Assembly (NCBI GenBank): GCA_002737275.1
Contig: NSIG01000016.1
Coordinates: forward strand, 10,737-49,616
From: Opitutia bacterium
Lineage (GTDB): Bacteria; Verrucomicrobiota; Verrucomicrobiia; Opitutales; Opitutaceae
Direction: 5' to 3'
Length of the DNA stretch: 38,880 nt
Below, piece by piece: positions 1 through 38,880 of this stretch. The position numbers and the translations under genes are program-made. Under the pieces are notes generated by a model. The model saw nothing but the letters and a program-made list of their open reading frames with translations, did not search any database and had not been told where the DNA came from. The first letter of the stretch is position 1; every line of letters starts with the position of its first letter.

Positions 1-15
1 TTCAATATTTTGAGG

Positions 16-46
16 TTGATTATCAATATTATTTATTGATATTCAA
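16..46. promoter_or_regulatory. 31-bp near-perfect palindrome, probable operator
   Basis: Two 13-bp arms around a 5-bp AT spacer (29-33) match at 12 of 13 positions. The inner arms TATCAATA (21-28) and TATTGATA (34-41) are perfect. The element sits 9 bp upstream of the ATG at 56 in an AT-rich leader unlike the GC-rich surroundings. Position and symmetry fit an operator/promoter for the DUF2975-XRE pair, plausibly bound by the XRE protein encoded second in the pair. Binding is inferred; the symmetry is seen directly. Confidence 0.6.
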
Positions 47-55
47 TAAATCATA

Positions 56-727
56 ATGAAGCCAACGTCGAAACTCATCACCAATGTTCGTCGGCTCTTC
101 GCCCTCGGCCGGGGCATCACTGTCGTCGGGGCTGTTATGATTCCGATCCACCTCTTCATCCAACGAACAGACATCACGCACGACCTCGGCGAAGTGTCCT
201 TCAAATCACCCGTTCGAGTAGCCAAAAACACCGCTGACGGCACCAACCGCACCGTCGAGATCGAAAACCTGCGCGGCAATCTCTCACTCCAACTCGTCAC
301 TCCCGCCGAGCGCACCTCGCACCGCACGGTTTGGTCCGTGACCTTTGGCGTCGGTCTCATCCTGGCGTTTTTCGCCTGCCACTGGATTTGCCGGTTGTGC
401 CGCAACGTTGGAAACGGCGAGATTTTCAGTGACGGAAATCTCAAACTCGTGCGCCGTTTCGGTTGGCTTCTCATCGCTGAAGCCGTGGCTGGGTTCGCCG
501 CGCAGATCTGGTCCGCACCCTACGTCGCCTCCTACATAAACGCGAGCCTGTCGTTCCGCGGGCTGCAGGTCGCCTCGCCGAACTCAGCCGATTTCCTATC
601 AAGCATGGCACCCACGTCAGCGGATTTGGCAATAAGCCAAATCATCTATGGCCTGCTCGTGCTCTGCCTCACGGAAGTCTTCCGCCAGGGCGTGAAACTG
701 AAACAGGAAGCCGATCTCACCGTCTGA
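56..727 (+). CDS. DUF2975 family integral membrane protein
   Basis: A 223-aa membrane protein of unknown biochemical role. Hydrophobic segments lie near residues 17-33, 97-116, 135-158 and 190-210. The stretch GEIFSDGNLKLVRRFG (about 127-142) and the closing LTEVFRQGVKLKQEADLTV are the pattern I recognise as DUF2975, a four-helix family usually encoded next to a small Cro/CI-type regulator. That regulator follows here after 11 bp, so the two are probably cotranscribed and functionally paired. The region between helices 1 and 2 (about 35-95) is a polar loop, probably extracytoplasmic. The ATG at 56 is chosen because the first helix and the palindromic leader fit it. Coding is certain; the family call is from motif memory and the function is unknown. 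Confidence 0.85.
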   Translation: MKPTSKLITNVRRLFALGRGITVVGAVMIPIHLFIQRTDITHDLGEVSFKSPVRVAKNTADGTNRTVEIENLRGNLSLQLVTPAERTSHRTVWSVTFGVGLILAFFACHWICRLCRNVGNGEIFSDGNLKLVRRFGWLLIAEAVAGFAAQIWSAPYVASYINASLSFRGLQVASPNSADFLSSMAPTSADLAISQIIYGLLVLCLTEVFRQGVKLKQEADLTV

Positions 728-738
728 CGCGCATTTCT

Positions 739-975
739 ATGCCCATCCGAATCAATCTCGATCGCATGATGCTCGAACGCCGCATTTCGCTCACCGAGCT
801 GGCCGAGCGCGTGGACCTCACCCTCGCCAACCTCTCGATCCTCAAGACCAACAAGGCGCGCGCCGTGCGCTTCAGCACCCTCGAATCTTTATGTCGCGAG
901 CTAAAATGCCAGCCCGGTGACCTGCTAGAATTCGTGGAGGCAACGCCCGACGTATCGACCGATGAGAAAGATTAA
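739..975 (+). CDS. Small XRE-family (YozG-like) transcriptional regulator
   Basis: A 78-aa helix-turn-helix protein. LTELAERVDLTLANLSILKTNKARAVRF (about 18-45) is a Cro/CI HTH, and FSTLESLCRELKCQPGDLLEF (about 45-65) is the conserved end of the small HTH-26/YozG-like regulators (STLdkLCkaLdCqpgDll). It has no dimerisation or ligand domain beyond the HTH, and the last dozen residues are acidic. It lies 11 bp after the DUF2975 gene, the standard partner of this regulator class. It probably represses its own operon through the palindrome at 16-46; the membrane protein could modulate that activity, but nothing in the sequence shows it directly. Confidence 0.88.
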   Translation: MPIRINLDRMMLERRISLTELAERVDLTLANLSILKTNKARAVRFSTLESLCRELKCQPGDLLEFVEATPDVSTDEKD

Positions 976-1026
976 AGGCCCGCCAAGCCAGAGGGGCTAG
1001 CTGTTGTCCTTGAAATCAGGGGTCTT

Positions 1027-1050
1027 AAAAAGAATCGCGCTTTGCTTTTT
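1027..1050. terminator. Weak hairpin between convergent genes
   Basis: AAAAAG (1027-1032) and CTTTTT (1045-1050) can pair across a 12-base loop, between the ends of two convergent genes (975 and 1145). It could act as a weak bidirectional terminator. The stem is AU-rich and only six pairs. The rest of 976-1144 shows nothing I recognise. Confidence 0.25.
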
Positions 1051-1144
1051 GCGGTCAACTGCGGTCCACGCGAGATCTAGGGACGCAGAGAGCGGCTAAC
1101 GCCAATTGTAAAAACTGGAAAGGCCGCAGTCGTTGGCGGCTCGA

Positions 1145-2593
1145 CTACACCATCCGACACGGCAACAGCGCCGCGTCCGTCATGCCGTGAATGATTTTTT
1201 TGTCGGGCGGGCAGAAGGTCGCAAGGGCGCCCGAGAGGCGGGGTTGGCCGGCGACGACGAAATAATAGGGACAAAGGCGGAGACGGCCGGCAGTTATGCG
1301 GGCGATAAACGCTTCGCCTGTTCCCGGCGAACCCACGGGCGGGACGCCCGTGCCACTTGCCTCCCGATACAACCGGTGTTCGAGGCGGCGGGGTTTTTTG
1401 AACGTCTGGAGAATGTGCAGATTGGTCGGCGCGAGGGCGATCGCTTGGTCGAGACCATTTTGCCATTCCTCGCGCGAGCAATCGCTGCCGAGAATCACAC
1501 TCCGGGCGCCCCATGCGGTCTCGTGGTAGCCGGAAATCTTGATGATGAGATCACGTTCTTTCTGCGTGGCATTGGCGAGATCGCGCCACTCGCTCAGCGG
1601 GCGGCCGGCGGCGTGGGGCGCATCAAGGATCGCTCCCGGCGGCAGCGGCGCGGGGTCCATGATCCACGAGGGCGGGATCAGCGCGCGGAGGAGTTTGAGC
1701 GTGCGGCCGCCGAGCGCCTCAGCCCAGTAATCGGCAAGCAGGTGATGGTGGAAGAGCGCGAGGGCGAGTTTCTCCTCTTGGAACGGGCGCATGGGCGGCG
1801 CCAGGGCAACTTCGCCGGCCGCCCACGATTCAAAGATAAATTTTTCCGTGCGGATGTTGGCCAAATCGAAGAGTTCGAAAAAACGGTAGATGACGTCGAT
1901 TTTTTCCGGATTGCCGTCGGCGGAGAAAAAGAGGGCGTTTTCTAGGGGAAAAATATCTTCGGGCTTCAGGCAAAACACGCGATGGCCGAGGAGTTGCAGT
2001 TGATACGCGAGCCAGTGCATCTCGGGGCGGTAGGTCGCGGCTTCGTCGCTCACCACGAGGACGATGAGGGGGTTGCGCTCGCCGGGACGCAGAGCGGCGA
2101 GCGAGGCGTGGAAGTTTTTGATCATCGCGTCGCCGGCACCGAGGATGGGCGCGGCGGGATCACCGGCGGTGTAGAGGCGATTCAGAAAGGCGGTCAGGCC
2201 GATGCCGCCCGGCACGGAGTCGAGCTCGGTCATGACGAAGCCTTCGTCGGTCAGCAGGAGGTCGGGCCGGAGGACGGTGGGAAACGTGCCGCGATTCTTC
2301 GGATCACGGGCGTGGGCGATGAGATGCGCAGGCTTGCCGCGGTCGAGGTAGTCGGCGACCCACGGCGCGAGCAGTGGCTTGTTGCGCAGGAGATTTTTTC
2401 CGGCGGCGGAGCGCAGGTAGAGATTCTCGAGGGCTTGGTGAAACTTGAGGCAGGCGACGCCGATGGCCTCGAGTTGCGCCACTTGCTCCGTGGAGAGCGG
2501 CCACGCCTCGGGCGAAAGTTGCCAGGTCTTGTCCTCAAACAGCGACTGCGCGGCGAACGTGGAGCGGAGGTGTTCGTGGGACAGGTCGGACAT
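1145..2593 (-). CDS. ATP-grasp-like protein of unknown substrate
   Basis: A 482-aa cytoplasmic protein when read from the ATG at 2593. An upstream ATG at 2674 would add 27 low-complexity Ser/Leu residues encoded by a tandem repeat, so it is unlikely. The pattern RPDLLLTDEGFVMTELDSVPGG (about 113-135), followed further on by WGARSVILGSD, HILQTF and RLCPYYFV, resembles circularly permuted ATP-grasp enzymes related to the glutathionylspermidine-synthase fold. I cannot name a subfamily or substrate. About residues 411-430 the protein contains a GTGVPPVGSPGTGEAF-type stretch encoded by a dispersed DNA hairpin repeat, which looks like an in-frame insertion just before the conserved C-terminal block. 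It stands alone, on the same strand as prfB but separated by a terminator. Coding is sure; the function is tentative. Confidence 0.7.
   Translation of the reverse strand: MSDLSHEHLRSTFAAQSLFEDKTWQLSPEAWPLSTEQVAQLEAIGVACLKFHQALENLYLRSAAGKNLLRNKPLLAPWVADYLDRGKPAHLIAHARDPKNRGTFPTVLRPDLLLTDEGFVMTELDSVPGGIGLTAFLNRLYTAGDPAAPILGAGDAMIKNFHASLAALRPGERNPLIVLVVSDEAATYRPEMHWLAYQLQLLGHRVFCLKPEDIFPLENALFFSADGNPEKIDVIYRFFELFDLANIRTEKFIFESWAAGEVALAPPMRPFQEEKLALALFHHHLLADYWAEALGGRTLKLLRALIPPSWIMDPAPLPPGAILDAPHAAGRPLSEWRDLANATQKERDLIIKISGYHETAWGARSVILGSDCSREEWQNGLDQAIALAPTNLHILQTFKKPRRLEHRLYREASGTGVPPVGSPGTGEAFIARITAGRLRLCPYYFVVAGQPRLSGALATFCPPDKKIIHGMTDAALLPCRMV
1334..1352. repeat. CACGGGCG-type hairpin repeat inside a CDS
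   Basis: Arms CACGGGCG (1334-1341) and CGCCCGTG (1345-1352) around a 3-base loop. It belongs to the 'tggcacgggcgtcccgcccgtg' repeat that I associate with dispersed copies in verrucomicrobial genomes. Here it lies inside the ATP-grasp-like gene and is read in frame on the minus strand as GTGVPPVG. Confidence 0.75.
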
Positions 2594-2609
2594 GATGAGA
2601 GAATCGGAA

Positions 2610-2637
2610 CTGAGAGCTGAGAGTTGAGAGCTGAGAG
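2610..2637. repeat. Four tandem 7-bp units (CTGAGAG)
   Basis: Units at 2610-2616, 2617-2623, 2624-2630 (TTGAGAG) and 2631-2637. On the minus strand they read CTCTCAG/CTCTCAA and lie 17 bp upstream of the chosen start of the ATP-grasp-like gene, that is in its 5' leader. The purpose is unknown; the array could change length by slippage. Confidence 0.7.
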
Positions 2638-2707
2638 TCAAAGACGATTGAGCAGCGGAGAAAAGAAAGGGCAAATACGGCGCAACGGGCGGAGCGGGCG
2701 CAAAAAA

Positions 2708-2729
2708 AGCCCGATGAGGACATCGGGCT
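2708..2729 (-). terminator. Rho-independent terminator of prfB
   Basis: Read on the minus strand, a 9-bp stem (arm AGCCCGATG) closes a 4-base loop and is followed directly by seven T's (A's at 2702-2708 on the plus strand), 25 bp past the prfB stop. This is a textbook intrinsic terminator. The same stem with its flanking GGTGG recurs elsewhere in the window as a dispersed repeat, so prfB seems to use a repeat copy as its terminator. Confidence 0.85.
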
Positions 2730-2754
2730 CCACCTTTCGCGATTTGGGCGCGGC

Positions 2755-3898
2755 TTACTCATCCATCTGGATATCTTTGTTGCGGTGGCGCGGACAGCCG
2801 GCGCGGAGCCAAGCGTTGACGAAGCGGTCGAGATCGCCATCTAGGACGCCTTGCGTATCGCTCGTGCTGATGCCGGTGCGCAGATCTTTTACCATCTGGT
2901 AGGGTTGGAGCACGTAACTGCGGATCTGGGCACCGAAACCGATTTCACCCTTCTCGCCGTAGAATTTGTCCATCTCGGCGCGCTGCTCGTCCTGCCTCCG
3001 CTCATAGATACGAGCTTTGAGCACGACCATGGCGGTGGCTTTGTTTTTGATCTGCGAACGTTCGTTTTGGCAGACGACGACGATACCTGTCGGCGCATGC
3101 GTAAGGCGGACCGCGGAGTCGGTGGTATTGACGCCTTGGCCGCCTTTGCCGGAGGAGCGGTAAACGTCCACGCGGATGTCGACTTCGTTGAGCTCGACGT
3201 CGATGTCTTCGGTGATCTCGGCGACCACATCGACGGCGCAAAACGACGTGTGGCGGCGCTTGTTGGAATCGAAAGGGCTGATGCGCACGAGGCGGTGGAC
3301 GCCGCGCTCGGCCTTGGCGTAGCCGTAGGCGTTTTCGCCTTTGATCAAGATGGTGGCTTTGCTGATGCCAGCGGTGTCGCCGGGCTGCACATCCATGAGC
3401 TCGACGGTGTAATTGCGCCGCTCGGCCCAACGGGAATACATGCGAAACATGATGTCGGCCCAGTCGTTGGACTCGGTGCCGCCGGCGCCGGCTTGGATGG
3501 AGAAGATGGCGTTGTTGCGATCGAACTGACCGGTGAGGAACGAGGCGATCTCGAGCTCATCGAGCTCGGTCGTGAGCGCGGCGAGGGTGCTGGCGAGCTC
3601 TTTGTCGTAGGTTTCTTGAGCGGCGACGTCTTCGCCGGCCATGAGCTCGTTCATCATCGCCATGTCATCGAGCTTCTTTTGATAAGCCACGACGGGGAAC
3701 ACGGCTTTTTTAAGGCCGTTGAGTTTCGCGATGTGCTTCTGAGCGCGGTCGCTGCTGTTCCAGAAATCAGGGTCGCCCATTTGGGCGTCCATCGACTCTA
3801 TTTCACGCTGCTTTTGATCACAGTCAAAGAAACCTCCATAGATGCCCGGCGCGCTTCTTAATGGCTTCGATCTGGTTGTTGTTTTCGGTGGAGACCAT
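2755..3898 (-). CDS. prfB: Peptide chain release factor 2 with programmed +1 frameshift
   Basis: Releases the finished peptide at UGA and UAA codons. The protein is made from two frames. Frame 1 starts at the ATG at 3898 and encodes 24 residues ending Arg-Phe-Leu at an in-frame TGA (3826-3824). Slippage by one base on CTT continues at GAC (3825-3823) for another 356 residues, about 380 in all. The site has every classical element: an internal Shine-Dalgarno GGAGG, three bases (TTT) of spacing, then CTT TGA C. The joined N-terminus (…HLWRFL-DCDQKQ…DPDFWN) aligns with the known RF2 start (…LRGYL-DYDAKK…PDVWN). The GGQ loop is seen in SSGKGGQGVNTTDSAVR. An annotation beginning at the internal ATG at 3792 would lose the first 35 residues. 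RF2 autoregulation through UGA recognition is established for this arrangement. Confidence 0.97.
3824..3839 (-). promoter_or_regulatory. prfB +1 recoding site
   Basis: On the minus strand the order is GGAGG, TTT, CTT, TGA, C. The Shine-Dalgarno-like element precedes the CTT slip codon by three bases, the spacing known to stimulate +1 slippage in Escherichia coli prfB. The frame before the site has an ATG 24 codons upstream; the frame after it stays open to the prfB stop. Confidence 0.93.
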
Positions 3899-4000
3899 GA
3901 TGGGAAAGAAGAAACTCGCCGACAACCGGGGACGGCGGCAAACGAAAACGCCTCGCGGGCGAAGCGAACGTCGAACCCCTTTAATTTGAGTTAAGTTCTT

Positions 4001-4040
4001 TGGAGACGCGACGCCCTCGTCGCGGTCCGCGTTCCGCGTC
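4001..4040. repeat. CGCGACG-type hairpin repeat plus 'tccgcgtcctcc' repeat
   Basis: TGGAGA followed by arms CGCGACG (4007-4013) and CGTCGCG (4018-4024), then a 'gttccgcgtcctcc' segment (about 4030-4043). The same hairpin with TGGAGC in front occurs at 20775-20799. It lies between the starts and ends of minus-strand genes (192 bp, 3899-4090) and codes for nothing I recognise. Confidence 0.7.
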
Positions 4041-4090
4041 CTCCTGGCCCGCGGGCCGAGTAAGGAACGGGGATCGGAATAAACCTACTC

Positions 4091-5026
4091 TTACTCGCGC
4101 AGCGTGCCGGCGGCCTGTTCCGAGAGAAAGGCGGCGTAGGTCTTTTCGACTCCGGCCCGCAGCGCGATTTTCGCCGTCCAGCCAAGACCCGAAAGACGGG
4201 AAACATCCATGAGCTTGCGCGGCGTGCCGTCGGGCTTCGTGGCATCCCAGAGGATCTTCCCGGAAAATCCAGTGACGGCGGCGACACACTCCGTGAGTTC
4301 GCGAATGGTTACATCGGTCCCGGTGCCGACGTTGATCCAATCGGGCGGGTTATCCAGCCCGAGCAGGAAGGCACAAGCGTCGGCGAGGTCGTCCACATGG
4401 AGAAACTCGCGTTTCGGCGTACCGGTGCCCCAGGCGACGACCTCGGGCCGACCCGCGGCTTTGGCCTCGTGAAATTTCCGGATCAGGGCGGGTAGCACGT
4501 GCGAGTTCTGCAGGTGGTAGTTGTCGCCGGGGCCGTAGAGGTTGGTCGGCATTGCGGAGTGATAGAGCACGCCGTATTGCTTGCGGTAGGACTGGGCGAG
4601 CTTGAGGCCGGTGATCTTAGCGATGGCGTAGGCCTCGTTGGTCGGCTCGAGCGGGCCGGTGAGCAGGCAAGCCTCGGGCATCGGCTGCGGCGCGTACTTC
4701 GGGTAAATGCACGAACTGCCCAGAAAGAGCAGGCGCTTCACCCCCGCGCGGTAGGCGCCGTTGATCGTGTTGGCGGCGATCGCCAAGTTTTCGAAGAGGA
4801 ACTCGGCCGGGTAGGTGTTGTTGGCGTGGATACCACCGACCTTGGCCGCAGCGATGATGGCAATTTCGGGCTTCTCGGCGGCGTAAAACGCATCAACTGC
4901 GGCCGCCGAGGTGAGATCGAGTTCGCGGCGCGTGCGGAGCAGCAACGTGGTGCCGGACTCGCGGGAGAAGCGACGGACCAGCGCTCCGCCGACCATGCCG
5001 TTGTGACCTGCAATGAAGAGCCTCAT
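4091..5026 (-). CDS. fcl: GDP-L-fucose synthase
   Basis: Converts GDP-4-keto-6-deoxy-mannose to GDP-L-fucose by 3,5-epimerisation and NADPH reduction in the cytoplasm. It is 311 aa from the ATG at 5026; an upstream in-frame start at 5083 would place residues before the nucleotide-binding motif. The Rossmann motif [13 protein letters not shown] opens the protein, [11 protein letters not shown] is typical of the family, and the SDR catalytic set is visible as SSCIYPK followed by YAIAK (Tyr and Lys). The length is normal. It follows gmd (100 bp away, same strand), the enzyme of the preceding step, so the two form a GDP-fucose pathway unit feeding surface glycan synthesis. Confidence 0.95.
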
Positions 5027-5125
5027 AGTAGAAAAGGGCAATTTACCACGAAACACACCACCCCACGAAAGTGAGCCCGGCAATTACGCCGGTTTCGCGT
5101 CGTTCGGGTGGTTCGTGGTTCGCAA

Positions 5126-6142
5126 TCAGGGCAACGGTAATTTCGCGATCTGAGCCTCGCGCTTGGCCAGTTCGAGGTCGGCCTCGGTCATAATTTTCAC
5201 GAGCTCCTTGAACTTAACTTTCGGTTCCCAGCCGAGTTGCTTTTTGGCTTTGGCGGGATTGCCGATCAGGAGTTCCACCTCGGCGGGACGCTCGTAACGG
5301 GCGTCGTAGTTCACGTATTTCTCCCAATCAAGATTCAGCAGACCGAATGTCTCTTGGATGAATTCCCGCACCGTGTGGGTCTCATTCGTCGCGACCACGT
5401 AGTCGTCGGGTTGGTCCTGTTGCAGCATGACCCACATCATCTCGACGTATTCCTTGGCGTAGCCCCAGTCGCGCTGGGCGTCGAGGTTACCCATGTAAAG
5501 GCGGTCCTGGAGGCCGAGTTTGATCCGGGTGGCCGCGCGGGTGATTTTACGGGTGACGAAGGTTTCGCCCCGGCGCGGGCTCTCGTGGTTGAAGAGAATG
5601 CCGTTGGAGGCGTGAAGATTGTAGCTCTCGCGGTAATTCACCGTGAGCCAGTAAGCATACATTTTTGCGCAACCGTAGGGCGAGCGCGGCCAAAACGGCG
5701 TGGTCTCAACCTGCGGGACCTCTTGGACTTTGCCGAACATCTCCGACGACGAAGCTTGGTAGAATCGGCATTTCTTCACTAGGCCGGCCTCGCGGATCGC
5801 CTCGAGGATTCGCACCGAGCCGAGCCCCACGACGTCACCCGTATACTCCGGGATATCGAAGGAAACGCGCACATGGGATTGAGCCCCAAGATTGTAGATT
5901 TCGTCGGGCTGGAGCTCGTAGAGCAGCTTTACCATCTGCACGGAATCGGCGAGGTCGCCGTAGTGAAGATGGAGCTTCACGCCGTTAACGTGCGGGTCAC
6001 GGTAAAGGTGATCGATCCGGCTCGTATTGAAGGTCGAGGCCCGGCGAATCACGCCGTGAACTTCGTAGCCTTTGGCCAGCAAGAGCTCGGCGAGATACGA
6101 ACCGTCTTGCCCGGTGATGCCGGTGATGAGGGCTTTTTTCAT
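5126..6142 (-). CDS. gmd: GDP-mannose 4,6-dehydratase
   Basis: Dehydrates GDP-D-mannose to GDP-4-keto-6-deoxy-D-mannose, the first committed step to GDP-L-fucose. It is 338 aa, starting at the ATG at 6142 so that [19 protein letters not shown] gives the NAD(P) motif GxTGQDG at the N-terminus. The longer ORF upstream is not conserved in character. SSSEMFG and the SPYGCAK motif (Tyr/Lys of the SDR triad) are intact, as are [17 protein letters not shown] and [11 protein letters not shown], all hallmarks of Gmd. It is the first gene of the gmd-fcl pair and is divergent from pyrH across 240 bp. Confidence 0.96.
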
Positions 6143-6182
6143 GAAGCCTGCGAACGTGAGAGAGCCAACGGAAGCCCGCAAG

Positions 6183-6206
6183 CCCTCAGTCGTCGTAAGC
6201 TGAGGG
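6183..6206. repeat. Hairpin in the gmd/pyrH divergent region
   Basis: Arms CCCTCAG (6183-6189) and CTGAGGG (6200-6206) surround a 10-base loop, TCGTCGTAAG. A second small hairpin, GGTTTT/AAAACC, lies at 6277-6292. Both sit in the 240-bp space between divergent gmd and pyrH. They may be leader structures or further repeats; no clear promoter boxes were identified. Confidence 0.4.
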
Positions 6207-6382
6207 TCGGAGAAACACCGAACGTTTCCGGCGTCCCCGGTGGCGAAGCCTGATTCCCCCAGCCGCACAGTCGTCGGGTTTTGCGGAAAACCACTGACTT
6301 CACTCCCAGTTACAGCGGTTTGCCTCGATCGTGCCATCTCGGGCATTGACGCCGATTTTGCACAATCGTTTCCTCACGCACC

Positions 6383-7123
6383 ATGCATGCCAACAAACGT
6401 GTCGCGCTCGGCGTGAAGTATAAACGCATCGTTCTTAAGCTCTCCGGCGAGGTTCTGCGCGGAGGCAAAACCGGCGATCCCATCGACGCCGCTACGCTTG
6501 AAAAAACCTGCAGCCAAGTAAAGGAAATCGCCGAGCTCGGCGTCGAAGTCTGCGTCGTGATCGGCGGCGGCAACATCTTCCGCGGCCTCCAAGGCGCCCA
6601 ACGCGGCGTCGACCGCACGACCGGCGACTACATGGGTATGTTGGCCACCGTCATCAACGCCCTCGCTCTCATGGACGGTCTGGAAAAAATGGGTGTCACC
6701 ACCCGCGTCCAGAGCGCCATCCCGATGAACCAGATCGCCGAGCCGTTCATCCTCCGCCGCGCCATGCGCCACCTCGAAAAGGGCCGCGTCGTCATCTTCG
6801 CCGCCGGCACCGGCAACCCGTATTTCTCCACCGATACCACGGCCGCCCTGCGCGCCTCCGAGATGCACGCCGACATCATCATGAAGGCCACTAAGGTCGA
6901 CGGCATCTACGACAAGGACCCGAAGAAATTCCCCGACGCCGTCAAATACGACCAAATCACGTTCATCGACGCCCTCAAACAGCGGCTCAACGTCATGGAC
7001 TCGACCGCGTTTTCCCTTTGCTTGGACAACAACGTCCCGATCCTCGTTTTCGACCTCAACGACGAGCATGCCATCCGCAAAGCTGTTCTCGGTGAAAAGA
7101 TCGGCACCTTAGTCAAAAACTAG
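6383..7123 (+). CDS. pyrH: UMP kinase (uridylate kinase)
   Basis: Phosphorylates UMP to UDP with ATP in pyrimidine nucleotide synthesis. It is 246 aa of the bacterial hexameric amino-acid-kinase type. [59 protein letters not shown] and [15 protein letters not shown] are all present and ordered as in PyrH. The first ten or so residues extend beyond the usual KxKRxxLKLSGE start, but no nearer ATG exists. It is followed 63 bp later by frr, the common bacterial pyrH-frr pairing. Confidence 0.97.
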
Positions 7124-7186
7124 CCTCCGGTGCCGTCGCTCCGGCAACCGAAAATCCCTCATCGTTAATCCCAATTTTCTCCACCC

Positions 7187-7732
7187 ATGTCCTCTCCTTT
7201 CCTCGCCGAAGCCCAAGCCAAAATGAAAAAAGCCGTGGATCATACGCTCCACGAATTTAGCTCCATCCACACCGGCAAAGCCACGCCCGCAATGGTCGAG
7301 ACCGTGCTAGTCGAGGCCTACGGCACCCGCACCCCGCTCAAACAGTGCGCTGCCATCAGCACGCCCGACGCCCGCCTGATTCAAATTCAGCCGTGGGACA
7401 CCTCACTCATTAAAGACATCATCAAGGGCATCCAAGAGGCCAACCTCGGTTTCAACCCGATCCCCGACGGCAAGGTCATCCGCATCCCGCTGCCCGACAT
7501 GAGCAAGGAGCGCCGCCTTGAGTTCGTGAAGAACGCCCATCGCCTCGCCGAAGAGGGCCGGGTTCACGTCCGCAACGTCCGCCGCGACGTCATGGAATCG
7601 GTCAAAAAAGCCAAGCTCCCCGAAGACGAGGCCAAGCGTCTCGAAAAAGACATTCAGGCCGCGACCGACGCCTCCATCAAGAGCATCGCCGACCACCTCG
7701 CCCACAAAGAGAAGGATTTGCTCACCGTCTGA
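7187..7732 (+). CDS. frr: Ribosome recycling factor
   Basis: Splits post-termination ribosomes together with EF-G. At 181 aa it is close to the usual 185. It has the family pattern: an N-terminal helix with FSSIHTGKATPAMVETVLVEAYG, the beta domain QCAAISTPDARLIQIQPWD, then the helical block IPLPDMSKERRLEFVKNAHRLAEEGRVHVRNVRRD and a Lys-rich end. It lies downstream of pyrH, with a hairpin (7744-7767) shortly after its stop that may limit read-through into proB. Confidence 0.97.
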   Translation: MSSPFLAEAQAKMKKAVDHTLHEFSSIHTGKATPAMVETVLVEAYGTRTPLKQCAAISTPDARLIQIQPWDTSLIKDIIKGIQEANLGFNPIPDGKVIRIPLPDMSKERRLEFVKNAHRLAEEGRVHVRNVRRDVMESVKKAKLPEDEAKRLEKDIQAATDASIKSIADHLAHKEKDLLTV

Positions 7733-7743
7733 GCCTAAGTCGT

Positions 7744-7767
7744 AGGGCGAGGTCTTCGACTCGCCCT
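7744..7767 (+). repeat. Hairpin after frr, possible terminator or REP-like unit
   Basis: Arms AGGGCGAG (7744-7751) and CTCGCCCT (7760-7767) around GTCTTCGA, 11 bp past the frr stop. There is no T-run, so intrinsic termination would be inefficient. The build (GC-rich arms, short loop) resembles the other dispersed hairpins of the window. Confidence 0.5.
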
Positions 7768-7812
7768 TCCCCGCCGCCCGTTTGCCCGCCCGCGCTTTCC
7801 GCGTCCTCCGCG

Positions 7813-8925
7813 TTGAAAAAAGAAATCTCCAGCCGCGCCCCTCGGCGTGTCGTCGTCAAACTCGGCACCGGCGTCCTGACCTCCGGCATCGGCCAGCTCG
7901 ACACCGCCCGCATCGCCGACCTAGCCACGCAACTCGCCACGCTTCGCTCCGCCGGCACCGAAGTGATCGTGGTCTCCTCCGGAGCCGTCGGCCTCGGCAT
8001 GGGTGCGCTCGCGCTCACAAAAAAGCCCAAAGACGTTTCCAAAAAACAGGCCTGCGCCGCCATCGGCCAGTCGCGCCTCATGCAGGTGTGGCAAACTGCC
8101 TTTGCGCCCCACGCGCTCACCGTCGCCCAAGTTCTCCTCACCCACGACGACCTCCGCGTTCGCTCCCGCTACCTCGGCGTCCGTGAAACGCTCCGCCAGA
8201 TCATCGGCTACGGCGCCATTCCGATCATCAACGAAAACGATACCGTGAGCGCCGCCGAAATCAAATTCGGCGACAACGATACCCTCTCCGCCCTCGTCGC
8301 CAGCCTCGTCGAGGCCGATCACCTCCTCATTCTCTCCACCGCGCCCGGTCTCATCGACCTGAAGGGTACCGGCGAGATCGTGCCGGTCGTGGAAAAAATC
8401 ACCCCGACCATCGAGGCCATGGCCGGCGGCACCACCAGCGAGACCGCCACCGGCGGCATGATTTCCAAAATCACCGCCGCCAAACTCGCCACCCGCGCCG
8501 GCTGCGGTGTCTTTATCGCCAGCGGCTCCGAGCCCGCGATCATCGCCCGCCTCCTCGGCGGCACCGGACCCGGCACGTTCTTCGTCCCTAGCGGCATCCC
8601 GCTCGATGCCAAGAAACACTGGCTCGCCTACTTCCAGCGTCCCGCCGGTACGATCTTCGTCAACGCCCCCGCCGTGCCCATCCTCCGCGAACGCGGCAGC
8701 AGCCTGCTCGCCGTCGGCGTCACCCACGCCCGCGGGGATTTCGCCGCCGACGATATCGTCAACATCGCCGGCCCCGACGGCACCGTGCTCGCCCGAGGCA
8801 AAACTCATTTCTCGGCCAAAGAAATCCCCGCCCTTGCCGGCCTGAAAGCCGACGCCCTCCGCGCCCTGCACCCCGCCCGCAAGCGCCTCGAAGTCGTCCA
8901 CCGCAACGAGCTCGTGCTAATCTGA
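7813..8925 (+). CDS. proB: Glutamate 5-kinase
   Basis: Phosphorylates L-glutamate in the first step of proline synthesis. It is 370 aa with two domains. The amino-acid-kinase domain (about 10-260) shows VVVKLGTGVLTSG, VVSSGAVGLGMGAL, PIINENDTVSAAEIKFGDNDTLSALVA and GGTTSETATGGMISKITAAKLA. A C-terminal PUA domain follows (about 280-360, with RGSSLLAVGVTHARGDFAADDIVNI). The start is TTG at 7813; no ATG lies close enough to give a complete first strand. The TTG directly abuts a 'tttccgcgtcctccgcg' repeat, so the leader is made of repeat sequence. proA is not adjacent. Confidence 0.95.
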   Translation: MKKEISSRAPRRVVVKLGTGVLTSGIGQLDTARIADLATQLATLRSAGTEVIVVSSGAVGLGMGALALTKKPKDVSKKQACAAIGQSRLMQVWQTAFAPHALTVAQVLLTHDDLRVRSRYLGVRETLRQIIGYGAIPIINENDTVSAAEIKFGDNDTLSALVASLVEADHLLILSTAPGLIDLKGTGEIVPVVEKITPTIEAMAGGTTSETATGGMISKITAAKLATRAGCGVFIASGSEPAIIARLLGGTGPGTFFVPSGIPLDAKKHWLAYFQRPAGTIFVNAPAVPILRERGSSLLAVGVTHARGDFAADDIVNIAGPDGTVLARGKTHFSAKEIPALAGLKADALRALHPARKRLEVVHRNELVLI

Positions 8926-9035
8926 TCCCTTCGCCGCCGCCGAAGCCCGTCGCCTTTGGTTCCGCACCCGCGCACTCCGCGCGCCCGCATTTCTCCTTTG
9001 CGCCGCCGCGCCGATCCGCGACCGTCACCCCACGC

Positions 9036-11045
9036 ATGGACTTCGAACTCGACGCCCCTTCCGGCCCCCCCGGCTTCCCGCCCATTGATTTTCGTGCGCT
9101 GCTCAACGAGGAACAGTTTGCCGCGGTCACCGCCCCACCCGGGCCGATCCTAGTCCTGGCCGGTGCCGGCTCCGGCAAGACCCGCACCCTCACCTACCGC
9201 GTCGCCTACCTCATTTCACAAGGCGTGAAGCCCTGGGAAATTCTTCTCCTCACGTTCACCAACAAAGCCGCCAAGGAAATGCTCCGCCGCGTGCAACAGC
9301 TCACCGGCTACGAGCCCGGTCGCTTTTGGGGCGGGACCTTTCACGGCATCGGCCACCGCGCCCTCCGGATGCACGGCGAAGCCATCGGCTTGCCGAAAAA
9401 TTTTACCATCCTCGACGCCGACGAATCCGAATCGCTCCTCAAACAAACCGTCGAAACCGAGGACCGACTTTTCTTTAAGGACAAAACCAACCCCAAGCCC
9501 GGCCCGCTCTTCAGCGTCCTCTCCCTCGCCCGCAACACCCAGCTCTCCCTCGCACAGACCGTCACCGACCAGTTCCCGCAATACAGCGAGATTTCCCACC
9601 GCTTTCCGCCCTTCGCCGCCGCCTACGCCAAGAAAAAACGCGAGCAAAACGTCGTCGACTACGACGACCTCCTTGAGCTTTGGCTCAAGCTCCTCACCGA
9701 CGCTCCCGAGGTCGCCCAACATTTTGCCCAGCGCTTCCGCCACGTCCTCGTCGACGAGTATCAGGACACCAACACGCTCCAAGCCCAGATCGTCGACAAA
9801 CTCGCCGCCCACCACCGCGTGATGGCCGTCGGCGACGACGCCCAGTGTATCTACTCATGGCGCGGCGCCGACTTCGAAAACATCATGACGTTCCCCGAGC
9901 GTCACCCCGGCACCGTCATCCACCGCATCGAGACCAATTACCGTTCGACGCCCCAGATCCTCGCCCTCGCCAACGGCGTCCTCGAGGCCCAACCCAAAGG
10001 CCGCCACTTCGAGAAAGAACTCCGCGCCCACCGCGCCAACTCCCAAAAACCGTTCGTCGTCCAAGCCATGGACGACCGGGAACAAGCCGAGTTCATCCTC
10101 AAGCGCATCCGCTCCCTCGTCGAAGACGACGGCGTTTCGCTCAACGAGATCGCCATCCTCTACCGCTCGCATTTTCTCGCGCTCGAAATCCAACTCGCCC
10201 TCTCCCGCGCCGCCGTTCCCTACCAGATCACGAGCGGGGTGAAATTTTTCGAGCGCCAACATATCCGCGACCTCATCGCCCTCCTCCGCTTCGTCTACAA
10301 CCCCGCCGACGAACAGGCTTGGCAACGCATCGCCATTCTTCTCCCCAAGATCGGCGAAAAGGGCGCGCAGAAGATCTACACCGTCGCCCGCGAAAACGCC
10401 CAGCTCCTCCAAAAAAACTTCATCGACGTCCTCGCGACCGACGACGTCCTCAGCAAAGTCGCCAAAGACGCCCGCGAAGACTGGCCGAATTTCTGCAGCT
10501 CACTCCAACAGGTCTCCGAGGCGATGCAGACCCGCAAGCCGCCCGAGACCGTCGAGATCGCCATCGAGGGCTGGTATGGCGACTACCTCAAAGGCGCCTA
10601 CGCCGATTACGTGGACCGCCTCGAAGAACTGAAAGCCCTTATCGGCTTCGCTCAACGCTTCGAGGAGACCCAGGACTTCCTCGCGCAAATCGTGCTTCTC
10701 AACGGCGAGACCAGCGAGCGCCGCGTCGACCCCGAAACCGACGCCGTGAAACTCACGACGATCCATCAGGCCAAAGGCCTCGAGTATGACGTCGTCTTTT
10801 TGATCGGTCTCGCCGACGGCCAATTCCCCGGCCGCCGCGCGATCGAGAGCGGCGACGTCGAAGAGGAACGCCGCCTCTTCTACGTGGCCGTGACGCGCGC
10901 GCGGAACGAACTCTATCTGAGCTACCCGAAGATCGCCTCCCGCGCCGGCCCCGGCGGCATGATGCTGACCCCAAGCCGCTTCATCACCGAGCTCTCCCCT
11001 GACCTCTACGAAGCCCTCCGCATCAAGCGGAACTACGGCTGGTAA
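9036..11045 (+). CDS. UvrD/Rep/PcrA-type superfamily 1A DNA helicase
   Basis: An ATP-driven 3'-5' DNA helicase of 669 aa. All the SF1A motifs are visible: the Q-motif region (NEEQFAAV), Walker A LAGAGSGKTRTL (about 44-55), motif Ib region GTFHGIGHRALR, motif II VDEYQDTN, motif III GDDAQCIYSWRGAD, motif IV TNYRSTPQIL, motif V TIHQAKGLEYDVVFLIGL and motif VI EEERRLFYVAVTRARNELYLSYP. It is somewhat short of E. coli UvrD (720 aa) and has no recognisable C-terminal RNAP-interaction extension, ending …RIKRNYGW. Whether it serves repair (UvrD/PcrA role) or replication restart (Rep role) cannot be told from the sequence. It follows proB by 110 bp; no functional link is evident. Confidence 0.93.
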   Translation: MDFELDAPSGPPGFPPIDFRALLNEEQFAAVTAPPGPILVLAGAGSGKTRTLTYRVAYLISQGVKPWEILLLTFTNKAAKEMLRRVQQLTGYEPGRFWGGTFHGIGHRALRMHGEAIGLPKNFTILDADESESLLKQTVETEDRLFFKDKTNPKPGPLFSVLSLARNTQLSLAQTVTDQFPQYSEISHRFPPFAAAYAKKKREQNVVDYDDLLELWLKLLTDAPEVAQHFAQRFRHVLVDEYQDTNTLQAQIVDKLAAHHRVMAVGDDAQCIYSWRGADFENIMTFPERHPGTVIHRIETNYRSTPQILALANGVLEAQPKGRHFEKELRAHRANSQKPFVVQAMDDREQAEFILKRIRSLVEDDGVSLNEIAILYRSHFLALEIQLALSRAAVPYQITSGVKFFERQHIRDLIALLRFVYNPADEQAWQRIAILLPKIGEKGAQKIYTVARENAQLLQKNFIDVLATDDVLSKVAKDAREDWPNFCSSLQQVSEAMQTRKPPETVEIAIEGWYGDYLKGAYADYVDRLEELKALIGFAQRFEETQDFLAQIVLLNGETSERRVDPETDAVKLTTIHQAKGLEYDVVFLIGLADGQFPGRRAIESGDVEEERRLFYVAVTRARNELYLSYPKIASRAGPGGMMLTPSRFITELSPDLYEALRIKRNYGW

Positions 11046-11066
11046 CCCTTGAGGTGGAACTCAATT

Positions 11067-11148
11067 GGTGGAGCCCGATGCCCCTATCGGGCTTCCCGCG
11101 CTCCACCCTGCGCTCCCAAAAACCCGATGGGGACATCGGGCTCCACCA
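11067..11148. repeat. Inverted pair of CCCGATG-type hairpin repeats (BIME-like)
   Basis: Copy 1 on the plus strand: GGTGG then arms AGCCCGAT (11072-11079) and ATCGGGCT (11086-11093). Copy 2 is in the opposite orientation: arms CCCGATG (11123-11129) and CATCGGG (11134-11140), then CTCCACC. The two share GGTGGAGCCCGATG and could pair into one long stem. The pair fills the gap between the helicase and the VOC gene. This is the same unit that forms the prfB terminator and recurs at 20693-20719. Confidence 0.8.
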
Positions 11149-11255
11149 CTCGAGCCGCAACCCGGCCTTCACTCCGACCTTGACCGACAAGCTCCGGCCT
11201 CCCGCCCCGTCGCTTGCAATCCCCCGCCGTCCACGCATCATTTCAACGTCAAAGC

Positions 11256-12224
11256 ATGTTATCAGTGAACCCCTCTGCACTCTCCTCCACGCTCACTCTC
11301 ACCGGCCTCCACCACGTCACCGCCATCGCCGGCGATCCCCGTCGCAACGTCGATTTTTACACGCGCGTGCTCGGCCTGCGCCTGATCAAGCGTAGCGTGA
11401 ACTTCGACGACCCGTCCACCTACCACCTATACTACGGCGACAGCGTCGGCACTCCCGGCTCCGTCCTCACCTTTTTCCCTTGGGCCGGCATCCGTCGCGG
11501 CCGTCCGGGCCACGGCCAAGCTTACGCCACCGCCTTTTCGGTGCCGGCCGGCAGCCTGCCCTTTTGGACCACCCGCCTGCTCGCCCACGGCGTCGCTCCC
11601 GCCACGCCGATCGACCGCTTCGGCGACAAAGTCCTCGGCTTCACCGACCCCGACGGTCTCGTTTTAGAACTCGTCACGACCTCCGAGCCCGATACCCGCA
11701 CCGCCCACGCGCACCCGGAGATCTCCGCCGCCCACGGCATCCGCGGCTTCCACTCGGTGACGCTCGCCGTCACCTCCGCTGCCCCCACCGCCGCGCTCCT
11801 CACCGGCCCGATGGGCTACCGCGCCACCCAATCCTCCCCGGGGCGCACCCGCTACACCGTTGCCGCCGCCGGTCCCGGCAGTTACATCGACCTCCTCGTG
11901 GACTCCGCTCTTCTCCGCGGGCTGGCGGGCGCGGGCACGGTTCACCACCTCGCGTTCCGCACGCCCAACGACACCACCCAGAGCGAAGCCCGGAGAATCC
12001 TCTCCGGCCTCGGTCATCACGTCAGCCCCGTGATGGACCGAAACTACTTTCACTCGATCTACTACCGCGAACCCAAGGGCGTCCTGTTTGAAATCGCGAC
12101 CGACAACCCCGGTTTCACCGTCGACGAACCGCTCGCCACCCTTGGCACCGCCCTCAAGCTCCCGGCCCACTACGAATCGCAGCGCGCCAAAATCGAAGCC
12201 CACCTGCCCTCGCTCACTCCTTGA
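11256..12224 (+). CDS. VOC-family ring-cleaving dioxygenase-like protein (MhqO/MhqE-like)
   Basis: A 322-aa protein of two fused glyoxalase/bleomycin-resistance (VOC) modules. Module 1 starts LTGLHHVTAIAGDPRRNVDFYTRVLGLRLIKRSVNFDDPSTYHLYYGD and ends DPDGLVLELV. Module 2 starts IRGFHSVTLAV and contains TVHHLAFRTPND and EPKGVLFEIATD. The His of LHHVTA, the His of VHHLAF and the Glu of LFEIATD are the expected metal ligands. This is the pattern of the MhqO/MhqE/LinE-type hydroquinone dioxygenases. The start at 11256 removes 14 unconserved residues. An MhqD-like esterase follows, as in the Bacillus mhqED operon, which favours a role in quinone or electrophile detoxification. The actual substrate is unknown. 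Confidence 0.88.
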   Translation: MLSVNPSALSSTLTLTGLHHVTAIAGDPRRNVDFYTRVLGLRLIKRSVNFDDPSTYHLYYGDSVGTPGSVLTFFPWAGIRRGRPGHGQAYATAFSVPAGSLPFWTTRLLAHGVAPATPIDRFGDKVLGFTDPDGLVLELVTTSEPDTRTAHAHPEISAAHGIRGFHSVTLAVTSAAPTAALLTGPMGYRATQSSPGRTRYTVAAAGPGSYIDLLVDSALLRGLAGAGTVHHLAFRTPNDTTQSEARRILSGLGHHVSPVMDRNYFHSIYYREPKGVLFEIATDNPGFTVDEPLATLGTALKLPAHYESQRAKIEAHLPSLTP

Positions 12225-12250
12225 CCTCGTCCCGCAAGCTCCGGCCCGTT

Positions 12251-12269
12251 TGTCATCTAATGGATGACA
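12251..12269. promoter_or_regulatory. 19-bp palindrome, copy 1 (operator candidate)
   Basis: TGTCATCTAATGGATGACA has perfect 7-bp arms (TGTCATC/GATGACA) around TAATG. It lies 26 bp past the VOC gene stop. It is followed by eight T's, so it could also work as a weak terminator, but its exact reverse complement recurs 67 bp downstream over the next gene's start, which favours an operator pair. Confidence 0.6.
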
Positions 12270-12317
12270 TTTTTTTTGGGGCTATCGTCTGAAACCTACC
12301 GCTCGCGGCGAAGAATT

Positions 12318-12336
12318 TGTCATCCATTAGATGACA
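12318..12336. promoter_or_regulatory. 19-bp palindrome, copy 2 (operator candidate)
   Basis: TGTCATCCATTAGATGACA is the exact reverse complement of copy 1, centre-to-centre distance 67 bp. It overlaps the first ATG (12331) of the esterase ORF, so a bound protein would block initiation there. Here the arms extend to 9 bp (TTTGTCATC/GATGACAAA). The likely binder is a dimeric MarR- or TetR-type regulator encoded outside the window. Confidence 0.6.
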
Positions 12337-13002
12337 AAAGTTTTCGAAGCTCGCCCGTCGGTTTCCAGAACTCTTTCTCCTCTCGTGTCGCTCTCCTCCT
12401 ACCACCACCTCTGCTATCCCGGCACCGATCCTAACGCTGCGCCGCTTCTTCTCCTCCACGGCACCGGCGGCACCGAGCGCGACCTCCTGCCGCTTGCGCG
12501 CACCCTTGCTCCTGGTGCCGCCGTCCTGAGCCCGCGTGGCGATGTCTCTGAGCACGGCGCGCTTCGCTTTTTCGCCCGGCTCGCCGAGGGTCGTTTCGAT
12601 CCCGCCGAGGTCACCCGCCGCACCCACGCCCTCGCGGACTTCATCGCCGCCGCCTGCACCCACTACGGCCTCGATCCGACTCGCCTCACCGCCGTCGGCT
12701 TCTCCAACGGCGCCAATATCGCCGCCACCTTGCTCCAGTTCCACCCCGCCGTCCTCGGCGGCGCCGTGCTCCTCCGGTCGATGGTGGTCCTCGATCAACC
12801 CGCCACCTCGGCGTCCCTCTCCGACAAGCGCGTGCTTCTCCTCAACGGCACCGCCGATCCCATCGTCCCGCTCGACCACCCGCCCCGCCTCGCAGCCCTC
12901 CTCCGGGCCGGCGGAGCCGAAGTGACGCAGCAGATGGTCAAAGCCAGCCACGGCCTCATCGCCGCCGATCTCATCGCCGCCAAATCCTGGCTCAGCCCAT
13001 GA
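12331..13002 (+). CDS. Alpha/beta-hydrolase, phospholipase/carboxylesterase family (MhqD-like)
   Basis: A cytoplasmic serine hydrolase of up to 223 aa. The oxyanion region LLLLHGTGGTERDLLPLA, the nucleophile elbow GFSNGAN (Ser), the acid in LNGTADPIVPLDH (Asp) and the His in ASHGLIAADL make a complete triad. The spacing is that of the phospholipase/carboxylesterase (PF02230-type) group that includes MhqD. The ATG at 12331 lies inside a palindrome, and the first 18 residues look unconserved. The GTG at 12385 (…VSLSSYHHLCYPGT) is a reasonable alternative start giving 205 aa. It follows the VOC gene and precedes an aldo/keto reductase on the same strand, consistent with a detoxification group. 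Confidence 0.88.
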   Translation: MTKVFEARPSVSRTLSPLVSLSSYHHLCYPGTDPNAAPLLLLHGTGGTERDLLPLARTLAPGAAVLSPRGDVSEHGALRFFARLAEGRFDPAEVTRRTHALADFIAAACTHYGLDPTRLTAVGFSNGANIAATLLQFHPAVLGGAVLLRSMVVLDQPATSASLSDKRVLLLNGTADPIVPLDHPPRLAALLRAGGAEVTQQMVKASHGLIAADLIAAKSWLSP

Positions 13003-13033
13003 TTCGCCCGGTTTCGTTTCTCCCGGTTTGAGT

Positions 13034-13062
13034 TCTTCCGTGTCTTCCGTGTGTTCCGTGGG
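13034..13062. repeat. 'ttccgtgtcttccgtgtgttccgtgg' repeat
   Basis: Three imperfect units of ttccgtgt in tandem between the esterase and the aldo/keto reductase. Related sequence is seen in reverse at about 5044-5070, as 'tttccgcgtcctccgcg' before proB (about 7798-7813), and as 'tttccgtgtgttcc' at about 38176-38189. This marks a dispersed leader repeat. Function unknown. Confidence 0.6.
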
Positions 13063-13107
13063 CCATCCTCCCCTCCACTTCGCTCTCCAACCTCGCTGCC
13101 TCCGCTC

Positions 13108-14091
13108 ATGATTTACCGCAACCTCGGCCGCTCCGGCCTGCAAATTTCCGCACTCTCCTTTGGTGCCTGGGTCACCTTCGGCAAACAAATCGGCGATCCC
13201 GTCGCCAAGAAACTCCTCCACACCGCCTACGACGCCGGCATCAATTTTTTTGACAACGCCGAGGTCTACGCCGCCGGCCAAGCCGAGATTGTCATGGGCG
13301 CGATTCTGAAAAAATCCGGTTGGCGCCGCAGCAGCTACATCGTTTCGAGCAAAGCTTACTTCGGCTGCGAAGACGAGAAGCCCAACCAGACCGGTCTCTC
13401 ACGAAAACATCTGTTCGAGGCCTGCCACGCGGCGCTGCAACGCCTGCAAGTTGACTACCTCGACCTCTTCTATTGCCACCGCCCCGATCCCACGACGCCG
13501 ATCCTTGAAACCTGCCGCGCGATGCACGACCTCATCGCCCAGGGCAAAGTTCTCTATTGGGGCACCAGCGAGTGGAGTGGAGTGCAACTCCAGGAAGGGT
13601 TCCGGCTCTGCGCTGCGCACAACTTCCACGCGCCCATCACGGAGCAGCCCCAATACAGTCTTTTTCACCGCACCCGCGTCGAAAAGGAATACGCCCCGGT
13701 CTTCCGCGATCACGGCCTCGGCACCACGATATGGTCACCTCTCGCGAGCGGACTTCTCACCGGCAAATACAACGCCGGCATTCCGAAAGATTCCCGTCTC
13801 AGCGCCCCCGGCATGGAATGGCTGCGCGACATGGTGCTCAATGATCCCAAGACGCCCGCAAAATTGGCCACGGTACCAAAATTCGCCGCGCTCGCCGAGG
13901 AACTCGGCACCACCCTCCCGCGCCTCGGCGTCGCCTGGTGCCTCAAGAACCCGCACGTCAGCACCGTGATCCTCGGCGCCTCCCGCCAGGAGCAACTCAC
14001 CGAAAACTTGGGCGCCCTCGATCTTATTGAAAAACTCACCCCCGCCTTTATGAAGCGCCTCGACGCGATTTCAAAACCCGTCGCCGACTGA
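13108..14091 (+). CDS. Aldo/keto reductase (KCAB/YghZ-like)
   Basis: An NADPH-dependent reductase of aldehydes/ketones, 327 aa from the ATG at 13108. The upstream codons of the longer ORF are repeat-derived and excluded. The catalytic tetrad is visible: Asp and Tyr in FFDNAEVYAAGQAE, Lys in VSSKAYFG, His in DLFYCHRPDP. FGAWVTFGKQ near the N-terminus, WSPLASGLLTGKYN, and VSTVILGASRQEQLTENLGAL near the end place it with the voltage-gated K+ channel beta-subunit-like AKRs (AKR6/AKR14 type). It comes after the VOC and esterase genes, and a role in clearing reactive carbonyls is an inference from that setting. Confidence 0.93.
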   Translation: MIYRNLGRSGLQISALSFGAWVTFGKQIGDPVAKKLLHTAYDAGINFFDNAEVYAAGQAEIVMGAILKKSGWRRSSYIVSSKAYFGCEDEKPNQTGLSRKHLFEACHAALQRLQVDYLDLFYCHRPDPTTPILETCRAMHDLIAQGKVLYWGTSEWSGVQLQEGFRLCAAHNFHAPITEQPQYSLFHRTRVEKEYAPVFRDHGLGTTIWSPLASGLLTGKYNAGIPKDSRLSAPGMEWLRDMVLNDPKTPAKLATVPKFAALAEELGTTLPRLGVAWCLKNPHVSTVILGASRQEQLTENLGALDLIEKLTPAFMKRLDAISKPVAD

Positions 14092-14168
14092 CCGCATAAA
14101 TTTTTTTCGGGCGAGTCACACCACCACCCCGCGTGGCGGTCCTCTCGATCGGGCGCGCTGAGCGGAAA

Positions 14169-15176
14169 CTATCGCGCCGAGACCCAAGCCCGCGTCACGT
14201 CGGTGAAATCCGTAAAAACCCCGTCGACCCCCGCGTCGCGAAACAACGCCGCGTGCAACGCCGCCATCGAAGGGCAGTGCTTCGGCAGCGCGTCCGACCG
14301 CGCGGTGTAGGGATGCACCACCAGGCCCGCCGCGTGCGCGTCCTTTACCAATGCCGAGGCCGTCGCCTGGCCCGCGGCGCTCCACGTCACCACACGCCCG
14401 AGTGGCGGTCCGATCCCCTGCACCGTCTGCGCGATTTTTATGAAACCCGCCCGCGTGCACACCTCATCGTAATTTGTGCCGTCCTCACTGGTCGCATCGC
14501 CCCCGATCAACAGCACCAATCTCCCCTTCCAGCCCAGTTCATTGCGGATGCGTTTCAACTCCTCCCACTCAAAGCATTGCACAAAACACGCATCAGCTTT
14601 CGTGGCGTAGCCGTAGCGCGCGAGGATCGGAAGCACGACCTTGCTGAGATCGCGCCCTTGCTCGCGGTGCCATTTCGGCTGCTTCAGCTCGGGATACACC
14701 CCCGCCGTGCGCCCCGTGCTTTGGTTCAGTCCTTGGATCAACTGCAGTTCCTCTTCCAGCGTCGCGATCCGAAATTCCGCCAGCCCCGCCGGAAAGCGTC
14801 GCGGGAAAACTCGCTCGCCCGTCTTCGCATCGAACCGCTCCGAGACGCGCAGCCGCTTCAACTCCGCCACCGTAAAATCCAGCGCGTAAAAACGACCGTC
14901 CGCGCGTTTCCTCTCCGGAAAAACCTTCGCCACATCCGTCACCGTGTCGATGTGCACGTCATGTAACACCACCGGCACGTCGTCCTTGGAGAGCACGAGA
15001 TCCTGCTCGATATAGTCCGCGCCCTGTCCGTGCGCCATCGCCTTCGCCGCGAGCGTGTGCTCCGGCAGATACCCGCTCGCCCCGCGGTGCGCGATCACGA
15101 GCGGCCGCGTTTGCGCCGCCTGGGCGACCCCCGCCAACAACGTCGCCATCGTCAGAATCATTCGGATTTTTTTCAT
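14169..15176 (-). CDS. glpQ: Periplasmic glycerophosphodiester phosphodiesterase
   Basis: Hydrolyses glycerophosphodiesters to glycerol-3-phosphate and an alcohol. It is 335 aa, starting at 15176 with a clear signal peptide (MKKIRMILTMATLLAGVAQAA). The GDPD catalytic motifs are complete: VIAHRGASGYLPEHTLAA (His, Arg, Glu) and YIEQDLVLSKDDVPVVLHDVHIDTVTD (Glu, Asp, His). The large insert LKQPKWHREQGRDL and the final GVDGVFTDFTD match the longer GlpQ-type periplasmic enzymes. Its ATG overlaps the stop of glpT (ATGA), so the two are translationally coupled and the G3P made in the periplasm would be taken up by GlpT. Confidence 0.95.
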   Translation of the reverse strand: MKKIRMILTMATLLAGVAQAAQTRPLVIAHRGASGYLPEHTLAAKAMAHGQGADYIEQDLVLSKDDVPVVLHDVHIDTVTDVAKVFPERKRADGRFYALDFTVAELKRLRVSERFDAKTGERVFPRRFPAGLAEFRIATLEEELQLIQGLNQSTGRTAGVYPELKQPKWHREQGRDLSKVVLPILARYGYATKADACFVQCFEWEELKRIRNELGWKGRLVLLIGGDATSEDGTNYDEVCTRAGFIKIAQTVQGIGPPLGRVVTWSAAGQATASALVKDAHAAGLVVHPYTARSDALPKHCPSMAALHAALFRDAGVDGVFTDFTDVTRAWVSAR

Positions 15177-16519
15177 GGTGAAATCGAACGGCTGGTCGTC
15201 CGCTGCCCCAGCGTCAGCGCGCTGAACCCCATCGTCAGCACACAGCACGCAATCATTGTGCTGAAGACGCCGTCCCAGCCCCAGGTGTGCGCGATCCAAC
15301 CCACGCCCGCGCCCGAGGGCGCCGAGCCGAGGAAGTAGCCAAAAAAACCCGTGAACCCCGCAGCCGTGCCCGCCGCTTTTTTCGGCACGAGATCAAGCGC
15401 GTGCAGCCCGATCATCATAATCGGACCGTAAATGAAAAAGCCGATCATGATCAGCGCCGCGACGTCGATCCAGTAAGGGCCAGTGTCGTTCCAACGGTAG
15501 ATTAACAAACCGACCAGCGTGAGTCCCATAAACAAAATAGTCGCCGGCGCCCGCCGCGCCTTGAAGACGCGGTCGGAAATCCATCCGCACAAAAGTGTGC
15601 CGGGGATCCCGGCGAGTTCGAAGGCCGTCCACGCAAAACCAGATTCCTTGAAATTGAACCCTTTCGCCGTTTGCAGGTAGGTCGGAATCCAGTTCACCAC
15701 CCCGAAACGCACGAAATACACGAACGCGTTCGCGATCGCGATCGCCCACAAAAATTTGTTGTTCAGCACGTGGCTGACGAAAATCTCCCTGAAGGTAAAC
15801 GTGCGCTCGTGGTCGGCGGAGTAGTTCGGCGGATAGTCATCTTTTTGGCTCTCAATGGCCGGCAGCCCGCAGCTCTGGGGCGTATCGCGCAGTAGCAGCA
15901 AAATCAGTCCGGCCACCCCGGCGGCAATCGCCGCGTTGAAGTAAAACGTCGCTCCCCAGTCGCCGAACCGCACGACCGCCCACGTCGCAAACACTGCGAC
16001 GAGCGCGCCGCCGACATTATGCGCAGCGTTCCACGCGGCCACAATTTTGCCCCGTTCTTTGGTGCTCCACCAATGCACCATCGTTTTTCCGCACGGCGGC
16101 CAGCCCATGCCGTTGAACCAGCCGTTGAGGGCCTGGAGCGCAATGATCAGCGCCAGCGAATCGTAGATCGCCGGAACCGTGCCAAACGCAAAGGTAACCC
16201 CGCTCGTGAGCAGCAGGCCGAGCGCCATAAACCAGCGCGGATTGCTGCGATCCGACACCGAGCCCATGATGAACTTCGAAATCCCATACGCCACCGAAAG
16301 GCCCGTCATCGCCCAGCCGAGTTGAACCTTCGTAAACTCAGGATGCGCCTTGAGGATCGAAGGCAGCGCGAGCGCGAAATTATTTCGCACCAAATAGAAC
16401 GCCGCATAACCGACGAAAATTCCGGCAAACACCTGCCAGCGGAGGCGACGGTATTCCGGATCAATGCGATCCGCGGGCAGCGGTGAAATACTCTGGGCGG
16501 GTTTTAGGAATGAGATCAC
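15173..16519 (-). CDS. glpT: Glycerol-3-phosphate transporter (MFS, organophosphate:Pi antiporter)
   Basis: An inner-membrane antiporter exchanging glycerol-3-phosphate for phosphate. It is 448 aa with about 12 transmembrane helices. DPEYRRLRWQVFAGIFVGYAAFYLVRNNFALALP is the OPA-family N-terminus with the phosphate-binding Arg region. KFIMGSVSDRSNPR, LNGWFNGMGWPPCGKTMVHWWSTKERG and AAWNAAHNVGGAL are characteristic of GlpT/UhpT, the last being close to GlpT itself. It starts with GTG at 16519. It lies between the TonB receptor and glpQ on the same strand; the substrate is supported by coupling to glpQ. Confidence 0.93.
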   Translation of the reverse strand: MISFLKPAQSISPLPADRIDPEYRRLRWQVFAGIFVGYAAFYLVRNNFALALPSILKAHPEFTKVQLGWAMTGLSVAYGISKFIMGSVSDRSNPRWFMALGLLLTSGVTFAFGTVPAIYDSLALIIALQALNGWFNGMGWPPCGKTMVHWWSTKERGKIVAAWNAAHNVGGALVAVFATWAVVRFGDWGATFYFNAAIAAGVAGLILLLLRDTPQSCGLPAIESQKDDYPPNYSADHERTFTFREIFVSHVLNNKFLWAIAIANAFVYFVRFGVVNWIPTYLQTAKGFNFKESGFAWTAFELAGIPGTLLCGWISDRVFKARRAPATILFMGLTLVGLLIYRWNDTGPYWIDVAALIMIGFFIYGPIMMIGLHALDLVPKKAAGTAAGFTGFFGYFLGSAPSGAGVGWIAHTWGWDGVFSTMIACCVLTMGFSALTLGQRTTSRSISP

Positions 16520-16678
16520 GAGGGTAAGAAGGAAAACGCCCCGAGCTAAGACGTCGGCTGCGGGCTAGGCAACCCGTGGCACGCACCCGGCCCGAGCGGC
16601 CTCGACCGGCGCTACTAAAATCCACGCGCGCGCAGGTTCACGATAGCCCTGCACCTGCGGCGCGACGCCCGCGCGAAA

Positions 16679-19600
16679 TCAGAACTTCCGCGAAACTTCA
16701 AAAGTGAACTGGCGCCCCCGGGGATTGGCCGAACCGGCTAGATAACCGTATTGTTCATCGGCCAATCGCGGCTCGGCATCGAGCACGTTGTTGATCCCGC
16801 CGCGCACGGTCACGCCCTTCAACCAAGCCCCCTGTTTTCCGGAGAACCGGTAGGACGCCCACGCGTTGTGATTGTAGGTCGGCTTAATGCGCAGCAGGTA
16901 GCGCGTGATACCGTTATCGTTATAAACCCGGATATAATTCGGCGCCCCAAGTGCGCGGAAAATCGCTTCGGTGGTCGCCGCAGAGGTGTCCACCGTCGAA
17001 CCAAAGTAGCTCGTGAACCAACCCGCCGAGATGCCACCCAGGCGCCAAGAAACCGAACCGCTGGCGCGCCATTTCACTCGGCCGTTGCGGTCGAGTTCGT
17101 CGAGGACCCGGGAGGTGGCGTTCTCTTGCGAGGTCCGAAGGACGTAGTGGGTCGCGTCACCGTTGAAGGTGAACTGCCCGTAGCCCGTCTTCGGCGAACG
17201 CCACTGCGCCCCGAATTCATAGCCTTGGATATCGCGGCCGCTCAAGTTGAGGTAGTCGTCGATGACGCTCACGATTTCGCCGACGGCCGCGCGCCGGGCG
17301 TTGTTGCTCGTCTGCTGGGCATTGTAGGTCGCAAACGCCAACCGGTCCGCATCGGTCACCAGCTTGCGCACGATTTTATCCGAGCCCTTGTAGGCCGCCG
17401 TGCCGGAGCCGAGGTCGATCTGGTTAATGTTGGTGCCCTTCGCGAGTTCGGCCTGGGTGGCGAGCTCGAGCACCAATTCATCGCGGTCAATCGCCGCTTG
17501 GCCGCCCACATTTTCAATCACCTTGTTCTGGTTCAGGTGGAAATAATCAAAGGACAGCGAGAGGCCGCGCACCTTGGGTACGTCGAGGACGAAACCTGCG
17601 ACCCAAGTCTTCGCCTCTTCGGGTTCGAGGTTCTGGTTGCCCTGCCGGAAAACCGTGCGTTGCGCGATGCCGTCCGAAGCGAGGCCGGTCGCGGCTAGGC
17701 GATAGGGATCGTCCGCGCCGATCTGGCGCCGCAGCGGAGTGGTATTCGTCTGCACCAAATTCGGCGCGCGAAACGATTCGGCCGCCGAAGCCCGGAGCTT
17801 GAGGAACGAAAACGGTTTCCACACGAGACTGGCCTTCGGTTTCGTCGTCTGGCCGAAGATCGAGAAATGCTCGAAGCGGCCGGCCAGGGTCAGCTCGAGG
17901 CTTTCCACGAGTGGGCGGCGATTTTCCCGCGTCACGAAGGGCAGCGCCGTTTCGAGGTAGGCGGCGTAGATGGTCTGCGCCGCGCTGATCGGCACGTTCG
18001 AGCTGAGCGCGAGGAAGTCGTTGTCGCCTTCACGCAAAAACGGAAACTGACTGCCCGAGCCGGGCGGGTTGAGGCCGACGAAACTGGCGCGTTTGTCGTC
18101 GTAGGTCTCGTAGCGCACCTCGGTGCCGCTCGCGACGCCGATGCGCCCGCCGTTGAACAACCGCCAGAGCTGCCCGTTGAACTTCGCGTCCCAGATGAAA
18201 AGATTCGTGCGGCCAAACCGGTCTTCGTCGCCGTAGATCCCGTCGTAGGCCGAGGCCGGATTTTTATACGGCTGATCGACGACGATCTGGTTGTTCACGA
18301 TTTTGAACGTCACGGGAAACGGGTTGAACGCCGTCGCATCCGTGCGGTTCAAGGCGCGCCGCAGGAGCGACTCGCGCACCTGGAAGCTTTCGTATTCGTG
18401 CGTCTGCGAGCCGGAGGCGACGACCGCCGACTCCCACTCCCACGACGGGCCGAGCTTGCCGCGCAGGCCGCCGAGCACGCGCCACGAATAGGTATAAACT
18501 TCGGTCACTCGGGGCTTGAGGCCGTCGCTTGAGTTTTGCCCGGGCGAGATCCCGGTCCACAGCGAGACATCGGCCGGGGTGCCCGTGAGGCGCGGCGTGC
18601 CATCCGCGTTCGCGGCGCCCGTGGGACTATAGAAGCGCAGGCCAAAAGGATTCCACGGGTTCGACGCGGGCAGGTAGATGCCTTGGTCGTCGGTGTTTTT
18701 GAAATTAACCGGCTCGCGCCCGGTCCGGCTGTAGGCCCGGTAAAACAGCAAGTCGCCAAACGCGCTCAGGCGGTCGTTGATCGTGTGGTCGACAAACGTG
18801 GCAAACTGCACGCGATCCGTCGCCGGGATCAGCATCTTCCAAAGATTCCAATTCGAAAAGGTCGCGTTTTCGGCGCTGTCAATATTCCGGGACAGCGCAG
18901 TCTGCTTGAACGAAACTCCCGCCGGGCTGGGCCAAAGGTAGAACATACCGTCCGCTGCCATCGTCGCCACGCCCGCCGGCGGCGTCGCGCTGGTAGTGAT
19001 ACCCGTGTTGCCGGTCGGCCGCGAGCCGACGAAGGTTAGCAAATTGGGCTGGATAAATCCGCGCTGCCATTGGCCCCACTGGTTTACACTGTTCGTGTTA
19101 GCGAAATCGTTGTCCCGGGCGAACGCGGTGCCCGTCACCGGATCAATCACGGGAATCCCGTTCCACGGCGCCGGCAGCTTCCGGTTCACGCGCAGGTCGG
19201 CGTTTTTTGCCCAAGCGCGGTCGTGCGCGGCGAGGGCGTCGCGGTGAAAATAGTCGATCGACATCGACAGGTGCGTCTTGCCGAGCTGCCTGCCTTCAAA
19301 CGCCGTCGCGTTGAACTCGTTCGCCCCGCCGTGCTGCGTCATTGAGCCCTTCAGCGTGAGCCCGCGGCCGACGTACGTGCGGGAAACGAGATTGTTGATC
19401 ACGCCGGCCGCCGCATCCGCGCCGTAAATCGCGGAGGCGCCGTCGCGCAGGATTTCCACCCGCCCCACCAAGGCTCGCGGGATGGTGTTGATGTTCACCG
19501 CAAGCGAGGGGACGCCGTTTTCGGCCATCGAAATCGGGTGCGGCGCCATGCGGCGGCCGTTGAGCAAGGTCAGCGTGCTGCCCGAGCCGATGCCGCGCAG

Positions 19601-19927
19601 GTCGATCGAAGCCACGTCGCCGCGGGCGAGCTGCGGGCCGTTATTGATTTCGGTAATGCCCGAGATTTCAGCCATGCCCAGCGTCTCGAAGAGCTCCGCC
19701 ATCGTCGCCGCCCCGCGCGCGTCGAGATCGGCCGCGTTCAGAATCGTGACCGGCAGCGCAGTCTCCGCGTCGGTCCGGCGGATATTGGAGCCGGTGACGG
19801 TAAAGGCCTCCAGTTTCACCGTTTCGTCACCGGTCGCCGCGCCCGGACTCGGGACCGTAGTTTGAGCGGCAGCGAGTGCAGTGAGGAACAAGGTAATCGC
19901 AACCAGTAGTTTTCGCGGATGGGTCAT
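16679..19927 (-). CDS. TonB-dependent outer-membrane receptor
   Basis: A 1082-aa receptor importing a large or scarce ligand through the outer membrane using TonB energy. The signal peptide is MTHPRKLLVAITLFLTALAAAQ, so the start is set at 19927 rather than 19960. A TonB-box-like stretch VKLEAFTVTGSNIRRTDAETALPVTIL is followed by the plug domain (about 50-170, with LNGRRMAPHPIS and VEILRDGASAIYGADAAAGVINN). A long beta-barrel ends in Phe (…QFTFEVSRKF), as expected for BAM-dependent insertion. There is no N-terminal STN signalling domain and no SusD partner. glpT and glpQ follow on the same strand, so the ligand may be a phosphodiester, phospholipid head group or teichoic-acid-like polymer; this is inference from context only. 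Confidence 0.93.
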   Translation of the reverse strand: MTHPRKLLVAITLFLTALAAAQTTVPSPGAATGDETVKLEAFTVTGSNIRRTDAETALPVTILNAADLDARGAATMAELFETLGMAEISGITEINNGPQLARGDVASIDLRGIGSGSTLTLLNGRRMAPHPISMAENGVPSLAVNINTIPRALVGRVEILRDGASAIYGADAAAGVINNLVSRTYVGRGLTLKGSMTQHGGANEFNATAFEGRQLGKTHLSMSIDYFHRDALAAHDRAWAKNADLRVNRKLPAPWNGIPVIDPVTGTAFARDNDFANTNSVNQWGQWQRGFIQPNLLTFVGSRPTGNTGITTSATPPAGVATMAADGMFYLWPSPAGVSFKQTALSRNIDSAENATFSNWNLWKMLIPATDRVQFATFVDHTINDRLSAFGDLLFYRAYSRTGREPVNFKNTDDQGIYLPASNPWNPFGLRFYSPTGAANADGTPRLTGTPADVSLWTGISPGQNSSDGLKPRVTEVYTYSWRVLGGLRGKLGPSWEWESAVVASGSQTHEYESFQVRESLLRRALNRTDATAFNPFPVTFKIVNNQIVVDQPYKNPASAYDGIYGDEDRFGRTNLFIWDAKFNGQLWRLFNGGRIGVASGTEVRYETYDDKRASFVGLNPPGSGSQFPFLREGDNDFLALSSNVPISAAQTIYAAYLETALPFVTRENRRPLVESLELTLAGRFEHFSIFGQTTKPKASLVWKPFSFLKLRASAAESFRAPNLVQTNTTPLRRQIGADDPYRLAATGLASDGIAQRTVFRQGNQNLEPEEAKTWVAGFVLDVPKVRGLSLSFDYFHLNQNKVIENVGGQAAIDRDELVLELATQAELAKGTNINQIDLGSGTAAYKGSDKIVRKLVTDADRLAFATYNAQQTSNNARRAAVGEIVSVIDDYLNLSGRDIQGYEFGAQWRSPKTGYGQFTFNGDATHYVLRTSQENATSRVLDELDRNGRVKWRASGSVSWRLGGISAGWFTSYFGSTVDTSAATTEAIFRALGAPNYIRVYNDNGITRYLLRIKPTYNHNAWASYRFSGKQGAWLKGVTVRGGINNVLDAEPRLADEQYGYLAGSANPRGRQFTFEVSRKF

Positions 19928-20103
19928 GAGGGAAAAGGCGAGATGTGCGGCCGCCACCAACCACGGTCGAGGATAACCCTCAATGGCCCGAATTCCATGC
20001 GATAATTTAACCTGTCCGTCACAAATCCAAGTGATGCCCCACAGCCGCCCGCTCGGGATCGCAAAGCGGAGGCGGATAACTCTCGCGGCGCCTACTCCGG
20101 TGA

Positions 20104-20121
20104 GGCGCCGCCGGCGGCGCC
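20104..20121. repeat. Perfect 18-bp GC palindrome
   Basis: GGCGCCGCCGGCGGCGCC is its own reverse complement and lies 8 bp past the stop of the FKBP gene (20129, minus strand). It could form a strong hairpin ending transcription of that gene, though no T-run follows. Confidence 0.55.
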
Positions 20122-20128
20122 GCCGACC

Positions 20129-20620
20129 TCAGGGATTCACCGCCATCAGCTCGACCTCGAAAATCAATCCCGCGCCCGCCGGCACACCGCCGCCGCCCAT
20201 CGTGCCATAGCCGAGGGAGGGCGGGATAAAAAACTCCGCTTTGCCGCCCGGTTTCAACGCCGTCATGCCCTCGGCCCAACCGGCGATCAGCGTCTTCACG
20301 ACGAGATCAGCCGGGGGGCCCTTTTTTCGACTATCATCGATTACGGTCCCGTCCTTGATCGAGCAGACGTAATGAACACGCACGCGGTCGGTTGATTTCG
20401 GCGCAGCCCCAACTCCCGGTGCGATGAGCCGAATCCCGAGACCACTCGACTGCCATTCGACGCCGGGCGCACTCGATCGCGTCCCGTAGAGCCACCCACG
20501 CATGATCGCCGCATCGTCACGTTTTGCGGCGGCCGGAGGCTGCGGCTGAGACGGACCGCAGCCGGCCCAAATCACACTGCACACTAAGATCAGCAATCGA
20601 ACGTCACGGCACAGTCTCAT
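20129..20620 (-). CDS. FKBP-type peptidyl-prolyl cis-trans isomerase, lipoprotein
   Basis: A 163-aa periplasmic foldase speeding proline isomerisation. The N-terminus is a lipoprotein signal with lipobox-like WAGC (Cys about 21), followed by a Pro-rich linker. The FKBP domain covers about residues 60-163: DRVRVHYVCSIKDGTVIDDSRKKG, VKTLIAGWAEGMTALKPGGKAEFFIPPSLGYG, GAGLIFEVELMAVNP. These contain most of the expected binding-pocket residues (Asp of VIDDS, Tyr of LGYG, Phe of LIFEVEL). It is well separated from its neighbours, in front of the TonB receptor on the same strand, and no functional link is evident. Confidence 0.93.
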   Translation of the reverse strand: MRLCRDVRLLILVCSVIWAGCGPSQPQPPAAAKRDDAAIMRGWLYGTRSSAPGVEWQSSGLGIRLIAPGVGAAPKSTDRVRVHYVCSIKDGTVIDDSRKKGPPADLVVKTLIAGWAEGMTALKPGGKAEFFIPPSLGYGTMGGGGVPAGAGLIFEVELMAVNP

Positions 20621-21013
20621 AATCCGAATTCTTACCCACTTCAGTTGCGGCCTACGACCCGAAAACCTCTATCGCAGATGAAATCGCGGAAAGGTGGAGC
20701 CCGACGTCCCCATCGGGCTCGCGGCACAGAGCCCAAGCGCAAACTCAGGTTCTTTCGTTTCGAAACCGCGTCACTGGAGCCGCGACGCCCCCGTCGCGGT
20801 GTGCGCCTAGCCCTTCCCGAGGGATAGACGATCTTGCCCACGTCAGAACAAAAGCCCCCACGCACAAACTCTCTGACTACCTTGCGCTTCACCCTTACTC
20901 GCTCAGAAAGACCGGCTCAGAAGGCGGCGTTTTCGAGAGCAAAAGCGGACGAACCCAGCCGGACTAGTTTCCACGGGAGCGAGCCGCCCCGCAAGAAATC
21001 GAAACACCGGACC
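20621..21013. repeat. 393-bp non-coding stretch with two hairpin repeats
   Basis: Between the FKBP gene and the XylR-like regulator. It contains a CCCGATG-type unit at about 20693-20719 (GGTGGAGCCCGACG…ATCGGGCT, arms with one mismatch) and a CGCGACG-type unit at 20775-20799 (TGGAGC, arms CCGCGACG and CGTCGCGG). I see no gene, promoter or RNA in the rest; the short ORFs there have no coding character. Confidence 0.65.
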
Positions 21014-22222
21014 TTATCGACGCGATTTCAATCGCCGGTCTCGGCCACTACCGACAGCCGATGTGCCGCGTAAACTCCTGCGAAAGGCCGCCGGGGTGGA
21101 GCCGTAGTGCCGCGCGAAAAGCGGAATCATGTGTTCGGCGTAAGCGAAGCCGCAGGCATCGGCAATATCGGGAATCGCCATGTCGGTGGAGCTGAGCAGT
21201 TGGCGCACCTTATCGAGTTTGATCCGACGAATCTCCTCGGCGGGGCTATGGCCCATAATCGCGGAGAATCGTTTCTCCAAGGTGCGCCGCGCAATGGGCA
21301 CCGCCCGCAACACGTCTTGGACATTTATACCCGCATTCGAGTTGTCTTTGATGAATCGCATCACTTGGCGAATCTTCGGATCATCGCATTCAAAAATATC
21401 CGTCGATTGCCGCGTCGTGATTCCAAGGGGCCGAAGCACCTGCTCGTCGGTCGCAAGACGACGCCCACGGATCAATTGATCGAGCATGCTGGCCGCATCG
21501 TAGCCGATTCGCTTTACCGGAATGTCTACCCCGCTGATCGGCGGATGGATCGTCTGGCCCAACAAGTCCTCGGTGGAGAGACTGATGATCGAAATTTGGT
21601 CCGGAACTTCGATTCCGGCGAGTTCACACGCGTTGGCCAGATTGCGGCAGGTGATCGTATCCCAACCGATAACCCCGGTCGGCTTCGGCAAACCCTTTAA
21701 CCAGCGGGCGCGGTCTCGTCGTCGCTCCACGAGGCCCGCGTCGAGCCCGACGTTGGGTCCCGGTTGATAGATCAGCGGCGTCAGGCCCAACTTCTCGGCC
21801 ACGCGTTCATAGGCTCGGGTCCAGAAATCAAGAAACTTTCGCTCCGGCTCCCCGCAAAAAGCAATCGAGCGCAGCCCCTTGCTTTTGAGGTGCTCGGCGG
21901 CCAGCTCGACGACCGCATTGGCGTCAGAAGTGACGCGCGGAAAATTCACCCCTTCCAACCGCGCACCCGAGACATTGACGATCGGGACTCGGTAACTTCG
22001 CAGCTCTTCGCCCAGCGCACTGGAGTGCACGGTGGCGATGATGCCATCGCCCTGCCAGCCTTCCGGCATTTGCATCGCGCCGTCGGGTCCGGTGGGCTGC
22101 ATGTCGAGATTCCAAAAATTATTCTGCGCGTAGTGCCACGCCCCTTCGATGATGCCCCGGCCGTAGTGATTCCAGCCGGCGACGAGCAGCGCGACGCGTT
22201 TGTGTTTACGCAATTTGGCCAT
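21014..22222 (-). CDS. XylR-like transcriptional regulator (periplasmic-binding domain plus AraC HTH)
   Basis: A cytoplasmic one-component sugar sensor of 402 aa from the ATG at 22222. Residues about 1-280 form a LacI/GalR-type ligand domain (RVALLVAGWNHYGRGIIEGAWHYA, GDGIIATVHSS, VSGARLEGVNFPRVTSDANAVVELAAEHLKSKG, SIAFCGEPER). The arrangement lacks an N-terminal HTH. Residues about 290-400 are an AraC-type double HTH (VQDVLRAVPIARRTLEKRFSAIMGHSPAEEIRRIKLDKVRQLL, IPDIADACGFAYAEHMIPLFARHYGSTPAAFRR). This is the architecture of E. coli XylR. It is divergent from the TonB receptor that begins the glycan operon, 175 bp away, and is its likely activator, sensing an imported sugar. Confidence 0.93.
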   Translation of the reverse strand: MAKLRKHKRVALLVAGWNHYGRGIIEGAWHYAQNNFWNLDMQPTGPDGAMQMPEGWQGDGIIATVHSSALGEELRSYRVPIVNVSGARLEGVNFPRVTSDANAVVELAAEHLKSKGLRSIAFCGEPERKFLDFWTRAYERVAEKLGLTPLIYQPGPNVGLDAGLVERRRDRARWLKGLPKPTGVIGWDTITCRNLANACELAGIEVPDQISIISLSTEDLLGQTIHPPISGVDIPVKRIGYDAASMLDQLIRGRRLATDEQVLRPLGITTRQSTDIFECDDPKIRQVMRFIKDNSNAGINVQDVLRAVPIARRTLEKRFSAIMGHSPAEEIRRIKLDKVRQLLSSTDMAIPDIADACGFAYAEHMIPLFARHYGSTPAAFRRSLRGTSAVGSGRDRRLKSRR

Positions 22223-22292
22223 GACCGCAGGAGCTTTCGCCTTTACCGGGAAGAATTCGCACGGACCCGAATCACAGAAATTTCTCCGTCGG

Positions 22293-22319
22293 CGCAAATC
22301 ATTAAAATAATAACGCAAA
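22293..22319. promoter_or_regulatory. Direct repeat CGCAAA, 21 bp apart (activator site candidate)
   Basis: CGCAAA at 22293-22298 and 22314-22319 flank a 15-bp AT-rich core, about 80 bp upstream of the TonB-receptor ATG, in the space divergent with the XylR-like gene. A 21-bp period is the spacing AraC-family double-HTH proteins use for half-sites. It is a candidate only; six-base repeats can arise by chance. Confidence 0.4.
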
Positions 22320-22397
22320 CGAGCCTACTGCGACAACGCGCATGCTGCTAAGGTGATCTGATCGTCCGGCATTCAGCCGACATCCACCCCACCCAAC

Positions 22398-25300
22398 ATG
22401 AAGTTCGCGTCCACGTTTCGTTGCGTTGCCCTCGCCCTTGCCTGCCCAATCCTCGACACCGTCGGCTCCGCCCAAATCGCACCAAGCCCGGTCGATCCGG
22501 CTGCCCTCGCCAGGTGGGACAAAAACAAGAACGGTCGTCTCGATCCCGACGAGCTGGCGGCTAAAAGCGCAGCGGAAGCTGCCGGCACGGCGAACGAAGT
22601 CATCAATCTCACGCCCTTTGAGGTTTCAGCCGACGCCTCCGATACTTACCAGGCCACGAACACCAATTCCATCACCGGCACCAATGTCGCCCTCGGCAAG
22701 ACCGCCCTCGATGCCAAGGTGTTTAACCGGCAACTCATGGACGAGCTGGGCGTGGTCGATATGACGCAGATGCTTTCCCAGCTCGGCGGTCTCGGCTCCG
22801 CCATCATCTCCGGCGGCAACGAGGAAGTGCGCGGCGACCTAGACGGAGACCGACAGGATCCGAAAAGCATGACCATGCGCGGGCTGACGATCAGCAACCC
22901 CCGGCGCGACGGCTTCCTCCGCGCCGACACGGCGTTGATGGACTCCTTCGACGTCGAGCGGGTCGACGCACTCGGCGGCTCCAACTCACTCCTCTTTGGC
23001 TCGGGTGACGCTGGCGGCGTCATCACCACCAACTCCAAACGCGCGCTCGTGGGCCGTCGGCAGCACGGGAGCTTCACCGCAGGCGGGGACTCCGAAGGCA
23101 GCCGCCGCTACACTCTCGATGTCGGCGCCGGCTTCAAATATTGGGGCTTTCGCATCAATGCCGTCCATGGCGACACGAAATATTTCCGACCCGCCAACCG
23201 CCAGTTGAATAAAGGCCTCACCTTCGCGACGACCGTTCGACCCTGGAAGAATCTCGAGATCCGCGGCGAGTGGCGTCACTTGATTCGCGACACCACCTAT
23301 CCCAACTCCGGCATCGTGCGCGCTCCGCTCACGCAATTGCTGCCCACCGGTGAGCGGGTGGACAACCAGAGCACGCGTTACCTGGCAGCCTTCCCGAACG
23401 CGAGCGCGCTGACCGACGGACTCATCGACGTCACGAAGGCTGATACGCTCTTCGGCCCCTACTACGCCTTTGCCTTCAAGAACCTCAGCAGATCCGTGGT
23501 CGCCGAAGCGAAGCTCGCTGAAGGACTGGGGCTGCAGGTGCGCTATGGTCACGACGCGCGCGTAAACAATGCGCTTAGTCCCACGAACAACTCAATCTTC
23601 GCACCGGGGGCGGCCGGCAACCTCTACGCGGATCCGGCGACCGGACTGATCGGCACGAAATGGGCGTTCAACATGAACTTTCCGGTCTTGAATCCCTTTC
23701 ATACCGGAGCCCGTGGCTACCGCGCCGCCCTAGCCTACCAAAAGAACCTGGGTCGCTGGGGCTCCCACCAAGCCAGCGCATTTTTTCAAGACATGCAGTC
23801 TTGGACGAACCAGGACCAATGGAGATTCTACGAGGCCGACGCGTCCGGCAACGCACCCGTGAACCCGGCGTTGATTACCGTGGCCGACCTCGGTCGCGTT
23901 CCCATTCCGTCGTTCTGGGTCCCCGTCAATCCCACGGCGCTCGTCGGGGGCAAGAAATGGCCCTTCTCTTCGCTCGTGCATCCCAACGGCAAGACTTACG
24001 TCTCCCAACCGCTGATTTTTCCCGGTGCCGTCCCTCCCACTGCGGGCAACCCCCTCGGTCTCTCCGGACCGATCAACCCGACCACCGGCCAGAGCACCGT
24101 CGGAGGCTATTCCCAAGAGGACGTCACCGAGCGCAGCAGCGGCTTGAGCGTGTTCAGCGAATGGTGGAAGGGGCGGATCGATACGATGGTCGGTTACCGG
24201 ACCGAGGAAGCGAGCGGCTTCCGTAGAAACGTGGGTCTAAGGCGCGGACCCATCAGCTACGATAGCCTCACAACCGGCGCCGTCGTCGACACCCCGCTGA
24301 CGGGCGTTCGCGTCTCGTTCAACTACGCCACCAACGCCAAGATCAACTTCGACACCACCCGCGACATCTACAACCAACCCCTGCCGCCCGGCAAAGGCGT
24401 GAGCAAGGACATCGGCCTGAAGTTCGGACTTTGGCAGGACCGTGTCTCCGGCAATTTCAATTACTATCAGTCCGAGGCCCAGAATTTCACGGCCAACATC
24501 GGCAACCGGAATGACGTCGATCCCGACGGCATCAATGGTCGCAACGGCGGACCATCCTACACCTACAGCAAGACGTCCGACGGTTATAACCTCACGCTCT
24601 CCGCGCGTCCGACCCGCGGCTGGGAAATTCGCGTCAACTTCGCCACCGCCAACGGCAGCGAGCGCACCGACGTGGACCTGCCGCAATTCTACAACGACCA
24701 GTTCAACACCACCACCGTCGGTGGCCAGACCGTCGTCGGCGTCCGCGCCACTCCGGGCGGAGCCGTCACACCCCTGCTCATTCCCTCCGACCCGAGTAAC
24801 CCAGCCTCGGCCCGGATTCCGCTCTCCATCGCGATGATGAAGGATCCGGACAGCCCTTACGTCGCGCAGCTCGACATCGAGTCGGGCCAGATCCTCAACG
24901 CCGAATTGCTCGGCCTCCGCACCCCGGGCGTCGGCACGGCCGTGACCGGGCTCCCGCTCAGCGAGCACCAACTCGGCTTCGTCTCGCCCTCCGGTGGCAG
25001 CCTGATCGTCCGTCGCGCCGGCGAAAAAACCATCGGCTACGCCGAGCGGAGCTACAGCCTGATCAACCGCTATCAGTTCAACGAAGGAAAGCTCCGCGGA
25101 CTTATCGTCGGCCACAGCAGCAGTCTGCGCGACAATCAGCGCGGCTACATGTTCACCGACGCCGCCGACGGGAACAAACGGAAGATGTTCTATTTTCCCG
25201 ACCGCCTCCTGCACGATCTGTTCGCCACCTATCGGTTCAAACCGATCGGGAAAATCCGCACCTCCCTTCAGATCAACGTGACCAATCTGATGGACGAGAA

Positions 25301-25403
25301 CCAAGTCGTTTACCTCGTCCGCTCGACCAACGGCACACTCCGCTACGCCCAATGGCTGAACTCCCCGCGCAAGCTGGGTGTCACCACCACGGTGAGTTTC
25401 TGA
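22398..25403 (+). CDS. TonB-dependent receptor with N-terminal EF-hand
   Basis: A 1001-aa outer-membrane importer opening the glycan operon. The signal peptide ends near residue 25 (…TVGSAQ). Residues 41-52, DKNKNGRLDPDE, are a canonical 12-residue EF-hand loop (D-x-N-x-N-G-x-L-D-x-x-E) placed between the signal peptide and the TonB-box-like INLTPFEVSA (about 74-83), which is unusual. The plug follows (MTQMLSQLGGL, KSMTMRGLTISNPRRDGFLRADTALMDSFDVERVDALGGSNSLLFGSGDAGGVIT), then a barrel ending in Phe (…GVTTTVSF). No SusD-like lipoprotein is encoded nearby, so this is not the Bacteroidetes SusC/D pair. The XylR-like gene lies divergently upstream, and the sulfatase, transporter and enzymes follow without a clear terminator. 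Confidence 0.94.
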   Translation: MKFASTFRCVALALACPILDTVGSAQIAPSPVDPAALARWDKNKNGRLDPDELAAKSAAEAAGTANEVINLTPFEVSADASDTYQATNTNSITGTNVALGKTALDAKVFNRQLMDELGVVDMTQMLSQLGGLGSAIISGGNEEVRGDLDGDRQDPKSMTMRGLTISNPRRDGFLRADTALMDSFDVERVDALGGSNSLLFGSGDAGGVITTNSKRALVGRRQHGSFTAGGDSEGSRRYTLDVGAGFKYWGFRINAVHGDTKYFRPANRQLNKGLTFATTVRPWKNLEIRGEWRHLIRDTTYPNSGIVRAPLTQLLPTGERVDNQSTRYLAAFPNASALTDGLIDVTKADTLFGPYYAFAFKNLSRSVVAEAKLAEGLGLQVRYGHDARVNNALSPTNNSIFAPGAAGNLYADPATGLIGTKWAFNMNFPVLNPFHTGARGYRAALAYQKNLGRWGSHQASAFFQDMQSWTNQDQWRFYEADASGNAPVNPALITVADLGRVPIPSFWVPVNPTALVGGKKWPFSSLVHPNGKTYVSQPLIFPGAVPPTAGNPLGLSGPINPTTGQSTVGGYSQEDVTERSSGLSVFSEWWKGRIDTMVGYRTEEASGFRRNVGLRRGPISYDSLTTGAVVDTPLTGVRVSFNYATNAKINFDTTRDIYNQPLPPGKGVSKDIGLKFGLWQDRVSGNFNYYQSEAQNFTANIGNRNDVDPDGINGRNGGPSYTYSKTSDGYNLTLSARPTRGWEIRVNFATANGSERTDVDLPQFYNDQFNTTTVGGQTVVGVRATPGGAVTPLLIPSDPSNPASARIPLSIAMMKDPDSPYVAQLDIESGQILNAELLGLRTPGVGTAVTGLPLSEHQLGFVSPSGGSLIVRRAGEKTIGYAERSYSLINRYQFNEGKLRGLIVGHSSSLRDNQRGYMFTDAADGNKRKMFYFPDRLLHDLFATYRFKPIGKIRTSLQINVTNLMDENQVVYLVRSTNGTLRYAQWLNSPRKLGVTTTVSF

Positions 25404-25603
25404 TGTCCCCGTCCCCCGGTCTCATCCCACTGAAGACGCGGCTATTTCTCGATCACCGGATGAAACACCCCTTCGACCTCGGCACCGCTTGGTTGTTTGC
25501 CATGCAATCACCCGCCCAAGATTTGTCGTCTGTGCATGCCTTCGACGTCGGGTCGGCGCAGACTACCACTCTCCCGCGCCAGCGCCCAGATCCCAAAACA
25601 TGA
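25403..25603 (+). CDS. Possible 66-aa small protein tiled between receptor and sulfatase
   Basis: An ORF fills the 196-bp gap exactly. Its ATG shares a base with the receptor stop (TGATG) and its TGA overlaps the sulfatase ATG (ATGA). Such double tiling is typical of coupled cistrons. The protein has no signal peptide, membrane segment or motif I recognise; about 70 per cent of its third positions are G or C by hand count, which I judge a little lower than in the neighbouring genes. It could be a real small protein, a translated leader that couples the sulfatase to the receptor, or chance. Confidence 0.35.
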   Translation: MSPSPGLIPLKTRLFLDHRMKHPFDLGTAWLFAMQSPAQDLSSVHAFDVGSAQTTTLPRQRPDPKT

Positions 25604-26931
25604 CACCCCAGAAGAGTTTCACGTGGGCCATCGCTTGGGGAGTCGCGACGGCTCTGAGTTTCCCGGCCTTCGCTGCCGGCAAATCAGCCAGCCAAGCCAA
25701 CATCGTTCTGATCATGGCCGACGACCTCGGCTACGGTTCGTTGGGCTGCTACGGCAGCACGGAAAACAAAACACCCCACCTCGACCACCTCGCCGCCGGC
25801 GGCATGCGATTCACCGACTTTCACAGTAACGGCCCCATGTGTTCACCCACCCGCGCCGCCCTGTTAACCGGTCGCTATCCGCAGCGCTGCGCTTGGGTTC
25901 CCGACGAGGAACTCTCTCCGGTCTTCCAAGAACAGCGCCGGAAAAACCCTAAGCAACGTTGGGCGTGGGGCCTCTCGCCCAGTGAAGTGACCGTCGGCGC
26001 CTTGCTGCGGTCGGCCGGCTATCGCACTGCCCTCATCGGCAAGTGGCACCTCGGCTACGATTTCAAATTCCATCCCCTGAACTACGGCTTCGATGAATTC
26101 CGCGGCTTCGTCGGCGGCAACGTCGACTACCGCACCCACTTCGCCAGTCACGGCGAGCAGCAGCTCGATTGGTGGAACGGCAAAAAAATCGCGAACGAGG
26201 CCGGCTACACGACGGACCTCTTGACCAAGTATGCCGCCGAATTCATCGCCCAAAACGAAGACGCGCCGTTCTTCCTCTTTTTCTCCCACGCGGCTCCGCA
26301 CGATCCGTGGCAGAGCCGGGATCCCGCGCAGACAAATTCTCCTGTGGAAATCTATCGCGAAATGATCGAGGGAGTGGATGCGTCGGTCGGCGCCATCGTC
26401 GCCACGCTGCGCACGCACGGCCTGGAGAAAAACACTCTGCTGCTCTTTTGCTCGGACAACGGAGCCGCTCCGCCGCGGGGTGTTCCCGCGAACGGCCGCC
26501 TCAAAGGACGAAAGGGCAGCATGCACGAAGGCGGCCACCGCGTGCCTCTCATCGCTTCATGGCCGGGTGTGACTACGGCCGGTGCGACCAACAACGCCAC
26601 CGTGATGACCATGGATTTCCTGCCGACGTTCACGAACATGGCCGGGGCGACGACGCCCGTCCGCCATGTGATCGACGGCATCGACCTGATGCCGCAGCTC
26701 ACCGGTCAGGCGACGCCACCTCAGCGCGCACTCCACTGGCTCTTCGGCAGCGACTGGGCCGTGCGCCGGGGCGCTTGGAAGCTGGTGCAAGAAGGCGCGA
26801 AAGAGCTTTCCCTCGTCAACGTCGAGCAAGACCTCGCCGAAACCACCAACCTCGCCCACGTAAATCCAGCCCTCGTCGATGAACTCACGCGTCTTCACCA
26901 GCAGTGGATCGTCTCCGTCGGAAACAAATAA
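25600..26931 (+). CDS. Secreted S1-family sulfatase
   Basis: Removes sulfate esters from a carbohydrate in the periplasm or outside the cell. It is 443 aa with a signal peptide (…ALSFPAFAAG), starting at 25600. Metal-binding Asp pair DD at 41-42 (IVLIMADDLGYGSLGCYG). CSPTRAALLTGR at 81-92 is the C-x-P-x-R formylglycine signature, so Cys81 needs conversion by a formylglycine-generating enzyme, which is not in this window. GKWHLG (Lys148, His150), HAAPHDPW and SDNGAAPP complete the active site. It is the arylsulfatase-A-like S1 type; the subfamily cannot be read by eye. Three bases separate it from the MFS gene. It implies that the operon's glycan carries sulfate. Confidence 0.95.
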   Translation: MTPQKSFTWAIAWGVATALSFPAFAAGKSASQANIVLIMADDLGYGSLGCYGSTENKTPHLDHLAAGGMRFTDFHSNGPMCSPTRAALLTGRYPQRCAWVPDEELSPVFQEQRRKNPKQRWAWGLSPSEVTVGALLRSAGYRTALIGKWHLGYDFKFHPLNYGFDEFRGFVGGNVDYRTHFASHGEQQLDWWNGKKIANEAGYTTDLLTKYAAEFIAQNEDAPFFLFFSHAAPHDPWQSRDPAQTNSPVEIYREMIEGVDASVGAIVATLRTHGLEKNTLLLFCSDNGAAPPRGVPANGRLKGRKGSMHEGGHRVPLIASWPGVTTAGATNNATVMTMDFLPTFTNMAGATTPVRHVIDGIDLMPQLTGQATPPQRALHWLFGSDWAVRRGAWKLVQEGAKELSLVNVEQDLAETTNLAHVNPALVDELTRLHQQWIVSVGNK

Positions 26932-26934
26932 CTC

Positions 26935-28209
26935 ATGAGCTCAACTTCACCCTCTCTCCGCTGGACGATCGCCGTGCTCCTGTGTTTTTCGACCGCCCTC
27001 AACTACCTCGACCGCCAGGTGCTCTCGATTTTGGCCACTACGATCCAAAAAGATCTGGGGATCGACGACATCGGCTACGCAAAAATCACGACGTATTTTC
27101 TTCTCAGCTACACGATCATGTATGCGGTCAGCGGTCGCTTGGTCGATTTCCTTGGCACGCGCCTCAGTTTGGCGTGGGCCGTCGCGGGGTGGTCGGTGGC
27201 CGGCATGCTTCACGGTGCCGCCAACTCGGTGGCGCAATTGTCGTTGTGCCGGTTTATCCTCGGGACCTTTGAGGCCGCGAATTTCCCCGCCGGAGCCAAA
27301 GCGGTCTCCGAGTGGTTCCCGCTTAAGGAACGCGCGCTGGGCATGGGCCTCTTCGCCTCCGGGGGGGCCCTCGGCGCGGTGATTGCCTTCCCGATGGTGA
27401 CGTGGCTCGCGCTGAGTTATGGTTGGCGATCCACCTTCGTAGTGGTGGGCGCAGTCGGCTTCTTATGGGTGGTGGCGTGGCTCGTGGTCTGCAAGCGGGC
27501 GGCGCCCAAATTCGTCGAGGCAACCTCGACCAACCAACCCAATGGCGGCACCCCCGCACCTCTGGCAGAGAAGCCCTTTGGCTTAAAGGAGCTGCTATGC
27601 TACCGGCGGACGTGGGGCTGCATTCTGGTCCGGGTCTTCACCGATCCGATAATATATTTCATCAGTTTCTGGGTGCCCAAATACCTGACCGCCAACCACG
27701 GCTATACGCTCAGCGACATCGGTCTGTTTGCCTGGATTCCGTTCGCGGCTCTCTCGGCGGGACAGATCTCGGGCGGCGCGCTCGTAAACTGGCTGGTCGG
27801 TCGCGGCTACGGGCTGGACCCGGTCCGCAAGCACCTGATGCTTGGGGCCTCGCTGCTCGTGCTCGTGTCGGGGGCCCTGGTCGCCTTGACCACGAGTCCT
27901 TCGCTGGCGCTGGCCGGGGTGGCGTTTCTGGCGCTCGGCCACGGCCTCTTTGGAAATCTGGCCGTGCCGGCCGAGGTCTTCCCCTCCCATAGCGTCGCCT
28001 TTGTCACGGGCTTGGGCGGCACGCTCGGCGGCGTGGTCGGCATCATTTCCCAATTCTGCATCGCGTGGGCCGCGGGGCATCAGGGCTATCCCTACATCTT
28101 CGCCGTCTTCAGCGTATTTCCCTTGCTGGCATTTTTCTCGGTCAAACTGTTGGTCGGCCAACTCGGCGTAATTTCCCACCAACTTCCGCAAAAAATCACG
28201 ACTTCATGA
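26935..28209 (+). CDS. MFS transporter, ExuT/hexuronate-like
   Basis: An inner-membrane symporter of 424 aa with about 12 helices. LCFSTALNYLDRQVLSILATTIQKDLGI and LGTFEAANFPAGAKAVSEWFPLKERALGMGLFASGGALGAVIAFP are the conserved blocks of the anion:cation symporter branch that contains ExuT, GudP and related acidic-sugar transporters. PIIYFISFWVPKYLTANHGYTLSDIGLFAWIPF is also typical. It sits between the sulfatase and a Gfo/Idh enzyme, and its stop overlaps the next ATG by four bases (ATGA). It most likely takes up the monomer or small acidic sugar released from the glycan; the uronate preference is inferred from the family. Confidence 0.9.
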   Translation: MSSTSPSLRWTIAVLLCFSTALNYLDRQVLSILATTIQKDLGIDDIGYAKITTYFLLSYTIMYAVSGRLVDFLGTRLSLAWAVAGWSVAGMLHGAANSVAQLSLCRFILGTFEAANFPAGAKAVSEWFPLKERALGMGLFASGGALGAVIAFPMVTWLALSYGWRSTFVVVGAVGFLWVVAWLVVCKRAAPKFVEATSTNQPNGGTPAPLAEKPFGLKELLCYRRTWGCILVRVFTDPIIYFISFWVPKYLTANHGYTLSDIGLFAWIPFAALSAGQISGGALVNWLVGRGYGLDPVRKHLMLGASLLVLVSGALVALTTSPSLALAGVAFLALGHGLFGNLAVPAEVFPSHSVAFVTGLGGTLGGVVGIISQFCIAWAAGHQGYPYIFAVFSVFPLLAFFSVKLLVGQLGVISHQLPQKITTS

Positions 28210-29240
28210 GCCACCTTCCTCTACGTATCGCCATCGCTGGCGCCGGAATCATGGGGCGCGCCCACGCCGAAGCTTTTCTCGCGTGCGGTGCCCAGATTGT
28301 CGCCTGCGTGGATCGCAACGCGGATCGGGCCCATGAACTCGCGGCGGCGAGCGGCGGCACGGCCTTCAGCACGGTGGCCGAGGCGCTGCGGGAGAAGCCC
28401 GATGCGCTGAGCATCTGTCTGCCGCACAGCCTGCACTTCGATGCCGCCATGGAGGCCGTCGACCAGAACGTGGCGCTCTTGATGGAGAAACCCCACTGCA
28501 TCACGTTGGCCGAGTCCCGCACGTTGCGGGCCGCGTGTTCGCAACGCGGGGTGTTGGCGATGGCCGGGTTCACGCACCGCTTCCTCGCTACTTCGCGCAC
28601 CCTCAAAGCGTGCATCGCTTCCGGCCGATTGGGGCGGGTCGAACTCGCCGTGGACCGACTCGTGGCCAATGCCCTCGGCGACCATGCCCCTGCGTGGTAT
28701 CGCGACCGCGCGCTCGCCGGAGGCGGTATCGCGATGATCGGCATGATTCACTCGATCGACCGTCTGCGGTGGCTGCTGGACGCCGAAATCACCCGCGTGT
28801 GGGCGCTGACAAAAACACCCACAGGATCCTCCGAGGTCGAGCAGACCGCCCTCGCCCTGCTTGAGTTCTCCAACGGTGCCCAGGCTTCGCTGGTCGCGCA
28901 TCGCACCCCCGCCCCCGGCCACGAGCGCTCCCACCGCTACGAAATCTACGGCGAAAAACTCGTGGCGCATTGCGCGGTGGGCTCCTTCGCCCTCCAAGAG
29001 ATCGAATTGGTCGGACCCGGCGGGCAGGCCCGCGAAACCGTCACCGACGACCGTCCTTTTATCACCGAGATTCAGGAGTTCACCTCCGCGTTGATCGCCG
29101 GAAGAAATGCGACGCCCGATCTGCTGGACGCCGAGATCGCCTTGGGCGTCGTGCTCGCGATCTACGAATCGGCCCAAACCCATCAGCCCATTTCCATCCA
29201 AGAATTCCTCGGAGCCACCGCCACCCCCAACTCAGCTTAA
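28206..29240 (+). CDS. Gfo/Idh/MocA-family NAD(P)-dependent oxidoreductase
   Basis: A cytoplasmic sugar oxidoreductase of 344 aa. The Rossmann motif is GAGIMGRAHAEAF (about 12-24), the family Lys is in MEKPHC (EKP motif), and the substrate-side motif GGIAMIGMIHSIDRLRWLL supplies the conserved His and Asp. Its ATG overlaps the MFS stop, so it is translationally coupled to it. It probably acts on the imported sugar acid or sugar at C2 or C3, but members range from dehydrogenases to glycosidases and the sequence does not settle the reaction. The start at 28206 was chosen over an upstream in-frame start inside the MFS gene. Confidence 0.93.
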   Translation: MSHLPLRIAIAGAGIMGRAHAEAFLACGAQIVACVDRNADRAHELAAASGGTAFSTVAEALREKPDALSICLPHSLHFDAAMEAVDQNVALLMEKPHCITLAESRTLRAACSQRGVLAMAGFTHRFLATSRTLKACIASGRLGRVELAVDRLVANALGDHAPAWYRDRALAGGGIAMIGMIHSIDRLRWLLDAEITRVWALTKTPTGSSEVEQTALALLEFSNGAQASLVAHRTPAPGHERSHRYEIYGEKLVAHCAVGSFALQEIELVGPGGQARETVTDDRPFITEIQEFTSALIAGRNATPDLLDAEIALGVVLAIYESAQTHQPISIQEFLGATATPNSA

Positions 29241-29251
29241 ACGCCACCGCC

Positions 29252-30139
29252 ATGTCCGACCAAATCTTCCTCTCCAAATATAGCCCGCTGAAAAATATTC
29301 TGTTTGCCGATGACTTCGACAACGGGATCAACGGCTGGTGCGAGCTGATCGGTAACCACGACGGCGACCTGAACAAGGTGCGCAAAGTCATGGAGGATCT
29401 GCGCCCGCCCCAACTCTCGAACGCCAACTTCTTCGACATCGGCAGCCACGGTTCGCTGTCCGGCACCTACTCGATGAAGCTCGCGACCCGCGCCAAGGCC
29501 GGCCACATGGCCCAGACCATCAAGCGCGCGACCTCGCGCTCAAACGGCCGCGTGCGCGTCGAGTGCTACTTCACCTACAAGTCGGAGCAGATCTTCGGCG
29601 CCGCCACCAACTGGGATGGCAATGTCGATCCCTCCGAAACGAATTTCGGCGATTTCACGATCAGCAACGACATTTGCGAAGGCGACGACGGCGTGCGCTA
29701 TCACTGCGCGTTGCGCTACCTGAACACCGACGAGACCGGCAAACTCGTGCAGCACTGGATGTATAAGACCTCGGTGCAACCCAGCACCAAGATGGTGATG
29801 TCCGGCATGGTGCAGCCGAACTACGACTACCACGTCATCAACAAGAACGACTGGAAGCCCGTGCCGAACGGTCACCAGCCGCTGTGCTACAACGAGATTC
29901 CGACCAAGATCAACTGGCACTACTTGCGTTGGGACTTCGACACCCGCCTGCGCCGCAACGTCGAACTACAAGTGAACGACAAGATCATGCCCCTCCACGA
30001 TATCCCAGTCCCGGTCTACGAGCATCGCTACAAGGCCCTGAGCCGGCTGATGAATTTCTGCCTCGATGTGCGCACGCACCGGCCGGTCCGGAATTTTCTC
30101 TTCATCGATTCGGTGGTCGCTTCCTTCGAGCAACAATGA
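29252..30139 (+). CDS. Conserved protein of unknown function, 295 aa (glycan operon)
   Basis: I do not recognise this protein with certainty; it may belong to an uncharacterised DUF (DUF6772 comes to mind, unverified). It has no signal peptide or transmembrane segment and is predicted cytoplasmic. It is rich in aromatic residues and alternating hydrophobic strands (VRVECYFTYKSEQIFG, HYLRWDFDTRLRRNVELQVNDKIMPL, NFLFIDSVVASFEQ), suggesting a concanavalin-like beta-sandwich of the laminin-G or lectin kind. The opening ILFADDFDNGINGWCELIGNHDG resembles carbohydrate-binding proteins that begin 'DDFD…G'. It starts 11 bp after the Gfo/Idh gene and its stop overlaps the next ATG (ATGA). Being fixed between dehydrogenase and TIM-barrel-like genes suggests a role in sugar binding or modification. 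Confidence 0.85.
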   Translation: MSDQIFLSKYSPLKNILFADDFDNGINGWCELIGNHDGDLNKVRKVMEDLRPPQLSNANFFDIGSHGSLSGTYSMKLATRAKAGHMAQTIKRATSRSNGRVRVECYFTYKSEQIFGAATNWDGNVDPSETNFGDFTISNDICEGDDGVRYHCALRYLNTDETGKLVQHWMYKTSVQPSTKMVMSGMVQPNYDYHVINKNDWKPVPNGHQPLCYNEIPTKINWHYLRWDFDTRLRRNVELQVNDKIMPLHDIPVPVYEHRYKALSRLMNFCLDVRTHRPVRNFLFIDSVVASFEQQ

Positions 30140-31332
30140 GCTTCCTGCGCGCCATCAATCTTTTCCCCTGGGACGTGGCCAGCGAAGGCGCGGCCGAGTG
30201 CCTCGGCGCCATCACGGACCTCGGCTGCAATAGCGTCGTCCTAAGTCCGAACTACCATCGCGCCCGGCTATTTCGTCCGCGCACGTTGGGATTCTACAAT
30301 CGCCCGATTGATTGGTGCGATTTCCGACCCGATCCCTCGCTCTATGAAGAGCCCGGCCTGCTGCCGCCGATCAATCCAGACGCCCGCTGCGTCGAGGGCT
30401 GCCACCAAGCCGCCGTGGCGGCAAAGGCCAACGGTCTCGACGTGATCGTTTCGGTGGTCGGCTGTCACAACACGACGATTGGACTTAGCCACCCTGAGCT
30501 TTGCATTGAGAATGCCTTCGGCGACCGCTACGCATTTGCGCTCAGTCCGGCGCAGCCCCGCGTGCGCTCCTTCCTCGGCAGCCTCGTGCGTGACCTGTGC
30601 CGGCAATACCACCCAAGCTCAATTCTCCTCGACAGCTTCTCCTACCTCGACGCGGTGCACCGCGAACACCACGAGTTGATGTTCGTCAGCCCCGGCGCGT
30701 TTGGAAAATATCTGCTGTCACTGTGCTTCTGTCCGGCGTCATGCGCCCGCCTGCAACGCGAAGGAATCGATCCGGTGGCCCTGCGCACCCAGGTTATCAA
30801 ATTGGTGCAACACACGGTGGCGAATACCCCCGGTCCGCGTTCGCCGGAAGCCGAGCGGGATGAACTCACCGGGTTGCTGTTCGAGTTCCCGGAGTTTTTG
30901 GCGGCGGCGCGGATTCGCTCCGACATCGTGGCCGAGTTGCTTGCTCACATCGCGGCGATCGCCCGCGAAGAAGGCGTGCGCCTCCACAGCCAGAGCGCGT
31001 TGCTGGCCCGGCCAACCTCTCGGGTTTGGACGGAGGGCGCCGGTCTTCGCACCCGCGCCGAGTCCTGCGAGAAAATCTTTATCCAAGCCCATTGGCCGTC
31101 GGCGCGTGAAGCGATCCACGACTTGAGCTGGGCGGCCACCGTGCTTCCGGCCGAGCGCTTCGTGCTCGGCACCATGACGAGCGAGGACAACGTCGCGACC
31201 GAGGCCGACCTCGTGCAGCGCGCGGTGGCGGCGAAGCGCCTCGGCGCCGCTGGCGTCAGCTTCTACAACTACGGGCTCCTTTCGGCAGCCCGCCTGGGCT
31301 GGATCCGGACGGCGAACACCAGCACCCGATGA
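30136..31332 (+). CDS. Putative TIM-barrel carbohydrate enzyme of unassigned family, 398 aa
   Basis: No signal peptide, so probably cytoplasmic. The layout suggests a (beta/alpha)8 barrel: CNSVVLSPNYH, GLDVIVSVVGCHNTTIGLSHPELCIENAFGDRYAFALSPAQPRVRSFLGSL, SSILLDSFSYLDAVHREHHELMF, YLLSLCFC and later VLGTMTSEDN and GVSFYNYGLL at successive strand ends. The HN…HPE…NAFGD…PAQPRVR…L(D/E)SF…HHE order is one I have seen in uncharacterised proteins annotated as putative glycoside hydrolases. Candidate acid residues are the Asp of LLDSF and the Glu of HHELM. It overlaps the preceding gene by ATGA. Reaction unknown; it could hydrolyse, isomerise or epimerise a disaccharide or uronide. Confidence 0.8.
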   Translation: MSFLRAINLFPWDVASEGAAECLGAITDLGCNSVVLSPNYHRARLFRPRTLGFYNRPIDWCDFRPDPSLYEEPGLLPPINPDARCVEGCHQAAVAAKANGLDVIVSVVGCHNTTIGLSHPELCIENAFGDRYAFALSPAQPRVRSFLGSLVRDLCRQYHPSSILLDSFSYLDAVHREHHELMFVSPGAFGKYLLSLCFCPASCARLQREGIDPVALRTQVIKLVQHTVANTPGPRSPEAERDELTGLLFEFPEFLAAARIRSDIVAELLAHIAAIAREEGVRLHSQSALLARPTSRVWTEGAGLRTRAESCEKIFIQAHWPSAREAIHDLSWAATVLPAERFVLGTMTSEDNVATEADLVQRAVAAKRLGAAGVSFYNYGLLSAARLGWIRTANTSTR

Positions 31333-31405
31333 ATCTTTCCACCCTATTACCGGTATCGGGTTCACCGCCTGCCGATTCAACCCTCAAGCACCTCTGAATA
31401 ATTCT

Positions 31406-31735
31406 ATGATCCGTAATTCCCATACCGCAGTCCTGGAGCGAAACGTTACTTTCACCGACGTGTTGGTAACGGAACCCTATGAAGTCGCGTGGTCGAGCGA
31501 GGCCCGCGTCTTCGTGCGAGCCCTCGACTTGTGCGGCCACATCGAGGCGTCGGCCGAGATTTCCCCCGATGGCCTTTTTTGGATGCCCGAAGGCACTCCG
31601 CCCGTGACCCTCGCACATGCCGGACTGCTCTCGTTCCCCCTGCGCGACTACGGCCACTGGCTGCGCGTGGTCCTGCGGGTGACCGGTGAGACGCCCTCGG
31701 CCCGGGTGATCGTTTACGTGGCATTGAAGGAGTAA
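31406..31735 (+). CDS. Small orphan protein, 109 aa (glycan operon)
   Basis: A 109-aa protein lying 73 bp after the TIM-barrel-like gene and 10 bp before the beta-helix gene. It has no signal peptide or helix; alternating strands (VLVTEPYEVAWSSEARVFVRALD, IEASAEISPDGLFWMPEG, RDYGHWLRVVLRVTGETPSARVIVYVALKE) suggest a small beta-sandwich. It contains none of the motifs I know. It may be an accessory or binding subunit to the two unknown proteins before it. Codon use looks like that of its neighbours, so it is very likely real. Confidence 0.75.
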   Translation: MIRNSHTAVLERNVTFTDVLVTEPYEVAWSSEARVFVRALDLCGHIEASAEISPDGLFWMPEGTPPVTLAHAGLLSFPLRDYGHWLRVVLRVTGETPSARVIVYVALKE

Positions 31736-31745
31736 ACATACCGTC

Positions 31746-33947
31746 ATGACTATTCGCTCCCTCGTTCCCCTCACGGTCCGCCTCGCGCTGGTTCTGCTGC
31801 CCGTTGCACTCGTCGGCGCCACGCGCATTCACGTCGCCACGCAGGGTAACGATGCCCACGCGGGCACCACCGAGAATCCGCTGGCAACCCCGCAAGCCGC
31901 CCGCGACCAGGCGAGGCAGATCATCGCCCGAGGGCTCAACGAGCCCATTGAAATCGTCTTCGCTGCGGGCACCTACAAGCTGAAATCGCCGCTCGAACTC
32001 CGGCCCGCAGATTCCGGCACCGAGAAGTTTCCCGTCACCTGGCAAGCTGCGCCCGGAGCCAAAGTGATTTGGTGCGCGGGCCAAGCGATCCCGCAAAAAT
32101 GGAGCAAGGACACCGATGGCGTGTGGCAGGTAGACCTCAACGGCGTCGGCCCCGCGGCGTGGAATTTCCGGCAACTGTTCGTGAACAACCAACGCGCCAC
32201 CCGCGCCCGCTTTCCCAATGCCGACTCGCCCAACCCATTCCTCTACGCCACCGGTGGCGACCTAGACCACGCCATGATCGCCCCGGAGTTGGTCAAGGCA
32301 TCGTGGGGCAACGCCCGCGATGCGCAGATCAATATCGTCCCGCAGTGGCGGTTCTTCAACCAGTGGAACACGGTCACCAAGGTGGACGCCCAAACCGGGC
32401 GTATCGACATCACCGATAGCGAACGGCACGCGAAAATTATTCCTGGAAACTGGTTCTGGATCGAGGGCGTGCGCGAGGAACTCGACCAACCCGGCGAGTG
32501 GTTTTTCGATCAGACCACCCGTCGTCTTCACTATCTGCCGACGCCGGGCGTCGATCCCAACACCCTGGAGATCATCGCTCCCGTGCTGAACCGGATCGTC
32601 AACGCTCAGGGCGACGTCAATGCCGGCACTCACGTTCAACACGTGCATTTCGAAGGCATCGAGTTCCGCCACACGAGCTTTTCGCTGGGTCACATTGAGG
32701 CGCGCGTGCACACCGACACGGCGATCATGTTCGAGAACACCCTCGATTGCTCCGTCCGTAACTGCCACTTCGAGAACATCGGCGGTTACGCCCTATGGCT
32801 GCACCTCGACAGCCGCCGCAACAAATTTGACCGCAATACCGTCCGCCACTCCGGCGGCGGTGGCGTGCTCATGACCGGCGCGCGATTGTCCTACATGGAC
32901 GACACCAAGACTTACACCCCCGGCGCGGCGGCGGCCAAGGTCGCGCCCTTCCTCAACGAAGTCACCCGCAACACCGTCGAGCACTGCGGAAAAATCCGTT
33001 ACTACGGCGGCGGCGTGCACCTCGACTCGCGGCCCTTCAGCATGTCGATGGAGCCGGGAAATCTCATTTCGCATAACTACTTCAACGACCTCTCGCGCAA
33101 TGGCGTCTTCGCGTTTCGCAACCAGGGCGGCAGCGTGGTGGAGTATAACCACATCCACAATGCCATGCAGACGACCATCGACGGTGCCTGCATCCACTTC
33201 GCGACGATGAATCACCTCAACGCACCAAACTTCATCCTCAATAACTGGCTCTACGACGCGTGGGGCTACGAACAAAAGCCCAACGGCAAACCCGTTCGCA
33301 AACTCGGCAACGGCATCTTCCTCGACTGGGACACCAGCAACACCACCGTCCACGAAAACTGGATCTACAACTCCGTCGGCGGCGCCATCAAACCGATCTG
33401 GGAAAACCAAAACCTCGTCATCGAAAACAACCGCGAGTCCGCCACCCGCATCGTGCCGCCCTTCGTCGCTGAACTCGGCCCCAACGGCAAAGCCACCAGC
33501 GGCATCGACCTCGCGACGAATCGCCTCACCGGCAGCATCATTCATTACACCGATTCCAAACACGTCACCACGACCGGCAAGTGGAGCCCCGAAACGGCTA
33601 TCGGGATGTGGGGACTCTTCCGCTTCAACTTTTTGGTAGGCACCGCCGCTGTTCCAGCGAAAGCCATCTACACGCTCTCCATCCCGGAAGTCGGCACCTA
33701 CCAGATTTCGCTCCTCTACAAACCCGGCGCTGATCGGGCGTCGAACGTGCCGGTCGTCATCGACCATGCCGAAGGAACCGCGAACCTCACTTGGAATATG
33801 CGCAAGGGATCCAAGCACGCCTTCTCTGTCCCGATCGGCACCTATCGGTTCAATGCCGGGAAAAGCCACACGGTCACGCTCTCGACCGCGAATACGGATG
33901 GTAACGTGATCGCCGACGCGGTCGCCTTTGTGAAGGTCGCCGATTGA
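31746..33947 (+). CDS. Secreted parallel beta-helix glycoside hydrolase-like protein (GH141-like) with golvesin-like C-terminus
   Basis: A 733-aa exported protein with a signal peptide ending near VALVGA. Residues about 27-100 (IHVATQGNDAHAGTTENPLATPQAARDQAR) open a right-handed parallel beta-helix. VWQVDLNGV…FRQLFVNNQRATRARFPNAD is the block I associate with GH141 (alpha-L-fucosidase/xylanase) and related families. Helix rungs follow (HVHFEGIEFRHTSF, DCSVRNCHFENIGGYAL, NKFDRNTVRHSGGGGVLM, NLISHNYFNDLSRNGVFAF, VVEYNHIHNA). From about residue 595 a golvesin/xanthan-lyase-type C-terminal domain follows (YTLSIPEVGTYQISLLYKPG, VIADAVAFVKV). It probably attacks the sulfated glycan outside the cytoplasm. 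A polysaccharide-lyase activity is the main alternative. Confidence 0.85.
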   Translation: MTIRSLVPLTVRLALVLLPVALVGATRIHVATQGNDAHAGTTENPLATPQAARDQARQIIARGLNEPIEIVFAAGTYKLKSPLELRPADSGTEKFPVTWQAAPGAKVIWCAGQAIPQKWSKDTDGVWQVDLNGVGPAAWNFRQLFVNNQRATRARFPNADSPNPFLYATGGDLDHAMIAPELVKASWGNARDAQINIVPQWRFFNQWNTVTKVDAQTGRIDITDSERHAKIIPGNWFWIEGVREELDQPGEWFFDQTTRRLHYLPTPGVDPNTLEIIAPVLNRIVNAQGDVNAGTHVQHVHFEGIEFRHTSFSLGHIEARVHTDTAIMFENTLDCSVRNCHFENIGGYALWLHLDSRRNKFDRNTVRHSGGGGVLMTGARLSYMDDTKTYTPGAAAAKVAPFLNEVTRNTVEHCGKIRYYGGGVHLDSRPFSMSMEPGNLISHNYFNDLSRNGVFAFRNQGGSVVEYNHIHNAMQTTIDGACIHFATMNHLNAPNFILNNWLYDAWGYEQKPNGKPVRKLGNGIFLDWDTSNTTVHENWIYNSVGGAIKPIWENQNLVIENNRESATRIVPPFVAELGPNGKATSGIDLATNRLTGSIIHYTDSKHVTTTGKWSPETAIGMWGLFRFNFLVGTAAVPAKAIYTLSIPEVGTYQISLLYKPGADRASNVPVVIDHAEGTANLTWNMRKGSKHAFSVPIGTYRFNAGKSHTVTLSTANTDGNVIADAVAFVKVAD

Positions 33948-33967
33948 GTGGAAGCGCGAACGAAATC

Positions 33968-35020
33968 ATGAATACCACCATGCGCGCCGCCGTGTTGGAG
34001 TCCGCCCGCACGATCAAGGTCCAGCCCCGGTCCACCCCGGAACTGAAAGCCGGCATGGTCCTGCTTCGCGTCCGCCGCGCCGGAATTTGCGGTTCTGATC
34101 TGCACTACTTCGACCACGGCTGTTGCGGCGCGTTTGTGCCGACGCGTCCTTTCGTTTTGGGCCACGAGTTTGCTGCGGAAGTCGCCGCCATCGGCGAGGG
34201 CGTGGCCAACGTGCAAGTCGGCGCGCGCGTCACCGCCAATCCAGCCCGGGCCTGCCTCGTCTGCGAGTATTGCAAGAGCGGTCGCCCCAACCTCTGTCGC
34301 CACACGATCATGTTGGGCAGTGCCAGCACGACTCCACCCACCGATGGAGCGTTTGCGGAATTCGTCACCGTGCGCGCCGACCAGTGTCACGTCCTGCCGC
34401 CGGGTATGGATGACGCAACCGCCGCCATGCTGGAGCCGTTCGCCGTCGCACTCCACGCCGTGAAGCGCGCCGGAACTGTCTCGGGTAAACGCGTCTTGGT
34501 CACCGGTGGCGGCCCGATCGGATTACTCGTGGCCATGACCGCACGGATGTTTGGTGCCGCGCTCGTGGCGTTGAGCGACATCTTGGCCTCACGTCGCGAG
34601 ACCGCGCTGAAACTAGGTGCCGATGTGGGCTTAAATCCCACCGATCCCCACTTGGCTGAGGTTGTCCGCGAGCGGGTCGGCGACGGCTTTGATGTCGTGT
34701 TCGAGGCTTCGGGCGCAAAAGCCGCCCTCCGCCAAGCCTTCAATCTGGTGCGCCCTAGCGGCACGATTGTGCAAATCGGCACGTTGGGCACGGAGGACAT
34801 TCTACTCCCGGCGAATCAACTGATGGTGCGCGAAATCAACTTCATTGGCTCGATGCGCTACGGCAACGTCTTCGACGAAGCGATCCGCTTGGTTCAGGCC
34901 GGGCGAATCGATTTGCGACCGCTCATCAGCGGCGTCCTACCACTCTCCGAGGCCGTCGAGGCGATGCAGTTGGCCGGAGATAAGACCAACGCCCTCAAGG
35001 TGCAGCTGGAAATTAGCTAA
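33968..35020 (+). CDS. Zinc-dependent medium-chain dehydrogenase, L-idonate 5-dehydrogenase-like
   Basis: A cytoplasmic NAD(P)-linked polyol or aldonate dehydrogenase, 350 aa from the ATG at 33968. A TTG at 33944 overlapping the previous stop is less likely. Catalytic zinc ligands lie in GICGSDLHYFDHG (Cys) and VLGHEF (His, Glu). The structural zinc lobe is CLVCEYCKSGRPNLC with four cysteines. The Rossmann motif is VTGGGPIGLLVAMTARMFG. HYFDHG…G.F..TRPFVLGHE is closest to L-idonate 5-dehydrogenase, with sorbitol/threonine dehydrogenases as alternatives. It closes the operon and would act on the sugar acid brought in by the ExuT-like transporter. The converging rarA gene ends 63 bp further on. 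Confidence 0.9.
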   Translation: MNTTMRAAVLESARTIKVQPRSTPELKAGMVLLRVRRAGICGSDLHYFDHGCCGAFVPTRPFVLGHEFAAEVAAIGEGVANVQVGARVTANPARACLVCEYCKSGRPNLCRHTIMLGSASTTPPTDGAFAEFVTVRADQCHVLPPGMDDATAAMLEPFAVALHAVKRAGTVSGKRVLVTGGGPIGLLVAMTARMFGAALVALSDILASRRETALKLGADVGLNPTDPHLAEVVRERVGDGFDVVFEASGAKAALRQAFNLVRPSGTIVQIGTLGTEDILLPANQLMVREINFIGSMRYGNVFDEAIRLVQAGRIDLRPLISGVLPLSEAVEAMQLAGDKTNALKVQLEIS

Positions 35021-35083
35021 CGCTCCAAGCAATCAGCCTGTCAGTGCGCGATGACGAAGGTCCGCGATTCCTAGACGTTGGGA

Positions 35084-36442
35084 TCACTCTGATCGGAGCG
35101 GCCGTTGAGCCTTGAGTTCCTGCCAGCGGGCGAGACGGTCGGCGATTTTGGCCTCCCAGCCGGCGGTCTTCGGCGTGTAGAGCGCGAGCGGTTGCTCAAG
35201 ATAATTTTGGCCGGAAATATTTTCGGGGTAGTCGTGCGAGTAGAGGTAGCCTTTGCCATGGGCGTTTTGTTTGCTCGCAGCGCCACTTTTGTCGCGAAGC
35301 GGAAGTGGCACGGGTTGGACCGGCTCGGTCTTGAGCGCGGCGTGAGCGGCGGCGAGCGCCAGCGTGGCGGAATTACTCTTCGCCGCCGTTGCGATGTAGA
35401 GCGTCGCATGCGCCAGCGTGAGCTCGGCTTCGGGCAGGCCGATGAAATCGCAGGCGTGATGCGCGGCCACCGTGAGCGGCAGCGCCTGCGGATCGGCGAG
35501 GCCCACGTCCTCGCTGGCCAAGATCACCAGCCGTCGCGCGATGAACCGGGGGTCCTCACCACCTGCCAGCATCTTCGCCAACCAATACATGGCGGCGTCG
35601 GGATCACTGCCGCGGCAGCTTTTGATGAAAGCGGAAATCGTATCGTAGTGCTCATCTTCATCGGCGTCGTAGCGAATACGCCGCTCGCGCGCGAAGACCT
35701 CGAGATCAGCGACGCTCAACGCGACGCCCTCGGGCAGGCCGAGCACGAGGACTTCAAGGGCGTTGAGCGCGCGGCGGAGGTCGCCGTCGCACAGCACCGC
35801 AAGGTCGGCGAGCAGCTTGGGCTCGGCGGTGACGCCCCGCGTGCCCAGGCCGCGCTCCCCATCCGCGAGCGCGGCAGTCAACACGCCGGCAATGGCTGCC
35901 GGCGCGAGCGGTTCCAAGCGGAACAAGTGGCTGCGCGAAAGCAGCGGCGGATTCACATAGAAACCGGGGTTGTGCGTGGTCGCGCCGATCAAGCGAACGG
36001 TGCCTTCTTCAACGTCGGGCAAGAGCAGGTCCTGTTGCGATTTGTTGAAGCGGTGGAGTTCGTCGATAAATAGAATCGTGGCGGCCTCGGGCCGGCGGCG
36101 GGCGGTCGCGAGGATCTCGCGCAGCTCGGCCACGTTGGACATGACGGCGTTGATCCGGACGAAGCGGCTGCCGGTTTCGTGGGCGATGGCTTCCGCGATG
36201 CTGGTTTTTCCGCAGCCCGGCGGGCCGTAAAACAGGAGCGAACCGAAGCGATTCTGCGCGACCAGTCGCGGCAGGAGGCTGCCGGGCTTCAGCATGTGTT
36301 CCTGCCCCACGACCTCGGCCAGCCGCCGAGGCCGCATCCGGGCGGCCAGCGGCTGATGCGGGCCCGTCCGTTTTTCGCCGAGCCCAAGGGACGGCGCCGC
36401 CGGTTCCTCGGCGAAGAATTCGGGTTGATCGGCAGCGGGCAT
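35084..36442 (-). CDS. rarA: Replication-associated recombination protein A (AAA+ ATPase)
   Basis: A clamp-loader-like ATPase acting at stalled replication forks, also called MgsA. It is 452 aa from the ATG at 36442; an ATG at 36484 would add 14 residues. It begins PLAARMRPRRLAEVVGQEHML, then Walker A FYGPPGCGKTSIAEAIA, Walker B TILFIDELHRFNKSQQDLLLP, sensor 1 VRLIGATTHNPGFYVNPPLLSR. The C-terminal RarA block SAFIKSCRGSDPDAAMYWLAKMLAGGEDPRFIARRLVILASEDVGLADP is intact, as is the ending around YLYSHDYP. Length is normal. It is divergent from comEC, sharing a short upstream region. Confidence 0.96.
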   Translation of the reverse strand: MPAADQPEFFAEEPAAPSLGLGEKRTGPHQPLAARMRPRRLAEVVGQEHMLKPGSLLPRLVAQNRFGSLLFYGPPGCGKTSIAEAIAHETGSRFVRINAVMSNVAELREILATARRRPEAATILFIDELHRFNKSQQDLLLPDVEEGTVRLIGATTHNPGFYVNPPLLSRSHLFRLEPLAPAAIAGVLTAALADGERGLGTRGVTAEPKLLADLAVLCDGDLRRALNALEVLVLGLPEGVALSVADLEVFARERRIRYDADEDEHYDTISAFIKSCRGSDPDAAMYWLAKMLAGGEDPRFIARRLVILASEDVGLADPQALPLTVAAHHACDFIGLPEAELTLAHATLYIATAAKSNSATLALAAAHAALKTEPVQPVPLPLRDKSGAASKQNAHGKGYLYSHDYPENISGQNYLEQPLALYTPKTAGWEAKIADRLARWQELKAQRPLRSE

Positions 36443-36531
36443 TTCCCGGCCAATCTCCGCTAAATACCGCGAATGAAAAGGCATTTCAGAATTGGCGTGG
36501 AATGCGGGCGTTTGATGCTTAACTCGGCCTT

Positions 36532-38163
36532 ATGAGCAGTCGAAGCCTCGGACACCGCGCGCCGCTGCTGTGGCTGGTGATACCGGTGATGGCCGGCTTG
36601 GCGGCGGGACAAATCGCCGAAATCGCCCCACCCTTTTGGCTGCTGCTGACGGCGTTGACCGCGGCCGGTCTGGCCCTGCTCGCGGCCAATCGCCCGGGGT
36701 GGTGGGCGCTCGGGCTCGGCATCGCGATGAGCTGCGCCGGCCTGGCGGCCTACGGACTGCATCGGGCGCGGTTGCCGGCGTGGGATTCACTGCCGCCGCG
36801 CGAGGCGCGGCTCACTATCGAGATCGCGCGCACCTTTGTCCAAAACGATCCGGGGAAAATCTCGGGCTTGGCCACGGTGACGCGCGCGGACGAGCACCTG
36901 CGCGAACTGACGGGACAAAATATCTATTTCTCCCTGTCGCTCAAAAAAGGTGAAGTCCCGCCCTTGCGCACGGCGCTCGTTACCACCGTAGGCGTGCTCA
37001 CCGCGCTGCCGCGCAATCCCCCGGGCAATACCTTTGACGGTTACCTCGCAGGCGCGGGCATGAACTTTCGGCTAACCCGCGGACGAATCCTCGCTGAGGA
37101 ACGGGCGGCGACGGCCTACGCCCGGTTTTGCGCGCGGGCGGCGGAGCGATTTAAAACCATCTTGGGTTTAGGACTCGCGGAGAAGCGACCGGAGCTAGCG
37201 GGGCTCCTGCGCGCCATGATGCTCGGTGAAACGCACGAGCTCAGTGACGCGCAACACGAGCTGTTCAAGCAGAGCGGCACCATGCACCTCTTCGCGATCA
37301 GCGGGCTGAATATTGCGGTGATCGCAGGCGCGCTGACCATGCTGATGTGGCCGTTGCGGCGTTGGCCGCTGCTGCAATTTGGCGTCGGGGCCGCGCTGCT
37401 GTGGCTCTTTGTCGACATCACCGGCGCGGCACCGTCCGCGGTCCGCGCGTGGGCGATGGCCGTATTTTTACAGGCCTCGCTGGCGCTGTGGAAACCGGCC
37501 AGCGTGCTCGCGGCCCTCGCGGCCTCGGCCTTGGCGGTGTTGATCATCGCGCCACTCCAGATCTTCGGGGCGAGCTTTGTGATGAGCTACGGCATCGTCG
37601 CTGCGCTGCTTCTGCTGGGCCTGCCCCTCGGTGACGCCTGGATGGAGCGCTGGTCGCCCGGCCGTGACTTGCCCAAGGCCGCCTGGCGCTGGTGGCATCA
37701 CGCGGCGGGTGAGGCGTGGCTTTGGCTTGCGCCTGCCTTGGCGGTCGGCGCGGCGACGACCCTCGTGGGCCTGCTGACGGGGCTGCACTATTTTGGCCTG
37801 CTCACTCCGGGAGCGCTGCTGACCAATCTTGCCCTGATCCCGGCCGCGATCGTGGTCACTCTCGCCGGATTCGCGGCGTTGTTGTGCGGGCTGGTCGGCT
37901 GGATCGGTGGCGCCGTCCTGTGCAACCACGCGGCGGCACTCGTGCTGCTCGTGATCGAGCGCGGAGTGGCGTTGAGCGTCATGATTCCAGGAGCGTTTAG
38001 TCCCGCTCAGTTTACGGCCGGCTGGCTGGGCCCCGTCGGCCTCCTTCTTTTGGGAACGGGAATGCTGGCGGGATACGCGGCGGGTTGGCGGAGACGCGTT
38101 TGCTATTGGGTCCCGTTTGCGCTCGTGGGGCTGATTTTGATTTTCGGCGTCCGGTTTGGCTGA
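36532..38163 (+). CDS. comEC: ComEC/Rec2-family DNA-uptake channel, without metallo-beta-lactamase domain
   Basis: An inner-membrane channel for single-stranded DNA in natural transformation, 543 aa. The N-terminal helices and the OB-fold-like segment (about 85-190, LTIEIARTFVQND…GQNIYFSLSL…GNTFDGYLAGAGMNFRLT) precede the competence domain (about 225-500). That domain has the signature LLRAMMLGETHELSDAQHELFKQSGTMHLFAISGLNIAVIAG and ITGAAPSAVRAWAMA. Full-length ComEC of other bacteria continues with a metallo-beta-lactamase-like domain to 700 aa or more; here the protein ends after the last helices (…ILIFGVRFG) with an immediate stop. Short ComEC forms are known, and the nuclease part may be encoded elsewhere. 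Confidence 0.9.
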   Translation: MSSRSLGHRAPLLWLVIPVMAGLAAGQIAEIAPPFWLLLTALTAAGLALLAANRPGWWALGLGIAMSCAGLAAYGLHRARLPAWDSLPPREARLTIEIARTFVQNDPGKISGLATVTRADEHLRELTGQNIYFSLSLKKGEVPPLRTALVTTVGVLTALPRNPPGNTFDGYLAGAGMNFRLTRGRILAEERAATAYARFCARAAERFKTILGLGLAEKRPELAGLLRAMMLGETHELSDAQHELFKQSGTMHLFAISGLNIAVIAGALTMLMWPLRRWPLLQFGVGAALLWLFVDITGAAPSAVRAWAMAVFLQASLALWKPASVLAALAASALAVLIIAPLQIFGASFVMSYGIVAALLLLGLPLGDAWMERWSPGRDLPKAAWRWWHHAAGEAWLWLAPALAVGAATTLVGLLTGLHYFGLLTPGALLTNLALIPAAIVVTLAGFAALLCGLVGWIGGAVLCNHAAALVLLVIERGVALSVMIPGAFSPAQFTAGWLGPVGLLLLGTGMLAGYAAGWRRRVCYWVPFALVGLILIFGVRFG

Positions 38164-38216
38164 TCTTGGAAAAATTTTCCGTGTGTTCCACCCCACACCA
38201 AGGACATAGTTTCCCC

Positions 38217-38498
38217 ATGAAAAGCGCTTACGAACTTGCGATGGAACGTCTCGACAAATCTTCCCCCGCCGAGAAGCCGATCACCGCGGCCAAAAAAGCC
38301 CGGCTCGCCGAGATCGACCAAGTCTTCAAAGGAAAGCTCGCCGAGCGGGAAATCTTTTTGAAGCAACAGCTCAATCTCGCCTACGCCGAGCAGAAGGCCG
38401 AAGAGGTGGATAAAATCCAAAAGCAACTCGTGAGCGAACGCGCCCGGCTCGAGGAAGAGCGCGAGGCGGAAAAAGAGCAGGTGCGGCGCTCGAAGTGA
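38217..38498 (+). CDS. Small charged coiled-coil protein, unknown function
   Basis: A 93-aa protein from the ATG at 38217, 53 bp after comEC. Apart from the first 25 residues it is almost entirely charged alpha-helix with heptad character (KKARLAEIDQVFKGKLAEREIFLKQQLNLAYAEQKAEEVDKIQKQL, ERARLEEEREAEKEQVRRSK), suggesting a homodimeric coiled coil. It has no signal peptide, membrane segment or catalytic motif. A 'tttccgtgtgttcc' leader repeat lies just before it. Function unknown; the reading frame and composition look genuinely coding. Confidence 0.75.
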   Translation: MKSAYELAMERLDKSSPAEKPITAAKKARLAEIDQVFKGKLAEREIFLKQQLNLAYAEQKAEEVDKIQKQLVSERARLEEEREAEKEQVRRSK

Positions 38499-38536
38499 TT
38501 CGGTTCGCGACGGGAACGGGCCCGTAGTCGATGTTC

Positions 38537-38746
38537 GGCGCGTAGGTGCAGATAATTGAGCGGCGGCTGCAGCTGAATCCCACCGCCTTGGGCGGGCTCG
38601 ACCTCCTGCAGGAAAATGCTGTCGGCAGGGTGCCGGCGAATCTCGGCCAGCGTCAGCTCAAGATTGATCGGTGCGCACACCGGGTCAGTCTCAGCCCAAA
38701 TCTAGCCAAGCTGCATGTTAAGCTGGAGCACGCGGAAGCGGCTCAT
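38537..38746 (-). pseudogene. Decayed endonuclease/exonuclease/phosphatase gene fragment
   Basis: The ATG at 38746 starts MSRFRVLQLNMQLG, the first strand of the EEP fold, then hits TAG at 38704-38702. The same frame stays open beyond it and encodes IWAETDPVCAPINLELTLAEIRRHPADSIFLQEVEPAQ, whose LTLAEIRR…AD.IFLQEVE carries the metal-binding Glu of the family. Likeness ends near 38537, after about 70 codons, where the frame runs into unrelated sequence and then antisense into the coiled-coil gene. A full EEP protein needs about 250 aa. So this is an N-terminal remnant with an in-frame amber codon and a lost 3' part. Its start overlaps the stop of the preceding partial gene (ATGA), a relic of operon structure. 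Confidence 0.7.
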
Positions 38747-38880
38747 GGGAGGGCGCGCGGCTGGGGGCGGGCGGCGGCCGGAGTACTGACAACAGGAACT
38801 GCGCCGTCTGCGGGAGCGGCGCCATTGCGCCGAAAGACGAACCGGTTGACGCGGGCGGTCGTATCCGCGCCGAGCGCCGG
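38743..38880 (-). CDS. 3' end of an unidentified gene leaving the window
   Basis: A frame open from the window edge to TGA at 38745-38743, giving 45 C-terminal residues (…TTARVNRFVFRRNG…RPQPRALP). The last 25 or so are Pro/Ala-rich. Its TGA overlaps the ATG of the EEP remnant (ATGA), the normal sign of an operon partner. The fragment is too short to name. Confidence 0.45.
   Translation of the reverse strand, partial: PALGADTTARVNRFVFRRNGAAPADGAVPVVSTPAAARPQPRALP

Follow-up and report, generated by a model that had tools for sequence, protein, structure and literature searches.

A rare, conserved gene cluster of Opitutaceae-related bacteria that looks made for a sulfated glycan, and the widespread DUF6772 gene pair at its core

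Gene clusters for the use of glycans are usually named after their secreted enzymes, and the cytosolic steps are filled in by guesses. The available portion of one survey reports that its Verrucomicrobiota MAGs have no SusCD genes (PMC8857213). For acidic sugars, the L-gulonate pathway of Haemophilus influenzae is described, in the part of the source at hand, as running through the aldonate dehydrogenase GulD, UxuB and the mannonate dehydratase UxuA (PMC5788505). In C-glycoside deglycosidases, according to the available part of their description, a Gfo/Idh oxidoreductase precedes an alpha/beta enzyme that needs its small beta-sandwich subunit for a complete active site (PMC8563793).

The stretch of DNA analysed here, called the window, is 38,880 nucleotides long. 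In it, an Opitutaceae-related bacterium carries what looks like a gene cluster for the use of a sulfated sugar polymer. The gene order given in a preliminary description is real: the ten-gene layout and its coordinates could be reproduced from the sequence and its open reading frames (Table 1). The genes are tightly packed, with 3 bp between sulfatase and MFS gene, 10 bp between p109 and the beta-helix gene, and ATGA overlaps at the MFS/Gfo-Idh junction and between the genes for the 295-aa and 398-aa proteins. Inspection also confirmed N-terminal hydrophobic leaders, claimed earlier as export signals, on the receptor, the sulfatase and the beta-helix enzyme.

Table 1 Genes and candidate operator of the locus (window positions).
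Feature	Position	Strand	Basis
XylR-type regulator (periplasmic-binding-like domain and AraC-type HTH)	21014..22222	-	start codon at 22222
Candidate operator, tandem CGCA half-sites GGCGCA-N17-CGCAA, in divergent gap	22291..22318	+	three-gap alignment
TonB-dependent receptor, not SusC family by score	22398..25403	+	Plug domain
S1 sulfatase, CSPTR motif, N-terminal leader	25600..26931	+	PF00884
MFS importer resembling D-galactonate/hexuronate carriers	26935..28209	+	TIGR00893 below cut-off
Gfo/Idh/MocA oxidoreductase	28206..29240	+	Pfam GFO_IDH_MocA and C-terminal domains
DUF6772 protein (PF20562), 295 aa	29252..30139	+	Pfam E 3e-114; modelled jelly roll
p398 (398 aa), family without a name	30136..31332	+	weak GHL10 resemblance
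p109 (109 aa), DUF6772 partner, distant DUF6385	31406..31735	+	homologue/profile matches
GH141-like right-handed beta-helix enzyme, N-terminal leader, Golvesin_C	31746..33947	+	Pfam
Zn-dependent polyol/aldonate dehydrogenase (ADH)	33968..35020	+	sub-cut-off L-idonate 5-dehydrogenase model

A small ORF had also been placed between receptor and sulfatase (25352-25603, or from a shorter start). It is treated as spurious, because it overlaps the end of the receptor and has no counterpart position in the related loci L015 and L016, where the MFS gene follows the receptor by about 30 and 130 nt, respectively. Promoter and terminator scans of the sequence gave counts near the shuffled mean, and Rfam returned no matches at gathering scores.

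In five other Verrucomicrobiota MAGs (L013-L017), the genes for Gfo/Idh, DUF6772, the 398-aa protein, the beta-helix enzyme and the 109-aa protein occur together, so the association is not chance. The MFS gene is present in the three of these whose sequence extends to it. This recurring gene order, together with the domain scores, supports the earlier view that the genes form a single conserved locus of glycan type, with an XylR-type regulator transcribed divergently. It is a rare accessory locus all the same: among 273 genomes of the order only 3 have a PF20562 match above the cut-off, and among 387 genomes of the phylum only 2; both counts include the window's own genome. The outer, glycan-facing part is variable, since the orthologues of sulfatase, TonB receptor and beta-helix enzyme differ among the six loci. 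Receptor orthologues (76-77%) occur in L015 and L016, and MFS orthologues (66-74%) in L014, L015 and L016.

The regulator is XylR-like, as proposed. It passes the cut-offs for the XylR N-terminal and AraC-type HTH domains (PBP1_XylR 30.6 against 27, HTH_18 65.8 against 33.6), and Peripla_BP_3 is above cut-off as well. Its orthologues in L014 (72%) and L016 (69%) are likewise divergent. The candidate operator is kept in the divergent gap of all three, at the equivalent position in L014 and L016, but there are single matches elsewhere as well. The window holds 1 match where 0.10 is expected, for a pattern picked after viewing the alignment.

The description of the locus as SusD-less is borne out by a Pfam scan, which finds no SusD family among the ten proteins. 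The TonB receptor itself scores 19.2 bits on the SusC/RagA model TIGR04056, which has a cut-off of 368. By these scores, the locus has neither the SusC-family receptor nor the adjacent SusD of a Bacteroidota-type PUL. The lack of SusD is not unusual, given the available findings on SusCD-free Verrucomicrobiota MAGs (PMC8857213).

The sulfatase matches PF00884 with E 8e-61 (206 bits against 25), and its translation contains CSPTR, which fits the S1 sulfatase motif C/S-x-P-x-R. Its best solved match is 6prm, an exo-4S-kappa-carrageenan S1 sulfatase, over residues 29-437; this resemblance suggests a galactose-4-sulfate type of target and makes the enzyme a candidate for the exo-4S-carrageenan subfamily S1_19. 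Two genes of the FGE-sulfatase family are present in the window's genome. The beta-helix enzyme scores 31.8 on GH141_M (cut-off 27) and 58 on Beta_helix (25.9), with Golvesin_C also above cut-off, so by its profile matches it would be a GH141 enzyme, in which a right-handed beta helix carries the insertion domain of that family. The nearest solved chains are 9rx2, a parallel beta-helix repeat protein, and BT_1002; a literature search on 9RX2, 8W9S and 9VCM turned up nothing useful. GH141 also includes endo-fucanases, according to the available part of PMC12786026. None of these matches determines the substrate. The sulfated glycan with uronic acid that was proposed earlier is no more than plausible.

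Two labels from the preliminary description turned out to be loose. The 'ExuT-like' MFS protein scores 215.2 bits on the D-galactonate transporter model TIGR00893, below the subfamily cut-off of 395. The 'idonate-dehydrogenase-like' enzyme reaches 290.3 bits on the L-idonate 5-dehydrogenase NCBIfam equivalog, under the curated cut-off of 469, and matches the solved L-idonate 5-dehydrogenase 6dkh with E 8e-60.

The core was said to contain three unassigned proteins. For two of them this orphan status had to be given up. The 295-aa protein is DUF6772, at 381.4 bits against 27 over residues 6-293. The 109-aa protein, p109, scores 19.1 bits on DUF6385 (PF19912), below the gathering cut-off of 26.8, but in its family 48 of the 62 members reach E <= 0.01 on this model, the best of them 3.2e-8. 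It is therefore called a relative of DUF6385, and not a filed member. This leaves p398. To our knowledge, no activity has been assigned to DUF6772, p109 or p398; a literature search found no paper naming DUF6772 or DUF6385.

DUF6772 and p109 make up a widespread cassette, in which one almost always comes with the other. A p109 homologue is present at 67 of 68 DUF6772 loci in six phyla, and at the exception the contig ends about 210 nt past DUF6772. The pair occurs in Actinomycetota, Pseudomonadota, Chloroflexota, Bacteroidota, Verrucomicrobiota and one planctomycete. With start codons chosen by a simple rule, p109 lies directly downstream within 400 nt at 61 of the 67 loci, and within 30 nt at 53. 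In the window's clade, the 398-aa gene separates the two. An order-wide search found four p109 places in 3 of 273 genomes, all at DUF6772 genes. The pairing is 'nearly always' and not 'obligate', because L038 has a whole third DUF6772 copy (14592-15485) that lacks an adjacent p109. Extra DUF6772 copies in L059 and L071 extend beyond the sequenced stretch and are outside the pairing count.

Distances between the two families correlate at 0.84 over 63 loci, which is higher than the values for seven other clusters of neighbours. A LacI neighbour however reaches 0.97, against 0.89 for the pair on the same 18 loci, so the correlation is no proof of contact. With this control above the pair, the mirror-tree test does not discriminate.

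The DUF6772 alignment (the window and 61 of the 68 loci) has 23 invariant columns over 62 sequences, which is enzyme-like; the residues include N35, K76, R92, E104, E112, D140, R155, N214, E215, K219 and D230. It omits near copies (L031, L036, L052), fragments (L047, L080) and loci with a stop in the matched stretch (L070, L072). For p109, the alignment consists of the window's sequence plus 61 rows drawn from 57 of the 67 p109-bearing loci, omitting L031, L036, L042, L050, L052, L055, L058, L060, L072 and L074.

DUF6772 is modelled as a concanavalin-type jelly roll (pLDDT 89, pTM 0.90). Its best structural neighbours are lectins (ERGIC-53 and legume lectins), at Z ~14 and an rmsd of 3.1 A over 188 residues in VIA-align. 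The fold call is based on VIA-align, as the Foldseek alignments are poor (TM ~0.4, rmsd 7-12 A). Jelly rolls are equally common in lectins and enzymes. Searching solved structures by sequence gave no match for DUF6772 and nothing of weight for p398. The p109 profile has two very weak matches (E 0.05 and 0.066), of which one is named a carbohydrate-binding protein.

Among the DUF6772 loci examined, p398 is found in the window's clade only. Six of nine p398 members match GHL10, a glycosyl-hydrolase-like family, at E <= 1 (best E 0.0035). Of its three full-length distant relatives, two (at 25%) have UxuA, DHDPS-type and aldehyde-dehydrogenase genes beside them. Pfam confirmed L087.

Elsewhere, the DUF6772 pair has sugar importers nearby and often sugar-acid enzymes. 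A strict set of sugar-acid genes is represented at 25 of the 68 loci, and a loose set at 41. The clustered neighbours are ORFs that were called roughly, with priority given to homology, and false ones remain among them; cluster names derive from one to four representatives each, and some neighbours were named by reading. Mannonate dehydratase is recognised at just 4 of the 68: UxuA in L018 (430 bits) and L062 (354, both against 23.7) and in L061 (448.8 against 199.6), and the unrelated ManD in L053 (741.8 against 550). The window's genome has a single UxuA, which lies outside the locus, and no member of the fructuronate-reductase family (Mannitol_dh_C) was found in this 68%-complete genome. 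Indirect support for the acidic-sugar direction comes from the mannonate dehydratases and sugar-acid genes that neighbour DUF6772 and the p398 relatives. DUF6772 and p109 probably carry out a step in acidic-sugar breakdown.

We give an even chance to the following reading: an accessory sulfated-glycan locus of Opitutaceae-type Verrucomicrobiota, built around the widespread cytosolic cassette and feeding the mannonate/2-keto-3-deoxygluconate (KDG) route. The secreted S1 sulfatase and GH141-like enzyme would trim the glycan outside the cytoplasm, and the TonB receptor and MFS protein would carry fragments or acidic sugar inward. In the cytosol, the Gfo/Idh enzyme may oxidise the imported sugar, and DUF6772, with p109 as small partner subunit, may perform the next cleavage or ring-opening, as a two-subunit glycan- or lactone-cleaving enzyme. 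p398 might add a clade-specific step. The Zn-dehydrogenase would then pass a keto-aldonate to the mannonate/KDG route, using the UxuA dehydratase encoded elsewhere.

A bolder version is offered tentatively, and is probably not right in full. Here the pair would represent a new class of cytosolic carbohydrate enzymes made of two subunits, with a jelly-roll catalytic subunit and an active site that needs the small partner. Its substrates, in several phyla, would be sugar-acid glycosides or lactones that have been imported, and it would open them by an undescribed chemistry. Opitutaceae would have captured it into a sulfated-glycan locus along with p398, which would be another enzyme family without a name, belonging to mannonate-type pathways.

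Alternatively, the pair might be a new kind of aldonolactonase, or process lactones in some other way, at the step that links a sugar dehydrogenase to an aldonate dehydratase. In three annotated plasmid operons, DUF6772 and a 'hypothetical protein' next to it are accompanied by a mandelate-racemase-type enzyme, sugar ABC permeases and an SDR dehydrogenase. The SDR gene directly follows the pair in two of them and comes four genes later in the third, where the permeases lie after the pair. Such a dehydrogenase and dehydratase leave the lactonase step unfilled, and the 25 families listed, out of 53, in a Pfam census include no SMP-30-type lactonase; this census took in 105 of the 189 listed neighbours and 16 of the 24 listed loci. 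This reading nevertheless seems unlikely: a recognised dehydratase is absent from many loci, and at least four (L018, L022, L043, L044) have an Amidohydro_2-type protein, which in L018 resembles a fuconolactonase (below cut-off) and would make the pair redundant.

Two further readings are both decidedly unlikely. One is a two-subunit beta-eliminase for C- or O-glycosides, where Gfo/Idh makes a 3-keto-glycoside that DUF6772 and p109 cleave. The gene order fits, with Gfo/Idh directly 5' of a large and small gene in the window's clade and in L018, and C-glycoside deglycosidases set a precedent in the available source (PMC8563793). In those enzymes, however, the alpha subunit is a TIM barrel that binds metal, unlike the jelly roll of DUF6772, and close homologues of the window's Gfo/Idh stand upstream of DUF6772 at only 6 of 68 loci (L013-L018), with distant ones (23-25%) at L043, L044 and L066. 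In the other, the pair is a non-catalytic, lectin-like sugar binder in the cytosol that senses or buffers an acidic sugar. The lectins among the structural neighbours and the p109 match named for carbohydrate binding point that way, as do 11 Actinomycetota loci where only a transporter and a LacI regulator are recognised beside the pair. Dense invariant charged and polar residues in DUF6772, and the frequent position of the pair inside catabolic operons, speak against it.

That the pair is a bystander in an ordinary sulfated-glycan locus, with only the sulfatase, beta-helix enzyme, transporters and dehydrogenases at work, would suit the rarity of the locus but is very improbable, as Gfo/Idh, DUF6772, p398 and p109 are found in all five of L013-L017 while the sulfatase, receptor and beta-helix genes vary.

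Several carriers of the pair are named culture-collection strains, among them Elioraea tepidiphila DSM 17972, Cucumibacter marinus DSM 18995, Devosia enhydra ATCC 23634 and Bosea lathyri DSM 26656, so its reaction is directly testable. Once known, the reaction would give many catabolic operons an annotation and bring the glycan of the Opitutaceae locus closer to identification.

Proteins of the DUF1080 type, which cleave 3-keto-glycosides, have a concanavalin-like jelly-roll fold and work with Gfo/Idh dehydrogenases. DUF6772 has no Pfam match other than PF20562 at E <= 0.1, and DUF1080 is not among the structural matches listed for it. The C-glycoside deglycosidases (DgpA with DgpB/C, CarB/C) share the sequence of a Gfo/Idh oxidoreductase followed by large and small subunit genes, as far as the available description goes (PMC8563793). 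Their large subunit is a sugar-isomerase-like TIM barrel however, where DUF6772 models as a jelly roll, and the p109 profile has no solved-chain match at E below 0.05.

In L061 and L062, Zn-ADH, UxuB-like and UxuA genes beside the DUF6772 pair resemble the H. influenzae L-gulonate pathway, and in chloroflexotan L018 Gfo/Idh, DUF6772, p109 and Zn-ADH stand together. The available part of the H. influenzae work does not mention DUF6772, p109, Gfo/Idh or glycan enzymes (PMC5788505). For the window, the search found no UxuB-type gene, and UxuA lies far from the locus. Also close are the sulfatase-rich, PUL-like, SusCD-free loci of Verrucomicrobiota, which share with this one the clustering of sulfatases, GH141-type enzymes and sugar transporters, and the lack of SusD. 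In the available portion of that survey, those loci are defined around GH29 fucosidases (PMC8857213); the ten proteins here include no GH29, and the core is instead formed by Gfo/Idh, DUF6772, p398, p109 and the Zn-dehydrogenase.

The inner part of the locus contains a two-gene cassette, DUF6772 (the 295-aa protein) and the 109-aa protein p109, that is nearly always paired. The 68 DUF6772 loci on other genomes, numbered with an L, come from one search in which a four-sequence alignment was run against genome contigs, and p109 was sought by an iterated profile over all their reading frames. A p109 homologue is found at 67 of the 68; the exception is L054, whose contig ends about 210 nt past DUF6772. 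p109 starts at most 400 nt downstream of DUF6772 in 61 of the 67 (at most 30 nt in 53). The other six are the five window-type loci, L013-L017, and L045, at 417 nt. Five loci hold six whole extra DUF6772 copies. A p109 of its own accompanies five of them, one in each of L038, L039, L040, L061 and L062. A third copy in L038 (14592-15485) is the sole whole unpaired copy seen; it may have arisen by duplication and either share a partner or have lost its own. Two more copies (L059, L071) extend past the end of the stretch.

Run against the order's 273 genomes, the p109 profile finds four places in three of them, each at one of the four full DUF6772 genes; a fifth DUF6772 match, in genome G089, is partial and ends at a contig end. 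Seven annotated plasmid records were found, and in all three examined DUF6772 adjoins a 'hypothetical protein' of about 112 aa. DUF6772 and p109 distances correlate at 0.84 (63 loci), lower than a LacI control on shared loci and higher than seven other neighbour clusters. Judged by gene neighbourhood, the two are nearly always paired genetically. No paper was found under the name DUF6772 or DUF6385.

Protein identities come from scans with Pfam and NCBIfam models, and nearest structures from a search of solved chains. The scans confirm the XylR-type regulator, and gene coordinates and translations bear out the gene order of the preliminary description. Its small open reading frame is dropped: it overlaps the end of the receptor gene, and the MFS gene lies close behind the receptor in both L015 and L016. 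Of the three proteins it called unassigned, the first now has a family, p109 has only a sub-threshold match, and the 398-aa protein (p398) still has only a sub-threshold hint.

Features of the window, with their closest models and structures
Feature	Position (strand)	Assignment
Whole locus	22222-35020	
TonB receptor		score far under the SusC model
Sulfatase		S1 type; closest solved structure exo-4S-kappa-carrageenan sulfatase
MFS transporter		likeness to D-galactonate family, under cut-off
Gfo/Idh		oxidoreductase family
295-aa protein		DUF6772, 381 bits vs cut-off 27
398-aa protein (p398)		sub-threshold GHL10 hint, no other family match
109-aa protein (p109)		DUF6385, sub-threshold
Beta-helix enzyme		GH141 insertion and Golvesin_C domains; closest solved structures 9rx2, BT_1002
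Zn-dehydrogenase		best model L-idonate 5-dehydrogenase, under its cut-off; closest solved structures ketose reductase, L-idonate 5-dehydrogenase
Second outer-membrane set, adjoining the locus	14169-19960 (-)	TonB receptor, MFS (GlpT/UhpC-like by reading), glycerophosphodiester phosphodiesterase; single run
509-aa protein	1145-2674 (-)	no Pfam family at E <= 1e-5

The DUF6772 model (62 sequences; mean pLDDT 89, pTM 0.90) is predicted to be a concanavalin-type jelly roll. VIA-align places it on ERGIC-53 at Z ~14 over 188 residues (3.1 A), with many lectins at similar Z. Foldseek also returns GH16-kind glycosidases and function-unknown X122 domains, which superpose poorly. The fold by itself does not tell lectin from enzyme. 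The alignment has 23 invariant columns, many of which hold charged or amide residues, and we favour an active site as their explanation.

The locus is a real, conserved and rare glycan-type locus. Among the 273 genomes of the order, three have a DUF6772 match above cut-off; among the 387 of the phylum, two do. Both counts include the window's own genome, and the same-genus genome G264 has no such match. L013-L017, all Verrucomicrobiota MAGs, have Gfo/Idh, DUF6772 (80-92% identity), p398 directly after it (61-87%), and p109 (70-82%) and a beta-helix gene downstream. The latter is of two kinds, an 82-85% orthologue (L013, L015) and a 34-38% one (L013, L014, L016, L017). All three loci with sequence reaching that far (L014, L015, L016) have an MFS orthologue, two a regulator orthologue (L014, L016) and two a receptor orthologue (L015, L016). 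The dehydrogenase orthologue is complete in L016, truncated in L015 where the fetched stretch ends, and matched over a C-terminal stretch only in L014. Sulfatase orthologues at 62-67% are in L014 and L015, more distant sulfatases in L013 and L016, and none is seen in L017, which spans 7.4 kb. Since sulfatase, receptor and beta-helix content differs, the inner block is more strongly conserved than the genes on the outer, glycan-facing side.

A binning error is unlikely, because prfB-, pyrH-, frr-, proB- and uvrD-like core genes, read by eye from translations, share the window. The window is part of a 71-kb contig from a 2.65-Mb MAG that is 68% complete. The adjoining minus-strand set suggests use of glycerophosphodiesters.

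In the DUF6772 tree, well-supported branches part window-type Verrucomicrobiota from other Verrucomicrobiota, which group with Bacteroidota. The simplest story is that the cassette was transferred into this lineage, as we infer, and that p398 and beta-helix genes later split the pair. p398 is at 6 of 69 DUF6772 loci (window counted), exactly the window clade. L068, L076 and L078 (Puniceicoccaceae and Opitutaceae MAGs) form a second, distant DUF6772-p109 locus type in Verrucomicrobiota, sharing a GntR-type regulator, HpcH/HpaI aldolase and sodium symporter; L068 and L076 also have an MGH1-like (mannosylglycerate hydrolase type) glycoside hydrolase.

The divergent gap of the window, L014 and L016 holds an aligned, conserved block, GGCGCA-N17-CGCAA. 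It matches once in the window (0.10 expected), once in L050, L062 and L071, and one additional time each in L014 and L016. Because the pattern was picked after viewing the alignment and has these extra matches, it is only a candidate operator.

Sugar importer clusters (ABC, MFS or sodium symporter) are at 45 of 68 loci. Other neighbours are dehydrogenases, aldolases, regulators and, at 14 loci, MR/MLE-type dehydratases. Mannonate dehydratase is near the pair in two unrelated forms, UxuA (L018, L061, L062) and ManD (L053). The chloroflexotan L018, which the tree places as sister to the window clade, has a row of Gfo/Idh, DUF6772, p109, an Amidohydro_2-type protein, Zn-dehydrogenase, SDR and UxuA. 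At 11 loci from Actinomycetota, an MFS transporter and a LacI regulator are the neighbours recognised. Comamonadaceae-type loci (L057, L060; partly L056, L063, L080) have an AstE/AspA-type hydrolase, amidohydrolase and PLP-dependent enzyme by the pair, which hints that the substrate there contains an amide or amino group.

As a separate line of evidence, full-length p398 relatives (22-25%) are in three other genomes of the order, with a short match in a fourth. Two of the three adjoin UxuA and have DHDPS-family as well as aldehyde-dehydrogenase genes close by; the third does not. These two, L086 and L087, also have M20-type genes (named by reading in L087), in genomes with no DUF6772 match. 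The pair's sugar-acid neighbours, together with UxuA beside p398 relatives, point to sugar-acid breakdown, with mannonate/KDG as its end point, for the cytosolic part of the window locus. UxuA is found elsewhere in the window's own 68%-complete genome; the fructuronate-reductase family was not found in it. Uronic acid in the target glycan, as proposed earlier, is compatible with the data, not established.

L061 and L062 (Cucumibacter marinus, Mesorhizobium) have two DUF6772-p109 pairs per operon-like run with UxuA, a UxuB-like gene and a Zn-dehydrogenase; the latter three correspond to the genes of the H. influenzae L-gulonate route described in PMC5788505. The outer part of the window locus resembles other SusD-less Verrucomicrobiota loci, described in PMC8857213.
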